Assembly (NCBI RefSeq): GCF_004799685.1
Contig: NZ_CP031311.1
Location: 2,783,355-2,847,354, forward strand
Length of the DNA stretch: 64,000 bases
Reading direction: 5' to 3'
From: Halobellus limi
GTDB lineage: Archaea; Halobacteriota; Halobacteria; Halobacteriales; Haloferacaceae
Shown piece by piece: positions 1 to 64,000 of this stretch (position 1 is the stretch's first letter; the number at the start of each line of letters is the position of its first letter). A model generated the notes under the pieces. The model searched no databases, was not told the DNA's origin, and saw only the letters and a program-made list of their open reading frames with translations. The position numbers were made by a program, and so were the translations under genes.

Positions 1-1
1 C

Positions 2-298
2 TCCGAGGACGAGAATCCGATGTTACATCGGACCGACGTCCGGTTCGAGATCGTTCACGACGACGCGACGCCCTCGCGGCTCTCCGTCCGCGACAGCCTC
101 GCCGCGAAGCTGAACAAGGACTCGGCGGAAGTCGTCGTCCACGAACTCGACACGAAGTTCGGGATGCGAAAGACCGTCGGCTACGCGAAGGTCTACGAGT
201 CGCCCGACTTCGCCCGCGACATCGAGCAGGACTACATGCTCGATCGGAACAAGATCGAGGCCGAAGAAGGGGCCGAGGCGGAAGCCGAAGAGGCCTGA
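2..298 (+). CDS. rps24e: 30S ribosomal protein S24e (5' truncated by window edge)
   Basis: Small-subunit ribosomal protein of the archaeal/eukaryotic S24e family. The reading frame is already open at base 2 and reads SEDENP before the first ATG at base 20. S24e proteins normally carry such an EENP/DENP stretch after about ten N-terminal residues, so the true start lies left of the window and the ATG at 20 is internal. The basic segment around KFGMRKTVGYAKVY is typical of the family, and the C-terminus is an acidic Glu/Ala tail as expected in a halophile. The next gene, kae1-bud32, starts 33 bp downstream in the same direction; the S27ae gene that I expect between them is not present. Confidence 0.95.
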   Translation, partial: SEDENPMLHRTDVRFEIVHDDATPSRLSVRDSLAAKLNKDSAEVVVHELDTKFGMRKTVGYAKVYESPDFARDIEQDYMLDRNKIEAEEGAEAEAEEA

Positions 299-331
299 TC
301 GGTCGCACAGCCAGCGGACACTCACTTCTCG

Positions 332-1933
332 ATGCGAATCGTCGGAATCGAAGGGACCGCCTGGGCCGCCAGCGCCGCGCTCTACGACGCCGAAACCGAC
401 GACGTCGTCATCGAATCCGATCCCTACGAACCCGACAGCGGCGGCATTCACCCGCGCGAGGCGGCCGAACACATGGGATCGGCGATCCCCGAGGTCGTCT
501 CGACGATCCTCGATCACGCGGCATCGACCGCCAGTGAAGACGGGGACGGGCTCGACGTCGACGCCGTCGCGTTCTCCCGCGGGCCCGGACTCGGTCCGTG
601 TCTCCGCATCGTCGGCACCGCGGCGCGGGCGCTGGCGCAGACGCTGTCGGTGCCGCTCGTCGGCGTCAATCACATGGTGGCCCACCTCGAGATCGGTCGC
701 CACCGGTCGGGCTTCGAGTCGCCGGTTTGTCTGAACGCCTCGGGCGCGAACGCGCACCTCCTGGGCTACCACGACGGGCGGTACCGGATCCTCGGCGAGA
801 CGATGGACACCGGCGTCGGAAACGCGATAGACAAGTTCACGCGGCACCTCGGCTGGTCCCATCCGGGCGGCCCGAAGGTCGAGAGGCGGGCGAAAGATGG
901 CGAGTACCACGACCTCCCCTACGTGGTGAAGGGGATGGACTTCTCCTTCTCGGGGATCATGTCCGCCGCGAAGGACGCCGTCGACGACGGCGTGCCGGTC
1001 GAAGACGTCTGCGCCGGCCTCCAAGAGACGATCTTCGCGATGTTGACCGAAGTCGCAGAGCGGGCGCTGTCGCTGACGGGGACCGACGAACTCGTCCTCG
1101 GCGGCGGCGTCGGGCAGAACGAGCGCCTGCGTGAGATGCTCGCCTCGATGTGCGAGCAGCGCGGCGCGGACTTCTACGCGCCCGAGCCGCGGTTCCTCCG
1201 CGACAACGCCGGGATGATCGCGGTGCTGGGCGCGAAGATGTACGCCGCCGGCGACACGGTCGAGATCCCGGACTCCTCGGTCGACCCGAACTTCCGGCCC
1301 GACGAGGTCGCAGTGACCTGGCGCGGCGGCGACGAGTCGGTCGTTCGCGATCCGACCGCGTCGGGGACGATCCGCGGGGCGGAGGCGACCGTGACGATCG
1401 AGAGCGACCGCGTGATCAAGCGACGCGTCCCGAAGGCGTACCGCCACCCGGCGCTCGACGACCGCCTCCGCGCCGAGCGCACGCGGGCGGAGGCGCGGCT
1501 CACGAGCGCCGCGCGCCGCGTCGGCGTCCCGACGCCCGTCGTCTACGACGTCGATCCCGCGGAGGGGACGCTGCTCTTCCAGCGCGTCGGCGACGACGAC
1601 CTCGCCGCGGCGCTCTCGGAGGAGCGGTGCCGGGCAGTCGGGCGGCACCTCGCGGCCGTCCACGACGCCGGCTTCGTCCACGGGGATCCCACGACCCGGA
1701 ACGTCCGCGTCGACGGCGAGCGGACGTACCTCATCGACTTCGGCCTCGGCTACCACACCGGCCACGTCGAGGACCACGCGATGGACCTCCACGTGTTCAA
1801 ACAGAGCGTCGCCGGGACCGCCGCCGACGCGGAGCCGTTGCTCGACGCCGTCGAATCGGGGTACGCCGCCGTCGGCGACGGCGCCGTTCTGAACCGACTC
1901 CGGGAGATCGAGGGACGCGGCCGGTACCAGTGA
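332..1933 (+). CDS. kae1-bud32: KEOPS complex Kae1-Bud32 fusion (tRNA t6A synthesis)
   Basis: Fused KEOPS subunits making N6-threonylcarbamoyladenosine at position 37 of ANN-decoding tRNAs. Residues 1 to about 325 are the Kae1/TsaD ASKHA ATPase: metal-binding NHMVAHLEIG (113-122, H114 and H118), SGAN (137-140), GGVGQNERL and DNAGMIA. Residues about 345-533 are the Bud32 small atypical kinase/ATPase with HGDPTTRN (H450-G-D452) and DFGL (D469). The single-polypeptide arrangement is known from Methanocaldococcus and haloarchaea. The ATG start leaves a 33-bp gap after rps24e, suggesting co-transcription with the ribosomal gene. All key residues appear intact. Confidence 0.97.
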   Translation: MRIVGIEGTAWAASAALYDAETDDVVIESDPYEPDSGGIHPREAAEHMGSAIPEVVSTILDHAASTASEDGDGLDVDAVAFSRGPGLGPCLRIVGTAARALAQTLSVPLVGVNHMVAHLEIGRHRSGFESPVCLNASGANAHLLGYHDGRYRILGETMDTGVGNAIDKFTRHLGWSHPGGPKVERRAKDGEYHDLPYVVKGMDFSFSGIMSAAKDAVDDGVPVEDVCAGLQETIFAMLTEVAERALSLTGTDELVLGGGVGQNERLREMLASMCEQRGADFYAPEPRFLRDNAGMIAVLGAKMYAAGDTVEIPDSSVDPNFRPDEVAVTWRGGDESVVRDPTASGTIRGAEATVTIESDRVIKRRVPKAYRHPALDDRLRAERTRAEARLTSAARRVGVPTPVVYDVDPAEGTLLFQRVGDDDLAAALSEERCRAVGRHLAAVHDAGFVHGDPTTRNVRVDGERTYLIDFGLGYHTGHVEDHAMDLHVFKQSVAGTAADAEPLLDAVESGYAAVGDGAVLNRLREIEGRGRYQ

Positions 1934-1953
1934 GTCGGACTAGCGGCGTTGGG

Positions 1954-2119
1954 GGCGAACAGTCGGCACCCGCGCGGGGCGGCCGGCCGGTCCTCGCCCG
2001 ACTGGCGGCCGCCCGCTCGTCCCGCGCCGACGTGCCGAACGACCGCGGCCCGACGCGGGATGACGCTTACGTCACGGGGGCCATGGCCGCGGGTTCGCAT
2101 ATAAATCTCCGCGTCGGGG
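1954..2119 (+). repeat. ~165-bp dispersed intergenic repeat, copy A
   Basis: Most of the gap between kae1-bud32 and the DUF5808 gene is filled by a segment closely matching 22366-22530, which lies before mutS in the same orientation. Matching is continuous over the whole length with scattered substitutions and very small indels. It contains an imperfect GC-rich inverted repeat (arms near 2005-2036) and a CCCGCG/CGCGGG pair further on, and ends with an ATAAA-containing AT patch about 85 bp before the next start codon. No function is known to me; a structured leader/regulatory element or a MITE-like repeat are both possible. Confidence 0.8.
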
Positions 2120-2176
2120 CGCCGTCGAGCGTCCGCCGACCCGCGGCCGACTGTCAGCGAACCGATGCCAAAACGA

Positions 2177-2183
2177 TTTATTA
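2177..2183 (+). promoter_or_regulatory. TATA box of the DUF5808 gene
   Basis: TTTATTA in a GC-rich surround, ending 21 nt before the ATG at 2205. This is the spacing of a leaderless haloarchaeal transcript, and it supports that start codon. Confidence 0.6.
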
Positions 2184-2204
2184 CCGCCCGGCGTACGCTC
2201 TCGT

Positions 2205-2489
2205 ATGGTAGACAAACCGAAGCAGGGAGAGGTTCTCGGGATCCCGTACAACTTCGAGCGCCCCTCGTTCGGCCGGATGCTCGCGTCGTACTGGAAGCCC
2301 GGCGAGGGGATGCTCGTGAAGAAGCCCTTCGGCATCGGCTACACGCTCAACCTCGCGAACTGGCGCTCGTGGGTCGCGCTGCTCGTGGTGGGCGGCCTCC
2401 TCTGGCAGGAGCAGAAGTCCCGGAGCGGCGACGACGACCTCGACGCCGACGAGGACGACGACGGTCCGGTCGAAGTCATCGTCGATTGA
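2205..2489 (+). CDS. DUF5808 domain protein
   Basis: 94-residue protein. Residues about 10-50 match the DUF5808 pattern as I know it: GIPYNFERPSFGRM, then YWKPGEG, then PFGIGYTLNL. A hydrophobic stretch WVALLVVGGLLW (about 55-66) could be a single membrane segment, followed by a very acidic tail (DDDLDADEDDDG). Function is unknown. It stands alone between the repeat at 1954-2119 and the rdgB-like gene, with its own TATA box. DUF5808 is often attached to membrane domains in bacteria, so a small membrane-anchored protein is a fair guess but is inference. Confidence 0.8.
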   Translation: MVDKPKQGEVLGIPYNFERPSFGRMLASYWKPGEGMLVKKPFGIGYTLNLANWRSWVALLVVGGLLWQEQKSRSGDDDLDADEDDDGPVEVIVD

Positions 2490-2585
2490 ATCGGAGCGCC
2501 GAAGCGGCGCGGTGACGAGGCCGTCGCCGCGCCGGCGACGCGGAACCGACGGTACTTTCTCTCGACTCGCCTCACGTGTCGGTAG

Positions 2586-3224
2586 ATGCTTCGCTACGTC
2601 ACGACGAACGCGGGGAAAGTGCGGGAGGCGCGCGAGTACCTCGACGGCGTCGAGCAGTTGGACTACGACTACACCGAGGTCCAGGCGTCGGATCTGGGGC
2701 CCATCGCCGCACGGGGCGCGCGAGAGGCGTACCGCCACGCGGGCGAACCCGTCCTCGTCGACGACGCCGGCCTGTTCGTCGAGGGGTTCGACGGCTTCCC
2801 CGGTCCGTACTCGTCGTACGTCGAGGATACGCTGGGCGTCGGGGCGGTCCAGCGACTCGTCGAGCGCGAGGCCGACGACCCGTACCGCGCGTCGTTCCGG
2901 TGCGTCTTAGCGTACTGCGACGGCGACGACTTCGAGGCGAGTCCGGACCCGATCGACCGCGCGGACCGGAGCGCCGCGGCCGCCGCGGGTGCGGCGAGCC
3001 AGGACGACGAGGGCGCCGACGCGCTCCCGGTGAAACTGTTTCACGGGCGGGTCCCCGGCCGGATCGTCGAACCGCGCGGCGAGGGCGGGTTCGGCTACGA
3101 CCCCATCTTCGAGCACGACGGCACCACGTTCGCGGAGATGAGCCCCGAGGAGAAGAACGCCGTCTCCCACCGGGGGCGGGCGTTCGCGAAGTTCGCGGAG
3201 TGGTTGCAGGAACGGACGCAGTAG
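2586..3224 (+). CDS. rdgB: XTP/dITP pyrophosphatase (HAM1/RdgB family)
   Basis: Hydrolyses deaminated purine nucleoside triphosphates (ITP, dITP, XTP) to the monophosphate and PPi, cleaning the nucleotide pool. Family motifs seen: N-terminal TTNAGK (T6, N8, K11), the catalytic VDDAGLFVEGFDGFPGPYS segment, GFGYDPIF and C-terminal SHRGRA. At 212 residues it is about 20-30 longer than usual because of an Ala/Asp-rich insertion after LAYCDGDDF and before LFHGRVPG, a common kind of halophilic insertion. Encoded on the same strand as kae1-bud32; in many archaea these two genes are neighbours. Confidence 0.95.
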   Translation: MLRYVTTNAGKVREAREYLDGVEQLDYDYTEVQASDLGPIAARGAREAYRHAGEPVLVDDAGLFVEGFDGFPGPYSSYVEDTLGVGAVQRLVEREADDPYRASFRCVLAYCDGDDFEASPDPIDRADRSAAAAAGAASQDDEGADALPVKLFHGRVPGRIVEPRGEGGFGYDPIFEHDGTTFAEMSPEEKNAVSHRGRAFAKFAEWLQERTQ

Positions 3225-3379
3225 CGACGAGGGCGACCGTCGGGCACCGGAGTCGGCGCGGGCCACGGCGGAGATCTCGGAACCGCGTATCGAAACTGAT
3301 AGCGGGACGCAAACCTTGATACGGATTCGGTTTTTGTGTGGAGGCCGTTATCAGTAAGTGAGAACACGATAGCAGACTT

Positions 3380-5104
3380 ATGCGTGAGCGTCGGGTGAGC
3401 CAGCGTATGAGACTCCTCGAATCGTACGAACGACTCCTCTGGGGAACGATGGACGTTCTGGACGTCTCTCACTCCGTCGCGCGAAAAGTGCTGGCCGCGG
3501 TGGGGATCCAGTTCGCCATCTCGATCGCTCAGGCGGGCCTCCCGTGGGTCACGAGCGGCGAGACGACGATCGCGCTGTCGGCGCTGCTCCTGGTCGGCGC
3601 GGCCGTCGCCTTCCTCAACACCGTCCTGATCGTCCGCCGCGACGTCGTCGAGCCGATCGACGGCCTCTCGACGTCCGCGTCCGCCGTCGCCGCGGGCGAC
3701 CTCTCGACGTCGCCGCCGACGACCGACGGCGACGACGAGATCGCGGCGCTCGTCGAGGACTTCGCCGACATGCACGAGCACCTCCGACTCGTCTCGGCGC
3801 AGGCGACCGCGATGGCCGACAGGGAGTTCGACGACCCCGTGCTCGACGAGCGACTGCCCGGTGAGTTCGGCGACTCGCTCGGCCGGATGGCGACGGATCT
3901 CACGACCCACACGCGGGCGCTCCAGCGCCTCGTCGACGCCTTCGGTGAGGCCACCGAACACGCTCGCGAGGGCGACCTCACGGCGCTGATGCCGGCCGAA
4001 GAACTCGCCGAGGAGGACGAGCGGTACGGCGAGGTGGCGCGCTCGTACAACGAGTTCCTCCGGACGCTCTCGGCGACGATCGGCGAGGTGCAGACGTTCG
4101 CCGACCGGGTGGCGGAGATGAGCGACGAGGCGCGGACCCACGTCGAGCGCGCGACCGAGTCGAGCGAGGCGGTCGCGGCCGCCGTCGACGAGATCGAGGA
4201 CGGGGCCGACGAGCAGACCGAGCACCTCCAGACCGTCGCCTCGGAGCTCTCGACGCTCTCGGCGACGGTCGAGGAGATCGCCGCCTCCGCCGACGAGGTC
4301 GCCGGCACGGCCGAGCGCGCCGCCGAGCGCGGGCGGGAGGGCCGCGACGTCGCGACGACGGCGATGGAGGAACTCGACGCCGTCGAGCGACAGATCGACG
4401 AGGCCGCGGCGGCGATGGAGGAACTCGCCACGCACATCGACGAGATCGAGGAGGTCGCCGCGTTCATCGACGAGATCGGGTCGCAGACCGACCTCCTCGC
4501 GATCAACGCCTCGATCGAGGCGGCCCACGCCGGCGACGCCGGCGACGGGTTCGGCGTCGTCGCCCGCGAGGTGAAGGCGCTGGCGGAGGAGACCCGCGAG
4601 TCCGCCGACGAGGTGTCCGGGCTCATCGCGGACGTGACAGAGCGCTCCGAGGAGACGCTCTCGATCGTCCACGAGACCGACGAGCAGGTCAGATCCAGCG
4701 TCGACACCGTCGAGGCCGCCATCGACGAGTTCGAGTCGATCGTGAGCGAGGTCGAGGGGATCGACCGGAGCATCCGCGAGGTGAGCGACGCCACCGACCA
4801 GCAGGCCACGTCCGCACAGGACGTCTCCGCGCGGGTCGACGAGGTCGCGAACATCTCCGAGGAGACGACCGCCCGGACCACCGCCGCGGTCGAGGACGCG
4901 AGGAGGCAGTCCGAGTCCCTCGGCGAACTCGAAGCGCAGGCGGCCACGCTCACGGCGCAGGCGAGCGGTCTCGACGACCTCGTCGACTCCTTCGAGACGC
5001 TCGACGTCGACGGGGGAAGCGGGGACGGACGACCGGCCGGAGACGACACCGCTCCCGCGGGGGCGACCGAACCACGGCCCGCGGGCGCCCCCTCCGACGA
5101 CTGA
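3380..5104 (+). CDS. Methyl-accepting chemotaxis transducer with minimal sensor region
   Basis: Membrane transducer that would relay signals to CheA/CheW. Two hydrophobic helices lie close together (about residues 36-53 and 58-82), separated by only a few residues, so there is no sizeable extracellular sensor domain. A HAMP domain follows ([20 protein letters not shown]), then a second HAMP-like/linker region and a long coiled-coil signalling domain. The conserved hairpin tip is clear: [20 protein letters not shown] followed by [15 protein letters not shown]. The C-terminus is low-complexity. An alternative ATG at 3407 (MRLLESYE) is possible; the AT patch at 3376-3384 would suit a leaderless start there. 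No che genes are nearby. Confidence 0.9.
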
Positions 5105-5136
5105 GGTGGATGGTCGCCGGCGGCGGACCGCGTCCC

Positions 5137-5211
5137 GTCGTCTCCGGTCCGACTTGCGTGTGTCGTCTCCGATCCGACTCGCGTGTGTCGTCTCCGGTCC
5201 GAGTCACTCCG
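5137..5211 (+). repeat. 25-bp tandem repeat, three units
   Basis: Three consecutive 25-bp units start at 5137, 5162 and 5187, each beginning GTCGTCTCCG. The first two differ at 2 positions and the third diverges in its last third. The array fills the gap between the transducer and the PIN-KH ATPase gene. No function is evident. Confidence 0.8.
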
Positions 5212-5285
5212 CGATTCGGATCGAACTCTCACCGGGCTGATCCGCAGTCTATAGCCTTATCCGTCCGCCGGTCGAACCGGGAAAT

Positions 5286-7160
5286 ATGAAGATAGTGCCG
5301 GACACGAGCGCGGTCATCGACGGTCGCGTGTCCGAGCGGGTCGAGTCGGGCGAGGACGCGGGGCCGATTTTGGTCCCGGAGGCGGTCGTCGGCGAACTCG
5401 AATCGCAGGCCAACGACGGCCTCGACACGGGATGGGAGGGGCTCGAAGAGCTCCAGCGACTCGCAGTGCTCGCAGACGACGGAGCGGTCGACGTCCGGTA
5501 CGTCGGCCGCCGGACGAAGCCCAGCGAGGCCACCGGGGCCCACGAGGGCGACATCGACGCGGTGATCCGCGACGTGGCCGAGGAGGAGGAAGCGACGCTT
5601 CTCACGAGCGACGTCGTCCAGTCGGAGGTCGCGAAGGCGAAGGGCCTCGACGTCGAGTACGTCGAACCGCGGGTCCGCGGGTCCGGCGAACTCGTCATCG
5701 AGGAGTTCTTCGACGAGCAGACGATGTCGGTCCACCTGAAGACCGGCACGAAGCCGAAGGCCAAGCGCGGGGCCATCGGCGAGATGCACTACCAGACCAT
5801 CGACGAGGAGGTGACCGACGAGGCGACAATGAAGGAGTGGGCCGACGACATCGAAGAGACCGCCCGCAGCAGTTCGGAGGGCTTTCTCGAACTGTCGGAA
5901 CCGGGAATGAGCATCGTGCAGTTCCGCGACTACCGGATCGCGGTCGCCCGTCCCCCCTTCGCCGACGGCATCGAGATCACCGCCGTCCGACCGATCGTCA
6001 AGACCGACATCGAGGACTACGAGTTCGCCGACGAACTCAAAGATCGGTTGAAAGAGCGCCAGCGCGGCGTCCTCATCTCCGGGTCGCCCGGGGCCGGGAA
6101 GTCGACGTTCGCGCAGGCGGTCGCGGAGTTCCTCACCGACGCCGACTACGCGGTGAAGACGATGGAGAAGCCCCGCGACCTCCAGGTCGGCGACGACATC
6201 ACCCAGTACACCGCCCTCGGCGGCGACATGGCGAAGACGGCCGACTCGCTGCTCTTGGTCCGGCCGGACTACACCATCTACGATGAGGTGCGGAAGACCG
6301 ACGACTTCGGCGTCTTCGCGGACATGCGCCTCGCCGGCGTCGGGATGGTCGGCGTCGTCCACGCCACCCGCGCCATCGACGCCCTCCAGCGGCTCGTCGG
6401 CCGCGTCGAACTCGGGATGATCCCGCAGGTCGTCGACACCGTCGTCTACATCGAGGACGGCCGCGTGGACACGGTCTACGACGTGACGACCGAGGTGAAG
6501 GTCCCCGAGGGACTCACCGCCGAGGACCTCGCCCGGCCGGTGATCCAGGTCGCGGACTTCGAGACCGGCAAGCCGGAGTACGAGATCTACACGTTCAACC
6601 GCCAGGTCGTCACCGTGCCGATCGGCGACGGGGACGGGGACGGCGAGACCGGCGTCGGCCGCCTCGCGCGCCAGGAGATCGAACGCGAGATCCGATCGAT
6701 CGCCCGCGGGCACGTCGACGTCGAACTGAAGGGGCAGAACGACGCGGTCGTCTACGTCGAGGAGGACGACATCTCCTACGTCATCGGCAAGGGCGGCGGC
6801 CGCATCTCCGACGTCGAGGACCGACTCGGCATCGACATCGACGTGCGGACGCACGACGAGAAACCGGGGCGGGCCGGCGGGGAGTCCGCCGCCGGCAGCG
6901 GACAGAGCGGTGGCTCGGGCGGATCCGGCGGCGCCGACGACGGCATCGTCGTCACGCCCGAGGTGACCTCGCGACACGTCGTCGTCCGGATGGACGAACA
7001 CGTCGGCGAGACCGTCGAGATCCGCGCCGACGGGGAGTACCTCTTCACCGCGACGGTCGGTCGCGGCGGCGACATCCAGGTGTCCCGGGGCAGCGCCATC
7101 GCCGACGAACTCGAACAGGCGATCGACCGGAAACAGCGGATCACGGTTCACCCGGCCTGA
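5286..7160 (+). CDS. PIN domain-AAA ATPase-KH domain protein (PINc/VapC family ATPase)
   Basis: Multi-domain protein conserved in archaea. The N-terminal PIN domain (about 1-130) has the acidic residues of a nuclease (VPDTSAVIDGRVSE, D6). A type-IV-pilus/secretion-like P-loop ATPase follows, with Walker A GSPGAGKST at 266-274. A C-terminal KH RNA-binding domain has VIGKGGGRI at 499-507, and a Gly/Ser-rich linker leads to a last small beta-rich domain. It probably acts on RNA in an ATP-dependent way; the substrate is unknown and it is not a true pilus motor. The ATG at 5286 is the only start that preserves the PIN strand. Confidence 0.93.
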   Translation: MKIVPDTSAVIDGRVSERVESGEDAGPILVPEAVVGELESQANDGLDTGWEGLEELQRLAVLADDGAVDVRYVGRRTKPSEATGAHEGDIDAVIRDVAEEEEATLLTSDVVQSEVAKAKGLDVEYVEPRVRGSGELVIEEFFDEQTMSVHLKTGTKPKAKRGAIGEMHYQTIDEEVTDEATMKEWADDIEETARSSSEGFLELSEPGMSIVQFRDYRIAVARPPFADGIEITAVRPIVKTDIEDYEFADELKDRLKERQRGVLISGSPGAGKSTFAQAVAEFLTDADYAVKTMEKPRDLQVGDDITQYTALGGDMAKTADSLLLVRPDYTIYDEVRKTDDFGVFADMRLAGVGMVGVVHATRAIDALQRLVGRVELGMIPQVVDTVVYIEDGRVDTVYDVTTEVKVPEGLTAEDLARPVIQVADFETGKPEYEIYTFNRQVVTVPIGDGDGDGETGVGRLARQEIEREIRSIARGHVDVELKGQNDAVVYVEEDDISYVIGKGGGRISDVEDRLGIDIDVRTHDEKPGRAGGESAAGSGQSGGSGGSGGADDGIVVTPEVTSRHVVVRMDEHVGETVEIRADGEYLFTATVGRGGDIQVSRGSAIADELEQAIDRKQRITVHPA

Positions 7161-7308
7161 GGCGGTGAAGACCGGGCTTTCGCGGCCCTCGGTGGTTTTA
7201 TGACTCCGGGAGGCACAACCCAGCGATTGTGCCAATGGTCGGTCCCCTCCGCGGTCGCGTGTTTCGGGGTCGAAGCCGACCGACCGCTCGTCCGGGGGGC
7301 CGTCGTCC

Positions 7309-9009
7309 GTGTTCGTGACCGCCCCGATCCTGCTGTCGCTCCTGCTCCGCGTCCTCGGGGTCGGTCTCTCGGTGTATCTGCTGTATCGGGAGCGCGACCG
7401 CCGGTTCGTGTTTCTCGTCGTGCTGCTCTCGCTGATGGCGCTGCGGCAGGCGCTCACGCTGTTCGACGTCGGGTCGGCGGTGCGGGAGGTGCCCGCCTTC
7501 CTGGTCAGCGTCCTCGCCGTCGGCCTCGCGTTCTACCTGGTGCGGTACGTCCGAGAGGAGAACGAGACGAAAGAACGGCTGCGGGAGATGAACGCGCAAC
7601 TGCAGGCGAGTCGGAACCGCCTCCGGGCGGCGATGAACGCCTCCCCCGAGTACATCTTCCTCCTCGACGGGGCGGCGCGCTACCGGGAAGTCCTCTCGGG
7701 CGAGGACGAGATCACGGTCCATCCGCCGGAGGACCTCGCCGGTAGAGCGGTCGAGGAGGTCCTCCCCGAGGAGACCGCCTCGGCGGTCCGGGAGGCGGTC
7801 GAACGGACGGCCGAGTCCGGCGAGATCCAGCGGACCGAGTACCCGATGCGGAGGGACGACGGGGTGGAGTGGTACGAGGCGCGGACGGCGTGCGTCCGGT
7901 ACCCCGACGAGGAGGTGCGAGACGTGCTTCTCACCGCGCGCGACGTGACCGAGCGGAAGGAGCGAGAACGGAAGCTCCGGCGGTTCCGTCGCGCCATCGA
8001 GACCGCCGGTCACGCCATCTACATCACCGACGACAGCGGCCGGATCACGTACGTCAACCCCGCGTTCGAGGAGATCACGGGGTACGCGAGCGAGGAGGCC
8101 GTCGGCCGCACGCCGGACCTGCTCGACTCGGGGCAGATGTCCGAGGACTACTTCGCAGAGCTGTGGTCGACCGTCCGGTCGGGAGAGGTGTGGGAAGAGG
8201 AGATCCTCAACGAGCGTCGCGACGGATCGCTGTACTACGCCCAGCAGACGGTCGCGCCCGTCACCGACGAGTCGGGGACGGTCCGCGAGTTCGTGGCGAT
8301 CCAGACGGACATCACGCCGCTGAAGGAGCGTGAGCGACAGTTGAACGTGCTCTCTCGCGTGTTGCGGCACAACCTCCGGAACGAGATGAACCTGATCCTC
8401 GGCAAGGCACAGACCATCCAGGAATCGGCCGACGGAGCGATCGCATCCGACGCGGCGCAGATCGAACGGGTCGGCGAACGACTGCTGGACCTCGCGGAGA
8501 CGTACCGCGAGATACTCGATCTCATCGAGACCTCCGGGGCCCGCCACCGGATTCGCCTCGTGGATCGGATCCGCGCCGAGGTGCGCGAACTCCGAGAGGC
8601 CCACCCGAACGCGGAGGTCGAAGTCGCGTTCGACTGTCCCGAGGACGTCGCCGCCGTCGCGATCCCCGGAATCGAGCGCGCCGTCGGCGAGCTGCTCGAA
8701 AACGCCGTGGTCCACTCGGACCGCGAGCCGCCGGAGGTCGAGTTGCACGTCGAATCGACGGCCGATCACGTGCGGATCCGCGTCGCGGACCGCGGGCCGG
8801 GGATCCCGCCGACCGAGTGGGAGATCCTGACCGGCGAACACGAGATCGACCCGCTGTCTCACGGGACCGGGTTGGGGCTGTGGCTGGTCCACTGGCTGGT
8901 CACCCGCGCCGGCGGCCACCTCTCCTTCGAGGAGAACGACCCGCGCGGCAGCGTCGTGACGATTCAGCTACAGCGCGCCTCGGACCCGGAGGGCGAATCC
9001 GACGAGTAG
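7309..9009 (+). CDS. Membrane PAS-domain sensor histidine kinase
   Basis: Sensor kinase with two to three N-terminal membrane helices (about residues 5-25, 30-45, 62-80). These are followed by a coiled linker, two PAS/PAC domains (about 100-215 and 220-335), a dimerisation helix with the phospho-acceptor His in VLRHNLRNEM (about 353), and a HATPase_c domain: N-box ELLENAVVHS, G1 ADRGPGIP, G2 GTGLGLWLVHW. The start is GTG at 7309; no better ATG precedes the first helix. No receiver-domain gene is adjacent, so the partner is unknown. Such orphan PAS kinases are abundant in haloarchaea. Confidence 0.92.
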   Translation: MFVTAPILLSLLLRVLGVGLSVYLLYRERDRRFVFLVVLLSLMALRQALTLFDVGSAVREVPAFLVSVLAVGLAFYLVRYVREENETKERLREMNAQLQASRNRLRAAMNASPEYIFLLDGAARYREVLSGEDEITVHPPEDLAGRAVEEVLPEETASAVREAVERTAESGEIQRTEYPMRRDDGVEWYEARTACVRYPDEEVRDVLLTARDVTERKERERKLRRFRRAIETAGHAIYITDDSGRITYVNPAFEEITGYASEEAVGRTPDLLDSGQMSEDYFAELWSTVRSGEVWEEEILNERRDGSLYYAQQTVAPVTDESGTVREFVAIQTDITPLKERERQLNVLSRVLRHNLRNEMNLILGKAQTIQESADGAIASDAAQIERVGERLLDLAETYREILDLIETSGARHRIRLVDRIRAEVRELREAHPNAEVEVAFDCPEDVAAVAIPGIERAVGELLENAVVHSDREPPEVELHVESTADHVRIRVADRGPGIPPTEWEILTGEHEIDPLSHGTGLGLWLVHWLVTRAGGHLSFEENDPRGSVVTIQLQRASDPEGESDE

Positions 9010-9167
9010 CCGGTGAAACAATCCACCCCGTTCGGAGCCTGGGCGACAGCCGAATCCACACGACTCGAACGGCCGAACGAGGGCAGCGGATCGCGGTGTC
9101 TCCGGCCCGCGGGCCGGTCACGGTCTCGTCTCGGTAGTCGGGTATGGCGACGAGCGATGCCGGCGGT

Positions 9168-9539
9168 TCACACGGTCGCCTCGACGGCGATGGAGGGGTA
9201 TTCGTCGGTCACGGCGTCGACGACGGTTTCGACGGCCGGAGAGTTGTTCGAGAACGCGATGTACTCGGTAGCGCGGTGATATTCGACCACTTTCATCTCG
9301 TACAACCGCGGGAGGTGCGTGTGGAGCAGCGAGACGTACACGCGGGTAACGGTCTCCTCGGAGACTTCCCCCGGGCGCGAATCCTGCTCGATGGCAGCGA
9401 TCTCGGTCGCGAGATTGCGTACGGTCATCCGGTCTTCGGATTCGCGTAAACACAGGATCGCACAGAGTCGCCGCTCGTTCCCCAGGAGTTCGAACACGTT
9501 GCTGAGTGTGTGCAGATCGGCCGCGTCTTTGGTCCTCAT
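9168..9539 (-). CDS. Winged-helix DUF7344-type regulator
   Basis: 123-residue protein resembling the haloarchaeal DUF7344 winged-helix family: VFELLGNERRLCAILCLRE at the N-terminus, an MTVRNLATEI helix, then LHTHLPRLYEMKVVEYH, which reads as recognition helix and wing. The C-terminus has no extra sensor domain. It is probably a DNA-binding transcription factor; target unknown. It is transcribed leftward, away from hisE, from an AT-rich promoter region to its right. Confidence 0.8.
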   Translation of the reverse strand: MRTKDAADLHTLSNVFELLGNERRLCAILCLRESEDRMTVRNLATEIAAIEQDSRPGEVSEETVTRVYVSLLHTHLPRLYEMKVVEYHRATEYIAFSNNSPAVETVVDAVTDEYPSIAVEATV

Positions 9540-9861
9540 TAGCCGGTGGTACGATAAACGAATAGACCGTTGATAAGTGTTTTTGACAGAGTGAAGAACG
9601 AGTATATTTTTATCGATGATTATAAATTAATCCGCCCGAACACGGATCGGTTTCCAGTGATCATCAACTTCCGGCGTCGCGTCGGCCGACGTGACGAGGT
9701 GAGACGATTCCGGCAACGTAGACGCGTGAGGTTCTCAAGTGACGGACCTCCGGCGCGCAACCGCGACCGTCCTCGCGAGGCGCGCACGGCCCGCGCGTTC
9801 CGCGAGGGAGTCGCCGTCGCCGAACCGGACGATTCTTTTCCCGACCGGGACACCTACGCGT
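9540..9861. other. Intergenic region with divergent promoters
   Basis: A 322-bp gap between the DUF7344 regulator (left) and hisE (right). Bases about 9570-9635 are strongly AT-rich (TATATTTTTATCG and TATAAATTAAT patches) and probably hold the regulator promoter. The right part is GC-rich, with a CTTTT-containing AT patch near 9835 as the likely hisE TATA region. I see no credible small gene. Confidence 0.6.
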
Positions 9862-10164
9862 ATGGAGTCGGATACGCCGCCGGCGGAGGTCCTCGACGAG
9901 CTGTTCGCGACGATCGAGGAGCGAAAGGAGACGCTCCCGGAGGGGTCGTACACCGCCTCGCTTTTCACCCACGAGAAGGGGGAAAACGCCGTCTTGGAGA
10001 AGCTCGGCGAGGAGACGACCGAGACGATCCTGGCCGCGAAGGACGAGGAGGAGGAGGAACTGCTGGCGGAGAGCGCCGACCTCGTCTATCACTTGCTGGT
10101 CCTGCTCGCGATGGAGGACGCGACGCTGGACGACCTGCGGGCGGAACTTCGCGAGCGGTTCTGA
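9862..10164 (+). CDS. hisE: Phosphoribosyl-ATP pyrophosphatase
   Basis: Second step of histidine biosynthesis: PR-ATP to PR-AMP plus PPi. The 100-residue protein is a compact all-alpha MazG-like HisE: LDELFATIEERK, SYTASLFTHEKG, KLGEETTETILAAKDE (metal-binding EExxE type) and ESADLVYHLLVLLA. The ATG at 9862 (MESD) gives the usual family length. An in-frame ATG at 9739 would add 41 Arg/Pro-rich residues across the likely promoter and is rejected. No other his gene is in the window, which matches the scattered his genes of haloarchaea. Confidence 0.95.
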   Translation: MESDTPPAEVLDELFATIEERKETLPEGSYTASLFTHEKGENAVLEKLGEETTETILAAKDEEEEELLAESADLVYHLLVLLAMEDATLDDLRAELRERF

Positions 10165-10225
10165 GCGCCGAAGCGCAGTCGGCTCTCGCGACCCGAAAGG
10201 CGGGCGAACGAGCGCCCCGACGGCG

Positions 10226-10879
10226 CTACCCCTGCAGGAGATTCATCACTTCGTCGGCGACGTCGGGTTCGACGGCGACGACGTATCGGCTTCCGGCCGA
10301 GAGCGTGGTGTCCGATCGCGCGATCCGCTCGCCGTTCTCGTCGGAGACGACGAGCGTCCCCGCCGGGAACCGGACTTCGGTGAGTTGCTTGCCGGCCGCC
10401 GGCGCCCCCTCGGCGACCCGAACGAGCATGATGTCGAGCGAGCCCGTCACGTCCGCCAGCGTCTGGACGTCGCTGCCGCTGATCTCGTTCGCGGCCACCC
10501 GAGCGCCGGCGCGTTCGGGGAACAGGACGGCGTCGACGAAGCGGGTGTAGGACTCGCGGGCCGCCCGGTCGATTCGAGCGACCGTCCGAATGCCCGGAGT
10601 GAGCTCCGAGGCGGCCAGACAGACCGCGAGGTTCAGCCCGCTCTCGCCCGTCAGCGCCGCGATCACGTCGGCCCGCTCGACGCCGGCCTGTTCGATGATC
10701 GACGGGTCGGTCGCGTCGCCGTGGATCACCGTCGCGACCCACTCGTCGGCGATGTCGGAGACCACGCGGTCGTCGCGTTCGATGATCGTGACGTCGTGGC
10801 CGCGGTCTGCGAGCAGTTCTGCTGTTTGGAAGCCGACTCTACCGCCGCCGGCGATGATAACGTCGAGGGTTGCGGTCAT
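10226..10879 (-). CDS. TrkA-type NAD-binding/RCK regulatory protein paired with the APC permease
   Basis: 217-residue KTN/RCK protein. The N-terminal Rossmann domain has DVIIAGGGRVGFQTAELL and acidic ERDD at the end of strand 2 (NAD(H) binding). A TrkA_C domain follows (about 135-217, with AAGKQLTEVRFPAGTLVV). Such subunits gate K+ and other cation transporters in response to nucleotide state. Its start is 2 bp after the stop of the upstream APC permease gene, so the two are almost certainly one operon. That argues it regulates this permease rather than a TrkH channel, which is absent here. Confidence 0.9.
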   Translation of the reverse strand: MTATLDVIIAGGGRVGFQTAELLADRGHDVTIIERDDRVVSDIADEWVATVIHGDATDPSIIEQAGVERADVIAALTGESGLNLAVCLAASELTPGIRTVARIDRAARESYTRFVDAVLFPERAGARVAANEISGSDVQTLADVTGSLDIMLVRVAEGAPAAGKQLTEVRFPAGTLVVSDENGERIARSDTTLSAGSRYVVAVEPDVADEVMNLLQG

Positions 10880-10881
10880 AC

Positions 10882-12330
10882 TCAGTCGTCTACCTCGGGA
10901 GTCATTTCGATGTCAGTTCCGTCGTCTCGCTGCGGCTCCGTTCGCACGCGGTTCAACACGGCGTAGGCCACGCCGCCGAGCAGTATCCACCCGACGCTGA
11001 GCCCCAGCGCCAGCGGGTCGGTCCGGATCAGATACTCGACGAGCACCACCGTCAGAAGCAGGTTGAGCGCGACGCCGATGAGCGGTGGGGCGGGATAGAA
11101 CGGCATCTCGTAGGGGCGGTGCATGTCGGGACGCTCCCGCCGGAGTCTGATGACGGCGACGTTGACGATGATGAACGACAGCAGGAAGAACAGACTCGAC
11201 ATATTGCCGGCGCTCTGGGTCGGCAGCGCGACGGATCCGAGCATTACCACGGCGCTCGCGAGGATCGCGACGAACGGCGTCCCGTATCGGTGGTGGAGTT
11301 GGCCGAACGAGGGCAGGAGTTGCCCCTCCCGCCCCATCGAGAACGCGACCCGCGAGGAGGCGATCACGACCGCGTTCAGCGCGGTCAGCGTCGAGAACAC
11401 CGCGCCGAAGACGATGAGCGCGCCGCCGTTCCGGATGACCGGGAGGCCGGTCGGCATGAACGACGTCGCCGCCGCCGCGATGCCCGCTTCGCCGGCGTCG
11501 GCCAGTCCCTGCGCTCCGAGCGTCCCCACCGCCACGGTCACGACCGCCAGGTAGACGATCACCGTCGCGACGAGACTGAGGAAGATCGCCTTCGGGATGT
11601 TCTTTCTGGGGTTCTCGACCTCCTCGGTGACCGTCGTGATGAGGTCGTACCCCTCGAAGGCGATGAAGGTCAGCCCCATCGCGGGGAGGATCGCCGCCGC
11701 GCCGCCCCCCTCGGGGAACAGCGGCTGGAACTCGGCGCCGGAGAACATCGGCGAGGCGATCCCGAAGCCGACGAAGACGACGAGGATGCTCACCTTGACG
11801 ATCGTGAAGATCGTCTCGGCGCTCCCGCTCGCGGCCGTCGACACGGCGTTGAGCGTGACCAGGCCGAGGACCGCGACGAACGCCAGGAGAAACGCCAGCG
11901 GCAGCGTCGCGTCGACGACCGGCAGCGCGATCGCCCCCACCTGATCGGGCGGGGCCACTACGCCGTAGACGTGCAGCAGTTCCAGGAAGTTCGGCGCGAA
12001 GCCCAGCGCGTACAGCGCGCCGGCGATCATGTAGGCGAACCAGAGCATCCAGCCCATAATGAACGACGAGAGGTCGTCGAAGATCTCCCGCACGAAGGCG
12101 TAGCCGCCGCCGCTCTTGGGGATCGAAGCGGCGAGCTCCGCGTAGGAGAGTCCCGTGAACGCGGTGACGACGCCGTTGAGGGCGAAGACGACGATCGCGG
12201 CCGGGCCGGCGATCTCCGCAGCCAGTCCCGTGAGCACGAAGATGCCGGCCCCGATCATCGCTCCCATCCCGATCATCGTGGCGTCGAGCAGGCCGAGTTC
12301 GGCGTTCGGGGAACGACTCTGGCTACTCAT
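10882..12330 (-). CDS. APC-superfamily amino acid permease
   Basis: 482-residue membrane transporter with about 12 helices. The first helix carries the APC glycine-rich substrate loop GMGAMIGAGIFVLTGL, and helix 6 the GLTFIAFEGYDLITTVTEEVENP motif. The start is set at MSSQSRSPN (12330); an upstream continuation of the frame is Arg-rich and implausible. The substrate is probably an amino acid or polyamine, but specificity is not readable. It is co-transcribed with the downstream TrkA/RCK gene. Confidence 0.92.
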   Translation of the reverse strand: MSSQSRSPNAELGLLDATMIGMGAMIGAGIFVLTGLAAEIAGPAAIVVFALNGVVTAFTGLSYAELAASIPKSGGGYAFVREIFDDLSSFIMGWMLWFAYMIAGALYALGFAPNFLELLHVYGVVAPPDQVGAIALPVVDATLPLAFLLAFVAVLGLVTLNAVSTAASGSAETIFTIVKVSILVVFVGFGIASPMFSGAEFQPLFPEGGGAAAILPAMGLTFIAFEGYDLITTVTEEVENPRKNIPKAIFLSLVATVIVYLAVVTVAVGTLGAQGLADAGEAGIAAAATSFMPTGLPVIRNGGALIVFGAVFSTLTALNAVVIASSRVAFSMGREGQLLPSFGQLHHRYGTPFVAILASAVVMLGSVALPTQSAGNMSSLFFLLSFIIVNVAVIRLRRERPDMHRPYEMPFYPAPPLIGVALNLLLTVVLVEYLIRTDPLALGLSVGWILLGGVAYAVLNRVRTEPQRDDGTDIEMTPEVDD

Positions 12331-12545
12331 TTCGGTCTTTTCGCGAGTCCCGTGTGAGGTTCGTACATTCGTGGGGGCGTTCCGGGTTCGGAAATCCGGT
12401 CGCGTCACTTCATCTTTGCGGCGCTCGTCCGGGACCGGGAACCACACCCGCGATTCATCCGTCGGGGTCGCGCGCCCGGCCCGAGCGAGTGGGCGCGTGG
12501 TTCCGACCGCAGGTCGTCGACGGTGCCACGCCGAGACCCGGACGG

Positions 12546-13214
12546 CTACCGGAACCGCACGCCGAGATCCGCCAGGTCGTCGTCGTTTCGCGCCAGATTG
12601 ATCAGGAGCGGCGTCAGCGACTCGACCTCCGCGGCGTTCGCGAGTCCGCCGGCGTCGATCGCCCGGAGCCCGCCGACGTCCTCGATCAGTCCCGCGACGA
12701 CGTCCTTCGCCCGTCCGTCGTCGCCGACGAGGGGCGCGTCGATCCCGAGGTCGGCGTCGAGGTCGGCGAGGCGGCCGGCGGGGAGGGTCTGCAGCGCGCC
12801 GACGACCGGGACGTCGTCGGGAGCGGCGTCGGCGACGAGCGCCGTGACGCTTCCCGCGCCCGGCGGGTGCGCGTGGAAGCCGTGCTCGTCGCGCTGCACC
12901 CCCGCCGCGGGCGTGACGAGAACGTCGTCGGACGCGAGGCCGTCGGCGACGGAGTCGACGACCTCGGCGACGTGGTACGGCGGGACCGCGAGGACGACGA
13001 CGTCGGCGCGGTCGGTCGCCATCCCGTTCTCGAAGCCCGTGATCTTGACGTCGCGGCCGTGCGCCGCGACGGTTTCGGCGTACGCGTCGGCCGCCGCGTG
13101 CGCGTCGTCGGGGTCGCGGGAGCCGATCACGACGTCGTGGTTCGTGTGGAACGCCCAGCGGAGCGCGAGTCCCTCGCCGAGGTCGCCGGTACCGCCGAGC
13201 AGTGCGATGCGCAT
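12546..13214 (-). CDS. npdG: NADPH-dependent F420 reductase
   Basis: Transfers hydride between NADP(H) and coenzyme F420. At 222 residues it is typical for Fno/NpdG. The NADP-binding start is MRIALLGGTGDLGEGLALRW (Gly-rich loop at 7-14). SRDP after the second strand suits the 2'-phosphate of NADP, and VVVLAVPPYH, VTPAAGVQ and ESLTPLLINLARN complete the family pattern. It is a single gene with its own promoter, transcribed leftward like its neighbours. Confidence 0.92.
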   Translation of the reverse strand: MRIALLGGTGDLGEGLALRWAFHTNHDVVIGSRDPDDAHAAADAYAETVAAHGRDVKITGFENGMATDRADVVVLAVPPYHVAEVVDSVADGLASDDVLVTPAAGVQRDEHGFHAHPPGAGSVTALVADAAPDDVPVVGALQTLPAGRLADLDADLGIDAPLVGDDGRAKDVVAGLIEDVGGLRAIDAGGLANAAEVESLTPLLINLARNDDDLADLGVRFR

Positions 13215-13303
13215 AGGTGCGCGTGCGGAACCGAGGGGGTAAAGGATTGTGAGAAACGGTCGGATGCGGACCGAACACGGCGGACGTGTCGAAACGGCGT
13301 TCG

Positions 13304-13516
13304 TTACGTCGACTCGGCGACCGCGGGGGCGTACACGACGAGAAACCCCAGCAGGGGCGCGACGAGGAGCGTCCCAAAGAGGATCGCGGTCCGGACCGTC
13401 GTCGCCGGCGGGAGCAGACTCCACAGTCCGAGGCCGAGGACGTCGACGGCCAGGACCACGACGACGAACCGGACGAGGTTCGATTTCACGTCGCCGAGTG
13501 GGGAGTCGTCTGTCAT
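13304..13516 (-). CDS. Small two-helix membrane protein, unknown function
   Basis: 70-residue protein with two clear hydrophobic helices (about 16-33 and 43-62) and a short acidic N-terminus (MTDDSPLGD). I do not recognise a family. It is 43 bp downstream of the next membrane-protein gene in the same direction, so the two probably form a small operon and may work together. Confidence 0.65.
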   Translation of the reverse strand: MTDDSPLGDVKSNLVRFVVVVLAVDVLGLGLWSLLPPATTVRTAILFGTLLVAPLLGFLVVYAPAVAEST

Positions 13517-13559
13517 CGCCTGTCAGCCCCCTCGACGCGGGCACGGTACTCGCCTCCCC

Positions 13560-13937
13560 TCACGCCGCCGCCTCCCGGTTCCAGCGCCGCGGGTTCAGCC
13601 GCCGGGCTTTCGACGCGGCGAGCCAGCTGGCGGCGAAGACGAACAGACTCGGGCCGGTGCCGTCGTAGCCGAGCGACCCGAGCGCGACTCGCCCGACGAC
13701 GGCGACGGCGAAGAAGACGACGTACTGGACGGTCTGATCGCCCGGTTCGGCGTCCCGGGAGGCCGCCCCCTTCGAGAGGCGCGCGGCGATCGGTGCCACG
13801 AGGGTAAACGTGACGACCGCGACGACGAGCGGGAGGACGCCCGTCGGGTCGGGAACGAACACGAAGGCGACGACGACGGCGACGAGGGCGGCGAAGACGC
13901 CGGCCCAGAACAGCCGTTCGGCGCGGAGCGCGTTCAT
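13560..13937 (-). CDS. Membrane protein, unknown function
   Basis: 125-residue protein with three to four predicted membrane helices (about 9-27, 32-48, 70-85, 95-110), a short cytoplasmic loop rich in Asp/Glu, and a basic C-terminus (KARRLNPRRW). No catalytic motif. Likely co-transcribed with the 70-residue membrane protein downstream; the HAD hydrolase gene upstream ends 48 bp before it, so all three could share a transcript. Function unknown. Confidence 0.65.
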   Translation of the reverse strand: MNALRAERLFWAGVFAALVAVVVAFVFVPDPTGVLPLVVAVVTFTLVAPIAARLSKGAASRDAEPGDQTVQYVVFFAVAVVGRVALGSLGYDGTGPSLFVFAASWLAASKARRLNPRRWNREAAA

Positions 13938-13985
13938 CTCGGCTTCGTCCTCGTTCGACGGTCCGGCTTCGTCCTCATTCGACGG

Positions 13986-14855
13986 TCACTCCCCGAACAG
14001 CAGGGCGGGGAGGTCGTTCACGGAGTCGACGACCGCGGCGGCGCCGACCGACTCGAACGCCGCCCGGCCCGACTCGCCGGTCAGTCCGCCCGTGAGGACG
14101 CCGACGCCGTGGTACGTCCGATCGGGGTCGGCCTCGGCGGCGTTGACGGCGGTCTGCACGTCGTCGAGGGTGTCGCCCGCGAAGGCGACGCTGTCGGCGT
14201 CGAACCGCGCCGCGAGCGTCGTCAGCGCGTTCGGGTGCGGCTTGCCGTCGTCCCAGTCGTCCATCGTGAAGCGGTGCTCCTCGGGGAGGTCGAGGCCGAC
14301 TCGGTCGAGCGCGATTTCGGCCTCCGCGGCCGGCCGACCCGTGAGGACGCCGACCACGGCGTTCGCTTCGAGCGCATCGAGCGTCTCCGGTTCGACGAGC
14401 ACCGGTTCGTCGTGGATGTACCCGGCGGTCTCGAACGGCGGGTCGCCGCCCTCGAGGTCGCGGTAGAGGTCCGCGCCGAGGTACAGCGCCTGGAACGCGT
14501 CGCGGAGCCCCTCGCGGTTCCAGTCGGCGCGGACCGAAGCGAGCGCGTCGTCGTCGAGATGTTCCGCCGCGACCGACTCGGCGGCGTCGAGGCCGCCGCC
14601 CGACGCCTCGACGCGGTCGGCGAACGTCGCGAGGTCGATGGGATCGCGCTCGTCGGCGAGGACGTACAGCGCGGCGGCGTACGTCACGTCCCAGTCGTTG
14701 TTGAACCCGCCGGCGTCCTTGAACAACTGGACGTCGTCGCGGTCGATCATCCGGCCGTACAGTCGCTCGACGGACTCCACGATCGCGCGCCGGTAGGAGT
14801 CGGACACGTCGAGGAGGACGCCGTCGATGTCGAGGACGACCGCGTCTGCGTGCAT
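13986..14855 (-). CDS. HAD-superfamily hydrolase (TIGR01548-like)
   Basis: 289-residue subfamily-IA HAD phosphatase. Motif I is [16 protein letters not shown] (D9 nucleophile, D11), motif [13 protein letters not shown], motif III DDGKPHP, and motif [14 protein letters not shown]. The large cap domain (about 20-170) and overall length match the archaeal group typed as TIGR01548, whose substrate is not established to my knowledge. Divergent from leuS across a 153-bp gap that should contain both promoters. Confidence 0.88.
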
Positions 14856-15008
14856 ACCGGGAGTCGGCCGGCCGGCGGCCTTAGCGTTGTCCCTTCCGTT
14901 CGGCCAGCGGCCGTCGCGTCCCCTCTTCCGCGCGGCACCGCGTCCGCCGGACGACGCCGCCCGTCCGAGTTAGGAGCTATTTTACCGTCCCGTTCAGTGA
15001 GGGTAGGT

Positions 15009-17948
15009 ATGGACTACGACCCGCAGGAACTCGAAGCGCGCTGGCGCGAGCGGTGGGCCGAGGAGGGTCGCTACGAGGCCGATCCGGCGGACGCCGAGGC
15101 GGCTGTCGCGGTCGCAGACGACACCGACGCGTCCGACGACGACGCCACAGGCGACGCCGACGCCGACAGCGACGATCCCACGTTCATCACGGTTCCCTAC
15201 CCGTACCCCAGCGGCGGGATGCACATCGGGCACGCCCGGACCTACACCGTTCCCGACGTCTACGCCCGGTACCGCCGCCAGCAGGGCGACAACGTGCTCT
15301 TTCCGATCGCCTGGCACGTCACCGGCACGCCGATCATCGGCGCGGTCGAGCGGCTGAAGAAGGGCGAGGAGGACCAGCTCTCGGTGCTTCGAGACACCTA
15401 CAACGTCGCCGAGGACACCCTCGAGGACCTGGAGACGCCGATGGGCTACGCCCGCCACTTCATCGAGGAACATTATAAAAGGGGGATGAAGGACCTGGGG
15501 CTCTCGATCGACTGGCGGCGGGAGTTCACCACGAACGACGACCGCTACTCGAAGTTCATCACCTGGCAGTACGAGACGCTGCGCGACCGGGGGCTCCTGG
15601 AGAAGGGCCTCCATCCGGTGAAGTACTGCACCAACGAGGAACAGCCGGTCACGACCCACGACCTCCTCGAAGGCGAGGAGGCGGAGTTCCAGGAGTACAC
15701 CCTGATCCGCTTCGGCCACGGCGACACGGTCGTCCCGATGGCGACGCTCCGGCCGGAGACCGTCAGGGGCGTGACGAACGCCTACATCGATCCCGACGCC
15801 GACTACGTCGTCGCCGACGTCGACGGCGAGGAGTGGTTCGTCTCCGCGGCGGCCGTCGAGAAGCTCCAGCTACAGGGCCACGAGGTGGTCCCGAAACGCA
15901 CCGTCTCGGGCGAACACCTCGTCGGCGAGCGCGTCACCAACCCGATCACCGGCGACGAGGTCCTCGTGCTCCCGGCCGACTTCGTCGACGCCGACAACGC
16001 CACCGGCGTCGTGATGTCGGTGCCGGCGCACTCGCCGGACGACTACGTCGCCCTCGAGGAGGCGAAGGCCGACGACGAGCGGATGGCCGAGTACGGCATC
16101 GACCCCGCCGAGGTCGAGGAGATCGAACCGATCCCGATCCTCTCGATCGAGGGCTACGGCGAGGTCCCCGCGAAGACGGCGGTCGAGGAGGCCGGGATCG
16201 AATCCAGCACCGACCCCGCGCTCGAAGAGGCCACCAAGGAACTGTACAACAGCGAGTTCCATCGCGGGAGACTGAACGACGAGTACGGCGAGTTCGCCGG
16301 CGAGGTCGTCGAGGACGTGCGGGGGAGATTCCGCGACGCCTACCGCGAGGAGGGCGCGTTCGGGACGATGCGGGAGTTCTCCGAGGAGGTCGTCTGCCGC
16401 TGCGGCGGCGACGTCGTCGTCGCCGAGCAGGACACGTGGTTCCTCCGCTACAACGACGAGGCGTGGAAGCAGAAGGCCCACGACGTCGTCTCGCGGATGG
16501 AGGCGGTCCCGGAGAACACCCGCGGCGAGTACGACCACACGATCGACTGGCTGAACGAGTGGCCCTGCATCCGGAACTACGGGCTGGGCACCCGCCTGCC
16601 GTGGGACGACGAGTTCGTCATCGAGCCCCTGTCGGACTCGACGATCTACATGGCGTACTACACGATCGCCCACCGACTGGAGGAGATTCCCCCGGAGGAC
16701 CTCGATCGGGAGTTCTTCGACGCGCTCTTTTACGGCGCGGACGCCGTCGAAGACCCCGACGAGCGCGCGCTGGAACTCCGCTCGGAGTGGCTCTACTGGT
16801 ACCCCGTCACCTACCGGTTCTCCGCGAACGACCTCATCTCGAACCACCTGACGTTCTACCTGTTCCACCACGCCGAACTGTTCGACCAGCCGCAGTGGCC
16901 CGAGGGGATCGTCATTATGGGGATGGGCCTCTTGGAGGGCGAGAAGATGTCCTCCTCGAAGGGCCACGTCGTCCTCCCCGGGAAGGCCATCGAGGAGTAC
17001 GGCGCCGACACGGTGCGCTTCTTCCTCCTGAACTCGGCGGAGCCGTGGCAGGACTACGACTGGCGCGCCGAGCAGGTCGCCTCGGTGCGGAATCAGCTCG
17101 AACGCTTCTGGAACCGGGCGCAGGACGTCATCGAGAACCCGGGCCCCGAGGAGCGTCCCGAACTCGCGACGGCGGATCGCTGGCTCCTGTCGCGGCTGCA
17201 GCGCACCGTCGAGACGGTCACCGAGGCGATGGAGGGCTCGGAGACCAGAACCGCGAGCCAGGCCGCCTTTTACGACTTCGAGGAGGACCTGCGGTGGTAT
17301 CGCCGCCGGACGGACCGCTCGCGGCCCGCCGCCCGGTGGACGCTGCGGGAGGTCCTCGAGACCCGCCTGCGCCTGCTCGCGCCGTTCGTTCCGTTCCTCA
17401 CGAACGAACTCCACGAGCGGTTGACGGGCACGCCCGCCGAGGACGCCCCGTGGCCCGAGGTCGACGAGGACCTGCTGGACCGCGGGATCGAGGCCGCCGA
17501 GACGCAGGTCGAACGGCTGGTCGACGACATTCAGGGGATCCGGCAGTCGCTGCAGAACGCCGAGGAGGACGTCCCCGAGGCCGACCCCGACCGCATCCGG
17601 ATCACCGTCGCCGCCGACTGGAAGCGCGACGTCTTCGCGACGGTCGCAGAGCTGGGCGCGGACCAGGGCGCGGTGATGAGCGAGGTGATGCAGGACCCCG
17701 ACCTCCGCGAGCGCGGGAACGCCGTCAACGACCTCGTGGGCGAACTCGTCGAGTTCGCTCGCGGGCGCGACGACGGCGAACTCTCGGCGCTCGCCGAGGT
17801 CGACGAGGGAGACGCCTACGAGCGCGCTGCGGACTTCCTCGCCACGGAGTTCGACGCCGAGATCGTCGTCCAGCGGGAGGGCGACGACGCCGAGGCGCAC
17901 AAGCAGGCCGTGCCGTTCCGCCCCGCGATCGAACTCGAAGCGGAGTAG
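15009..17948 (+). CDS. leuS: Leucyl-tRNA synthetase
   Basis: Charges tRNA(Leu) with leucine. The 979-residue archaeal/eukaryal-type class I synthetase shows HIGH at 72-75, a CP1 editing domain (about 190-450, with GTPIIGAVERLKKG before it), KMSSS at 646-650 and a C-terminal anticodon-binding domain ending near the stop. Residues about 28-58 form a very acidic Asp/Ala insertion just before the catalytic strand, a halophilic surface feature rather than a domain. The ATG at 15009 follows an AT patch (GCTATTTTACC near 14978), fitting a short or absent leader. Confidence 0.97.
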   Translation: MDYDPQELEARWRERWAEEGRYEADPADAEAAVAVADDTDASDDDATGDADADSDDPTFITVPYPYPSGGMHIGHARTYTVPDVYARYRRQQGDNVLFPIAWHVTGTPIIGAVERLKKGEEDQLSVLRDTYNVAEDTLEDLETPMGYARHFIEEHYKRGMKDLGLSIDWRREFTTNDDRYSKFITWQYETLRDRGLLEKGLHPVKYCTNEEQPVTTHDLLEGEEAEFQEYTLIRFGHGDTVVPMATLRPETVRGVTNAYIDPDADYVVADVDGEEWFVSAAAVEKLQLQGHEVVPKRTVSGEHLVGERVTNPITGDEVLVLPADFVDADNATGVVMSVPAHSPDDYVALEEAKADDERMAEYGIDPAEVEEIEPIPILSIEGYGEVPAKTAVEEAGIESSTDPALEEATKELYNSEFHRGRLNDEYGEFAGEVVEDVRGRFRDAYREEGAFGTMREFSEEVVCRCGGDVVVAEQDTWFLRYNDEAWKQKAHDVVSRMEAVPENTRGEYDHTIDWLNEWPCIRNYGLGTRLPWDDEFVIEPLSDSTIYMAYYTIAHRLEEIPPEDLDREFFDALFYGADAVEDPDERALELRSEWLYWYPVTYRFSANDLISNHLTFYLFHHAELFDQPQWPEGIVIMGMGLLEGEKMSSSKGHVVLPGKAIEEYGADTVRFFLLNSAEPWQDYDWRAEQVASVRNQLERFWNRAQDVIENPGPEERPELATADRWLLSRLQRTVETVTEAMEGSETRTASQAAFYDFEEDLRWYRRRTDRSRPAARWTLREVLETRLRLLAPFVPFLTNELHERLTGTPAEDAPWPEVDEDLLDRGIEAAETQVERLVDDIQGIRQSLQNAEEDVPEADPDRIRITVAADWKRDVFATVAELGADQGAVMSEVMQDPDLRERGNAVNDLVGELVEFARGRDDGELSALAEVDEGDAYERAADFLATEFDAEIVVQREGDDAEAHKQAVPFRPAIELEAE

Positions 17949-17994
17949 GAGGGCAGTTTCTCCCCCGATCGTCGAACAGGCTGCGGCGACCCGA

Positions 17995-18408
17995 TCACAG
18001 CGAGATATGCGACGTCGACCCCGGTTCGTCGTCGTCGATCCCGCCCGCGTGCGAGAGCGAGTAGTTGTCGTCGGTCAGGTACACCGAACCGGACTCGACG
18101 GCGACCTCCACGCCGGGGAGTTCGGTCCCGGCGGCGGGTCCGTTGTCGCACGCGCCGGAACAGGCGTCGAACATCGAGCCGTGTCGCGGGCAGACGATCT
18201 CGCCGTCGCGGATCGCCGCGCCGTCACCCCGGTCGAACCGCTGGCTCTCGTGCGTGCAGGTGTTGCGCCAGGCTTCGACTCCCGGATCGTCCTCGCACCG
18301 CACCAGGACGACCTCGGTCTCGTTCGTGAACGCGTCCGCCGCCGTGAAGAGATACGACCCCGATTCGGGGACGTCGGCGACCCCGGTGATCTTCTCGCCG
18401 TCCGGCAT
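17995..18408 (-). CDS. Rieske [2Fe-2S] domain protein
   Basis: 137-residue soluble ferredoxin-like Rieske protein. The cluster ligands are intact: C51-T-H53 and C73-P-R-H76, with GSMFD after the second pair. It has no membrane anchor or catalytic domain, so it is probably a small electron carrier or a NirD-like/oxygenase-ferredoxin component; the partner is not evident. It converges on leuS with a 46-bp gap. A second cysteine group (DACSGACDNG) just after the CPRH motif is not a cluster ligand in this family. Confidence 0.88.
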   Translation of the reverse strand: MPDGEKITGVADVPESGSYLFTAADAFTNETEVVLVRCEDDPGVEAWRNTCTHESQRFDRGDGAAIRDGEIVCPRHGSMFDACSGACDNGPAAGTELPGVEVAVESGSVYLTDDNYSLSHAGGIDDDEPGSTSHISL

Positions 18409-18521
18409 CGACAGCAGATAGCGGCGATCGCCGCAAAAGCGTGACGTCCGGGGCGGTTACGCGTCCGTAACCCGCTATCAGACCGTTATTCGGCCGTCCG
18501 CACCGCCCGGACTCGCGAAGG

Positions 18522-18527
18522 TTTATG
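18522..18527 (+). promoter_or_regulatory. TATA box of the winged-helix gene at 18554
   Basis: TTTATG in a GC-rich surround, ending 26 nt before the ATG, giving a leaderless or near-leaderless mRNA. Confidence 0.45.
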
Positions 18528-18553
18528 ACCGTTCGGCCGCTGGATACGACCTA

Positions 18554-18847
18554 ATGGCAGAGGCAGAACAGGAGAGTCTCGACGACCTCCCGCCGAGCGC
18601 GAAACTGGTCTTCAAGGTACTCGAATACAACGGACCGCTGACGCAGAAGGGGATCGTCCAGGAGTCGATGCTGTCGGCTCGGACGGTCCGGTACGCGCTC
18701 GAACGGCTCGAAGGCATCGACGTCGTCGACGAGGACGTCTACTTCGCGGACGCGCGGCAGAACCTCTATCAGCTCACCGACGACGCGCCGGAGACCCATC
18801 CCGCCGAGGGCGACGCCGACGAGGCCGAAGCCTGCTGCGCGGAGTGA
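18554..18847 (+). CDS. Small winged-helix (MarR/ArsR-like) protein
   Basis: 97-residue DNA-binding protein: LPPSAKLVFKVLEYNGPLTQ, then recognition helix SARTVRYALERLEGI and a short wing. A type widespread in haloarchaea. The C-terminus is acidic and ends with a Cys pair (ACCAE) that could bind metal or sense redox state (inference). Target unknown. It lies upstream of ubaA on the same strand with a 124-bp gap. Confidence 0.82.
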   Translation: MAEAEQESLDDLPPSAKLVFKVLEYNGPLTQKGIVQESMLSARTVRYALERLEGIDVVDEDVYFADARQNLYQLTDDAPETHPAEGDADEAEACCAE

Positions 18848-18971
18848 CGTTCCGGAACGGGGGATCGCGCGGTCGGTAGTACGGCCGTGTCCGGTTTCGA
18901 TCCGTGACTGACGGGAACCGTTCGCCGACCGTTCCACGAGAAGTTATCCCGCTCGCGCGCCGAGGACACCT

Positions 18972-19784
18972 ATGTCACTCTCACTCGACTCGACGCAGTT
19001 GGACCGGTACTCCAGACACATCATTATGGACGAGGTCGGCCCCGAGGGGCAGTCGAAGCTGCTCGACTCGCGGGTCCTCGTCGTCGGTGCGGGCGGCCTC
19101 GGCGCGCCGGTGATCCAGTACCTCGCCGCCGCGGGGGTCGGCAGGCTCGGCGTCGTCGACGACGACGTCGTCGAGCGGAGCAACCTGCAGCGGCAGGTCA
19201 TCCACGGCGACGACGACGTCGGACGGCCGAAAGTCGAAAGCGCCGCCGCGTTCGTCGAGGATCTGAACCCCGACGTCGACGTCGAGACTTACGAGACACG
19301 GCTGACGAAGGAGAACGTCGGAGAGATCGTCCCCGGTCACGACGTCGTCGTCGACGCCTCCGACAACTTCCCGACGCGCTATCTGCTGAACGACTTCTGC
19401 CGGCTCCGTGAGATCCCGATCGCCCACGGCGCGATCTACAAGTTCGAGGGGCAGATAACGACGCTCACCCCCGACGGGCCGTGTTACCGGTGTCTGTTCC
19501 CCGAAGCGCCCGAGCCGGGGACGGTCCCCGACTGCGCGACGACGGGCGTGCTCGGCGTCCTCCCCGGAACGGTCGGCTGCATCCAGGCGACGGAAGCGGT
19601 GAAACTCGTCTTGGACGCCGGCGAGACGCTGACCGGCCGGCTGCTGTTCTACGACGCGATGGAGATGAGCTTCGAGACCGTCCCCTACCAGCGGAACCCC
19701 GAGTGCCCGGTCTGCGGCGACGACCCGATCGACTCGGTCGACGAGGTCGAGTACACCGAGGCGTGCACGATCGGTGCGGAGTGA
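18972..19784 (+). CDS. ubaA: E1-like SAMP-activating enzyme UbaA (MoeB/ThiF family)
   Basis: Adenylates the C-terminal Gly of ubiquitin-like SAMP proteins, serving both protein sampylation and sulfur transfer to tRNA and molybdopterin in haloarchaea. The 270-residue protein has the ATP-binding VVGAGGLGAP loop (38-47), RSNLQRQV, zinc-ligand pairs CYRC (about 173-176) and CPVC near the C-terminus, and the catalytic cysteine at residue 188 in DCATTGVLG. That is the same position as the active cysteine reported for Haloferax UbaA. Single gene; no samp gene adjacent. Confidence 0.95.
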   Translation: MSLSLDSTQLDRYSRHIIMDEVGPEGQSKLLDSRVLVVGAGGLGAPVIQYLAAAGVGRLGVVDDDVVERSNLQRQVIHGDDDVGRPKVESAAAFVEDLNPDVDVETYETRLTKENVGEIVPGHDVVVDASDNFPTRYLLNDFCRLREIPIAHGAIYKFEGQITTLTPDGPCYRCLFPEAPEPGTVPDCATTGVLGVLPGTVGCIQATEAVKLVLDAGETLTGRLLFYDAMEMSFETVPYQRNPECPVCGDDPIDSVDEVEYTEACTIGAE

Positions 19785-19839
19785 ACGGAGGGAACCGTCA
19801 CGTCCGTCTCCGGGACCGCGTCGACGACCCCCGGGACCG

Positions 19840-20520
19840 TCACGCCCGACCGTCGGGGGTCGCATCGACGACCCGTCGCAGCACCGTCGCCTCCGCCTTC
19901 CTGAGGTGTTCGGCGGCAGTGCCCGCCGAGCAGCCGAGTTCGGCGGCGATGGTATCGACCGTCGTCTCGCGGGTCTCGTTGTAGTAGCCGCACCGGACGG
20001 CGACGCGAAGCGCCTCCCGTTGCCGCGGCGTGAGCGCCGCAGTGGGATCCGTGAATCGACCGTCGTACGAGCGGATTCGGCGGACGGTCACCCCGACGTC
20101 TGAGGGGAGGCCGTCGATCGCGGTCTCGACCTCGTCGGGGGCCCCGACGATCGAGAGGTCGATGCACCGGTCGTCGCGGTAGACGATCGGAGGCACGACG
20201 ACGACACCCGTGTTCAGGAACGCCGCGGTCAGTCTGGCGTCGGCGCTGCGCTGGTCCTCGGTGACGACCAGGTGGAACCCGCGGCGCGATTCCTCGGTCG
20301 CCACCTCGTACTCCAGAATCGACTCCTGCTCCGCTAAGGCCGCAGCGTACGCGTCGGGGTCGTCGCCGTCGACGAAGAACACGAGGGTGTTTCGCTGGCC
20401 GACTGCGGGGTTCCAGTGGCGCAGCCGCGTCGCTCGGAATCCGGACGTCTCCGCGACGAACGCGTGCATCGGGTGAACGTACGGCGACGGCAGATCGAGT
20501 CTGAGCTGGACCGATCGCAT
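19840..20520 (-). CDS. HTH-10 (Bat-type) transcriptional regulator
   Basis: 226-residue haloarchaeal regulator. The N-terminal 150 residues form a small sensor-like domain without known ligand motifs. The C-terminus has the HTH-10 signature LTPRQREALRVAVRCGYYN, then TVDTIAAELGCSAGTAAEHLRKAE. The start is set at MRSVQLRLDL (20520) because a TATA box lies 24 bp upstream; the longer frame to 20556 would read through that TATA box. It is divergent from nuoCD with 86 bp between the starts and is a plausible regulator of it. Confidence 0.88.
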   Translation of the reverse strand: MRSVQLRLDLPSPYVHPMHAFVAETSGFRATRLRHWNPAVGQRNTLVFFVDGDDPDAYAAALAEQESILEYEVATEESRRGFHLVVTEDQRSADARLTAAFLNTGVVVVPPIVYRDDRCIDLSIVGAPDEVETAIDGLPSDVGVTVRRIRSYDGRFTDPTAALTPRQREALRVAVRCGYYNETRETTVDTIAAELGCSAGTAAEHLRKAEATVLRRVVDATPDGRA

Positions 20521-20543
20521 CGGAACCGGGTGGCACGCGGAAG

Positions 20544-20551
20544 AATAAATA
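20544..20551 (-). promoter_or_regulatory. TATA box of the HTH-10 regulator
   Basis: TATTTATT on the minus strand, 24 bp from the start codon at 20520. It fixes the regulator start. Confidence 0.6.
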
Positions 20552-20606
20552 TCCACCTCAGCGGTGAGGCAGTAGTTCCAGGGGTCTCACCGACGAGACG
20601 CCACGT

Positions 20607-22277
20607 ATGCAGACGCCGCCCGAGCAGTCGCCGGCGCCCGAGGTCGGCGAGCAGGAACCGTCGACCGTCGACGCTGTGATCGAGTCCCTCGAAGCGCAGT
20701 TCCGTATCCGTCGGGAGGCGCACGAGCACGCGCCCGCAGTCGTCGTCCGCCCCGACGAGGTACGGGAAGTCCTCCGGACCCTCCGCGACGAGGCGGGCTT
20801 CGACCATCTCTCGTGTGCCACCGCCCAAGAGTATCCGGACCGCTACGAGACGATCTACCACCTGAAACGGTACGACGATCCGACGACGGAAGTGAGCGTG
20901 GTCGTTCCGACGCCGGGGACGGAACCGGTCAGCGAGTCCGCAGCGCCCGTCTTTCCGACCGCCGCGTGGCACGAACGCGAGGCCTACGACCTCGTCGGCA
21001 TCGAGTACGAGGGGCACCCGGACCTCCGTCGGCTGCTCCTCCCGGAGACGTGGCAGGGGCACCCGCTCTCGCGAAACTACGACAAGGACCGGCCGCAGAT
21101 CGTCACGTACACGGAGAACGTCAACCCGATCGAGGACGACGAGCGCGCCGGCGACACGCTGCTTCTGAACATCGGGCCTCACCATCCGGCGACCCACGGC
21201 GTCCTCCACCTGCAGGTCACGCTCGACGGCGAGCAGGTGATCGACGTCGACCCCGACATCGGTTACATCCACCGCTGTGAGGAGCAGATGTGCCAGTCGA
21301 AGACATACCGTCACCAGATCATGCCGTATCCCGACCGCTGGGACTGGGGCGGCGCGGGGCTGTTGAACGAGTGGGCCTACGCGCGGACCGCAGAACGGCT
21401 CGCGGACATCGACGTGCCGGCGTACGCGCAGGTGATCCGGACGATGGCCGCGGAGCTCTCGCGGATGCTCTCGCACTTTCTCGCGGTCGGCGCGTACGCC
21501 CTCGACGTGATCGGCGACTTCACGGCCACGTTCATGTACGCGATCAAGGACCGCGAGCGGGTGCAGAACGTACTCGAGGACCTCACCGGCCAGCGGCTGA
21601 TGTTCAACTACTTCCGCCTAGGCGGCGTCGTCTGGGACCTCCCCGAGCCCCGCGAGGAGTTCCTCGAGGAGATATACGACCTCGTGGACGACCTGCCCGA
21701 CCGACTGACCGAGTACCACGATCTGCTCACCGGCAACGAGGTCATCCAGATGCGGACCGTCGACACCGGCGTCCTGCCCGCGGAGACGGCGAAGGCCTAC
21801 GGCTGCACGGGGCCGGTCGCGCGGGGCTCCAGCGTCGACTACGACCTCCGGCGCGACGACCCCTACGGCTACTACGAGGAACTCGAATGGGACGTCGTCA
21901 CCGAACCCGACGGGGACAACTTCGCGCGGCTGCTCGTCCGGCTGCGGGAGATCGAACAATCGGCCCGGATCGTCGAGCAGTGCGCGGATCTGCTGGCCGA
22001 GTGGCCCGACGACGAGCGGACCGTGCAGTCGAACGTCCCGCGGACGATCAAGCCGGATGCCGATACGGAGGTGTACCGCGCCGTCGAGGCCGCCAAGGGC
22101 GAACTCGGCATCTACATCCGCGCCGACGGCACCGACTCGCCCGCGCGGTTCAAGATCCGGGGGCCCTCGTTCTCGCACCTGCAGGCGCTCCCCGAGATGG
22201 CCCGCGGCGAGTACATCCCGGACCTGATCGCGACGCTCGGCAGCCTCGACACGATTATGGGGGAGGTCGACCGCTGA
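20607..22277 (+). CDS. nuoCD: Orphan fused NADH dehydrogenase-like subunit C/D
   Basis: 556-residue fusion of the 30-kDa (NuoC, about 30-165) and 49-kDa (NuoD, about 180-556) subunits of a complex-I-like quinone reductase. NuoC shows EREAYDLVGIEYEGHPDLRR and LLPETWQGHPL. NuoD shows LNIGPHHPATHGVLH, IGYIHRCEEQMCQ, GDFTATFMYAIKDRE and RGSSVDYDLRRDDPYGYY. All these look intact and haloarchaeal. None of the other nuo genes (A, B, H, I, J-N) is adjacent; neighbours are an HTH-10 regulator and mutS. It is either a second copy separate from the main nuo operon or a displaced single copy, which the window cannot tell. Confidence 0.92.
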   Translation: MQTPPEQSPAPEVGEQEPSTVDAVIESLEAQFRIRREAHEHAPAVVVRPDEVREVLRTLRDEAGFDHLSCATAQEYPDRYETIYHLKRYDDPTTEVSVVVPTPGTEPVSESAAPVFPTAAWHEREAYDLVGIEYEGHPDLRRLLLPETWQGHPLSRNYDKDRPQIVTYTENVNPIEDDERAGDTLLLNIGPHHPATHGVLHLQVTLDGEQVIDVDPDIGYIHRCEEQMCQSKTYRHQIMPYPDRWDWGGAGLLNEWAYARTAERLADIDVPAYAQVIRTMAAELSRMLSHFLAVGAYALDVIGDFTATFMYAIKDRERVQNVLEDLTGQRLMFNYFRLGGVVWDLPEPREEFLEEIYDLVDDLPDRLTEYHDLLTGNEVIQMRTVDTGVLPAETAKAYGCTGPVARGSSVDYDLRRDDPYGYYEELEWDVVTEPDGDNFARLLVRLREIEQSARIVEQCADLLAEWPDDERTVQSNVPRTIKPDADTEVYRAVEAAKGELGIYIRADGTDSPARFKIRGPSFSHLQALPEMARGEYIPDLIATLGSLDTIMGEVDR

Positions 22278-22606
22278 GGTCGACGGCGACGCTCTGCGCT
22301 CGCCGAAGTCGTCGGCGACGACACCTCTCTCGACCGACAGCGTCGGCATCGCTCTCGGCTGACGTGGCGAACAGCCGGCACCCGCTCGGCGCGGCCGCCA
22401 GGCCCTCGCCCGACTGGCGGCCGTGCCCTCGTCCCGCGCCGACGTGCCGGACAACCGCGGCCCGACGCGGGGTCTCGCTTACGTCACGGGGACCCTGGCC
22501 GCCCGTTCGTACATAAACCTCCGTCGGGGGAGACGTACGACGTGGGGCAAACGGCCGACGGGCCCCAGACCGCAGCGTTTTATCGCCCAGACGCCCACGT
22601 GCGGGT
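22278..22606. other. Gap between nuoCD and mutS
   Basis: 329 bp without a credible gene. About half is repeat copy B (22366-22530). A TTTTAT patch near 22575, about 25 bp before the mutS ATG, is its likely TATA box. Confidence 0.6.
22366..22530 (+). repeat. ~165-bp dispersed intergenic repeat, copy B
   Basis: Partner of 1954-2119, same orientation relative to the downstream gene. In this copy one inverted repeat is perfect: 10-bp arms CGGCCGCCAG and CTGGCGGCCG with a short loop. A CCCGCG/CGCGGG pair follows and the copy ends in an ACATAAA patch 76 bp before the mutS start codon. Both copies lie just upstream of a plus-strand gene. Confidence 0.8.
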
Positions 22607-25426
22607 ATGACCTCGCAGGGGATCGTCGAGCAGTTTCTCTCTCTGAAGTCCGAGACGGACGCGGACGTGCTGACGATGCAGTGCGGCGACTTCTACGAAT
22701 TCTTCGCCGACGACGCGGAACTGGTCGCAGCGGAGTTGGACCTGAAGGTCTCACAGAAGTCCTCGCACGGCTCGTCGTACCCGATGGCCGGCGTCCCGGT
22801 CGACGACCTCACGCCGTATCTGAAGGCGCTGGTCGAGCGCGGCTACCGCGTCGCCGTCGCCGACCAGTTCGAAGACGAGAGCGGCGACCACTACCGGGAG
22901 GTGACGCGCGTCGTCACGCCCGGGACCCTCCTCGAAACCGACGACGCCGACGCGCGCTACATCGCCGCCGTCGTGAGCGGCGGGAGCAGCGGCAGCGGAT
23001 CGGCCGGTTCGAGCGCCGCAGGCGGGTCGGGCGCCGCAGGCGAGCCGGGCGGGATCGGTCTGGCGTTCGCGGACGCGACGACCGGGCAGTTCCTCGTCAC
23101 CGTCGCCGACGACGCCGACGACGCGCTCTCGGAGCTGTACCGTTTCTCGCCGGTCGAGATCCTCCCGGGACCGGACGTCCGCGCCGACGACGGACTCACC
23201 CGTCGCCTCCGCGAGGAGACCGACGCGTCGGTGTCGCTGTTCGAGGCCGACGCGTTCGCCCCGGGGCGAGCGAAGCACGCGCTCGGGGCGCAGTTCGGGA
23301 ACGAGACGCTGTCGAGCGTCGGCCTCGACGAGACCCCCGCGATCCGGGCCGCCGGGGCGGTGCTCCGCTACGTCGAGGAGACCGGCGCGGGCGTGCTGCC
23401 GTCGATGACGCGGTTGCAGACGTTCGAGACGAGCGAGCACCTCGAACTGGACGCGACGACCCAGCGCAACCTCGAACTCACAGAGACGATGCAGGGCGAG
23501 CGGACGGGCACGCTCGTCGACACGATCGACCACACCGTGACGAGCCCCGGGGGTCGGCTCCTCCGGGAGTGGGTGACCCGCCCGCGTCGCGACCGCGAGG
23601 AGTTGGACCGACGGCTCGACTGCGTCGACGCGCTCGCGTCGGCCGCGCTCGCCCGCGAACGCGTCCGCGACGCGCTCGACGGCGGTTACGACCTCGAACG
23701 CTTGGCCGCGCGCGCGACGTCCGGCAGTGCAGACGCCACGGACCTCCTCGCGGTCCGGGACACGCTCGGGATCCTCCCCGCCGTCGCCGACGCCGTCGAG
23801 GGGTCGCCGCTTTCGGAGTCGCCGCTTTCGGACGTCGTGGACCGCCCGGACCGAGAGGCCGCCCGGGAGATCCGCGAGGAACTGGAGTCGGCGCTCGCCG
23901 ACGACCCGCCGAAGACGGTGACGCAGGGCGGCCTGTTCCGCCGCGGCCACGACGACGAACTCGACGAGTTGCTGACGCGCCACGCCGAGGCGAAAGAGTG
24001 GATCGACACGCTCGCCGAGCGCGAGAAGCGACGGCACGGCCTGAGCCACGTCACGGTCGACCGCAACAAGACCGACGGTCACTACATCCAGGTCGGGAAG
24101 TCCGTCGCGAGCGAGGTGCCCGAGCACTACAAGGAGATCAAGACGCTGAAGAACTCGAAGCGGTTCGTCACCGACGAACTCGAGGAGCGCGAGCGGGAGA
24201 TCCTCCGGCTCGAGGAGGCCCGCGGCGACCTGGAGTACGAGCTGTTCTGCGACCTCCGCGATCGGATCGCCGAACGCGCGGCGCTCTTGCAAGACGTCGG
24301 CCGCGCGCTCGCGGAGGTGGACGCCCTGGCGTCGCTCGCGACGCACGCCGCCGGCAACGACTGGGTGCGCCCCGGACTGACGGCGTCGGGACCGCTCGAC
24401 ATCGACGCCGGACGACACCCCGTCGTCGAGCAGACGACCGACTTCGTCCCGAACGGGGTCGATATGGGCGGCGATCGGGAGTTCCTGCTCGTCACCGGGC
24501 CGAACATGAGCGGCAAGTCGACGTATATGCGCCAGGTCGCGCTCATCACGCTGCTCGCCCAGATCGGAAGCTTCGTGCCGGCGCGCTCTGCGACGGTCGG
24601 CATCGTCGACGGGATCTACACGCGCGTCGGCGCGCTCGACGAACTCGCGCAGGGTCGCTCGACCTTCATGGTCGAGATGCAGGAGCTCTCGAACATCCTC
24701 CACTCGGCGTCGGAGGAGTCGCTCGTGATCCTCGACGAGGTGGGACGGGGGACGGCGACGTACGACGGCATCTCCATCGCGTGGGCCGCCACGGAGTACC
24801 TGCACAACGAGGTGCGCGCGAAGACGCTGTTCGCGACGCACTACCACGAACTCACGTCGCTGGCGGAGCACCTCGAACGCGTGGCGAACGTCCACGTGGC
24901 GGTGGACGACGGCGGCGAGAGCGTGACGTTCCTCCGGACGATCGAGGAGGGACCGACCGATCGCTCCTACGGCGTCCACGTCGCGGAGTTGGCCGGCGTC
25001 CCCGATCCGGTCGTCTCCCGCGCCGACGAGGTGCTCGCGCGGCTCCGCGCCGACGAGGCGATCGAGGCCCGCGGGAGCGGCGGCGGGGGAAGCGGCGAAC
25101 CCACCCAGGCGGTGTTCGACCTCTCGGAGGGGAGGTTCGTCGACGGCGAAAGGCCGGGAGAGGTCGCCGCCGGCGACGCGGACGGCACCGACCCGGCCGG
25201 CGACGCAGGCGCGACCGACGTCGGCGACTCGAGCGCGGCCGACGGCGGTCGAGCGGACACGGCGGCGACGGCGGACGCGGCAGCCGGTGGCGGGTCGCCG
25301 GCGAGCGAGCGCCGACCGGAACTGGAAGCGATCGCCGCCGAGCTCGACGACCTGGATCTGAACGAGACGTCGCCGATCGAGCTGATGGCGACCGTCCAGG
25401 AGTGGCAGGAGCAGTTGGACGAGTAG
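22607..25426 (+). CDS. mutS: DNA mismatch repair protein MutS (MutS1 type)
   Basis: Recognises mismatches and starts repair. The 939-residue protein has the full MutS1 architecture: mismatch-binding domain I with the F-Y-E motif (F29-Y-E31 in CGDFYEFF), connector, core/lever, clamp and ABC ATPase with Walker A GPNMSGKST (631-639), then VILDEVGRGTATYDG and ATHYHEL. The presence of domain I separates it from MutS4/5-type proteins. Residues about 820-905 are a Gly/Ala/Asp-rich low-complexity insert before a short C-terminal helix (ELMATVQEWQEQLDE). A mutL gene is not adjacent. Confidence 0.95.
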   Translation: MTSQGIVEQFLSLKSETDADVLTMQCGDFYEFFADDAELVAAELDLKVSQKSSHGSSYPMAGVPVDDLTPYLKALVERGYRVAVADQFEDESGDHYREVTRVVTPGTLLETDDADARYIAAVVSGGSSGSGSAGSSAAGGSGAAGEPGGIGLAFADATTGQFLVTVADDADDALSELYRFSPVEILPGPDVRADDGLTRRLREETDASVSLFEADAFAPGRAKHALGAQFGNETLSSVGLDETPAIRAAGAVLRYVEETGAGVLPSMTRLQTFETSEHLELDATTQRNLELTETMQGERTGTLVDTIDHTVTSPGGRLLREWVTRPRRDREELDRRLDCVDALASAALARERVRDALDGGYDLERLAARATSGSADATDLLAVRDTLGILPAVADAVEGSPLSESPLSDVVDRPDREAAREIREELESALADDPPKTVTQGGLFRRGHDDELDELLTRHAEAKEWIDTLAEREKRRHGLSHVTVDRNKTDGHYIQVGKSVASEVPEHYKEIKTLKNSKRFVTDELEEREREILRLEEARGDLEYELFCDLRDRIAERAALLQDVGRALAEVDALASLATHAAGNDWVRPGLTASGPLDIDAGRHPVVEQTTDFVPNGVDMGGDREFLLVTGPNMSGKSTYMRQVALITLLAQIGSFVPARSATVGIVDGIYTRVGALDELAQGRSTFMVEMQELSNILHSASEESLVILDEVGRGTATYDGISIAWAATEYLHNEVRAKTLFATHYHELTSLAEHLERVANVHVAVDDGGESVTFLRTIEEGPTDRSYGVHVAELAGVPDPVVSRADEVLARLRADEAIEARGSGGGGSGEPTQAVFDLSEGRFVDGERPGEVAAGDADGTDPAGDAGATDVGDSSAADGGRADTAATADAAAGGGSPASERRPELEAIAAELDDLDLNETSPIELMATVQEWQEQLDE

Positions 25427-25532
25427 CCGCGAGCGACGCACCCGAAGGCCGCTCGGAGTCGATCGACCCCCAGCCGCCGCACCCGAATTGACGGGTCCAC
25501 GCTTTTGTACTCGGAGTGTGTTACGTTGGCAT

Positions 25533-26195
25533 ATGACGTTCATCGTCGTCGGGTACGGACGAGTCGGCAGGCGGACCGCCCGGATTCTCCACGAAGAGGG
25601 GTACCCGGTCGTGGTCGTCGACAACGACCCCGACAGGGCCGACCGCGCCCGCGAGGCCGGCTTCGAGGTCGTCGAGGGCGACGGGAGCAACGAGGCGGTG
25701 CTGAAGCGCGCGGGCGTCGAGAACGCCGTCGCGCTCGGCGGGCTCACCGGCGATCCCAACATAAACTTCGCCGCCTGTATGATCGGCAAGGAGTTCGGCT
25801 GTCGGGTGGCGATGCGGATCAGCGAGGACTTCCGAGAGGAGATCTACGACCGCTACGAGGAGGACGTCGACGAGGTCATCTACCCCGAGCGACTCGGCGC
25901 GGCGGGGGCGAAGACGGCGCTTCTCGGGGGGAGTTTCAACGCGATCGGCGAGCTGACCGAACAGTTGCGGCTCACGACGGTGACGATTCCGGAGGGCGCG
26001 CCGGTGATCGGACGGAAGGTCAACGACGTCGACCTCGACGACTTCGGCCGGATCTACGCCCACGGCCGGAAGCGCGAGGCGATGACGATACCCCTGCCCG
26101 GGACGGTCATCGAGGCCGGCGATCAGCTCGCGCTCGTCGTCGACGACGAGGACGACGGACTCGAACGGGCGCGGGCGACGCTCCTCGGCGAGTAG
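25533..26195 (+). CDS. TrkA-type NAD-binding/RCK protein
   Basis: 220-residue KTN/RCK protein. The Rossmann start TFIVVGYGRVGRRTARIL, acidic VVDNDPDRAD after strand 2 and GDGSNEAVLKRAGV are typical of TrkA. A TrkA_C domain with APVIGRKVNDVDLDDFG follows at about 135-215. The ATG at 25533 is chosen because an upstream in-frame start would only add 15 unconserved residues. No membrane channel gene is next to it, so it probably regulates a transporter in trans. It resembles the protein at 10226-10879 in layout, but the sequences are clearly different. Confidence 0.88.
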   Translation: MTFIVVGYGRVGRRTARILHEEGYPVVVVDNDPDRADRAREAGFEVVEGDGSNEAVLKRAGVENAVALGGLTGDPNINFAACMIGKEFGCRVAMRISEDFREEIYDRYEEDVDEVIYPERLGAAGAKTALLGGSFNAIGELTEQLRLTTVTIPEGAPVIGRKVNDVDLDDFGRIYAHGRKREAMTIPLPGTVIEAGDQLALVVDDEDDGLERARATLLGE

Positions 26196-26459
26196 TGGCG
26201 AGACTCCGATCGAACTCGAACGGGCGAAACCTCTCGGTGCGTCGTCGCGGGGGACGACGACGCGCCGTCGAACCGGGGTGCAACGTCCGCGTGTCGGGCG
26301 CGCGGTGGGAGGATGGGAACTGAGGCCGTTATGCGGGACGGGTCGATCGTCCCTGGGAGTGCGCGCCCGCTCGGTTGCTCTCCCGTACCACACTTAAAAC
26401 CGCGTCAGACGACCGGCAGACTGCGTCCGTGTCAGTCGACGGTTCGGGAAGGAAAAGGC

Positions 26460-26882
26460 TCAGCTCCGCCAGTAGCCCTGCAGGTACGCGCCGACGAACA
26501 TCCCGGCGAGCGCCCACAGGATCGTGACGTTACCGATACCGAGGCTGGCGTAGGCCGCACCGGGACAGATGCCCGAGAGCCCCCAGCCGACCCCGAATAT
26601 CGCGCCGCCGATCAGGACGTTCCTGTCGAACGGTTTCAGCCGCCGTTCGTACCGGTTCCCGGTCAGCGGTGCGCGGTCTCGGAGCCGGGGCAGCACCGCG
26701 AAGGCGATCCCGGAGACGATCGCCGCGCCGAACATCACGAACGGCAGTCCGAGGTCCTCGAACTGGAGGAAGTCGAGCACGACCTCCGGCCGCGCCATGT
26801 GACTGAATCCGAGTCCGAACCCGAAGATCACCCCGCCGACGAGAATCAGCGGGATGAACAGGGGATGTCGGTCCTCGCTCAT
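26460..26882 (-). CDS. YeeE/YedE-type sulfur transport membrane protein, second half
   Basis: 140-residue protein with about four membrane helices. It matches the C-terminal half of YeeE/YedE thiosulfate-type transporters: PLILVGGVIFGFGLGFSHM, LIGGAIFGVGWGLSGICPGAA (conserved Cys in SGICPG) and WALAGMFVGAYL. Its ATG overlaps the TGA of the upstream gene by one base (TGATG on the minus strand), so translation is coupled with the first half. The two chains together equal one full-length YeeE. Inferred role: moving thiosulfate or reactive sulfur across the membrane for the TusA/DsrE proteins encoded nearby. Confidence 0.88.
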   Translation of the reverse strand: MSEDRHPLFIPLILVGGVIFGFGLGFSHMARPEVVLDFLQFEDLGLPFVMFGAAIVSGIAFAVLPRLRDRAPLTGNRYERRLKPFDRNVLIGGAIFGVGWGLSGICPGAAYASLGIGNVTILWALAGMFVGAYLQGYWRS

Positions 26883-27439
26883 CACGGACTCACCCCCAGT
26901 GCGGCGACGATCTGCGCGGTCACGATGGCGACGAGCAGGAACGTCCCCACGCCGACGAGCGAGGTCTTCGACGCCGAACCGACGCCGCAGACGCCGTGGC
27001 CCGACGTACACCCCTTACCGATCCGGGTTCCGATCCCGACCAGGATGCCGCCGAAGAACAGCCGCCAGGGCTGGACGGCGGTCGTCCAGAACGTCACGCC
27101 GGCGACCTCGTACAGTTCGCCGGTCGTGCCGGGTTCGTACAGCGACGTCGTGACGACGCCGGATTGGACCGTCGCCGCGAACGCCATCGCGCCCAGGATG
27201 ATGCCGAGCGTGAAGACGACGCGCCAGTTCCGCGAGGAGACGTACTTCTGGAACCGCGACTGGTCGGAGACGTACGACAGCGTCGACTCGAGGAACGTGC
27301 TCGCGCCGGCGGGAATGCCGGTCCCGATGTAGATGACCGTCACGCCGAGTCCGACGAGGAGGCCCCCGACGGCGTAGCGACTGATCCCGTTGGGGAACAG
27401 TTCGGCGACCAACTGCAGTGGAAGTGGATCTGTTACCAT
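26882..27439 (-). CDS. YeeE/YedE-type sulfur transport membrane protein, first half
   Basis: 185-residue protein with about five membrane helices. It carries the hallmark GKGCTSGHGVCGVGS motif, whose cysteines are thought to pass sulfur through the channel, and PWRLFFGGILVGIGTRIG. Coupled to the downstream half-protein by a one-base overlap. The upstream rhodanese-MBL gene ends 54 bp before its start, so the three genes probably form one minus-strand operon. Confidence 0.9.
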   Translation of the reverse strand: MVTDPLPLQLVAELFPNGISRYAVGGLLVGLGVTVIYIGTGIPAGASTFLESTLSYVSDQSRFQKYVSSRNWRVVFTLGIILGAMAFAATVQSGVVTTSLYEPGTTGELYEVAGVTFWTTAVQPWRLFFGGILVGIGTRIGKGCTSGHGVCGVGSASKTSLVGVGTFLLVAIVTAQIVAALGVSP

Positions 27440-27493
27440 TCGTGTGTTGTTGGGTCGTGTGTTGTTGAGTCGTGTGTTTTAGCGTCGTTCGCG

Positions 27494-28687
27494 TCAGTCA
27501 CCGGCGAGGGACTCCTGGCTGGCGGCGCAGTTGTTCGGGCCGAGTTCGAGAGTGAACGCCTCCTCGTCGTCGACGGCGTTCTGTCCGAGGTTCGTCGCGA
27601 TGATCTCCTCGTAGTTCGCCGGCCGCGGCGGCATGTCCGAGAGGATCAACTCCACGAACTCCTCTTCCTCCATCGTCAGCGCGTCCATGTCCGCTTTCAG
27701 CTCGCCGATCGGCGCCGTGTACGTCCCGTCTTCGGCGGTCTCTGCCGCGTCGCTGAAGTGCGCGCCGCCGACGAGCGTCTCCTCGGGTAAGGAGAGCACG
27801 CGCTCTTGGAGGGACTCATAGAGCATCCGCGCGGCGTCGGGGGCGCCCTCGTCGCCCTCTTCGAGGTCCGGCCGGGCGACGCTCTCGACGAACAGGCCGT
27901 CGCCCGTCGCCAGCAGGCTCTCGTCCAGCAGGTACGACGTCATGCCCGTCGTGTGTCCGGGCGTGGCCACGGTCTCGACGGTCGCGTCGCCGACACTGAA
28001 CGTGTCGCCGTCTTCGGCGGTCGTGAGTTCGTCGGCGTAGGTGACGCCGCGGTCGACGGCCGCAGCGGGGATGACGCCCTCGACGCCTTCGGCGTCGAGA
28101 TTGCGCACGCCGGAGATGTGGTCGGCGTGGATGTGGGTGTCGAACGCGTAGGTGAGTTCGGCGTCTAACTCGGCAGCGTCGTCGAGGTAGCGGTCGGTGA
28201 ACGCTCGCAGGGGGTCGACGACGGCGGCCTCGCCGCCGTCGACCAAGAGGTAGCCGAGACAGCCCGAGGAGGGCCGCTGGTACTGATAGAGCGTGCCGGC
28301 ACCGTCGTAGTCGGTGACCTCGTAGCGCTCGTAGATTTCGGCCCAGCCGTTCATGCCGTTTTCGAGGTGGTCGACGTCGTAGCCGCGGGCTTTGAGGGCG
28401 CCGGCGACGAACTCGCTGGCGCCGCCCTTCGCACAGAGGACGGTGACCTCGCGGTCGGCGGGCACTTGCTCGAGGACGTCGTCGTCGATGTCGTCCTCCA
28501 GAAAGTGAAAGTACGGGAGGTTGATCGAGGTGACGTTGTCGCCGTCGATGTGCCACTCCTCGTAATCGGACTGCATCCGGGTGTCGAGGAGGGTGACGTC
28601 CTCGCCGGCGTCGATCTGCTCTTTCAGCGCTTCGGGGGAGACGGAGTCGACCTCCGCCTCGGGCGTCGGCAGGTCTTCGGGATTCAT
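27494..28687 (-). CDS. Rhodanese-metallo-beta-lactamase fusion (persulfide dioxygenase-like)
   Basis: 397-residue protein. The N-terminal rhodanese domain (about 12-120) has a cysteine at the active-site position (C85 in VLCAKGGASEF). The C-terminal metallo-beta-lactamase domain (about 130-330) has HIHADH (185-190), TPGHTTGM and LLATGDGLF, close to ETHE1-type persulfide dioxygenases that oxidise glutathione or other persulfides to sulfite. Domain order is rhodanese first, the reverse of the common PDO-rhodanese fusions. A C-terminal extension ends in PNNCAASQESLAGD. The start at MNPEDLP is supported by a TATA box 33-43 bp upstream. It is the first gene of the YeeE operon. Confidence 0.9.
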   Translation of the reverse strand: MNPEDLPTPEAEVDSVSPEALKEQIDAGEDVTLLDTRMQSDYEEWHIDGDNVTSINLPYFHFLEDDIDDDVLEQVPADREVTVLCAKGGASEFVAGALKARGYDVDHLENGMNGWAEIYERYEVTDYDGAGTLYQYQRPSSGCLGYLLVDGGEAAVVDPLRAFTDRYLDDAAELDAELTYAFDTHIHADHISGVRNLDAEGVEGVIPAAAVDRGVTYADELTTAEDGDTFSVGDATVETVATPGHTTGMTSYLLDESLLATGDGLFVESVARPDLEEGDEGAPDAARMLYESLQERVLSLPEETLVGGAHFSDAAETAEDGTYTAPIGELKADMDALTMEEEEFVELILSDMPPRPANYEEIIATNLGQNAVDDEEAFTLELGPNNCAASQESLAGD

Positions 28688-29001
28688 GTCGTGTACCCGT
28701 TCGTACTGGGTGAGCGCACAAAAATATTTGCATAGTAGTTCACTGATTGTACAATACAAGTTCGGTGAGTGCACCCGAGAAAATCGGCTCCGGGCGGATC
28801 TGTGAATTGCTACGAGACCCTCGTTGACGGAATCACCCCTCGTTGGTGAAGGTGACGGAAGGGGTGATAGCCGCGCTCGCGTGCGTTCGTTCGCGACTGT
28901 CCGACATAGTAGTTCGCTGTCTCCACAAGAATCGACATTCTTTTAATCACCGAACCAATATTGTGCGTTAGCTCCAATACGTAACACGGAGCAGATATCC
29001 C
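28688..29001. promoter_or_regulatory. Divergent control region of the sulfur-trafficking locus
   Basis: A 314-bp region between the minus-strand rhodanese-MBL operon and the plus-strand tusA operon. AAAATATTTG at 28721-28730 is the likely leftward TATA box; CTTTTAATC near 28934-28942 is the likely rightward one. A near-identical 15-mer CATAGTAGTTC(A/G)CTG occurs at 28731-28745 and 28905-28919. ATTGTACAAT at 28746-28755 is a perfect 10-bp palindrome. An inverted repeat with 9-bp arms (28832-28840 and 28860-28868) lies between. Together this looks like operator sites for a shared regulator (inference). Confidence 0.6.
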
Positions 29002-29247
29002 ATGAGTGTAGAATTCGACATTGCGGAGACGCTCGACGTGAAAGGCGCATCGTGCCCGATGCCGGTTGTCAAGACGAAATCCGCCATCGACGACCTCTCC
29101 GAGGGAGAGGTCCTCGAGGTTCTGGCGACCGACCCCGGAAGTATGAGCGACCTCGACGGCTGGGCGGCCGGTACAGACGGCGTCGAGATGCTCGACCAGG
29201 AGGAAGGCGACGAGGTGTACAAACACTACGTGCGCAAGACGGAGTGA
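29002..29247 (+). CDS. tusA: TusA-family sulfur carrier
   Basis: 81-residue sulfur-relay protein of the TusA/SirA fold. The sulfur-binding cysteine is C18 in the family motif SCPMPVVKTK, and the rest (LSEGEVLEVLATDPGSMSDLDGWA) fits the two-layer alpha/beta fold. It accepts persulfide sulfur from a rhodanese or DsrE partner. First gene of a three-gene operon with dsrE (5-bp gap) and the DrsH-like gene. Which final acceptor it serves (tRNA thiolation or sulfur oxidation) is not evident. Confidence 0.93.
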   Translation: MSVEFDIAETLDVKGASCPMPVVKTKSAIDDLSEGEVLEVLATDPGSMSDLDGWAAGTDGVEMLDQEEGDEVYKHYVRKTE

Positions 29248-29252
29248 CCACG

Positions 29253-29636
29253 ATGGACAAGATCGGAATAATCGTCGACAGCGACAGTCCGAAGAGCCTC
29301 GCGATGGCGATGAACCTCGGACACACCGCCCTCGCCTCCGACACCGAGGTGCTCGTCTACTTCACGTTCGACGGACTGACGCACCTGCTGGAGGGCGAGA
29401 AGGACGTCTCGGAGATCCAGGCGCTCCTCGACGAGGGGATGCCGAACCCCTACGACCTGCTCGACGCCTTCGTCGCCGACGGCGGCGACCTCGTCACGAC
29501 GGTCGCCTGCACGACGACGCTCGATATGCTCGCGTGGGACCAGGAGGCCATCGACGACTCGCTCACCACGAAGTTCGCGGGTGCAGCCACCTTCCTCGAG
29601 GCCGTCGAGGACGCGGATCAGGTGTTCAGCTTCTAA
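29253..29636 (+). CDS. DsrE-family sulfurtransferase
   Basis: 127-residue DsrE/DsrF-like protein: MDKIGIIVDSDSPKSLAMAM, LVYFTFDGLTHLL, and a cysteine in VTTVACTTTLDML at the position where DsrE-family proteins carry the sulfur-binding residue. Proteins of this family hand sulfur to TusA. The gene starts 5 bp after the tusA stop, and the next gene starts 2 bp after this one, so co-transcription is certain in practice. Confidence 0.88.
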   Translation: MDKIGIIVDSDSPKSLAMAMNLGHTALASDTEVLVYFTFDGLTHLLEGEKDVSEIQALLDEGMPNPYDLLDAFVADGGDLVTTVACTTTLDMLAWDQEAIDDSLTTKFAGAATFLEAVEDADQVFSF

Positions 29637-29638
29637 CG

Positions 29639-30235
29639 ATGAGCACGGACACACCAGACTCGACGGCCGGCGACGCGCCCGACGGCGACGCCGAGGAGGC
29701 CCCCTCGCGCGCGGAACTCGCCGCGCGCGTCGAGGAGCTCGAAGCACAGCTCTCGGAGGTCGCCGCCGACGAGGGGACGAAGAAGATGTCCATCGTCGCG
29801 ACGAAGGGGACCCTCGACATGGCGTATCCCCCGCTCATCCTCGCCAGCACGGCCGCCGCGTTCGGCTACGACGTGACGGTGTTCCACACGTTCTGGGGGC
29901 TCGACATCCTCCACGAGGAGCGCTCGAAGAACCTCAAGCTCAGTTCGGTCGGCAACCCCAACATGCCCGTCCCGAACGTCGTCGGCGCGCTCCCCGGGAT
30001 GGACCGCGTGACGACCTCGATGATGGAAAAGCGGATCGACGACAACGACACCGCGACCATCGAGGAACTCATCGAGACCTCCCTGGACATGGGCGTCGAG
30101 TTCCAGGCCTGCCAGATGACGATCGAGCTGATGGACTACGACGAGGACGACTTCTACGACGGCGTCACGACCGGCGTCGGCGCCGCGACGGCCATCCAGG
30201 ACATGGCCGACGCCGACATCCAGCTCCTCGTTTGA
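29639..30235 (+). CDS. DsrE/DrsH-like (peroxiredoxin-type) protein
   Basis: 198-residue protein. After an acidic N-terminus with a short coiled coil (RAELAARVEELEAQLSEV), residues about 45-198 match the DsrE/DsrF/DrsH-like family: KKMSIVATKGTLDMAYPPL, FHTFWGLDIL, GNPNMPVPNVVGALPGMD, and a conserved cysteine in EFQACQMTIELM. Third gene of the tusA-dsrE operon. Its usual neighbours elsewhere are TusA, rhodaneses and YeeE, as here, which supports a role in cytoplasmic persulfide handling. Confidence 0.88.
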   Translation: MSTDTPDSTAGDAPDGDAEEAPSRAELAARVEELEAQLSEVAADEGTKKMSIVATKGTLDMAYPPLILASTAAAFGYDVTVFHTFWGLDILHEERSKNLKLSSVGNPNMPVPNVVGALPGMDRVTTSMMEKRIDDNDTATIEELIETSLDMGVEFQACQMTIELMDYDEDDFYDGVTTGVGAATAIQDMADADIQLLV

Positions 30236-30344
30236 GCCGGAATCGCTGACGCGGAGAGACTTTTCGCTCCGGTGGGCGAAAACCGCGGCAGATCGCAGCT
30301 ATCGAACCGCCAGGCTTCTTGCGTGCGGCGACGCACGTCGACGT

Positions 30345-31043
30345 ATGCAGTCGTGGAGCGCGCTCTTCGAGCGGGCGGCCGAGTACGACGTCGACGAGAC
30401 CGCGGTCCGTGAGACGCTCGACGCGGTCAGGGCGTCCGCCGAGCGCGACGGAGACGGATCGGAGTCGACGGCGCCGACGGGCAGCGGAGACGGATCGGAC
30501 TCGACGGGGTGGGCGGGCGACGAGGCGAACACGGCCGGTGGGGCGGACGCGGCCGGTGCGGAGACGTCGTCGCCCGCCGAGTCCAGCCCCGCGCGGGTCG
30601 TCGCCGACGCCGACGTGCTCGCCGCGGACCTGTTCTGTGACGGCGACGCGCGGCGCGCGCTCGATCACCTCAGGAGACACTCCTGGACGACGCTCGTCGC
30701 GAGCGGTCCCCTCGTCGACGACGCCGAGACCGCCGTCGCCGAACTCGCCGACGCGGACCTCGCGAGCGCGTGGCGCGAGCGGGTCTCGCAGTGGTGCGAG
30801 TTCGTCGCGCACCCGAGCGGCGATCATCCGGCGCTCGCGACCGCCTACCGCGGCGGCGCGATGCATCTGCTCTCCTACGACGAACGCCTGCTCTCGGCGA
30901 AGGCGGGAGCGACCCTCGGCAGCCGGCTCTCCGTGAGCGCCCGGCGTCCGGGCGCGTTCGCGACGCTCTTCGACCCCGAGAGCCTATACCGGGAAGTCAC
31001 GGACGGGGAGTATCCGGGGCCGGATCGGGATCCGCGCGAGTAG
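30345..31043 (+). CDS. Haloarchaeal protein, possibly PIN-like
   Basis: 232-residue protein I cannot name with certainty. An N-terminal helix pair (about 1-30) leads to a Gly/Ser/Asp low-complexity linker (about 32-82). Then comes a domain starting ARVVADADVLAADLF, with spaced acidic residues, and ending LLSYDERLLSAKAGATL. The strand-Asp start and the SYDERL segment resemble PIN-type folds (DUF7384-like proteins of haloarchaea look similar to me). Nuclease activity is not demonstrated. Located between the sulfur operon and a stand-alone rhodanese. Confidence 0.65.
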   Translation: MQSWSALFERAAEYDVDETAVRETLDAVRASAERDGDGSESTAPTGSGDGSDSTGWAGDEANTAGGADAAGAETSSPAESSPARVVADADVLAADLFCDGDARRALDHLRRHSWTTLVASGPLVDDAETAVAELADADLASAWRERVSQWCEFVAHPSGDHPALATAYRGGAMHLLSYDERLLSAKAGATLGSRLSVSARRPGAFATLFDPESLYREVTDGEYPGPDRDPRE

Positions 31044-31144
31044 ACCGAGAACGGGCCAGCGCGGCGGGAGGGGACCGCAACCGATGCGACCGCGGAGCGA
31101 CCGCGGACCGAAGCGCGTTTCCACGACGCGACGAAGGCACGGTT

Positions 31145-31540
31145 ATGGTGACCGAAACGACGCCCGAGGAGCTGAAGTCGCGCCTCCACGACGGGGACGT
31201 CGCAGTCGTCGACATCCGGGACCCCTCGTCGTACGCGGCCGGACACATCGAGGGCGCGGTGAACGTGCCGCCGAACCGCCTGTCGCCGGCGGCGCTCGAC
31301 GCGCCCTGGGCGGCGGCCGAGGAGGTCGTCGTCTCCTGTTACGTCGGGAAGAGTTCGAAGCGGGTGGCGGCGGTCCTCTCGGAGCGTCTCGACGCCGACG
31401 TGTCGAGCCTCCGCGGCGGGTTCGACGCCTGGGACGGCCCCGTCGCCGACGGACACGGAGACGACGGAGGGCCCTCCTCGGAGGGTCCAGGCGGCGTCGG
31501 CGACGAGGCCACGTCCGGACACACGGACGCGCCGTTCTGA
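31145..31540 (+). CDS. Single-domain rhodanese sulfurtransferase
   Basis: 131-residue protein with one rhodanese domain (about 3-105): VVDIRDPSSYAAGHIEGAVN, active-site loop with C65 in SCYVGKSS, and LRGGFDAWDG. It transfers sulfane sulfur to cyanide in vitro or to thiol acceptors in the cell. The C-terminal 25 residues are a Gly/Asp-rich tail. Its closeness to the tusA-dsrE operon makes it a candidate sulfur donor. Its separate start and the 101-bp gap upstream suggest its own promoter. Confidence 0.88.
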   Translation: MVTETTPEELKSRLHDGDVAVVDIRDPSSYAAGHIEGAVNVPPNRLSPAALDAPWAAAEEVVVSCYVGKSSKRVAAVLSERLDADVSSLRGGFDAWDGPVADGHGDDGGPSSEGPGGVGDEATSGHTDAPF

Positions 31541-31572
31541 TACGCCACGCGCTGACGTCCGACAGTGTGAAC

Positions 31573-31654
31573 ATAGTAGCGTTTGCAACTCATTGCTCAT
31601 CCGATTGCACGCTGTCGTGCGATCGAGTGAGTGAAGGCTTGCAAGCGCTACTAT
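31573..31654. repeat. 82-bp imperfect palindrome
   Basis: Two 39-bp arms around a 4-bp centre. The outer 16 bp of each arm pair with a single mismatch (ATAGTAGCGTTTGCAA against its complement at 31639-31654), and the inner 11 bp next to the loop pair with one mismatch and G-T wobbles; the middle is poorly paired. It lies after the rhodanese gene and before the convergent zinc-protein gene. It could be a hairpin terminator or the remnant of an IS200/IS605- or MITE-type element; no transposase is present. Confidence 0.7.
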
Positions 31655-31687
31655 ACCGGCCGACAATCGGGTGAAGGGATCCGACGC

Positions 31688-31798
31688 CTAGCCCTGCCAC
31701 CTGAGCCCGCAGTTCTGACACACGTTCGGCCCGTCGGCCTCGGATTCGATGTCTGTGGAGCGGCACTTCGGACACTCGGTTTCGGCTTCGGCTGCCAT
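31688..31798 (-). CDS. 36-residue zinc-ribbon protein
   Basis: A very small gene with ATG at 31798 and TAG at 31688. The protein starts MAAEAETECPKC, continues RSTDIESEADGPNV, and ends CQNCGLRWQG. Two CPxC/CxxCG knuckles 18 residues apart form a complete zinc ribbon. Tiny CPxCG-type zinc proteins are common in haloarchaea and mostly uncharacterised. It is not S27ae, which is longer and more basic. An AT-rich patch (CCTAAAAAAGCG near 31821) about 25 bp upstream may be the promoter. Confidence 0.8.
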   Translation of the reverse strand: MAAEAETECPKCRSTDIESEADGPNVCQNCGLRWQG

Positions 31799-31966
31799 AC
31801 GCGGCCAGTCGTGAATCGATCCTAAAAAAGCGTGAGGGTCGTTCTCGCGTTCTTGAATCGACGCGAACAGTCATAGGCACAGTCGAGCGATCTCTCCGGG
31901 GCGATCGCTACGGGGTCGAAGAAACGCGAGAACGTGATCCGCGGGGGTTCGTCGGTGCCGTTCCGG

Positions 31967-32557
31967 TTACTTGCCGCGGCGTCGGTCCGAGGAGATGCTC
32001 GGACGGGTGTGCTCGGCGCCCTTCCCGCGGTTCTGGAGACCGCGGTTGGAACGACCGGCGTTGGTCAGACCGCGGAAGGCGCGGCCCTTGTGGTCGTCGC
32101 TGCAGATCCAGTTGAGGTCGTCGTCGCTCTGGATCGCGCCGTGCTCGGGATCGACGAGGATCACTTCGTGCCACTTCTGGGAGCCGTCTTCGCCGACCCA
32201 GTAGGAGGCCAGGGTGCGGAGGTTCGGGTACTTCCGCGCGGCGCGCTCCTCGGCGATGCGCTGGATGCTCTTGCGGCGGCCGATCCGGTTGACGCCCTGG
32301 CGCTTGCTGCGCCGGCCCGCCTTGAACCGCTGCTTGCGGGCGTTGCCCTTGCGGACGGAGACGCGGGCCACGACGATGCCCTGCTTGGCCTTGTAGCCGA
32401 GTTCGCGGGCCTTGTCGAGGCGCGTCGGTCGGTCGACGCGGACGATGGCGCCCTGGTCGCGCCACTCCTGTTTTCGCTGCCACTGCAGCTCGGCGAGCTT
32501 GCCGTCGCCGGGCTGTTTCCACGCTTCCTTGATGTGAGAGTAGAAGCTTCGTGCCAT
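31967..32557 (-). CDS. rpl15e: 50S ribosomal protein L15e
   Basis: 196-residue large-subunit protein of the archaeal/eukaryotic L15e family: MARSFYSHIKEAWKQP, VRVDRPTRLDKARELGYKAK, RRSKRQGVNRIGRRKSIQRI, KYPNLRTLASYWVGEDG and a C-terminal Arg/Gly-rich tail GLQNRGKGAEHTRPS. Length and sequence are typical. It is a single gene divergent from the EMC6-like/abce1 pair across 252 bp. Confidence 0.97.
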   Translation of the reverse strand: MARSFYSHIKEAWKQPGDGKLAELQWQRKQEWRDQGAIVRVDRPTRLDKARELGYKAKQGIVVARVSVRKGNARKQRFKAGRRSKRQGVNRIGRRKSIQRIAEERAARKYPNLRTLASYWVGEDGSQKWHEVILVDPEHGAIQSDDDLNWICSDDHKGRAFRGLTNAGRSNRGLQNRGKGAEHTRPSISSDRRRGK

Positions 32558-32809
32558 TGGTTTCACCACGGGCGCTTTCGATTCGGGCGGCGTTCGACGC
32601 CGACCCACATTTCGTCCCGATTCCTCGGGTGCCCGCTGGCGTCCCGTTCGACCAGCGAGTTGCCTGCACTTCCCTCGTGGCGTTCTTAACGACTTCGAAT
32701 GCCGTCGACGGTGGGCGCCGGGAGAGCTTTCCCCCCCGGATCCGTCCGGGTCGCTCCGAGGCGGCGCGGGAACGAACGGCTTTTGACGCCGGGTATCGGA
32801 GGCGTACGT

Positions 32810-33124
32810 ATGGCTACGGAAACGCAGAGCGGACTCTCCGATCACCTTCGGGGCGTCACGGTCACCACGCTCGCCTGCCTCGCCGGCGTCGTCGCCGCGC
32901 TGGTGTCGGCCAGGTTCGTCGGGACCAGCGTCGCCGCGGCGGCCAGCCAGCAGTCGCTGCTCTACGTCGTGGCGTTCGTGCTCGCCCAGTTCCCGATCCT
33001 TCGCGTCGTCGGGATCGACATCTCCGAGTTCGGCGCGAAAGACTACCTCTACGTGGCGTTCATGACGTTCACGCTGTGGTTCATCACGTTCGGCGTGCTC
33101 CTGACCGAAGGGGTCGCGCTGTAG
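32810..33124 (+). CDS. EMC6-like membrane protein upstream of abce1
   Basis: 104-residue protein with three membrane helices (about 15-35, 48-64, 77-97) and the conserved loop DISEFGAKDYLYVAFMTF. This haloarchaeal family, described as EMC6-like, regularly precedes abce1. The ATG at 32810 is chosen because the upstream frame is Arg/Pro-rich with no support. It ends 3 bp before the abce1 start codon, so the two are one operon. Distant similarity to the eukaryotic ER membrane complex subunit 6 suggests a link to membrane-protein insertion, which is inference. Confidence 0.85.
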   Translation: MATETQSGLSDHLRGVTVTTLACLAGVVAALVSARFVGTSVAAAASQQSLLYVVAFVLAQFPILRVVGIDISEFGAKDYLYVAFMTFTLWFITFGVLLTEGVAL

Positions 33125-33127
33125 ACG

Positions 33128-34957
33128 ATGGCGGACGACAGCATCGCGGTCGTGGATCTGGACCGGTGTCAGCCCGACCGCTGCAGTTACGAGTGCGCGA
33201 GCTACTGTCCGCCGAACCGAACCGGAAAGGAGTGCATCGTCACCCGCGGGGAGTACTACGAGGAGGACGAGCCCTTCGACGGCGACCCCGACCAGGTCCG
33301 GATCTCCGAGGAGGTCTGTCTCGGCGAGTCCTGCGGGATCTGCGTCGAGAAGTGCCCCTTCGACGCGATCGAGATCATCAACCTCCCGACGGAACTCGAA
33401 GACGACCCGGTCCACCGCTACGGCGAGAACGCCTTCGCGCTCTACGGGCTCCCGGTCCCCGAATCCGGGAAGGTGACGGGGATTCTCGGGCCGAACGGGA
33501 TCGGGAAGACGACCGCCGTCCGCGCGCTGGCCGGCGAGATCACGCCGAACCTCGGCACGTACGACGAAGAGCCCTCCTGGGAGGCCGTCCTCGACCGCTT
33601 CCGCGGGACCGAGTTACAGACGTACATCGAGCGGGTTCAGGCGGGCGACGTCACCATCGCGCGCAAGCCCCAGTACGTCGATCAGCTCCCCAAGCAGTTC
33701 GACGGCACGACGATCGAACTGCTGGAGTCGACCGACGAGCGCGGCGCGCTCGACGACTACATCGATCGGCTGGGCATCCGTCCGGTCGTCGATCAGCCGC
33801 TCGACACGCTCTCGGGCGGCGAACTCCAGCGGGTCGCGCTCGCGGCCACGCTCGCCCGCGACCGCGACTTCTACTTCCTCGACGAGATCTCTCCGTACCT
33901 GGACATCGGCCAGCGCGTCACGGCGGCGCGGCTGATCCGCGAACTCGCCGAGGAGGAGGACCGCGCGGTGCTCGCGGTCGAACACGACCTCGCCATCCTC
34001 GATCTGCTGGCCGACACGCTGCACGTCGCCTACGGTGAACCCGGCGCGTTCGGCGTGATCACCGACCCGAAATCGGTCAGGAACGGCATCAACGAGTACC
34101 TCACGGGCTATCTCTCCAACGAGAACATGCGGATCCGCCCCGAGGAGATCGAGTTCCACGAGCACGCCCCGCGTGAGACCTCGAAGGCGACGCCGCTCGT
34201 GGAGTACCCCGAACTCTCGAAGTCCTACGGCGAGGGCGAGTTCTCCCTCGACGTCGAGAGCGGCACGATCTACGAGTCGGAGGTGCTGGGCGTCGTCGGC
34301 CCCAACGGGATCGGGAAGTCCACCCTCGCGAAACTGTTCACGGGCGCGCTCGAACCCGACGAGGGCGACCTCGACTTCCGACTGGACATCTCGTATAAGC
34401 CTCAGTACATCGAGATCGACCAGCCGATGCGCGTCGACGCGTTCCTCTCTTCCATTACGGACGACTTCGGTACCTCCTACTGGAAGACGGAGGTGGCGAA
34501 CCCGCTCCAGTTGGAGCGGATCATGGAGCGGAACCTCGACGACCTCTCCGGCGGCGAGCGCCAGCGCGTCGCCATCGCGGCGTGTCTCTCCGAGGACGCC
34601 GACCTCTACGTGATGGACGAGCCCTCGGCCCACCTGGACGTCGAACAGCGCGTGCAGGCGACGAGCGCGATCCGTAGATACGCGGAGAACCACGACGAGA
34701 CGGTGCTCGTGATCGATCACGACATCTACATGATCGACCTGCTTGCGGACCGCCTGATGGTGTTCGACGGCGAGCCCTCCGAGTACGGCCACGCCGCGAC
34801 GCCCCAGGAGATGCGCGCGGGGATGAACGACTTCCTCTCGGACCTCGACATCACGTTCCGACGCGACGAGCGGACCCGACGCCCCCGGATCAACAAGCCG
34901 GAGTCCCAACTCGACCGGAAGCAGAAGAAGCAGGGCGAGTACTACTACGCGCCCTGA
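33128..34957 (+). CDS. abce1: Ribosome recycling ATPase ABCE1 (Rli1)
   Basis: 609-residue twin-ATPase that splits ribosomes after termination. Two N-terminal 4Fe-4S clusters have intact ligands: C14, C19, C23, C27 and C64, C69, C72, C76. ABC domain 1 has Walker A GPNGIGKTT (121-129) and signature LSGGELQR. ABC domain 2 has GPNGIGKST, signature LSGGERQR and VMDEPSAHLDVEQR. The C-terminus ends with the family's RRPRINKPESQLDRKQKKQG. All catalytic parts are present and the length is typical. Confidence 0.98.
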   Translation: MADDSIAVVDLDRCQPDRCSYECASYCPPNRTGKECIVTRGEYYEEDEPFDGDPDQVRISEEVCLGESCGICVEKCPFDAIEIINLPTELEDDPVHRYGENAFALYGLPVPESGKVTGILGPNGIGKTTAVRALAGEITPNLGTYDEEPSWEAVLDRFRGTELQTYIERVQAGDVTIARKPQYVDQLPKQFDGTTIELLESTDERGALDDYIDRLGIRPVVDQPLDTLSGGELQRVALAATLARDRDFYFLDEISPYLDIGQRVTAARLIRELAEEEDRAVLAVEHDLAILDLLADTLHVAYGEPGAFGVITDPKSVRNGINEYLTGYLSNENMRIRPEEIEFHEHAPRETSKATPLVEYPELSKSYGEGEFSLDVESGTIYESEVLGVVGPNGIGKSTLAKLFTGALEPDEGDLDFRLDISYKPQYIEIDQPMRVDAFLSSITDDFGTSYWKTEVANPLQLERIMERNLDDLSGGERQRVAIAACLSEDADLYVMDEPSAHLDVEQRVQATSAIRRYAENHDETVLVIDHDIYMIDLLADRLMVFDGEPSEYGHAATPQEMRAGMNDFLSDLDITFRRDERTRRPRINKPESQLDRKQKKQGEYYYAP

Positions 34958-35002
34958 GCGGGCTTCTCGCCGTTCTCGCCGTTCTGTACGCCGAAAGCGG
35001 AC

Positions 35003-36163
35003 TCAGGACGACGGCGTCGGTGCCGACAGCGTCGCTTCCGACCCCTCCGTTCTTCTCTCGATCGACACGTCGTAGCCGAAGGCTCGAACGAGTTCGACGT
35101 TCGTACGGACGTGGTCGGTGACCCGGGGGATCCGCACGGTCCCGCCGCCGAGCGCGAGCCACACGACGAGCTGGTCGCCGAGGTGAGCGTCGACCGGCGC
35201 GTCCGCCTCGTGCCACCGCTCCAGCGAGTCGACGGCGTCGGCCGCGACGTCCTCGGAGGGGACGCCCCGCTCGCCGTAGGCGGAGAAGCCGGGACGGGGA
35301 CGCGGCGGCGTGTCGTCCCCCGATCGAGCCGACGCCGTCTCCTCGTCGGCTGCGGGCCCCGCGACGATAGTGACGACCGCGCCGGGCGAGTCGGCCTCGA
35401 CGTACGCCGTCGTCGCGGACGCGTCGGCGTCGATCCCTCGGTCTCGCAGTTCCTCGACCGCCGTCTCGGCGATCCGGTCTGCGACCTCGGCGTCTTCGAG
35501 CGCCTCGGCGGCGACGGCGTGGACGGTGCTTCGAGGCGGTTCGACCGATTCTCGGGAGAGTTCGACCGGCGAGAGCGTCGACGGCCGGATCTCGACGGCG
35601 AGTTCGCCGCCGCCGGCGGGGTAGAACCCGCGCCGCTCCACGTCGACCGTCGCGTCGAGGCCGCAGGCTCCGAGCATCGGGAGCTTGACGTATCGGAGGT
35701 AATCCGCCGGCGGCGACCACTTCACGTCGGTCCCGCCGACGAGTCGGGCGCTGACAGGGGCGTCCAACCGAACGGCGAGCGGAAGCAGCGTGTCGGCGAC
35801 GAGCGTGACGCTGCCGGCGGTCCCGACGTCGACCGCGAGGTCCGTCAGATCGGGTGCGGTGTCGTCGGAGGCGTCGAGCGGGACGTCGTCGAACGCCTCG
35901 GGCAGGGCGTCGTCGAACGTGTCGCCGGGGTCGAATTCGAGCGTCTCCGATCCGACCTCCGCACCGGAGACGTCGGCGTCGACGAGGGCCGCGAGGAGGT
36001 CGACGCAGGCGAGGTGCTGCCGCTTCAGTCCGGGGTTCGGCCGGTCCCCGCGGACGTTCTCCATCCGGAACGGCCGGGCGTCGAGCGCCGAGAGCGTGAG
36101 CGCCGTTCGGACGAGTTGTCCCCCGCCGTCCGTGCCGTCGAGTTCGAGCGTCCGGTCGGTCAC
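35003..36163 (-). CDS. rtcA: RNA 3'-terminal phosphate cyclase
   Basis: Converts RNA 3'-phosphate to 2',3'-cyclic phosphate using ATP. Motifs: N-terminal LDGTDGGGQLVRTALTLSA, RPNPGLKRQHL, and the nucleotidylated His in DAHLGDQLVVWLALGGG near residue 320. At 386 residues it is about 40 longer than most RtcA because of acidic insertions (about 68-105 and 262-285). The start is GTG at 36163, overlapping the TGA of the upstream stress-protein gene (GTGA on the minus strand), so translation is coupled to it. No rtcB is adjacent. Confidence 0.93.
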   Translation of the reverse strand: MTDRTLELDGTDGGGQLVRTALTLSALDARPFRMENVRGDRPNPGLKRQHLACVDLLAALVDADVSGAEVGSETLEFDPGDTFDDALPEAFDDVPLDASDDTAPDLTDLAVDVGTAGSVTLVADTLLPLAVRLDAPVSARLVGGTDVKWSPPADYLRYVKLPMLGACGLDATVDVERRGFYPAGGGELAVEIRPSTLSPVELSRESVEPPRSTVHAVAAEALEDAEVADRIAETAVEELRDRGIDADASATTAYVEADSPGAVVTIVAGPAADEETASARSGDDTPPRPRPGFSAYGERGVPSEDVAADAVDSLERWHEADAPVDAHLGDQLVVWLALGGGTVRIPRVTDHVRTNVELVRAFGYDVSIERRTEGSEATLSAPTPSS

Positions 36164-36606
36164 TTGACGACCGTCACGGGCACGGTCGCGTGCCCGACGA
36201 GTCCCTTCGCGACGCTGCCGACCATCCCCTCGACACGACCGGAGAGCCCCCGGTGGCCGACGACGATTCCGTCGACGCCCTCGTCCTCGGCGTAGTCGGC
36301 GACGGTGTCGACGGGGTCGCCGTAGAGGAGCGTCGTCTCGACCGCGACGCCCGCTTCTTCGGCCCGGTCGCGGACATCTTCGAGGACCTCCTCGCCGCGC
36401 TCCTCGGCGACCTCGATGTCCTCGGTGTAGATCCGCTGTCCGACCTCGGCGTTCGTCGGTGCCTCTTCACCGCCCTCGACGAGGACGCGCGGTTCGACGG
36501 CGTACGCGACGACGAGAGACCCACCGGCACGCGTCGCGAGGTCGAGCGCGTACTCGAGTGCCTCGGTGCTCGATTCCGAACCGTCGACGGCGACAAGGTA
36601 CTTCAT
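36160..36606 (-). CDS. Universal stress protein (UspA family)
   Basis: 148-residue single-domain USP: MKYLVAVDGSESSTEALEYA start, and an ATP-binding signature VVGHRGLSGRVEGMVGSVAK followed by HATVPVTVVK. The G-2x-G-9x-G-S/T pattern implies nucleotide binding. The start at 36606 gives the normal family N-terminus; the longer frame upstream runs into AT-rich non-coding DNA. Overlaps the rtcA start by 4 bp, an unusual pairing suggesting RtcA is made under the same stress conditions. Confidence 0.93.
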   Translation of the reverse strand: MKYLVAVDGSESSTEALEYALDLATRAGGSLVVAYAVEPRVLVEGGEEAPTNAEVGQRIYTEDIEVAEERGEEVLEDVRDRAEEAGVAVETTLLYGDPVDTVADYAEDEGVDGIVVGHRGLSGRVEGMVGSVAKGLVGHATVPVTVVK

Positions 36607-37010
36607 CTCCCCTCGGAGTACGTACGGAAGTCGCTTAGTTGTTTGTTCGACTCCTGCGAGTTGAATTGACTGGAAACAAATAGTATCTGAAAGCACTAAT
36701 AATTCTGTGATGATAATTTTGTATATGTATTTGCTCGTTATTCCCGGTTTACTCATCGAATAATATACTCGTTTATATGAAATTAGACCTTATAAGCCGC
36801 TATTAGCGCCTCAAATTCGGGATTTTGATCTCAAGCCGTACTGGACAGGAACGACAGTACAAATAGTAAATATTTTATTTATTTTTTTTCTTAGATAATT
36901 TATATTATATTATATTTATGTAGTGTATTGATCAAAAACGCTGCCCCAGTGTCGCGCCGGACGGTCGGGAGTCGCTTGCGGGCGGGTCGCGAGGGAAGGG
37001 GCGACCCGGT
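36607..37010. other. AT-rich gene-free region at the core/accessory junction
   Basis: A 404-bp gap. Bases about 36650-36945 are strikingly AT-rich, with runs such as TATTTTATTTATTTTTTTTC (36871-36890) and TTATATTATATTATATTTATG just after, against GC-rich flanks. The right part should hold the USP promoter. I see no gene, tRNA or clear repeat. It separates core genes (rtcA/USP) from the catabolic region and may mark an old insertion boundary. Confidence 0.7.
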
Positions 37011-38558
37011 CTATCGATCGAGTCCCAGTCTGTGTTTCGTCCCCTGCCGGTCGAGTTTCCCGCTCGGCGTCCGATCGATCGCCGTCACGAAGTGATACGC
37101 GCGGGGGCGCTCGTGGTCGGCGACGCTCTCGCTGTCCTGCATCCAGGCGTCGAGGATGTCTTCGGTCAGGTCGCCGCTCCCCTCGACGATGGCCGTGACT
37201 TTCTGGCCGTACTCCTCGTCGTCGACGCCGACGACGGCCGCGTTCGTGACCTCGGGGTGTCGCTCCAGTTCCTCTTCGATGGGCGCGGGAGTGATCTTCA
37301 CGCCCCGCGATTTGATCTGGAAGTCGATGCGGCCCTCGATGTAGAGAAAGCCCTCCTCGTCGAGGTAACCCTTGTCGCCGGAGCGCCACCAGCCCTCCTC
37401 GAACGCGGCCTCGCCGCGCTCGTCCTCCCACATCCACGCGGGCGCCTGGTAGCTCTTGACGACGATCTCGCCGCTCTCGTTCGGGTCGAGCGTGTCGTCG
37501 ACCGTCCCGTCCGGATCGACGATTCGCACTTCGGTCCCCGACTGGGGCTTGCCGACGCTCTCGATTCGCTCCTCGGTCAGTTCGTTGTTGTAGAGGACCG
37601 TCGAGTGGATCTCCGTCGAGCCGTACGACTGCGTGATGTTCTCACAGATCCGCTCGCGGAGGTCGTTCAGCGTCGTCGGGCTCAGTTTCTCGCCGGTGGA
37701 GTTGATCGATCGGAGCGACGCCAGATCGTAGTCCTCGGGACCGCTCTCGAGGATCTCGTTCCACATCGTCGGGACGAGCACGGCCCGCGTGATGTCTCGC
37801 TCGTCGACGATCTCCAGCCACCGTTCGGGGTCCCACTCGGGCATATAGTAGGTGCTCTCACACCCGAGCAGCGACCGGGTGAGAAAGCTCGTCCAGATGA
37901 GAAAGGAGGGTCGATTGACGACCAGCTGTTTGTCCGAGCGGGTGAAGCCCGAGCGCGTGCCGAGTTCCATCCCCTTGAGGAACATCGTCCGGTTCGTGTG
38001 ACACCAGCCCTTGGGGTGGCCCGTGCTGCCGGAGGTCCACGCGATCGTCACGACATCGTCCTCCTCGACGAGCACGTCCGGGGCGACCGGTTCCGCGTCG
38101 GCGAGTCGCGGCGAGAGCGCCGTCTCGTACGCCTGTTTCGGTTCTCCGGTACTGAACACGGCCGTGAGCCGCTCCAATTGCTCGCTCCCGACCATCGCCG
38201 CGAACGACTCGGAGAGCTCGCTGTCGACGACGGCGATCTTCGGTTTCGTCTTGTCGAGACACTGTCGGAACGAGTCGGGCGCGATGCGGTTGTGGAGGTT
38301 CGTCGTCACGGCACCGGCCTTCAGCGCCCCGTTGAACAGGATCGCGTGCTCGACCGAGGGCTTCGAGAGGAACGCGATCCGATCGCCCTTGCTCACGTAC
38401 TCGCCGAAGACGTTCGCCGCCTCGCGACTGCGCTCTTCGAACTCGGCCCAGGTGACCGACTCGTCGGCGTCCTCGAACGCGATCGAGTCGCCGCTCTTGG
38501 CCGCGTTGTGCGCCGAGAGGTCCTTCAGCGCCGGGAGTTGGTTGTGAATCCGGTTCAT
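37011..38558 (-). CDS. AMP-forming acyl-CoA synthetase, paralog 1
   Basis: 515-residue class-I adenylate-forming enzyme that activates a carboxylic acid to acyl-CoA. Motif A3 is TIAWTSGSTGHPKGWCHTNR. A5 is QSYGSTEIHS, then WWRSGDKGYLDEEGFLYIEGR (the GD motif), and the C-terminal catalytic lysine lies in TPSGKLDRQ (A10). The substrate is unknown. Start MNRIHNQLP is 1 bp after the stop of the amidohydrolase gene, a tight operon. The amidohydrolase-ligase order is the same as in the paralogous pair at 53168-55847. The upstream extension of the frame is Ser-rich and overlaps the amidohydrolase. Confidence 0.92.
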   Translation of the reverse strand: MNRIHNQLPALKDLSAHNAAKSGDSIAFEDADESVTWAEFEERSREAANVFGEYVSKGDRIAFLSKPSVEHAILFNGALKAGAVTTNLHNRIAPDSFRQCLDKTKPKIAVVDSELSESFAAMVGSEQLERLTAVFSTGEPKQAYETALSPRLADAEPVAPDVLVEEDDVVTIAWTSGSTGHPKGWCHTNRTMFLKGMELGTRSGFTRSDKQLVVNRPSFLIWTSFLTRSLLGCESTYYMPEWDPERWLEIVDERDITRAVLVPTMWNEILESGPEDYDLASLRSINSTGEKLSPTTLNDLRERICENITQSYGSTEIHSTVLYNNELTEERIESVGKPQSGTEVRIVDPDGTVDDTLDPNESGEIVVKSYQAPAWMWEDERGEAAFEEGWWRSGDKGYLDEEGFLYIEGRIDFQIKSRGVKITPAPIEEELERHPEVTNAAVVGVDDEEYGQKVTAIVEGSGDLTEDILDAWMQDSESVADHERPRAYHFVTAIDRTPSGKLDRQGTKHRLGLDR

Positions 38559-38559
38559 C

Positions 38560-39654
38560 TCACTGCTCGATGAACTCGGGGAAGAGACGCTTGTGCGGCG
38601 GCTCGATGTCGTAGAGATCACAGAAGTTCCCGCCGAGGATCTTGTTCAGTTCGTCCTGCGGGACGTCGTGGTCCATCGCGTACTTGTTGAGCATCCGCAG
38701 GGAGGTTCCCCAGTAGTCCGGCTGGTGAGCGGGAACGCCGTCGCTGCTGAACTGCTCCCACCGGATCGACGGGAAGTCCATCGGGCTCTCGGAGTTGTTC
38801 GACTTCGCGATCATCGACGCGCCCCAGTCGGTCCCCCAGAGCAGTTGATCGGGGCCGATGTCGGGGTCGTTCATCGGCCGGTTGAGGATGTCGTCCCACC
38901 ACAGGCCCACTTCGAGGTAGACGTTGTCGTGCTGCTGGGCGACCATACACGCGCGCTCGACGTTGTACCGCCAGTGGCCCTGGATCCCGCCGTGTTCGAA
39001 GACGAGGTCGACGTCGGGGTACTCCGCGAGGATGTCGGTCGCGTTGAGCGGGTCGCGCCAGTCCGGGAGCTTGTCCTGCTCTCTGAGCCCGCCCGCCTGA
39101 TACCCGGAGGCCGCGCCGGGGTGCCAGCGGATCGGCACGTCGTGCTTGGCCGCGACGTCGAAGAACGGCCGGATCCGCTCCTTGCGCTCGCGCCACGTCA
39201 GCCGTTCTTCGAGCGTCGGGTCCGAGGGCATGAACTCGCCGATGCCGACCATCCCGTCCCAGGAGAGCACCTCGTCGAGTTCCGCGGCCGCCCGCTCTGC
39301 GGTCCACTCCTCCTCGCCACGCATCGCCGCCTTCTTCGTCTGTACGGGGTACGCGCAGGCGACGAACTTCTCGGGGTGCTCGTCGATGATCTGCTTGTTG
39401 ATCTCGTTCGTCATCCCGAAGGCGGGGAGGAGGAGACACATGTCGACCCCGTAGGAATCCATGTCGTAGACGAGCCGATCGGAGTTGTCGTAGACGATGA
39501 CGGCGTCGTCGTCGTCCGCCTCGTCGGCCGGCGTCGCCGTGTGCATCAGTTCGCCGAGCCTGGAGTACTCGGCGTCCTCGTCGCTCTGGCTGAACCTGAC
39601 CGCGTGTCGCTGTCCGTGGACGTGGGTGTCGACGACGAATCGTCCTAATTTCAT
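38560..39654 (-). CDS. Amidohydrolase-2 (ACMSD-like) family metalloenzyme, paralog 1
   Basis: 364-residue TIM-barrel enzyme of the amidohydrolase-2 family, which includes decarboxylases such as ACMSD and gamma-resorcylate decarboxylase as well as hydrolases. Probable metal ligands: VDTHVHGQR (H-x-H near residues 10-12), IRWHPGAASG, VFEHGGIQG and WGTDWG (Asp). Start MKLGRFVV (39654) is set by alignment with the paralog at 53168 and by an AT patch at 39679-39687. First gene of an operon with the acyl-CoA ligase. The substrate is probably an aromatic or cyclic carboxylate (inference from partner and family). Confidence 0.9.
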   Translation of the reverse strand: MKLGRFVVDTHVHGQRHAVRFSQSDEDAEYSRLGELMHTATPADEADDDDAVIVYDNSDRLVYDMDSYGVDMCLLLPAFGMTNEINKQIIDEHPEKFVACAYPVQTKKAAMRGEEEWTAERAAAELDEVLSWDGMVGIGEFMPSDPTLEERLTWRERKERIRPFFDVAAKHDVPIRWHPGAASGYQAGGLREQDKLPDWRDPLNATDILAEYPDVDLVFEHGGIQGHWRYNVERACMVAQQHDNVYLEVGLWWDDILNRPMNDPDIGPDQLLWGTDWGASMIAKSNNSESPMDFPSIRWEQFSSDGVPAHQPDYWGTSLRMLNKYAMDHDVPQDELNKILGGNFCDLYDIEPPHKRLFPEFIEQ

Positions 39655-39678
39655 AGCGCCTGGGTGGAGTGATCGAAC

Positions 39679-39687
39679 GATAATAAT
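39679..39687 (-). promoter_or_regulatory. TATA box of the amidohydrolase-1 operon
   Basis: ATTATTATC on the minus strand, about 25 bp from the ATG at 39654. The 15-bp repeat array begins immediately upstream of it. Confidence 0.55.
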
Positions 39688-39688
39688 C

Positions 39689-39782
39689 GTTCCGTTGGGA
39701 CCGGTGTATCGTTCCGTTTCGGTCCGTTCTGTTCCGGTCCGTTCCGTTTCAGTCCGGGGCGTTTCGGTCCGTTTCGTCGGGG
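39689..39782. repeat. 15-bp tandem repeat array upstream of amidohydrolase 1
   Basis: Four contiguous 15-bp units start at 39711, 39726, 39741 and 39756, consensus GTTCCGTTTCGGTCC, with partial units at 39689 and 39771. On the strand of the gene each unit reads GGACCGAAACGGAAC. The array sits just upstream of the TATA box. The core GAAACG is also the repeated core of the array before the paralogous operon at 52851-53047. Probably a multi-site operator (inference). It fills most of the gap to the GMC gene. Confidence 0.75.
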
Positions 39783-39922
39783 CGGAGATCATCTCCCGTC
39801 GGCCCGGTGGTGATACCGGAAAGGGTCCGCCCGGTCAGATAGAGAAGTCGGATCGGACGCCTTCGGCCGGACGAGAAAGCCGGACCGGACCGCTCGGGAC
39901 CGAGCACCGTCCGCGGGTCCTG

Positions 39923-41515
39923 CTACTCGTCTTCGGTGATCAGGTCCGCCGCCTTCTCCGCGATCGCGAGCGTCGCCGCGTTCGTGTTCCCGCCGACGAT
40001 CCGCGGCATCACCGAGGCGTCGACGACGCGGAGCCCCGAGACGCCGTGAACCCGGAGCCGTTCGTCCACGACGGCCGTCTCGCCGTCGCCCATCTTGCAC
40101 GTCCCGACGGGGTGATAGATCGTCTGTGCGTGCTCGCGGACCTGCTCGGCGATCGCCTCGTCGCTCTCGACGTCGCCCCCGGGCCACACCTCCTCGCCGC
40201 GGTACTCGTCGAACGGTTCCGCCCGCGCGACCTCCCGGGCGCGTCGGACGCCCTCGACCATCGTGTCCACGTCCTCGCGCTCGGTGAGATACCGCGGGTC
40301 GATCGCCGGGTCGTCGAAGGGGTCGTCGGAGGTCAGTTCGATCCGCCCGCGGCTCTCCGGGCGGACCTGCGTCGCCGCGATGTAGAAACCCTGCCCCTCG
40401 TCGGGGTTCTCGAACCCGTGCCGCATGAAGTACCCCGGCCCGAAGTGGAACTGGATGTCCGGTCGGTCGAGCGTCGGGTCCGAGCGGACGAACCCGCCGG
40501 CCTCGCCGCCGTTGGAGGACAGGCGCCCGGAGCCCTGGACGTGGTACTCGACGACGTCGTCGAGCGTCCCCGTGTCGTCGCGGGTGGTCGTCCCCGTACA
40601 GGAGTAGTTGACGGCGACGAGGAGGTGGTCCTGCAGGTTGCGACCCACCCCCGGAAGGTCGACCGCGACGTCGACGCCGTGGGACCGGAGGTGGTCGGCG
40701 GGGCCGATCCCCGACAGCAGCAGCAACTGCGGCGTGTTGATCGCGCCCGCCGACAGGATCACCTCCTCCTCGGCACGGACGGTCTGTCGACCGGTACCGT
40801 CGTCGTACTCCACGCCGACGACGCGGTCGCCGTCGAACAGGAGCTCTGTGACCTGCGCGCCGGTCCGCGCCGTCAGGTTCGACCGCTCTAAGAGCGCCGG
40901 CTTGAGGTACGCGTCGGCGGCGCTGTGGCGCTCGCCGTCCTTCTGCGTCACCTGATACAGCCCCACGCCGGCCTGCTCGCCCCCGTTGAAGTCGTAGTTC
41001 CGGGAGTACCCGGCCGCGATTCCGGCGTCGACGAACACCTGCGAGAGGTGGTACGGCGACTCCAGTTCGGTGACGTTCAGCGGGCCGCCGACGCCGTGGT
41101 ACGCCGTTCTGCGTGCCCGGCAGTTCTCGCTGCGCTTGAAGTACGGGAGCAGTTCCTCGTAGCTCCAGCCGTCGTTGCCCATCTCGGCCCACTCGTCGAA
41201 GTCGCCGGGGTGGCCGCGGATATGAATCATCGCGTTGATCGAACTCGACCCGCCGAGGGTCTTCCCGCGCGGCCAGTAGAGTTCGCGGTCGTGCATCTCC
41301 GCCTGCGGCTCGGTGTAGTACTCCCAGTCGACGGAACTCTTGAACAGGTTGCCGACCTCCGCGGGGACGTGGATCGAGCGGTCGTGGTCGGGTTCGCCGG
41401 CCTCCAAGACGAGGACGCTCCGATCGGAGTCCGCGGATAATCGGGTCGAAACGGCACAGCCTGCGGTTCCAGCGCCCACGACGACGTAGTCGTACGAGTC
41501 CGGTTGTCCGGGCAT
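39923..41515 (-). CDS. GMC-family FAD oxidoreductase (choline/alcohol dehydrogenase type)
   Basis: 530-residue flavoprotein oxidising an alcohol to aldehyde. FAD-binding YDYVVVGAGTAGCAV (8-22) and LEAGEPD come first, then GMC signature 1 (WPRGKTLGGSSSINAMIHIRG, in part), signature 2 around SAGAINTPQLLLLSGIGP, and the C-terminal active-site block HPVGTCKMG with VGGNTNA. The active His is present. Transcribed in the same direction as the amidohydrolase operon, 268 bp upstream of it, and probably separate. Substrate not readable. It has no signal peptide. Confidence 0.92.
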   Translation of the reverse strand: MPGQPDSYDYVVVGAGTAGCAVSTRLSADSDRSVLVLEAGEPDHDRSIHVPAEVGNLFKSSVDWEYYTEPQAEMHDRELYWPRGKTLGGSSSINAMIHIRGHPGDFDEWAEMGNDGWSYEELLPYFKRSENCRARRTAYHGVGGPLNVTELESPYHLSQVFVDAGIAAGYSRNYDFNGGEQAGVGLYQVTQKDGERHSAADAYLKPALLERSNLTARTGAQVTELLFDGDRVVGVEYDDGTGRQTVRAEEEVILSAGAINTPQLLLLSGIGPADHLRSHGVDVAVDLPGVGRNLQDHLLVAVNYSCTGTTTRDDTGTLDDVVEYHVQGSGRLSSNGGEAGGFVRSDPTLDRPDIQFHFGPGYFMRHGFENPDEGQGFYIAATQVRPESRGRIELTSDDPFDDPAIDPRYLTEREDVDTMVEGVRRAREVARAEPFDEYRGEEVWPGGDVESDEAIAEQVREHAQTIYHPVGTCKMGDGETAVVDERLRVHGVSGLRVVDASVMPRIVGGNTNAATLAIAEKAADLITEDE

Positions 41516-41535
41516 AGCTCAGAGTACTGCCGGAC

Positions 41536-41582
41536 GGTAATCAATCTACGCCCGGGAGGTGATCACTCTACGTCCGGGCGGT
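41536..41582. repeat. 22-bp direct repeat upstream of the GMC gene
   Basis: Two adjacent 22-bp units (41536-41557 and 41558-41579), each starting GGT(A/G)ATCA and containing TCTACG(C/T)CCGGG, match at 18 of 22 positions; a third unit begins with GGTAA at 41580. They lie 21-67 bp upstream of the GMC start codon, over or beside its promoter. A 22-bp period is two DNA turns, so a protein could bind both units on one face. Confidence 0.7.
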
Positions 41583-41688
41583 AAGCATCCGCACGGCGGC
41601 GTAAACAGGGGCGCATCGACCGACGACTGCGACCGGTCAGCGGCGCGCCGAGGAACGCGGCCGCCCTGTCGGGGGCGTCCCCCCGAGG

Positions 41689-42996
41689 TCAGTTCCCGAC
41701 TGTGGTCGCCCGTTCGACGACGTCCGCGCCGTACGTCTCTTCGAGGTCTTCGTGCTGGTCGGGACGGTGTTCGTAGACGTCCTGAAACAGCGTGATCGGG
41801 GTCTGGGCGGCCTGATACGTCGCCTCGTCCCACATCCGATCCTTGCTGACGTCGACGCTGACGCCGTCGATCACGAGCGTCGTCGCCTGCGTCATCGCGA
41901 TGGCGCCGCGGCCGGCCTCCTTGGCCGCCTCGAACTCCTCCATCGAGTCGACGATGTCGTCCAGGCTCGGGACGTAGGCGGTCATATCCAGCAGTCTCTC
42001 CTCCAGTTCGTCCTCGTCGAGGACGCGCTCGTCGCCGCCGACGCGGAGGGCGTACTCGCCGTCGCCGACCACGTCGAGGCCCACCTCGTCGCCGTCGTAG
42101 ACCTGCTCGTCGCCGTCGGCGTCGAGGGCGACTTCCTCCCCGCCGACCTCCAGCAGCCACCGGCCGCTCTCGGGGGGGAGCGGCGCCTTGTTCGCCTCGA
42201 CGACCTGGCCGGGCGTCAGCGACCAGATTCCGGTCATCCCCTTCGCGCGGTTGTCCTCCATCCGCTCGCGGTAGCCCGCGACGTCGCGGATGTCGTCGTA
42301 GGGGCCGTCGACCGCGATCAGCCCCGCGGCGCTGGCCCCGCGGGAGGTGTTGTGCCGGAGTTCGGGCCACGGCGGCAGCTCACCCGTCGGCGTCATCGCG
42401 CGCATGTCCTTGGTGTAGTCGACCTCGCCGTCGACGAGCAGGAACAGCCGTTCGAGGTTGTTCGAGGGCTTGCCCATCTCCGTGCGGAGGTCGCCCATCG
42501 CCAGTTCGGCCTCGCCGGACTCGACGATCACGGACATCGAGAGGCTTCCCACCGCGAGTCCGCACTCCTCTTCGACGATGGTGAAGAACTCGTCGGCCTT
42601 CTTCCAGTCGTCGACGTCGCCGACCTCGGGAATGACGAACCCGTCGATATGCTCGATCGCGCCCGTATCGGAGCGCGCGACCCGCAACATCTGTTGGAAC
42701 CCCTGGTAGCGGGTCGCCGGATCCTCGCGGTGCCAGACGACGCGCGGGTGGATCTCGCCCGGGAAGTCCGCGCCGTGCTCGGCGACGACCTCGATGATGT
42801 TCTCGATCCCCTCCTCGCGCATCGACGGCGCGGTGGCGTCCTCGTTGTCCGGCACCCAGACGTCCGGGGCCTGCATCCCCCGCAACTGCGCCGCGCTCCG
42901 GAGCATCTTCGCGGAGTCGTCTTCGCCCTGCACGGCCGTCGGCGACGTGAAGAACGTCCGCACGAACTCGCGGGCGTAGTGTCGATCTGTACTCAT
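41689..42996 (-). CDS. aceB: Malate synthase, haloarchaeal type
   Basis: Condenses glyoxylate and acetyl-CoA to malate. The 435-residue protein belongs to the short haloarchaeal malate synthase class, related to HpcH/CitE beta-lyases rather than to MSA/MSG: FFTSPTAVQGEDDSAKMLRS, MQAPDVWVPDNEDATAPSMR, GEIHPRVVWHRE, DGFVIPEVGDVDDWKKADEF and a C-terminus with AMTQATTLVIDGVSVDVSKD. It is very close to the Haloferax enzyme as I remember it. Isocitrate lyase is not adjacent, so here it may serve glyoxylate from another source. Divergent from an IclR regulator. Confidence 0.93.
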   Translation of the reverse strand: MSTDRHYAREFVRTFFTSPTAVQGEDDSAKMLRSAAQLRGMQAPDVWVPDNEDATAPSMREEGIENIIEVVAEHGADFPGEIHPRVVWHREDPATRYQGFQQMLRVARSDTGAIEHIDGFVIPEVGDVDDWKKADEFFTIVEEECGLAVGSLSMSVIVESGEAELAMGDLRTEMGKPSNNLERLFLLVDGEVDYTKDMRAMTPTGELPPWPELRHNTSRGASAAGLIAVDGPYDDIRDVAGYRERMEDNRAKGMTGIWSLTPGQVVEANKAPLPPESGRWLLEVGGEEVALDADGDEQVYDGDEVGLDVVGDGEYALRVGGDERVLDEDELEERLLDMTAYVPSLDDIVDSMEEFEAAKEAGRGAIAMTQATTLVIDGVSVDVSKDRMWDEATYQAAQTPITLFQDVYEHRPDQHEDLEETYGADVVERATTVGN

Positions 42997-43308
42997 AGTT
43001 ACGTTTTCAGACCTCCGTCGGGGCGGTATTAAAATTACCGCGGAAGGCCCCGTTCTCGCGGGTGAGCACGGCGAGCGAGCGGAGCGAACGCGGCAGTCAC
43101 TGGCGGTTCGGGCGTCCGTGGCGTTCTGCAATGTGAAACAGACTGTACGCCGGTTATGCCGACCAAACGGAGAGAGACAGGGAAGATACCACACTTCGTC
43201 GGCGACGGCGCGATCAACGTCGGGTCAGACTCCGGTACCGAATCAGAATCCGGCATAGCGTTATCCGATACTAAACGTTGATGTGGGTCCGGCCCCGAGA
43301 GGGAACCG
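42997..43308. other. Divergent control region of malate synthase and the IclR regulator
   Basis: 312 bp with no credible gene. On the left, the palindrome at 43023-43041 overlaps the likely malate synthase TATA box. On the right, ATACTAAACG near 43268-43277 is a possible TATA region for the IclR gene. The middle is ordinary GC-rich DNA. Confidence 0.6.
43023..43041 (-). promoter_or_regulatory. Palindrome over the malate synthase TATA box
   Basis: GCGGTA-TTAAAAT-TACCGC: perfect 6-bp inverted arms around an AT-rich centre that is itself the best TATA candidate, 27-45 bp upstream of the malate synthase start. A repressor bound here would block TBP. The adjacent IclR-type regulator is the natural candidate (inference). 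Confidence 0.6.
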
Positions 43309-44073
43309 ATGACCGCCCCCGCGAACCACCCGATCAAATCCCTGGAGAAGACGGTCGAGATCATCGACCTCCTCAAACGGCGTCGGTCGGCGCACCTCGG
43401 GGAGGTGGCCGAGGAACTGGACCTGAACAAGAGCACCGTCCACAACCACCTGAGTACGCTCCGAGAACACGAGTACGTGGTGAAAGACGGCGAGGAGTAC
43501 CGGCTGAGTCTGCAGTTCCTCCACATCGGCGGCGTGCTCCGGAACGAGATCGACCTCTACGAGGCGGCGAAGCCCAAACTCGATCGGCTCGCCGAGGATA
43601 CCGGAGCGCTCGTGACGCTGGCGACGCACGAGCGGGGCCTGGGTACCGTGCTCTACCGCGCGAAAGGAGCGGACGCCGTCGAGATCGACACGCACGTCGG
43701 CAGTCAGCTCACGCTGCACAACTCGGCGCTCGGGAAAGCGATACTCGGACACCTCCCACGGTCCCGCGTCGAGGAGATCGTCGACGAACGGGGGCTGCCG
43801 GCGGCGACGGAGAGCACGATCACCGACGAAGCGGAACTGTACGACGAACTCGACGAGGTCCGAGAGCGCGGGTGGGCGTTCGACGACGAGGAGAACTGGC
43901 GCGGACTGCGCTGTGTGGGTGCACCCATACTCACCGACGAGGGCGTCGTGAAGGGCGCAATCAGCATCTCCGTCCCGAAGAGTCAGCTCGCGACGGACGG
44001 AGACCGACAGGGGTACGTCGACGAGATCAAGAGCACGGCGAACCTGATCGAACTCCGCCTGGCGTACGCCTGA
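43309..44073 (+). CDS. IclR-family transcriptional regulator
   Basis: 254-residue regulator. The N-terminal winged helix (about 8-70) has SLEKTVEIIDLLKRR, LNKSTVHNHLSTLREHEYVV. The C-terminal IclR effector domain (about 80-250) has LATHERGLGTVLYRAKG, LHNSALGKAILGHLP and RCVGAPILTDEGVVKGAISI. IclR proteins often control glyoxylate-bypass and aromatic catabolism genes; here it is divergent from malate synthase and central in the catabolic region. Its stop codon TGA overlaps the first base of the 81-bp palindromic repeat. Confidence 0.93.
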   Translation: MTAPANHPIKSLEKTVEIIDLLKRRRSAHLGEVAEELDLNKSTVHNHLSTLREHEYVVKDGEEYRLSLQFLHIGGVLRNEIDLYEAAKPKLDRLAEDTGALVTLATHERGLGTVLYRAKGADAVEIDTHVGSQLTLHNSALGKAILGHLPRSRVEEIVDERGLPAATESTITDEAELYDELDEVRERGWAFDDEENWRGLRCVGAPILTDEGVVKGAISISVPKSQLATDGDRQGYVDEIKSTANLIELRLAYA

Positions 44074-44153
44074 TACTGATTACGCTCGTCTCTCACCGCC
44101 GAGCGCCACCACCGTTGCCGGCGCTCGGCGGGAAAAGCGAGAGTAATCAGTAT
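44073..44153. repeat. 81-bp palindromic element, copy 1
   Basis: Outer arms ATACTGATTAC and GTAATCAGTAT are perfect 11-bp inverted repeats. Inner arms CCGCCGAGCGCC and GGCGCTCGGCGG are perfect 12-bp inverted repeats with a 12-bp loop. The first base is the A of the IclR stop codon. Related copies lie at 49844-49922 and 60872-60952. It is placed between convergent genes, so terminator function is possible; REP/MITE-type origin is equally possible. Confidence 0.85.
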
Positions 44154-44451
44154 GAGGGCGAACGCGTATCGGTGTACACGGCCCCGTGGCCACCATTACG
44201 GGGAAGGGGTGACGGTACTCTCGCGGCCGGGACGGATCGCGTTACGACTCTCTCGGACGAACAATAATCCAATAACATACGTACGTCTGTGATATTTCTG
44301 GAGATTCGCCGCCAATGTCCGATATGAGCGGAAGTATCTCGCCTACGGGTCCGCTCTATCGGTCCGGCCCCGGACGGCGTTCGTCTCGGACACGCCACTC
44401 GACGACGCCGTTCGGTGCCCGGCGTTTGACAATATGGAATCGGGAGCGGCG
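44154..44451. other. Gene-free segment between the palindrome and the 2-hydroxyacid dehydrogenase
   Basis: About 298 bp between convergent genes. It has a modest AT-rich patch near 44268-44300 (ACAATAATCCAATAACATACG) but no start or stop arrangement that I would call a gene. Nothing else recognisable. Confidence 0.5.
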
Positions 44452-47445
44452 CTAGCGGGGCGCGTCGCCGAGTGCGTGGTCGAGCAGTTCGATCGGGTGC
44501 GGGGGGTTCTCCGAGACGAGCGCACTGTCGCCGATCTGGCTCCGACAGGAGCCGCCGGGCGCGACCACCCGCGTGGCCTCGCTCGCCCGGATCTTCTCGA
44601 ACAGGAGTTCGCCGATCGACTTCGAGACGTCGTAGTGTTCGGCCTCGTAGCCGAAGGAGCCCGCCATCCCGCAGCAGCCGGAATCGAGCGGGTCGACGTC
44701 GTACCCCACCCGGCGCAGGACGCCGACGGCGTGGTGGTCTTTCCCCGCCGCGTGCTGGTGGCAGTGGCCGTGGTAGGCGATCGACTCACCGAGGGCGTCC
44801 TCCGAGACCGGCAGCGACTCGACGAGTCGGTGAACGTCGAGGTACTCGCAGACGCCGTAGGCGTGGTTGGCGACCCGTTCGGCCGCCTCCGTGGCCAGCA
44901 GATCCGTGTACTCGTCTTGGAAGACCACGGCGTCGCTGGGTTCGACGGCGACGACCTCCCAGCCGTCGTCGAGGTATTCGGTGAAGGCGTCGACGTTCGT
45001 CCGCGCGCGGTCGGCCGCGCGGTCGAGGAGACCGACCGAGTACGCCGCCCGCCCGCTGGGAGCGAGGTCCGTCGGGATGTGCACGTGGACGCCCGCGGCC
45101 TCGAGGACCCGGACCGCGGCCTTCCCGGGCTCGGGGTAGCTGTAGTTCGTGTACGTGTCCGGGAACAGGAGGACCTTCCGGTCGGCCTCCGCCGCCGAGA
45201 CGGCCGGTTCGCGCCGCCGGAACCACTCGACGAGCGACTCCTCGGCGAACGGCGGGAGCGACCGCTCGGGGGCGATCCCGAAGACCTTCTCCATCACGAC
45301 GTCCGAACCGGGAACCTCCATCGCCCAGTTCGAGAGCGGCGCGAGCCGCGAGCCCCACTTCGACGCCGCGTCGATGTTGCCGAAGAGCTTCGAGCGCAGG
45401 CTCGACCCCTCCGCCTCGTGGTACTGGTGTTTGAGTTCGGACTTGAGCTTCGCCATATCGACGCCGGTCGGACAGTCCGACTTACAGCCCTTGCAGCCGA
45501 CACAGAGGTCCAGGACGTCTTCCTGGAAGTCCGCGGACCGCAGCCGCTCTTCGGGGATCTCGCCGCTTATCGCGGCCCGGAGCATGTTCGCGCGTCCCCG
45601 CGTCGTCGCCAGTTCGTCGTCGGTCGCCCGGTACGTCGGACACATCACGTCGGCGTCCTGCTGGCGACACGTCCCGCAGCCGTTGCAGAGTTCGACGAGG
45701 TGGGAGAAGCCGCCCTCCTCGGAGAAGTCGAGTTTCGTCTGTGGTTCGATCGAGGCGTACGATGCACCGTAGCGCAGGTGCTCGCGCATGTCCGTCGGGT
45801 CGTCCTCGCGGTAGACGACCTTCCCCGGGTTCATCCGCCAGTCGGGATCGAACGCCGTCTTGAGGTCCTGAAAGGCCGTCCAGAGGTCCTCGCCGTACAT
45901 CTTCGGGTTGAACTCCGTCCGCGCGAGGCCGTCGCCGTGCTCCCCGGAGAACGCACCGTGGTGTTCGACGACGATGTCGGTGACGTCGTCGGCGATCGAG
46001 CGCATCTTTTCGATTCCGTCCTCCTCCTTCAGCGAGAGGATCGGCCGGATGTGGAGCGTGCCGCTGCCGGCGTGGGCGAAGTACGCCGCGGAGGTCCCGT
46101 GGTCGTCGAGGATGTCCATGAACTTCTGCGTGTACTCGGCGAGCTCTTCGGGCGGGACGGTCGCGTCCTCGATGAACGGGTACGGTTTCGGGTCCCCTTC
46201 GAGGCTCATCAGGAGCGGAATCGCCGCCTTCCGGAGCTTCCAGAGGTCCGCCTGCGACTCCTGGGTGTAGGCCTCGATGGCGTCGAAGGCGTCCCCGGCG
46301 TCGACGAACCGCTCGTTGACCTCGGCGACGGCCGCCTCGAAGTCGTCGACGAGTTCGGAGTCGAACTCGATCATCAGCGCCGCGGCCGTCCCCTCCGGAA
46401 TCGGCTCCTCGTAGCGGGCGTACTGCTCGGACTCCCTGGCGAGTCGGAACACCTCCGCGTCCATCAGTTCGACCGCGCTCACCTCGTGTTCGAGCGCCCT
46501 GGGCACGGCTTCGAGCGCGTCGATCAGGTCCTCGAAGCAGTACAGCGCCAGCGCCGTCTCTTCGGGCTTCGTAACGAGCGACAGTTCGGCCTCGACGACG
46601 ACGCCGAGGGTCGACTCCGCCCCGACGAACAGCTTCGAGAGGTTGATGACGTCGTCGCCGGCGTCGTTCTCGTAGATCGCCTTGTTCAGGTTGTACCCCG
46701 AGACGTTGCGCTTCAGGTCGGGGTAGCGAGCGTCGATCTCCTCGGCGTTCTCCTCGACGAGCCGTCGAACGGTGCGGTGCAGTTCCGCCTCGCGGGAGTC
46801 TCTCGCCATCAGTTCCTCCCACTCCGGACCGTCGAGGACGATCTCTCTCGTTTCGATCAGGCTGCCGTCCGCGAGCACCACTTTCAGGCGCTCGGTGTAG
46901 GCGTCCGTGATGCCGTATCTGACCGAGTGCGCGCCCGTGGAGTTGTTGCCGATCCCGCCGCCGACGGTCGCCCGGTTCGAGGAGGCCGGATCGGGCGCGA
47001 ACTTCAGCCCGTCTTCGGCCAGCCGCGCGTCGAGGTGGTCCTGAACGACGCCGGGCTGGACGGCCGCCCGCTTCTCCTCCGGGCGGATTTCGAGAATGTC
47101 GTCCATGTGCGTCGAGACGTCGAGGACGAGACAGCCCGGGCCGACCGCCTGCCCGCCCAGCGAGGAGCCGGTCCCCCGGGCGATGACCGGCACGTCGTGG
47201 TCGGCGGCGACGGCGACCGCTGCCCTGACGTCCCCGACGCCTTTCGGCTCGACGACGCCGGCGGGGCGGGCCTGGTAGATGCTGCCGTCGGTGGCGTAGA
47301 GGATCTGGGCGTACTCGTCGAACCGCACCGCGCCGTCGACCTCCGTCCGGAGGTCAGCGGCCAACGCCGCGTACTCCGCCGCCTCGTCCCTCGGCGACGC
47401 GGGGGAGACTGCTCCCTCCGCTTCCGGGACGGTCTTTTGTGACAT
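44452..47445 (-). CDS. FAD-linked D-2-hydroxyacid dehydrogenase fused to Fe-S/CCG domains (GlcD-GlpC type)
   Basis: 997-residue fusion that would oxidise a D-2-hydroxyacid (D-lactate or glycolate) and pass electrons to a carrier. A PCMH-type FAD domain (about 40-260, with ARGTGSSLGGQAVGPGCLVL) is followed by the FAD-oxidase C-terminal domain (about 280-545, HAGSGTLHIRP). Two 4Fe-4S motifs follow near 583 (CNGCGTCRQQDADVMCPTY) and 643 (CVGCKGCKSDCPTG). Two CCG domains end the protein (HGHCHQHAAGKDH and GCCGMAGSFGYE near 918-945, GGSCRSQI). Start MSQKTVPE at 47445. Neighbouring malate synthase and glyoxylate-type aminotransferase favour glycolate as a substrate, but that is inference. Confidence 0.92.
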   Translation of the reverse strand: MSQKTVPEAEGAVSPASPRDEAAEYAALAADLRTEVDGAVRFDEYAQILYATDGSIYQARPAGVVEPKGVGDVRAAVAVAADHDVPVIARGTGSSLGGQAVGPGCLVLDVSTHMDDILEIRPEEKRAAVQPGVVQDHLDARLAEDGLKFAPDPASSNRATVGGGIGNNSTGAHSVRYGITDAYTERLKVVLADGSLIETREIVLDGPEWEELMARDSREAELHRTVRRLVEENAEEIDARYPDLKRNVSGYNLNKAIYENDAGDDVINLSKLFVGAESTLGVVVEAELSLVTKPEETALALYCFEDLIDALEAVPRALEHEVSAVELMDAEVFRLARESEQYARYEEPIPEGTAAALMIEFDSELVDDFEAAVAEVNERFVDAGDAFDAIEAYTQESQADLWKLRKAAIPLLMSLEGDPKPYPFIEDATVPPEELAEYTQKFMDILDDHGTSAAYFAHAGSGTLHIRPILSLKEEDGIEKMRSIADDVTDIVVEHHGAFSGEHGDGLARTEFNPKMYGEDLWTAFQDLKTAFDPDWRMNPGKVVYREDDPTDMREHLRYGASYASIEPQTKLDFSEEGGFSHLVELCNGCGTCRQQDADVMCPTYRATDDELATTRGRANMLRAAISGEIPEERLRSADFQEDVLDLCVGCKGCKSDCPTGVDMAKLKSELKHQYHEAEGSSLRSKLFGNIDAASKWGSRLAPLSNWAMEVPGSDVVMEKVFGIAPERSLPPFAEESLVEWFRRREPAVSAAEADRKVLLFPDTYTNYSYPEPGKAAVRVLEAAGVHVHIPTDLAPSGRAAYSVGLLDRAADRARTNVDAFTEYLDDGWEVVAVEPSDAVVFQDEYTDLLATEAAERVANHAYGVCEYLDVHRLVESLPVSEDALGESIAYHGHCHQHAAGKDHHAVGVLRRVGYDVDPLDSGCCGMAGSFGYEAEHYDVSKSIGELLFEKIRASEATRVVAPGGSCRSQIGDSALVSENPPHPIELLDHALGDAPR

Positions 47446-47586
47446 ACGTGGGGCGTTGCCGATGAAGCGATGTAAATCTGCGGGATGGGGCGACCGGCGC
47501 GTCGGCGCGAGCGGACGGTCGATCACGGGTGCCGACGGCGTGAGATCCCAACGGGTCCGACAGCGAGAGGTCCGCGGCGTCGCGGG

Positions 47587-48495
47587 TCACCCGAAGGCGG
47601 TGATGAGCAACACGCCCGCGACGACGACCCCGGCGGCGGTGAAGAGCCCCCACGTGACGCGCTCCAGCCGTTCGGTCATAATCAACGCCGCGAGGACGAC
47701 GACGAACAGCGTGTTCGTCACGACGATCGGACTCACGACGTTGACCGGTGCGATCGAGAGCGCGACGTAGTACCCGAGCAGAAACGCCGTGTTCAGGAGG
47801 CCGGCCAGCACGAACCACCGCGCGTTCGTCCCGCGGAGCACTGATCGGCCGGGGAGGTCGTCGTCCCACCGGAGGTACAGGCCGAACCCGAGGGTCGCGG
47901 CGACCGACTTCACGGCGAGGCCGACGAGCGGCGGCGTTCCCTCGGCGAAGCCGACGTTCGCGAAGATCGGTTCCCAGCCGACGGCGACCGCGGCGCCGAA
48001 CGGGACCAGGAGACCGACGAGCAGTTCGCGCCGCGAGAGGCCCTCGGGGTTGTGGTTGCTCGTCAGCCACGCGATGACGGCGACGCCGACGACGACGAGG
48101 ACGATCCCGACGCCGTGGACGATAGAGAGCGTCTCGCCGAGGAAGACGACGCCGAGGACGGTCGAGATGAGCGCCCACGAGGCGACGATCGGGGCTGTCC
48201 GACTGGCGCCGATCTTTTCGATACTGACGAAGTTCAACGCCCGACCGATCAGCGTCCCGAGGATGCCGGCGACGGCGAACGAGACGAACGAGACTCCCGT
48301 CAGACCGTAGTTCGGATAGTATCTGACGGCCGCGACCGGGAGCAGGACGGCGACGTTGACGACAGAGACCACGAAGATGGCGTCCTTGGTCGTGCCGCTG
48401 TCGGTACCGCGCCTGACGCACAGGTTCGAGGAGGCCGAGGACAGGGCGGCGCCGGCGGCTAGCCCGACCGCGAGTAGATGTGACGCCTCGACCAT
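47587..48495 (-). CDS. EamA/DMT-family transporter
   Basis: 302-residue membrane protein with about ten helices in two EamA repeats (about 8-145 and 158-300). Typical segments are ASSNLCVRRGTDSG, IGASRTAPIVASWALISTVLGVVFLGE and APVNVVSPIVVTNTLFVVVLAALIMTE. It is probably an exporter or importer of a small metabolite; substrate unknown. Transcribed in the same direction as the 2-hydroxyacid dehydrogenase 141 bp downstream, and divergent from the aminotransferase. Confidence 0.9.
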   Translation of the reverse strand: MVEASHLLAVGLAAGAALSSASSNLCVRRGTDSGTTKDAIFVVSVVNVAVLLPVAAVRYYPNYGLTGVSFVSFAVAGILGTLIGRALNFVSIEKIGASRTAPIVASWALISTVLGVVFLGETLSIVHGVGIVLVVVGVAVIAWLTSNHNPEGLSRRELLVGLLVPFGAAVAVGWEPIFANVGFAEGTPPLVGLAVKSVAATLGFGLYLRWDDDLPGRSVLRGTNARWFVLAGLLNTAFLLGYYVALSIAPVNVVSPIVVTNTLFVVVLAALIMTERLERVTWGLFTAAGVVVAGVLLITAFG

Positions 48496-48580
48496 TGCCG
48501 TACACGTCCCCGCCGGGTATAAATACTCTTTCGCAACGCCGTGACGGATGCGCCGGTACGCGCCGAGCGGACATATATTG

Positions 48581-48588
48581 TTTTATTA
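48581..48588 (+). promoter_or_regulatory. TATA box of the aminotransferase gene
   Basis: TTTTATTA, 24 nt before the ATG at 48613. It fixes that start (leaderless) against an upstream in-frame GTG/ATG near 48541. Confidence 0.6.
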
Positions 48589-48612
48589 GCCCCCTGCTCC
48601 GAATGCTCCCCT

Positions 48613-49755
48613 ATGCAGCAACCACCGGATACCGATCCACTCAATCCGCCGCAACGGACGCTCATGGGCCCCGGGCCGAGCGAGGTCCACCCGCGCGTCC
48701 TCCGAATCATGAGCGCGCCGCTCATCGGCCACCTCGACTCGGCGTTCATCGAGATCATGGACGAGGTCCAGGAACTCCTCCGGTACACGTTCCAGACGGA
48801 CAACCGCTGGACGATCCCGGTGAGCGGAACCGGGTCCGCGTCGATGGAGACCGCGTTCGGGAACCTCGTCGAACCGGGCGACACCGTGCTCGTGCCGACG
48901 AACGGCTACTTCGGCGACCGGATGGAGTCGATGGCGGAGCGCGCGGGCGGCGAGGTCGTCCACGTCGACGCGCCGTGGGGCGAGCCGCTCGACCCCGACG
49001 ACGTGGCCGCGGCGTTCGACGAACACGACCCCGACGTGTTCGGGTTCGTCCACGCAGAGACGAGCACGGGCGTCCTCCAGCCGCAGGTGCCGGAGCTCAC
49101 GAGCATCGCCCACGAGCACGACGCGTACGTGATCGCCGACTGCGTGACCTCGCTGGGCGGCGTGGAACTCCGCGTCGACGAGTGGGGGATCGACGTCGCC
49201 TACTCGGGCGGCCAGAAGTGCCTCTCCTGCCCGCCGGGCGCGAGCCCGCTCACGCTCAACGACCGGGCGATGGAGAAGGTACTGAGCCGCGACACCGACG
49301 TCCGCTCGTGGTACCTCGACCTCTCGCTGCTGGAGGGCTACTGGGGCGAGGAGCGCTCGTATCACCACACGGCCCCGATCACGAACGTCTACGCGCTGCG
49401 CGAGGCGCTCCAGTTGGTCGCCGAAGAGGGGCTGGAAGCGCGCTGGGAGCGCCACCGGGAGATGGCCACCGAACTCAAGGAGGGGCTCGAAGAGATGGGG
49501 TTGGAGATGAACCCCGACGACGAGTTCTGGCTCCCGTCTCTGAACGCGGTTCGCGTCCCCGACGGGGTCGACGACGGGAAACTCCTCGCGGAACTGCAGG
49601 AGGAACACGACCTGGAGATCGCGAGCGGTCTGGGCGATCTCGAGGGCGAGATCCTCCGGATCGGCTGTATGGGCTACTCAGCGCGGACGCCGAACATCCA
49701 GTTCGTCCTCTCCGCGCTCGAAGAGGCGCTGGCGAACCAGGGCTACGAAGCGTAG
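48613..49755 (+). CDS. Class-V aminotransferase, serine/alanine-glyoxylate type
   Basis: 380-residue PLP enzyme. Family blocks: LMGPGPSEVHPRVL near the start, VSGTGSASMETAFGNLVEPGD, HAETSTGVLQP, AYVIADCVTSLGG (D176 contacts PLP) and YSGGQKCLSCPPG with the Schiff-base lysine K202. This matches serine- or alanine-glyoxylate aminotransferases, which form glycine from glyoxylate. With malate synthase and a 2-hydroxyacid dehydrogenase nearby it suggests glyoxylate handling. Other class-V substrates (ureidoglycine, aminoethylphosphonate) cannot be excluded. The last codons are part of a 35-bp duplication. Confidence 0.9.
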   Translation: MQQPPDTDPLNPPQRTLMGPGPSEVHPRVLRIMSAPLIGHLDSAFIEIMDEVQELLRYTFQTDNRWTIPVSGTGSASMETAFGNLVEPGDTVLVPTNGYFGDRMESMAERAGGEVVHVDAPWGEPLDPDDVAAAFDEHDPDVFGFVHAETSTGVLQPQVPELTSIAHEHDAYVIADCVTSLGGVELRVDEWGIDVAYSGGQKCLSCPPGASPLTLNDRAMEKVLSRDTDVRSWYLDLSLLEGYWGEERSYHHTAPITNVYALREALQLVAEEGLEARWERHREMATELKEGLEEMGLEMNPDDEFWLPSLNAVRVPDGVDDGKLLAELQEEHDLEIASGLGDLEGEILRIGCMGYSARTPNIQFVLSALEEALANQGYEA

Positions 49756-49812
49756 CGCGTCAGCGGTGCGGAGTTCCTAACGAAGCGTAACGCGTCAGCG
49801 GCGCGGAACGCA
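49746..49812 (+). repeat. 35-bp tandem duplication at the aminotransferase 3' end
   Basis: Units start at 49746 and 49781 with CGAAGCGTA(G/A)CGCGTCAGCG; the first 27 bases match at 25 positions. The first unit contains the last codons and stop of the aminotransferase, so the gene's tail has been copied into the non-coding region. Confidence 0.7.
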
Positions 49813-49843
49813 CTCGCGAAACGAGGCGACGAAACGAAGTTCG

Positions 49844-49922
49844 ATACTGAGTACGCTCACTTTGTGCCGCCGAGCACCACTTCCCTTGCCGGCGCTCGGC
49901 GGTGGGAGACGAGAGTAACCAT
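49844..49922. repeat. ~80-bp palindromic element, copy 2
   Basis: Related to 44073-44153: begins ATACTGAGTACGCTC, has GCCGCCGAGC and the matching GCGCTCGGCGG around a loop, and ends GAGAGTAACCAT. The right outer end is more decayed than in the other copies. It sits between the convergent aminotransferase and ThDP-enzyme genes, 22 bp beyond the latter's stop. Confidence 0.8.
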
Positions 49923-49944
49923 CACGAGACGGCGGCGGCCGCGA

Positions 49945-51669
49945 CTACTCCTGTTCGACCCGCACGTCCAACACGGACGGGGTGCCGCTCTCGACCGCGT
50001 CGAGGCCCGCCCGGAGCGCGGGTCCGAGGGAGTCGACCGAGTCGACGACGGCCGTGTGCGCGTCGACCACGTGCGCGGCGTGAGAGAGGTCGAGGGTCGG
50101 CTCGAATCGGCTCTCGGGGACGCCCGCCGCCGCGGCGCTCGCGTCGGGGTGTTGATCGAGCGTCGAGGTCCGGACGGCGTTCCACCGCGAGTTGTTGTAC
50201 ACCACCGTCAGCGACGGCGCGTCGTGGGCGGCCGCCATCCACGCCGACGCCGTGGGGTTGCCGAAGACGTAGGAACCGTCGCCGACCAGCGAGATCACGG
50301 TGTGGTCCGGTGTGGCCAGTTTGACCCCCGTCGCCGCGCCGGGCGCCCAGCCGAGCCCGGAGCCGTACGGCGAGCGGTAGCTCCCCGGCCGTTCGAGGTC
50401 CAGGTGCTCCAGGACGGTGCGCTTGTTCGTCGTCGTCTCGTTGAGGACGACGGTCGACTCGTCGACGACGTCGTCGATCGCGTCCGTCAGCACCTCGGGC
50501 GTCAGCAGCCCGTCGCGGTACTGCGCCTCCAGCGACTCGGCACGCGCTCGGAGCCGCGCTTCGTGTTCGCCGCGCCAGGGCTCTCGACCGGGCTCTGCGG
50601 CCCGCGATTCGAGCCGGTCGGCGACGGCGGCGAGGGTCGCGCCGGGGTCGGCCCGGACGGCGAGGTCGGTCTCGAAGTCCCAGAGGGGGTACTGCGGCTT
50701 CTCCGGGTCGACGTCGAGGTGCACGATCGGCACGTCGTCGTCGACCGGCCGCGACGACGGCGGTTCCCAGGGGACGTCGGCGTCGGCGAGGACGACGAGG
50801 TCCGCCCGCGCCATCGCCGCCTTCGGATCGAAACCGACGTGGAGGTCGTGCGTCCGCGGGAAGTTCAGCGCCGTCGGACGTTGTTCGACGACGCCCGCGC
50901 CCGCGGCTTCGGCGAAGCGTCGGAGCCGTTCGACCGATTGCTCTCCCTGATTCGCCCCGAGCTTGCTGGTCACGACGAGCGGGGCGTCCGCCTCGCGGAC
51001 CGTCGACGCGAGCCGATCGACCGACTCGGCGTCCGCGCCGACTGGCCGAGCGTCCGTGAGGGAGTGGGAACCGGGCGTCGAGTCGACGGTCGTTTCGAGG
51101 GCCTCGCGGGTCGCCGTGAGGTAGCTCGGCCCCCGCCGCGGCGTCGACGCGAGTTCCAGGCCCCGGGCGACGAACTCGTCGGGGTCGGCGGGCGGGCGGT
51201 ACTCGCCCGTCCACCGGCAGTACTGTTCGACGACCGCGTCCTGGTCGTAGACGTCCTGAATGTACTGGATGCCGCTGGAGCGCGCGCCCGGTTCGTCGCC
51301 GTGGGTGATCGGGGCCAGTCCGGCGAAGATGAACACCGGGACGTCTCCGCGGTGGGCGTTGTGGACCATCGCCCCGAGGTTCTGCGTGCCGACGTCGACG
51401 TGGACGAACACCGCCTGCGGCCGGCCGGTCACCGCCGCGTAGCCGTCCGCCGCGCTCAGCGCCCCCGACTCGTGGGGACAGGTCACGAACTCCGGAATCG
51501 AATCGGGATCGTCTTCCCGAATTCGCGCCGCCGCCTCCAGGAGCGGCGTGTGATCGGTCCCGAAGTTGCCGAAGACGTACTCGACGCCGTACTCGCGCAG
51601 CGACCGAAGTATCACGTCGGCCGCGGTCGATTCGCTCTCGCCCGTGCTCTCCGCTCCGGGATCGTCCAT
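49945..51669 (-). CDS. Thiamine diphosphate-dependent enzyme (acetolactate synthase/benzoylformate decarboxylase-like)
   Basis: 574-residue three-domain ThDP enzyme. The N-terminal PYR domain has the catalytic Glu E67 in CPHESGALSAADGYA. The central domain (about 195-330) includes PLVVTSKLGANQGEQS. The C-terminal PP domain has the ThDP/metal motif starting GDGSYVFGNP and ending VVYNN. It belongs to the decarboxylase/carboligase group acting on 2-oxo acids. The Glu argues against glyoxylate carboligase, which lacks it. Start MDDPGAES is set by a TATA box 25-32 bp upstream. Specificity unknown. Confidence 0.88.
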   Translation of the reverse strand: MDDPGAESTGESESTAADVILRSLREYGVEYVFGNFGTDHTPLLEAAARIREDDPDSIPEFVTCPHESGALSAADGYAAVTGRPQAVFVHVDVGTQNLGAMVHNAHRGDVPVFIFAGLAPITHGDEPGARSSGIQYIQDVYDQDAVVEQYCRWTGEYRPPADPDEFVARGLELASTPRRGPSYLTATREALETTVDSTPGSHSLTDARPVGADAESVDRLASTVREADAPLVVTSKLGANQGEQSVERLRRFAEAAGAGVVEQRPTALNFPRTHDLHVGFDPKAAMARADLVVLADADVPWEPPSSRPVDDDVPIVHLDVDPEKPQYPLWDFETDLAVRADPGATLAAVADRLESRAAEPGREPWRGEHEARLRARAESLEAQYRDGLLTPEVLTDAIDDVVDESTVVLNETTTNKRTVLEHLDLERPGSYRSPYGSGLGWAPGAATGVKLATPDHTVISLVGDGSYVFGNPTASAWMAAAHDAPSLTVVYNNSRWNAVRTSTLDQHPDASAAAAGVPESRFEPTLDLSHAAHVVDAHTAVVDSVDSLGPALRAGLDAVESGTPSVLDVRVEQE

Positions 51670-51693
51670 CTCGTCGGGACTGTTCAGGGCGAC

Positions 51694-51701
51694 AGTATAT
51701 A
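51694..51701 (-). promoter_or_regulatory. TATA box of the ThDP-enzyme gene
   Basis: TATATACT/ATATAT patch on the minus strand, 25-32 bp upstream of the ATG at 51669. Confidence 0.6.
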
Positions 51702-51734
51702 TCGATTCGCTCTGGCCGGGCAGAGTCGGCGGTG

Positions 51735-51784
51735 GACCGGTCCGTGCTCCGAACCGGGTCCGTGCTCCGAACCGGGTCAATCCT
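51735..51784 (+). repeat. 18-bp tandem repeat at the LDH/MDH-like gene end
   Basis: About two and a half units of GAACCGGGTCCGTGCTCC (51751-51768 complete, a 16-bp variant before, a partial after). The last unit contains the stop codon of the minus-strand LDH/MDH-like gene. Lies upstream of the ThDP-enzyme promoter. Confidence 0.65.
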
Positions 51785-52748
51785 CGAACCGGCGGACGTC
51801 CTCGCGGACGGCGTCGTACGCCTCGCGGAGACGCGCCGACTCCCACTCGTCGAGGTCCCACTCGATCGTCCGATCGATTCCGCCCTCGGCCAGGGTCACG
51901 GGAACGCTCAGACACGCGTCGGTGAACCCGTACTCGCCGTCGAGCGGCACGGAGAGACAGAGCGGGTCGGTGGCCCCCGGCGAGGAGAGCCCTCGGAGCA
52001 CCCGGAGCAATCCCGCACCCGACACCCAGCGCGAGGAGTCCGCGATCCCGCGCTTTTCGGCGATCTCGAACGGGATCTCCAGAACTTCGTCGACGATCTC
52101 GTCGCGTTCCGCCGGGGTGAACGGGACCGCCTCCCCCGCGACCGTCGCCCGGGAGAACACCGGGACCACGCGCTCGCCGTGTTCGCCCATCGTCGGGCAC
52201 GAGACGCGCGTCGGGTGGACACCGTGGCGCCGGGCGATGGCGTCGGCGACGCGGGCGGTCTCGGCGAGGGAGAACCCCATCACCTTCGATCGGGGCCAGC
52301 CGAGCCGGCTCCAGAGCCGGTAGACGATGCGGTCGACGGGGTTGGTCACGACGACGGTCGGCACCGGATCGATCGCGTCGAGGGAGTCCGCGATGCCGTC
52401 GATGAGCGGGAGGTTGGCGTCCAGTTCCCGAGTTCGCGCGCCGCGCGAGCCCCGCTGAGTGTCGTCCGCGCTCGGCGGAACCCGAGCGGTGACGACGACG
52501 GCGTCGAGGTCGTACTCGCCGATATCCTCCGTGGGGGCGTACGTCACCTCGCCGGGGGCGGCTTCCGCCGCCGAGCGCGGCCCGCCGGCCAGGTGGTAGC
52601 TCGCGTGCCGCAGATCAGTCGCGTGGCCCCACGCGGCGTCCAGCGCCGCCTCGAACAGCGTAACGGAGTTGTGCGGGTCGTCACAGACGAGGCCGTAGGC
52701 CAGCGTCGATCCGATCGTGCTCGCGCCGCCGATGATACCGACGTGCAT
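51777..52748 (-). CDS. Divergent lactate/malate dehydrogenase-family protein
   Basis: 323-residue LDH/MDH-type NAD enzyme. The N-terminal Rossmann loop is IIGGASTIGSTLAYG, acidic LFEAA follows strand 2 (NAD preference), then VVTNPVDRIVYRLW. The catalytic His is H190 in TMGEHGERVVP. The usual LDSARFR helix, whose Asp pairs with the His, reads AETARVA, with Glu163 in place of Asp. Substrate-loop arginines are present around 99-107. It probably acts on malate or another 2-hydroxyacid; the changes suggest an unusual substrate. It has its own TATA box and a leaderless start. Confidence 0.85.
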   Translation of the reverse strand: MHVGIIGGASTIGSTLAYGLVCDDPHNSVTLFEAALDAAWGHATDLRHASYHLAGGPRSAAEAAPGEVTYAPTEDIGEYDLDAVVVTARVPPSADDTQRGSRGARTRELDANLPLIDGIADSLDAIDPVPTVVVTNPVDRIVYRLWSRLGWPRSKVMGFSLAETARVADAIARRHGVHPTRVSCPTMGEHGERVVPVFSRATVAGEAVPFTPAERDEIVDEVLEIPFEIAEKRGIADSSRWVSGAGLLRVLRGLSSPGATDPLCLSVPLDGEYGFTDACLSVPVTLAEGGIDRTIEWDLDEWESARLREAYDAVREDVRRFED

Positions 52749-52772
52749 ACCCGCACCGACGCCTCTCGACGG

Positions 52773-52784
52773 TATATTTTTATA
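52773..52784 (-). promoter_or_regulatory. TATA box of the LDH/MDH-like gene
   Basis: TATAAAAATATA on the minus strand, 24 bp upstream of the ATG at 52748, giving a leaderless mRNA. Confidence 0.65.
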
Positions 52785-52850
52785 GGATGTTTCGGCGGAC
52801 GGGGCCGGCGGCGACTCGTCGAGACGAGACGGCGGCGGTTCCGACCCCTC

Positions 52851-53047
52851 GGACGAAACGAGACCCTCGTCGAATCGATCGGACGAAACGCATCGATCCC
52901 GACTCCACCGGCCGAAACGGCGTCACGCCGGGACCGGCCGGACGAAACGACCGCCGTCGTCACAGAATCGGTGGGCGAAACGAGCGGCCCCGTCTCGAAA
53001 CCGCCCGGGGTGAAACAGCCGTTTCTCGTGGGCGCCAGGGTGAAACG
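52851..53047. repeat. ~30-bp spaced GAAACG array upstream of amidohydrolase 2
   Basis: GAAACG (or one-base variants) occurs at 52855, 52885, 52914, 52944, 52977, 53012 and 53042, that is at intervals of 30, 29, 30, 33, 35 and 30 bp, mostly within GGACGAAACG or GGCGAAACG; an extra GAAACC is at 52997. The array fills the 419-bp gap between the divergent LDH/MDH-like gene and the amidohydrolase-2 operon. The orientation relative to the operon is the same as in the 39689-39782 array. The sequence between the cores is poorly conserved. Confidence 0.75.
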
Positions 53048-53133
53048 GACGCCGTCGTCCCGAGTCCGCAGGCGTCCGAACTTGCCCGGCAGCGGAGCCG
53101 AGAGACCCTATCGCACGGCACCGACCGACAAGG

Positions 53134-53140
53134 TAATATA
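53134..53140 (+). promoter_or_regulatory. TATA box of the amidohydrolase-2 operon
   Basis: TAATATA, 27 nt before the ATG at 53168, supporting MRMGRFVI as the start and ruling out an Arg-rich upstream extension through the repeat array. Confidence 0.6.
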
Positions 53141-53167
53141 CGAATGTGTTCAACCCGAGGAGTACCT

Positions 53168-54268
53168 ATGCGAATGGGAAGATTCGTTATCGATACCCAC
53201 GTTCACGGCCAGCGGGTCGCCGTGAACTTCGAGAACAGAGAGGAGAAACCGGACTACGCCACGCTCAGTAAACTGATGTGGCAGGCCGAGGACGCCGACC
53301 AGGCGGACGACGACGCCGAGATCGTCACCTACCGCAACACGGACCGGCTCCTGTACGATATGGACCTCTACGGCGTCGACATGGTCTGTCTCCAGCCCGG
53401 GTTCGGGTTCAGCGACCGGCTCCACGGGAAGATGGTCGAGGAGCACCCCGACAAGTTCGTCGCGTTCGCGCACCCCTACGAGACGAACCGGAAGGCGGTC
53501 GCCGGCGAGGAGGAGTGGGACATCGACCGCGCCTGCGAGGAGATGGACGAGCGACTCAGCCAGGACGGCTTCGTCGGCATCGGCGAGATGCTGCCGTTCG
53601 ACCCGACGATCACCGAGCGCGCCGAGCGGATCCCGTGGGAGGAGCGCCACGATCAACTGCGGAAGATCTACGACGTGGCCGCGAAACACGACGTGCCGGT
53701 GCGCTGGCACCCCGGTTCGGTGAACGGCGGCTACGAGCGCGACCCCGGAACGCTCCTGCCGGATCGCCGCGACATCAAGTACGCGATCGACCTGCACCTG
53801 GAGTACCCGGAAGTGCCGATCATCATCGACCACGGCGGCGTCCAGGGCAACTGGCGGAAGAACGTCGAGGAGTCCTGCAACGTCGCGGCGACGTACGACA
53901 ACGTCTACATCGAGATCGGCAACTACTGGTCGGACCTGATCAAGCGGCCGATGAACGACCCGAACATCGGCCCCGAGCAGCTGATCTGGGGGACCGACTG
54001 GGGCGCGTCGTGGATCGCGACGAACAACCCGGCGAACCGGTCGACCGGCGAGTACGACTACCCGCCGCAGCGGTGGACGCAGATCAAGAGCCGCGGCCTG
54101 CAGGCCCACCAGGCCGACGCGTGGGGCACCTCGATGCGGCAGATCGACAAGTACGCCCGCGAGGTCGACCTCCCCGCGGACGACCTCAACCTCATTATGG
54201 GCGGGAACGTCTGCCGGCTGCTCGACATCGACCCGCCGCACAAGCGACTCTTCCCCGAGTACATCTGA
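53168..54268 (+). CDS. Amidohydrolase-2 (ACMSD-like) family metalloenzyme, paralog 2
   Basis: 366-residue paralog of the protein at 38560-39654; by eye about half the residues match along the whole length. Metal-ligand motifs are the same: IDTHVHGQR, VRWHPGSVNG, IIDHGGVQG, WGTDWGASW. Both end with PPHKRLFPE plus a short tail. It differs in the 40 residues after the DxDDD stretch and in the loop before HPG, so substrates may differ. First gene of a likely five-gene operon: amidohydrolase, ligase, TRAP receptor, TRAP permease, FAH-family enzyme. Co-location with an importer points to a scavenged carboxylate. Confidence 0.9.
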   Translation: MRMGRFVIDTHVHGQRVAVNFENREEKPDYATLSKLMWQAEDADQADDDAEIVTYRNTDRLLYDMDLYGVDMVCLQPGFGFSDRLHGKMVEEHPDKFVAFAHPYETNRKAVAGEEEWDIDRACEEMDERLSQDGFVGIGEMLPFDPTITERAERIPWEERHDQLRKIYDVAAKHDVPVRWHPGSVNGGYERDPGTLLPDRRDIKYAIDLHLEYPEVPIIIDHGGVQGNWRKNVEESCNVAATYDNVYIEIGNYWSDLIKRPMNDPNIGPEQLIWGTDWGASWIATNNPANRSTGEYDYPPQRWTQIKSRGLQAHQADAWGTSMRQIDKYAREVDLPADDLNLIMGGNVCRLLDIDPPHKRLFPEYI

Positions 54269-54278
54269 CGCAGCCGCC

Positions 54279-55847
54279 ATGCAGGTACCATCCAGAGTGG
54301 AGTTGCCCGCGGTCCGGGAGCTATCGAGCATCGCCGCCGAGAACAATCCCGACCGGGTCGCCTACGGGAACGGCGTTTCGGGTCGCGAGATAACGTGGGC
54401 GGAGTTCGACGCCGAGAGCAACCGCGCGGCGAACGCCCTCAGATCGCACGTGAGACAGGGCGACCGGATCGCGTACCTCACCGAGGCGAGCGTCGAGCAG
54501 ACGATACTCTGGAACGCCGGACTGAAAGCGGGCTGTATCGTCTCGAACCTCCACATTCGCGACTCGCCGGAGCGGGTCAGGACCTGCCTGGACGCGCTCC
54601 GACCCCGCGTGCTCGTCGTCGACGAGGAGCGCTCTGCGTTCGTCGAGGAGCACGTTTACGACGAGGCCTCGACCGCGATCGACGCGGTCGTCACGACGGG
54701 CGAACCGCAGACGGCGTACGAGCGGTCGATGGACTCGTTCGTCGGCGGGCAACCGGCGGTCGAACCGGACGTGAACGTCGATCCCGACGACATCGCCGTG
54801 GTGATGTGGACGTCGGGCACGACGGGGGAACCGAAGGGGTGGTCACACACCAACCGCGGGCTGGTCCACCGGGCGATGAAGCTCGCGCACAAGAAGGGGA
54901 CCACGCGGCTGACCCGCGTGTCGAACTTCTTCACCCCCTCCTTCGCCGCGTGGTACTCGACGACGCTGCCGACGATGCTCGCGAACGGGGCCTCCTACTA
55001 CGTCAAGCAGTGGAGTCCGGAGGCGTACGTCGAACTCGTCGAGGAGCGGGAGATCACCAGTTCGAACCTGGTTCCGACGATGTGGCGCGAGGTGCTCCGG
55101 CTCGACGACCTCGACGACTACGACCTGAGCAGCCTCGTGACGGTCGAATCAGGCGGGGAGACGCTGAACACGACGACGCTCGAAGGGCTGCAGGAGCACG
55201 TGTCGCCGTCGGTGTCGCAGTCCTACGCCGCGACCGAGGTCTGCGGGACGTACATCGACGCCGACGAGATGCGCGGCGAGCGTATCGACAGCGTCGGAAA
55301 GCCGCTGCTCGGCGTGCAGGTCCGCGTGGTCGAACACGGCGGGTCGCCCGAGGACGTACTGGAACCGGGCGAGGTCGGCGAGATCATCGTCAAGTCCAGC
55401 GACGCCGCCGTCTGGGTCTGGGGCGACACCGAAAAGACACGGGAGTCCTTCGAGGACGGCTGGTGGTACTCCGGCGACCTCGGGTACAAGGACGAGGAGG
55501 GCTACCTCTTCATCGAGGGCCGCGACGACGACATGATCCTCTCGAAGGGGATCAAGGTCTTCCCCGCGCCGGTCGAGGAACGACTGAACGAGCACCCCGA
55601 CGTCGTCGAGTCCGCGGTGTTCGGCGTGGAGGACGACGAGTACGGCGAACGGGTGACCGCGGCCGTCCAGACGACGGCCGGGGGCCTCGACGCAGAGGAC
55701 CTCGACGAGTGGTGTCTGGAGAGCGAGAAGCTCTCGCGGTTCGAGCGCCCGCGGGAGTATCACTTCTACGCGGAGACGCTCCCGCGGACGGCCAGCGACA
55801 AACTGGACCGCGCGGCGATCAAGGAGCGCTCGATCGACGAGCGTTAG
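54279..55847 (+). CDS. AMP-forming acyl-CoA synthetase, paralog 2
   Basis: 522-residue adenylate-forming ligase paralogous to 37011-38558. A3 motif is VVMWTSGTTGEPKGWSHTNR, A5 QSYAATEVCG, then WWYSGDLGYKDEEGYLFIEG. The A10 lysine lies in TASDKLDRA, where the Gly of the usual SGK is Asp, a change in the catalytic loop worth noting. The gene starts 10 bp after the amidohydrolase stop. Substrate unknown; the partner enzymes suggest an aromatic or cyclic acid. Confidence 0.92.
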   Translation: MQVPSRVELPAVRELSSIAAENNPDRVAYGNGVSGREITWAEFDAESNRAANALRSHVRQGDRIAYLTEASVEQTILWNAGLKAGCIVSNLHIRDSPERVRTCLDALRPRVLVVDEERSAFVEEHVYDEASTAIDAVVTTGEPQTAYERSMDSFVGGQPAVEPDVNVDPDDIAVVMWTSGTTGEPKGWSHTNRGLVHRAMKLAHKKGTTRLTRVSNFFTPSFAAWYSTTLPTMLANGASYYVKQWSPEAYVELVEEREITSSNLVPTMWREVLRLDDLDDYDLSSLVTVESGGETLNTTTLEGLQEHVSPSVSQSYAATEVCGTYIDADEMRGERIDSVGKPLLGVQVRVVEHGGSPEDVLEPGEVGEIIVKSSDAAVWVWGDTEKTRESFEDGWWYSGDLGYKDEEGYLFIEGRDDDMILSKGIKVFPAPVEERLNEHPDVVESAVFGVEDDEYGERVTAAVQTTAGGLDAEDLDEWCLESEKLSRFERPREYHFYAETLPRTASDKLDRAAIKERSIDER

Positions 55848-55960
55848 GACGGTGTTACACTGTTACGGACAGTGTTTACAGGCTCGGACTACCACAGACC
55901 GACGAGAAATCGCCGCGTACGGGCGTCTCGCGGTGTTTTTCGAGCCGGGTACCAAAACAC

Positions 55961-55967
55961 TTAAATT
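55961..55967 (+). promoter_or_regulatory. TATA box before the TRAP receptor gene
   Basis: TTAAATT within ACACTTAAATTGTAATAATT, 23 nt before the ATG at 55991. The TRAP genes can therefore also be transcribed independently of the ligase gene 143 bp upstream. Confidence 0.6.
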
Positions 55968-55990
55968 GTAATAATTATATCTGACCGAGT

Positions 55991-57121
55991 ATGGCAAACG
56001 ATACCAGAGGCAACGGTAGCTCTAGCAGCGCACGTCGTCGCGGCTTCCTGAAGAAGGCCGGACTCCTCGGAACGGTCGGTCTCGCAGGGTGTATGGGCGG
56101 CGGAGACGGCGGGGGTAGCGGTGACTCCTCCGGCGACGGCGGTGACAACGGCGGCGACTCCGGCGGCGATTCGGGCGGCGACGGCGGCGGCGAAGAGACG
56201 ACCTCCGGCGGCGGGGGAGGCGGCGAGGAGACGCTGGTTATGGGTACGGCCTCGGAGGTCAGCGCGAACTTCGCGATGATGTCCGGACTCGGCGGCGTCG
56301 TGAACGAGAACACCGACGAGGTGTACCTGGACGTCCGTCCGAGCGCCTCGATGGCCGCGAACATCGGCCGAATGGCCAGAGACGAGATCGACATCGGACT
56401 GATCGAGAGCACGACGGCACACGACGTGAACGTGGGCAACGAGCCCTTCGGCGACGTCGCCGTCGACCTCCGACAGATCGTCCACGGCTCCACCTCGGAC
56501 TGGTTCCTCTTCGCGGAGGACGACCAGTACTCGACCATCGACGACATCGGGCCGGACACCTACGTCGCGCCCGGTCCGTCCGGATCGCGCGTGACGGACA
56601 TGGTCCGGCGGGTCCTCGAACTCGCGGGCGTCGAGTACCAGGAGCGGACGACCGGGTACGGCGATATGGGCGCGGCGGTCGCCGAAGGGCGCATCGACGT
56701 CGGTCTCGGCGCGTTCACGAACGTCCAAGTCGGAACCGTCACGCCGGGGTGGGTCCAGGAGATCAAGGGGACGGTCGACGCCCGACTGCTCGGTCTCCCC
56801 GCGGAACTCCAGAGCGGGATAAACGAGGAGGGCTGGGGGAACTCCTTCGAGTTCGAGGTCGACCCCGAGGGCTGGGCGCACGTTCCCGACACCCCCCGTT
56901 CGATGTCGCAGGTGACGTGGCTCTACGGGACCGCGGAGACGTCGACGGACGCGGTCTACAACGTGCTCGAGGCGATGTACGAGAACCGGGATTCGATGGG
57001 CGACTACCACGAGCTGCTCTCGTTCTACACGAACGACGACCACTGGACGCGTGAACCCCACCCGGGCTTTTCCCTCCACCAGGGGACCCAGGACTTCCTC
57101 GACGAGTACGGCCTGAACTAG
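55991..57121 (+). CDS. TAXI-family TRAP transporter solute-binding lipoprotein
   Basis: 376-residue extracytoplasmic receptor. The Tat-type signal has RRR at 15-17 (SARRRGFLKKAG) and a lipobox LAGC with the lipidated Cys at 34, followed by a long Gly/Asp/Ser linker (about 35-78) typical of secreted haloarchaeal proteins. The mature domain (about 80-376) matches the TAXI family: LVMGTASEVSANFAMMSGLGG, DEIDIGLIESTTAH, DTYVAPGPSGSRVTDMVRRV, and EGRIDVGLGAF. TAXI receptors bind small organic acids or amino acids. Paired with the fused permease 24 bp downstream. Confidence 0.93.
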   Translation: MANDTRGNGSSSSARRRGFLKKAGLLGTVGLAGCMGGGDGGGSGDSSGDGGDNGGDSGGDSGGDGGGEETTSGGGGGGEETLVMGTASEVSANFAMMSGLGGVVNENTDEVYLDVRPSASMAANIGRMARDEIDIGLIESTTAHDVNVGNEPFGDVAVDLRQIVHGSTSDWFLFAEDDQYSTIDDIGPDTYVAPGPSGSRVTDMVRRVLELAGVEYQERTTGYGDMGAAVAEGRIDVGLGAFTNVQVGTVTPGWVQEIKGTVDARLLGLPAELQSGINEEGWGNSFEFEVDPEGWAHVPDTPRSMSQVTWLYGTAETSTDAVYNVLEAMYENRDSMGDYHELLSFYTNDDHWTREPHPGFSLHQGTQDFLDEYGLN

Positions 57122-57145
57122 ACCCGCACCCTTTAGAACGAAATA

Positions 57146-59182
57146 ATGAGCACGTATCTGAGACGGGAACGGCTCCAACGGCTCGGCGACTGGAGCGTCT
57201 ACATTTCCGGGCTAGCTCTGGGCCTGCTGTTGCTGTACTACGCCGAGACGTTCTACGGGGCCAGGGTCCGCCACACGAACCTGGTCCTCGGGCTGTGTCT
57301 GGCCATCTTCTATCTGGGTCTCTTCCGGGACGCGTTGGGGCCGATCGAGGAGAAGGCGGGAACGTACCTGCGTCACCTCTCCGAGCGGATCGATCGGGGC
57401 TACGTCCGGTTCGTCAGGCCGACGATGTTCCTCGGGCTGGCCGCCCTCTCGATGGTCATTATGGTCTACATCGACATCCATCACGTGCGGCTGATGGAGG
57501 AGGGGCCGATCGTCGGGTACCGGACTGCGGACTACGTGATCGGGGCGATCATCGTGTATCTCTGTACCGACGTCACGGTTCGCTCCTTCGGGAAGCTCAT
57601 GGCGTCGATCGTCCCGCTCGGGTTCCTGTACGGGTACCTCGGGCCGTACCTGCCCGGGGCGCTCTACCACAGCGGGATGGGCACCGAGCAGTTGCTCCGC
57701 CTGACGGTCCTCGGGATGCAGGGCGTCTACGGTTTCATCCTCCAGGTCGGTGCGACGTGGGTCGCGATATTCCTGCTGCTCGCCGGCCTCACCAAGGCGT
57801 ACGGTATTCTGGACTACCTGATGGACGTCAGCAAGGAGTTGAGCAAGCTGTTCAGATCCGGCATCGTCCACGCGGCCGTGTTGGCGAGTCTGGCCTTCGG
57901 GTCGATCACCGGCGCGTCGGCGGCGAACACGGCGACGACCGGGAGCTTCACCATCCCGCTGATGAAGAATCAGGGCGTCGACAAGGGATACGCGGGCGGG
58001 ATCGAAACGGTCGCCTCGATCGGGGGCCAACTCGTTCCGCCGATCATGGGCATCGCGGCGTTCATCATGGCCGATCTCCTGGGGCTCTCCTACGTCAGGA
58101 TCATCCAGGCGGGACTCATTCCGGCGGTGCTGTTTTACTTCAGCGTCGTCGTCTCGGTGCAGCTCCTGATCTACAAGTTCGGCTGGCAGACCACCCGGAA
58201 CGTGAAGGACATCGAATACGGCGTGTTTCTGGAGATCCTCTGGTACGTCGCTCCGTTCGTCGTGCTGATCTACTACCTGGCCGTGCTGCAGTACACGCCG
58301 CTGACGTCGGGCTACTACGCGACGCTGACGCTGATCGGCATCGTCGCGGTGAAGTACGTGGTCGAACAGCGCTCCGTCGGCGTGAAAAGCGCCGTCAAAG
58401 ACACCGCCGAAGGGCTGAAAGTCGGCTCCGAGGAGATGGCACCGCTGCTCGTGATCCTCGGTGCGATCGGGATCATCATCGCGGTGTTCACCCAGACGGG
58501 GTTCGCCCAGCGGCTGAACACGCTGATGATCAGCCTCGCCGGCGGGAGCGTGCTGCTCCTCTTGCTCCTGGCGATGGGCGTGAGCCTCATCTTCGGGCTC
58601 GGGATGCCGGCGCCGGCGGCGTACGTGCTCGTCGCCTCGCTCGCGGGCGCGGCGATGGTCCGGTTCGGGCTCCAGGAACTCGTCGCGCACATGTTCGTCT
58701 TCTACTTCGCGATGTACTCCTCGCTCACGCCGCCGGTCGGGCCGTCGACGATCGTCGCCGCGAAGATCGCCGACGCGGAGTACATCGACACGGCGATCAA
58801 GTCCTCGAAGCTCGCGTTGCCGGGGTTCGTCATCCCCTTCATATTCGTCGCGAACGACGTGCTCATCTACTGGGACTTCCTCTCGACGGTCCTCGTGACG
58901 TTCGCGGTGCTGGCGGGCATCGTCGGCCTCTCGATGACCATCTTCGCGTACGACGGGAGCAGCCGACTCTCGACCGTCGGCCGCTCGATCTACGGGACGC
59001 TGGCCGTCCTGACGTTCTTCGGAACGTACCTGGGACTCTTCGGGCTCACCACGCAGGTGGCGATCGGCGCAGCGATCATCGTGCTCGTGGTCGCAACGTC
59101 CGTGGTGGAGGTGCCCGGCGTCTCGCGGATGTACGCGCAGTACCTCACGAAGCCGTCGCCGGTGGCCGAATCGAGCAACTGA
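57146..59182 (+). CDS. TRAP transporter fused 4TM-12TM permease
   Basis: 678-residue membrane protein with about 16-18 helices, combining the small (DctQ-like, first ~150 residues) and large (DctM-like) TRAP subunits in one chain, as is usual for TAXI systems. Conserved segments: GSITGASAANTATTGSFTIPLMK, GGIETVASIGGQLVPPIMG, FGLGMPAPAAYVLVASLAG and YSSLTPPVGPSTIVAAK. It would use the Na+ gradient, suited to a halophile. It follows the receptor gene by 24 bp; function as a pair is secure, substrate is not. Confidence 0.93.
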   Translation: MSTYLRRERLQRLGDWSVYISGLALGLLLLYYAETFYGARVRHTNLVLGLCLAIFYLGLFRDALGPIEEKAGTYLRHLSERIDRGYVRFVRPTMFLGLAALSMVIMVYIDIHHVRLMEEGPIVGYRTADYVIGAIIVYLCTDVTVRSFGKLMASIVPLGFLYGYLGPYLPGALYHSGMGTEQLLRLTVLGMQGVYGFILQVGATWVAIFLLLAGLTKAYGILDYLMDVSKELSKLFRSGIVHAAVLASLAFGSITGASAANTATTGSFTIPLMKNQGVDKGYAGGIETVASIGGQLVPPIMGIAAFIMADLLGLSYVRIIQAGLIPAVLFYFSVVVSVQLLIYKFGWQTTRNVKDIEYGVFLEILWYVAPFVVLIYYLAVLQYTPLTSGYYATLTLIGIVAVKYVVEQRSVGVKSAVKDTAEGLKVGSEEMAPLLVILGAIGIIIAVFTQTGFAQRLNTLMISLAGGSVLLLLLLAMGVSLIFGLGMPAPAAYVLVASLAGAAMVRFGLQELVAHMFVFYFAMYSSLTPPVGPSTIVAAKIADAEYIDTAIKSSKLALPGFVIPFIFVANDVLIYWDFLSTVLVTFAVLAGIVGLSMTIFAYDGSSRLSTVGRSIYGTLAVLTFFGTYLGLFGLTTQVAIGAAIIVLVVATSVVEVPGVSRMYAQYLTKPSPVAESSN

Positions 59183-59287
59183 TAGATCGTCGTAGCCAAC
59201 CGGCGATCCACAGATCTTCGGTTGGCCGAACGAACCCGGAGACCGTTTTTCCGTCGGGTTTTTACAGATCGCCGGGGAATCGCGGGT

Positions 59288-60001
59288 ATGCGACTCGCAC
59301 GGATGCAGACCCCGGAGGGACCGATCGCGGGGCGGTACGAGGACGGCACCGTCGTCGCCGACGACGGGCGGTACGTCGTCGGTCGCGACGGCGTCCTCAC
59401 GTATCCCTGCTCGCCCTCGGCGCTGTACTGCGTCGGCCGCAACTACGCCGAGACGCTCGATCAGATGGACTACGACCGCCCCGAGGAGCCCGACTTCTTC
59501 ATCAAGCCGCCGGCGTCCCTCGTCGGCCCGGAGGAACCGATCCGATACCCTCGGTGGACTGACGAACTGACCTACGCGGGCGAACTGGCCGCCGTCGTCG
59601 ACGAGCGGTGTCGCGACGTCGACCCCGAGGACGTCCCGGACGTGATCCGCGGCTACACGATTCTGAACGACGTCGACGCGCTCGATCAACAGGGACGGAC
59701 CGCGCGGAAGGCGTTCGATACGTCCGGACCGCTGGGGCCGTGGATCGAGACCGAGGTCACCCCCTACGACCTGGACGTCCGGACCGAGATCAACGGCGAG
59801 GTGCGCCAGGACGCCAACACCGAGTTGATGCTGTTCGATCCCTACGAGGTCGTCTCGTTCCTCTCACGGCGGTTCACGTTCCGGCCCGGCGACGTGATCG
59901 CGTTCGGCAGTCCGGCGAACCCGGGGACGATCGACCCCGGCGACGAGGTCGAGATCACCTACGAGGGCGTCGGCACCCTGAAAAACACCGTCGTCGGGTG
60001 A
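59288..60001 (+). CDS. Fumarylacetoacetate hydrolase-family enzyme
   Basis: 237-residue FAH-fold enzyme. The family includes acylpyruvases, fumarylpyruvate hydrolase and oxo-diene-dioate isomerases/decarboxylases used late in aromatic catabolism. Motifs: YCVGRNYAETLDQM, DFFIKPPASLVGPEEPI, TYAGELAAVVDERC (first metal Glu), GYTILNDVDALDQQ, and PGDVIAFGSPANPGT near the C-terminus. The ATG at 59288 gives the usual short form. Last gene of the amidohydrolase-ligase-TRAP cluster, 105 bp after the permease. It suggests that the pathway passes through an acylpyruvate-type intermediate (inference). Confidence 0.9.
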   Translation: MRLARMQTPEGPIAGRYEDGTVVADDGRYVVGRDGVLTYPCSPSALYCVGRNYAETLDQMDYDRPEEPDFFIKPPASLVGPEEPIRYPRWTDELTYAGELAAVVDERCRDVDPEDVPDVIRGYTILNDVDALDQQGRTARKAFDTSGPLGPWIETEVTPYDLDVRTEINGEVRQDANTELMLFDPYEVVSFLSRRFTFRPGDVIAFGSPANPGTIDPGDEVEITYEGVGTLKNTVVG

Positions 60002-60086
60002 ACTATCAACTGTACGTCTGTGAAGAGTTTCGCGACGGCGGGTCGCGAACGTTCCGGAACGGGTGCGGCCGACAGTTCCGATCGCG

Positions 60087-60710
60087 CTACTCCGCGTCGG
60101 CGGCGTCGGATCCCGAGGGGGCGTCGGTTCCGGAGGGGGCGTCGGCACTCGCTTCCGGGTCGAGATCGCCCCGCCGCTGCAGGTACTCGCGCCCCTCCTC
60201 GGTCTCGGAGATCAGGTCGTCGAAGATCGCCGCGTCCGTCTTGAACTTGTGGAGGTTGTGGACGGATGTCGTCTCGAACTCGTCGATGACCTCGCCGTGG
60301 TCCTCGAAGAACGACGTCACCCACTCGTCCATCTGCTCGGTGCTCCGGAACTGGGTGATCAGCTGCCAGCGGTACTTGTGATCGGCGTTGAAGAACATCA
60401 GCACGTGAGGGTCCTCGACGAGCGCGTCGTAGCAGTCCTCCCAGTGATCCCTGAAGTTCGGATAGTGGAACGCGATTCGGAACACGTAGTGTTTGAACAG
60501 CGTCCGTCGGGGGACGACGGTCTTCCGAAAGAGCCCGTCGGTCTCCATCTCGCGCAGGAGCGTGTTCACGTGGTTGTGAGACAGCGAGATCCCGTACTCG
60601 TCTTTGAGGATCTCGCTGAGTTCTCGACTCGACGCGGTCGGGTTCGCGATTCGGGCCTGGAGGAGGATGAGATCCCGGGCGCCGATGTCGGCGAGTGTGT
60701 CATCGGACAT
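60087..60710 (-). CDS. Winged-helix transcriptional regulator (Lrp-like N-terminus)
   Basis: 207-residue putative regulator. Residues about 8-75 form a winged helix (DLILLQARIANPTASSRELSEIL, SHNHVNTLLREMETDGLF). The remainder (about 80-190) is an alpha/beta domain with FHYPNFRDHWEDCYDAL and PHVLMFFNADHKYRWQLITQF. I do not recognise this part, but its place after the helix recalls an Lrp/AsnC ligand domain. The C-terminal tail is low-complexity Asp/Ala/Pro/Ser. Located between the FAH and ADH genes. Start MSDDTLAD at 60710. Confidence 0.75.
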   Translation of the reverse strand: MSDDTLADIGARDLILLQARIANPTASSRELSEILKDEYGISLSHNHVNTLLREMETDGLFRKTVVPRRTLFKHYVFRIAFHYPNFRDHWEDCYDALVEDPHVLMFFNADHKYRWQLITQFRSTEQMDEWVTSFFEDHGEVIDEFETTSVHNLHKFKTDAAIFDDLISETEEGREYLQRRGDLDPEASADAPSGTDAPSGSDAADAE

Positions 60711-60871
60711 AGTGTTTCTTGAGCCTTTTCGGGGAGCCCTCAAAAGGACTGCGAGAACGGGCTCGGCGGTCTCACGAGCGGTCGCACCGCTGCTCGCGAC
60801 GCCTGTCGCCGCCTCGCATCGGCGATCGCAGTCGGGGCGTCCGGTCACCGGGACGCGGGCAGCGAGTCCTG

Positions 60872-60952
60872 ATACTGAGTACTCTCGTCTCGTACCGCCG
60901 AGCGCCGGCAACGGGGGGACACTCGGCGGTGAAGACCGAGAGTGACCAGTAT
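60872..60952. repeat. 81-bp palindromic element, copy 3
   Basis: Begins ATACTGAGTACTCTCG and ends CGAGAGTGACCAGTAT, with ACCGCCGAG...CTCGGCGGT as inner arms. Its last base is the A of the minus-strand ADH stop codon; read on that strand the gene ends TGATACTGGTCAC, as the IclR gene ends TGATACTGATTAC at copy 1. Same length as copy 1. Confidence 0.85.
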
Positions 60953-62049
60953 CAGCGGGCCCTCTCGTCGAATTCGACGACGCTTCGGATCACCTCCCCG
61001 GCGTCGAGCGCGGCGAACGCCTCGTCGAGTTCGTCGAGGTCGTACCGACGCGTGAGGACCGCGTCGAGATCCAGATCGCCGTTCAGATACATCCTGGCGT
61101 ACCGCGGGATGTCGACCCTGGGCTGCGTGAAGCCGACGATGTTACCCACGACGGAGATCCCCTTCGTGAACCGGCCGAGGTCGATCTCCGCGGGCGGCGT
61201 GCTGCTCGTGCCAGTGATCGCCGCCGTCCCGCCGGGGGCCAGCGACGCGATCGCCTGCTGGACCGTCTGCGGCGTGCCGATGCACTCGAAGGCGTAGTCG
61301 ACGCCGCCGGTCAGCGCCTCGATCTCGTCGACGGGATCGGTTTCGCCGGCGTTCACGGTGTGCGTCGCGCCGATCTCGGCCATCGTTTCGAGCGTGTCCG
61401 CGTCGAGGTCGACCGCGACGATCGTCCCCGCACTGACGGCCTTCGCCGCGAGGACGGCCCCCGCACCGACGCCGCCGCAGCCGAACACCGCGACCGACTC
61501 GCCGCCGTCGACCTCGGTGACGTTCGAGACCGCGCCGAGGCCGGTCGTGACGCCGCAGCCGAGGAGCGCCCCGGTCTCGAAGGGTACCTCGTCGGGGACG
61601 GGCACCACCTGGCGCTCGGGGACGACGGCCATGCTCGCGAACGACGACTGCGCGTAGAAGTGATCGATCGGCTCGCCGCCTCGGCTGAGACGGCGCGTCC
61701 CGTCCATCATCCGGCCGCGCGTCTCGCGTCGGGCCTGACAGAGATACGGACGACCGCTCCGGCAGCGTTCGCAGTCGCCGCAGGAGGGCAGCACCCAGAG
61801 CACGACGCGGTCTCCCGGTTCGACGGTCGCGACGCCGTCGCCGACGGCCTCGACGACGCCGGCGCCCTCGTGGCCGAGAACGATCGGGAAGTCCGTGTCC
61901 TCGCTCGTGTAGGCGTGGTAATCGGTGTGACAGACGCCCGTCGCGCGCACGTCCACGAGTACCTCGCCCGGTTCGGGATCCTCGAGCGTGACCGTCTCCA
62001 CCGCGTGTTCACCGGGACTGCGGACGACGGCCGCTTCGATCTCACGCAT
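60952..62049 (-). CDS. Zinc-dependent alcohol dehydrogenase (MDR family)
   Basis: 365-residue NAD(P)-dependent dehydrogenase. Catalytic zinc ligands: C40 in GVCHTD and H60 in LGHEGAG. Structural zinc: C90, C93, C96, C104 in SCGDCERCRSGRPYLC. The Rossmann loop is VFGCGGVGAGAVLAAK with acidic VDLDAD. The pattern is closest to class-III/formaldehyde or benzyl-alcohol dehydrogenases. Start set at MREIEAAVV (62049), the normal family N-terminus; the frame continues to 62085 without support. Divergent from the Rieske oxygenase genes, so it may oxidise an alcohol or diol in that pathway. Confidence 0.92.
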   Translation of the reverse strand: MREIEAAVVRSPGEHAVETVTLEDPEPGEVLVDVRATGVCHTDYHAYTSEDTDFPIVLGHEGAGVVEAVGDGVATVEPGDRVVLWVLPSCGDCERCRSGRPYLCQARRETRGRMMDGTRRLSRGGEPIDHFYAQSSFASMAVVPERQVVPVPDEVPFETGALLGCGVTTGLGAVSNVTEVDGGESVAVFGCGGVGAGAVLAAKAVSAGTIVAVDLDADTLETMAEIGATHTVNAGETDPVDEIEALTGGVDYAFECIGTPQTVQQAIASLAPGGTAAITGTSSTPPAEIDLGRFTKGISVVGNIVGFTQPRVDIPRYARMYLNGDLDLDAVLTRRYDLDELDEAFAALDAGEVIRSVVEFDERAR

Positions 62050-62245
62050 CTCGATCACCGTCCGCGTGACCGCACGGGACGACAACAGCGGTGGGCGCGG
62101 CTACCGAGTCCCCGTCGCCCGAATTCGGTGTCGGCCGGTTCATTGCCTTCCCATATGAACCGGAGCGTAATATAATTTTGGCCTTCTAGAATACAATAGA
62201 GTATTTTGATCCCGATAGAAATTACAAATACATCTATTCGCGGAA

Positions 62246-62253
62246 TATTTAAG
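62246..62253 (+). promoter_or_regulatory. TATA box of the ring-hydroxylating oxygenase genes
   Basis: TATTTAAG within an AT-rich stretch (62160-62260), 30 nt before the ATG at 62284, implying a very short leader and supporting MAAGDKPS as the start. Confidence 0.6.
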
Positions 62254-62283
62254 TATCTACACACTGAACCAAGAGGCGTAAGT

Positions 62284-63681
62284 ATGGCAGCAGGTGACAA
62301 ACCCAGCGCGACGGAACGAGCCCTCCAGGACGCTCGCGACTCGCTCGACGAGGGGTTCTTTCCGCTCGAGTTCTTCCACGACGAGGACCTCCACGACCTG
62401 GAGATGGAGCGCATCATCGGACAGTCGTGGGTGTTCATCGGTCACGAATCGGAGATCCCGGAGCCGGGCGACTACGCCCGTCGGTACATCGGCGACGACA
62501 CGTTCATCTTCGTACGCGACGAGAGCGGCGAGGTGAACCTGCTGTTCGATAGCTGTCGTCACCGCGGCGCGCAGGTCTGCCGCGCGGAGCAGGGCAACAC
62601 GTCGCACTTCCGGTGTCCGTATCACGGCTGGACGTACAAGAACGACGGCGAGGCCGCCGGCATCCCCCAGAAATCGAAGGCCTTCAAGAACCTCGACCGC
62701 TCGGAGTACGGGCTGGCGCACGTGCCCCGGTTGGAGAGTTACGAGGGCCTCGTGTTCGCCTCACTCGCCGAGGAGGGCCCGTCGCTCGACGAGTGGCTCG
62801 GCGACTTCAAGTGGTACTTCGACGTCCACATGAAGCTCCCCGAGGGCGGGATGGAGGTCATCGGCGAACCGCACCGTTGGGTCATCGACGCGAACTGGAA
62901 GACCATCGCGGACAACTTCAACGGCGACAGTTACCACACCGCGTGGGCCCACGGCTCGGTGCTCGACCTCGAACTCGGCGGCGAGGAGACGGTCGGTCAC
63001 GCGGGCACCGGCGACAGCCTCGACCGGCACATCCACTGCGACGGCCACACGACGAGTATGCGCGGCTTCGAGGGCGAGGACGTCTTCCTCACGTACCCCG
63101 ACGAGGTCGTCGAGGACCTGTTCACCAGAGAGGGCCTCTCCGATGCGCAGTGGCAACTGGCCCGGCAGGCGCTGTCGTTCACCGGCGCGATCTTCCCGAA
63201 CTTCGGGTTCCTCCACTTCGGCGACACTACCGACGATCCCGAGAAGGACGTCGCGCCCTTCTTCACCATCCGGAAGTGGCGGCCGCTCGGCCCCGATCAG
63301 ATGGAGCTGTGGAGCTGGGGGCTGGCCCCGAAGAACGCCCCCGAGGAGTTCAAACAGCGGATGTACAAGATGTACACCGCGAACTTCGGCCCGACGGGGA
63401 ACTTCGAGCAGGACGACGTGCCCATCTGGAAGGGCATCACCGACTCCGCCAGCGGGCAGTTCGCCAGCAGTCAGAACCTCCAGTTGAACTACCAGATGGG
63501 CCTCGAGTGGATGAGCGAGATGGACATCGACGAGGAGTGGCTCGGCCCCGGCTTCGCCTACTCGGAGAACCTCGAGGAGGGCGGGATGCGCCTGTTCCAC
63601 GAGCAGTGGTACGAGATGCTCGCGGGCAACGACCGGACCGACGCGACCGGGACGCCGATAAACCTCCAGGAGGACCGGTGA
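62284..63681 (+). CDS. Aromatic-ring-hydroxylating oxygenase, alpha (Rieske) subunit
   Basis: 465-residue catalytic subunit that dihydroxylates an aromatic ring with O2. The Rieske cluster has C91-x-H93 (SCRHRGA) and C111-x2-H114 (CPYHGW). The mononuclear iron site is NFNGDSYHTAWAH with H218 and H223 and the bridging Asp D215; the third ligand is a later Asp. The overall type resembles benzoate/toluate/biphenyl-class alpha subunits that pair with a beta subunit, which is encoded next with a one-base TGATG overlap. The reductase and ferredoxin are not in the window and may follow to the right. Confidence 0.95.
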   Translation: MAAGDKPSATERALQDARDSLDEGFFPLEFFHDEDLHDLEMERIIGQSWVFIGHESEIPEPGDYARRYIGDDTFIFVRDESGEVNLLFDSCRHRGAQVCRAEQGNTSHFRCPYHGWTYKNDGEAAGIPQKSKAFKNLDRSEYGLAHVPRLESYEGLVFASLAEEGPSLDEWLGDFKWYFDVHMKLPEGGMEVIGEPHRWVIDANWKTIADNFNGDSYHTAWAHGSVLDLELGGEETVGHAGTGDSLDRHIHCDGHTTSMRGFEGEDVFLTYPDEVVEDLFTREGLSDAQWQLARQALSFTGAIFPNFGFLHFGDTTDDPEKDVAPFFTIRKWRPLGPDQMELWSWGLAPKNAPEEFKQRMYKMYTANFGPTGNFEQDDVPIWKGITDSASGQFASSQNLQLNYQMGLEWMSEMDIDEEWLGPGFAYSENLEEGGMRLFHEQWYEMLAGNDRTDATGTPINLQEDR

Positions 63682-64000
63682 TGTTGGCCGAACGCGAATC
63701 GCAACTGGAAGCCCTGCTCGTCGAGCGCGAGGTCGAGCAGTTCCTCTACGAGGAGGCGGAACTGCTCGACAACCGCGAGCTCCACGAGTGGTTCGACCAC
63801 GTCGCCGACGACGTCAACTACCGGATGCCGCGGCGGCTGATGCGCGAGAACACCAGCAGCGTGTTCAGCGAACAGGGGTACTACTTCAACGAGGACTACG
63901 GCTCGCTGAAGGCCCGCGTCGAGCGCTTCGACTCCGAGTACGCGTGGGCGGAGCGCCCCCCGACGCGAACGCGCCGCTACGTCACCAACGTGCGCGTCAC
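63681..64000 (+). CDS. Aromatic-ring-hydroxylating oxygenase, beta subunit (3' truncated by window edge)
   Basis: First 106 residues of the small subunit: MLAERESQLEALLVEREVEQ, then FLYEEAELLDNRELHEWFDH and DDVNYRMPRRLMREN, characteristic of the SnoaL-like beta subunits of Rieske dioxygenases. The start codon overlaps the alpha-subunit stop (TGATG), so translation is coupled. The gene runs past the window end. An alpha-beta oxygenase of this class normally acts on benzoate-like or polycyclic substrates. Confidence 0.93.
   Translation, partial: MLAERESQLEALLVEREVEQFLYEEAELLDNRELHEWFDHVADDVNYRMPRRLMRENTSSVFSEQGYYFNEDYGSLKARVERFDSEYAWAERPPTRTRRYVTNVRV

Follow-up and report, generated by a model that had tools for sequence, protein, structure and literature searches.

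Five genes lie head to tail on the forward strand of the Halobellus genome in the order AH1-CL1-TAXI-TRAP-FAH, within the window (the whole stretch of 64,000 nucleotides that was analysed):

53168..54268, + strand: AH1, PF04909 amidohydrolase, 366 residues (Pfam score and motif residues)
54279..55847, + strand: CL1, AMP-forming acyl/aryl-CoA ligase, 522 residues (Pfam scores)
55991..57121, + strand: TAXI-family TRAP solute receptor (NMT1_3), 376 residues (PF16868)
57146..59182, + strand: fused TRAP permease, 678 residues (PF06808, TIGR02123)
59288..60001, + strand: FAH-superfamily protein, 237 residues, with A-G-E at the E-x-E position (PF01557)

Successive genes are separated by 10, 143, 24 and 105 bases, and an alternative, longer FAH frame begins at a TTG start at 59222. 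AH1 scored 44.3 bits against PF04909 (Amidohydro_2; gathering cut-off 26.4). CL1 exceeded the cut-offs of both ANL-family Pfam models, PF00501 (210.3 bits, cut-off 29.9) and PF13193 (50.5 bits), and reached the cut-off of none of the best 25 NCBIfam models listed. A TAXI-TRAP transporter was recognized from its receptor (79.5 bits against PF16868, cut-off 27) and its fused permease (208.7 bits against PF06808, cut-off 23.8; 409.9 bits against the TRAP_fused model TIGR02123, cut-off 320.65). The receptor remained under the cut-off of TIGR02122, TRAP_TAXI (62.1 against 84.35 bits), gave three PDB matches, all weak, and as judged by eye carries an N-terminal RR motif and a Cys resembling a Tat lipoprotein signal. 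The last gene product scored 187.5 bits against PF01557 (cut-off 23.9), which places it in the FAH superfamily.

Three relatives, H. rarus (L021), H. captivus (L023) and G352 (L073), have the same gene order, and the five frames are therefore no chance run; coordinates, Pfam scores and synteny all bear out the arrangement given in the initial annotation. The initial annotation went on to propose a co-transcribed, self-contained five-gene operon, which the conserved order in three relatives favours and which we nevertheless consider very unlikely, because separate promoter-like boxes precede AH1, TAXI and FAH:

53134..53140, + strand: TAATATA, 34 bases 5' of AH1, kept in all five aligned species
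55961..55967, + strand: TTAAATT, 30 bases 5' of TAXI, its A+T block kept in five aligned species
59259..59265, + strand: TTTTTAC, 29 bases 5' of FAH

H. rarus and G352 have an identical box before FAH, H. rufus has a similar one and H. captivus a weaker one, whereas CL1 and TRAP are preceded by no such box. The operon proposal is further weakened because H. clavatus (L024) and G381 (L065) keep AH1-CL1 without TAXI-TRAP, and because an additional AH gene is inserted between TRAP and FAH in H. rufus (L022). In G355 the run AH1-CL1-TAXI-TRAP is found at L069, with FAH further along at L068. Read as promoters, the boxes would delimit three transcription units, AH1-CL1, TAXI-TRAP and FAH, and the five genes are probably not one self-contained operon. 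Nor do they include a ring-opening step, likely partner genes being located elsewhere in the genome.

The AH-CL pair, and not a five-gene operon, forms the stable unit, which shifts the unit worth studying to the pair. This genome holds three AH-CL pairs, one on another contig (C2) and two in the window, where the second pair is encoded by:

37011..38558, - strand: CL2, CoA ligase, partner of AH2 and 45% identical to CL1
38560..39654, - strand: AH2, paralogue of AH1, 54% identical (PF04909, 40.7 bits)

Residues H11-x-H13, E140, H181, H222 and D277 of AH1 are common to AH2 and AH3. Relatives carry several forms of the pair near different transporters, and G355 gave eight matches. For 24 of 32 AH genes, a CL gene on the same strand is no more than 400 bases away; some loci (L021-L032) apparently belong to the same genomes as other handles (for example G392-G395), and the rows are therefore not all independent genomes. 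Gene names at several neighbouring loci were assigned by eye where no library search was run. The AH subfamily is rare, occurring in 6 of 392 haloarchaeal genomes, and in a wider phylum sample its profile found one genome in 392, namely its own. Three distant AH matches were obtained from a plasmid collection, and the surroundings of two of them, as read, were unrelated.

The third pair is clustered with genes for a LigM/DesA-like O-demethylase, a catechol-2,3-dioxygenase-like protein and an aldolase resembling HpaI, along with a weak match to MetF. The O-demethylase matched PDB 5tl4 (E 7e-116) and scored under the cut-offs of both the DesA (516.2 bits, cut-off 800) and LigM (455.2 bits, cut-off 580) models. 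LigM/DesA-like proteins were present in 18 of the 392 haloarchaeal genomes, among them five of the six AH-positive ones, a co-occurrence with a hypergeometric probability of 6.6e-7 by genome and 0.0033 by genus, uncorrected for kinship. The CL clade occurs in 11 of 392 genomes, every one of them LigM-positive, and in seven of these 11 a CL gene lies within 0.6 kb of the LigM gene on the same strand.

In the CL tree the ligase clade divides into AH-partnered and LigM-partnered branches: 23 AH-linked and seven LigM-linked ligases fell on opposite sides of one branch with a support of 100/100, and none of 500 label shuffles gave a split as low. Ligases were labelled by an AH gene within 400 bases or a LigM gene within 1000 bases, a rule that left 9 of 39 CL rows unlabelled, including long branches and H. 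captivus ligases adjoining AH frames with unread bases. AH and CL rows containing X or shorter than 300 and 400 residues, respectively, were removed from the tree input, as were exact duplicates.

AH1 had no NCBIfam match and a single weak PDB match by sequence (3cjp, E 0.0024), unlike LigW, dihydroxybenzoate decarboxylase, ACMSD, LigJ and LigY, the PF04909 enzymes with which it has its fold in common; profile A3 gave two PDB matches. For the AH1 model (mean pLDDT 73.3) the fold matches were 3cjp (Z 20.5), dihydroxybenzoate decarboxylases (about 19.8), ACMSD (19.3), LigJ (18.8) and LigY (18.6). Foldseek and VIA-align scores were nearly tied across decarboxylases, a hydratase, a lactonase and hydrolases, and therefore no function was called from the fold. 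An H-x-H...H...H...D residue pattern is found in some PF04909 members, and AH1 displays it too.

Two orders of reaction have to be weighed. AH might be the first enzyme to act, taking the free acid as its substrate for decarboxylation (LigW/dihydroxybenzoate type) or C-C hydrolysis (LigY type), and CL would then activate the product. The modelled fold would be compatible with this order, such decarboxylases and LigY being among the nearest, almost equally scoring matches, and the AH gene lies 5' of the CL gene in the paired loci; gene order, however, tells little of reaction order, and the ligase also partners LigM without AH. Nothing specific speaks against it, and decarboxylation or C-C hydrolysis ahead of CoA ligation, although tentative, is nearly as likely as the explanation favoured below, in which CL precedes AH.

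A further candidate was an amidohydrolase-related dinuclear oxygenase that hydroxylates a CoA thioester in the manner of PtmU3. SfbO (8sm6) was among the Foldseek matches of AH1, and PMC7782822 describes PtmU3 as accepting CoA-ligated substrates. In the published set of six ligands, AibH2 uses D25-x-H27, H211, E265, D337 and H340. Diiron oxygenases of this kind (AibH2, PtmU3, SfbO) need D-x-H, H, E and D-x-x-H, whereas AH1 has H-x-H, H, H and D-x-x-A, with H11-x-H13, H222 in place of the Glu and A280 in place of the last His, positions that were matched by motif and not by residue-level structure alignment. This identity was rejected as highly improbable. SfbO also lay outside the best 50 VIA-align matches of AH1, which excludes nothing.

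E-x-E is a metal-binding motif of the FAH superfamily. It reads A-G-E in seven of seven orthologues including the window protein, the first Glu being missing, and E-A-E or E-G-E in the alignments to 1gtt (second domain), 3qdf and 4pfz. The FAH-type cleavage proposed initially is doubtful because of this replacement, and the window protein lacks this mark of the metal-dependent enzymes.

The surroundings of the two window pairs include the following genes:

39923..41515, - strand: GMC oxidoreductase beside AH2 (choline-dehydrogenase subfamily model over cut-off)
41689..42996, - strand: haloarchaeal malate synthase AceB (841.9 bits, cut-off 780)
43309..44073, + strand: IclR-type regulator
44452..47445, - strand: GlcD-type FAD oxidase fused to an Fe-S domain
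48613..49755, + strand: class V aminotransferase
49945..51669, - strand: TPP enzyme, PRK08327 (526.3 bits, cut-off 456)
51777..52748, - strand: malate/lactate dehydrogenase-family protein, divergent to AH1
62284..63681, + strand: Rieske ring-hydroxylating dioxygenase alpha subunit, HcaE-like

The dioxygenase beta subunit directly follows the alpha subunit and extends beyond the window end. With malate synthase, GlcD oxidase, aminotransferase, TPP enzyme, LDH-like protein and GMC oxidoreductase around both pairs, AH-CL could act on a small or ether-linked acid in two- or three-carbon hydroxyacid or glyoxylate chemistry (or on an arylglycolate side chain), and no ring would be catabolized. Consistent with this, the TPP enzyme and TAXI have orthologues in an identical set of 6 out of 17 Halobellus genomes. 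However, GlcD orthologues (72-82%) are also present in three genomes without a TAXI orthologue, the third AH-CL pair sits within an aromatic cluster, and AH co-occurs with LigM, and we regard glyoxylate chemistry as unlikely.

Uptake and CoA-dependent degradation of a carboxylate, as initially proposed, is still the likely reading. In our favoured explanation, to which we assign a probability of roughly 0.42, AH1-CL1 is a catabolic cassette with its own TAXI-TRAP uptake and a separate FAH-like gene, feeding a multi-locus pathway for hydroxy/methoxy-aromatic acids; we infer its substrate class, which of CL and AH acts first, and the type of cleavage. The receptor and permease would bring in an aromatic carboxylate, CL would convert it to the CoA thioester, and AH, as a metal-dependent enzyme, would split the thioester in a retro-Claisen manner, as do CouO and HpeF, to yield an aromatic acid and acetyl-CoA. 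Later steps (LigM/DesA-like O-demethylation, extradiol cleavage and an HpaI-type aldolase) would be encoded elsewhere, and several AH-CL cassettes may feed one such pathway, both in Halobellus and in a small number of other haloarchaea. On this reading the cassette would open the catabolism of methoxy/hydroxy-aromatics with a CoA-dependent step.

Several observations count against this explanation. Eight of the 32 AH genes lack a CL partner at 400 bases or less, and AH matches are missing from six of the 11 CL-positive genomes. The AH match in G202, a genome without LigM, spans residues 117-365 only. No nearby CoA ligase was noticed beside a distant AH relative pair in a gut Lachnospiraceae MAG (left out of the trees), and no side-chain beta-oxidation hydratase or dehydrogenase was seen by eye in the gene lists examined. 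The glyoxylate-type neighbours (malate synthase, GlcD and aminotransferase) are not accounted for by aromatic catabolism.

A bolder, rather doubtful extension is an aerobic CoA-dependent lignin-type methoxy-aromatic pathway in which AH-CL cassettes are interchangeable and serve as substrate-specific entry modules, several of them equipped with an importer. If true, no earlier archaeal enzyme of the amidohydrolase superfamily is known to act, as AH then would, on an aromatic CoA thioester. The favoured explanation, if right, would provide haloarchaea with modular access to methoxylated aromatics, and a rare PF04909 subfamily with no NCBIfam match and one weak solved relative would acquire a testable role. 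In agreement with the initial annotation, the literature searched, itself incomplete in coverage, yielded no characterised archaeal example; passages of PMC10811679, PMC7782822, PMC10401708, PMC4737184, PMC9618137, PMC12753220 and PMC3610893 were among the texts without a description of an AH-CL cassette, most subscription papers lying outside this coverage.

Uptake of lignin monomers by ABC plus TRAP systems has a precedent in PMC3610893, and CouPSTU and TarPQM of Rhodopseudomonas palustris combine the two in one pathway. Unlike TarPQM, the Halobellus system has a TAXI-type receptor with a fused permease, and its ligand is a predicted one. The LigM/DesA-like, MetF-like and extradiol-type genes around the third pair resemble the tetrahydrofolate-dependent LigM/DesA pathways of Sphingobium SYK-6; in contrast to SYK-6, LigM is linked in the haloarchaeal clusters with an acyl-CoA thioesterase as well as a CoA ligase, and their LigM/DesA-like protein falls under the NCBIfam equivalog cut-offs.

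The closest functional analogues, likened to AH-CL by gene context and description and not by sequence, would be CouL/CouO of Rhodococcus jostii RHA1 and HpeE/HpeF of Rhodococcus GD02, each described in PMC4737184 and PMC9618137 as a CoA ligase with an amidohydrolase-superfamily beta-ketoacyl-CoA hydrolase in the catabolism of lignin-derived phenolics. Their hydrolase genes adjoin one for an acyl-CoA synthetase within a catabolic cluster, a context likewise found for 24 of the 32 AH genes. Unlike these systems, the Halobellus pairs have no beta-oxidation partner genes seen nearby; CouL/CouO and HpeE/HpeF are bacterial, whereas the Halobellus pair is archaeal, multiplied and associated with different transporters.

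All five genes that the initial annotation had placed at 53168-60001 were confirmed there, on the forward strand of the window (G000:C1:2783355-2847354; the source genome, G000, comprises 3.75 Mb in 4 contigs and has Halobellus species as its nearest named relatives), and Rieske dioxygenase genes adjoin them:

53168-54268, +, AH1, PF04909 amidohydrolase
54279-55847, +, CL1, AMP-forming CoA ligase
55991-57121, +, TAXI, TRAP solute receptor
57146-59182, +, TRAP, fused permease
59288-60001, +, FAH, PF01557-superfamily protein
62284-63681 and L004:1036-3705, HcaEF-like Rieske dioxygenase subunits

The CL1 domains were intact in Pfam. An aldehyde dehydrogenase gene lies downstream of the Rieske genes, an arrangement retained in genome G352 (locus L073).

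Intergenic gaps were aligned across five species. Short conserved A+T blocks were found at −34 of AH1 (TAATATA) and −30 of TAXI (TTAAATT), with more distal upstream sequence divergent in both cases. FAH is preceded at −29 by TTTTTAC; H. rarus and G352 have the identical box, H. rufus a similar one and H. captivus a weaker one. No A+T box of this kind preceded CL1 or TRAP in the aligned gaps. The background rate of 7-mers with at least six A/T in the scanned interval was 3.1% of random window positions, and the spacing of the observed boxes is consistent with haloarchaeal promoters with short leaders. We infer from these alignments that AH1-CL1, TAXI-TRAP and FAH would form three transcription units. 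An extra AH gene sits between TRAP and FAH in H. rufus, and H. clavatus and G381 retain AH1-CL1 without adjacent TAXI-TRAP. The proposal of a single self-contained uptake-and-degradation operon was not supported, although the five genes themselves were observed.

Pfam assigns the FAH protein to PF01557. In 7/7 orthologues its motif reads A-G-E at the site of E-A-E or E-G-E in 1gtt, 3qdf and 4pfz; the first residue is thus alanine rather than glutamate, and the usual FAH reaction should not be taken for granted.

The source genome encodes three AH proteins, AH1 and two others:

38560-39654, AH2, paired with CL2
contig C2, AH3, paired with CL3

Eight AH matches occur in G355. Among the loci read, 24 of 32 full AH genes have a CL gene on the same strand no more than 400 bases away. 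AH was better conserved than CL in all 12 orthologue comparisons (for example 93% versus 69% in H. clavatus). TAXI-TRAP lies beside AH1-CL1 and a branched-chain-amino-acid-type ABC system beside AH3-CL3; gene names read by eye place other ABC systems next to AH-CL pairs at loci L024, L032, L065 and L070. G000 contains thirteen PF04909 matches, five on the 398-kb contig C2. Both window pairs are surrounded by an island (37011-52748), common to several Halobellus species, of malate synthase, GlcD-Fe-S fusion, class V aminotransferase, TPP enzyme, LDH-like and GMC genes.

AH1 orthologues (at least 93%) were present in 7/17 Halobellus genomes and those of TAXI (at least 78%) in 6/17; the TPP enzyme (at least 81%) has orthologues in the same six genomes as TAXI. 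AH (E 1e-40 or better) occurred in 6/392 haloarchaeal genomes and 4/95 genera. AH-profile searching of a phylum-wide sample returned 1/392, the source genome itself. The genome_contigs search gave 13 loci. Four Halobellus species account for 12 of them; the other belongs to a Lachnospiraceae MAG (L033:6808-14531), which has a tandem pair of AH relatives at ∼30% identity. By gene names read by eye, a DctPQM-type TRAP set adjoins these relatives, 2-oxoacid dehydrogenase genes immediately precede this stretch, and 3-hydroxyisobutyrate-dehydrogenase-like and creatinase/prolidase-like genes are also present.

AH3-CL3 lies inside a C2 cluster with a LigM/DesA-close protein, a weak MetF match, an HpaI-like aldolase and a catechol-2,3-dioxygenase-like protein. 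The C2 cluster at L074:12038-15069 and L005:289-13779, likely a methoxy-aromatic gene cluster, holds a CoA ligase, two LigM/DesA-like O-demethylases, IclR, thioesterase-like, MetF-like and Liv-type ABC genes, an HpaI-like aldolase and an extradiol-type dioxygenase. LigM-type proteins occur in 18/392 haloarchaeal genomes and in five of the six AH genomes, the exception being G202, whose AH match spans residues 117-365 only; hypergeometric values for co-occurrence, which ignore kinship, were 6.6e-7 when counted by genome and 0.0033 when counted by genus. Members of the CL clade (E 1e-130) were found in 11/392 genomes, all LigM-positive. Six of these 11 gave no AH match in the E 1e-40 search, and in seven a CL gene and a LigM gene share a strand and are at most 0.6 kb apart. 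A single fully supported branch of the CL tree separates 23 AH-linked from 7 LigM-linked ligases (0/500 shuffles as low); nine further rows of that tree carry neither label. AH and LigM thus appear to be alternative partners for a single ligase family. Annotated plasmids of Halosolutus gelatinilyticus and Halostagnicola larsenii carry the ligase-LigM type, in sets that include acyl-CoA thioesterase, hydroxyacid or NAD(P)-dependent dehydrogenase, aldolase, VOC proteins and folate-synthesis genes. Haloarchaeal plasmid loci L100 and L101 combine ligase-LigM clusters with folP, pabB-type and folD-type genes, which gives the impression that the supply of folate is carried along with O-demethylation.

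AH carries H11-x-H13, E140, H181, H222 and D277, a set consistent with a metal-dependent PF04909 enzyme. Its AlphaFold model (mean pLDDT 73.3, pTM 0.81) matches numerous PF04909 folds whose Z scores are almost equal, and therefore the fold cannot pick the reaction. A dinuclear oxygenase was rejected, since AH does not match the AibH2 oxygenase ligand set. Our best reading, with a probability of roughly 0.4, is that the AH-CL cassette is a CoA-dependent entry module into aromatic catabolism. Its close rival, somewhat unlikely, has decarboxylation or C-C hydrolysis preceding CoA ligation; glyoxylate-type chemistry comes third and is rather improbable. PMC3610893 provides a precedent for lignin-monomer uptake through TRAP and ABC systems. 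In CouL/CouO and HpeE/HpeF, as excerpts of PMC4737184 and PMC9618137 describe them, a CoA synthetase and then an amidohydrolase-superfamily beta-ketoacyl-CoA hydrolase act on lignin-derived phenolics, and by analogy these pairs would be the best functional precedent for AH-CL.
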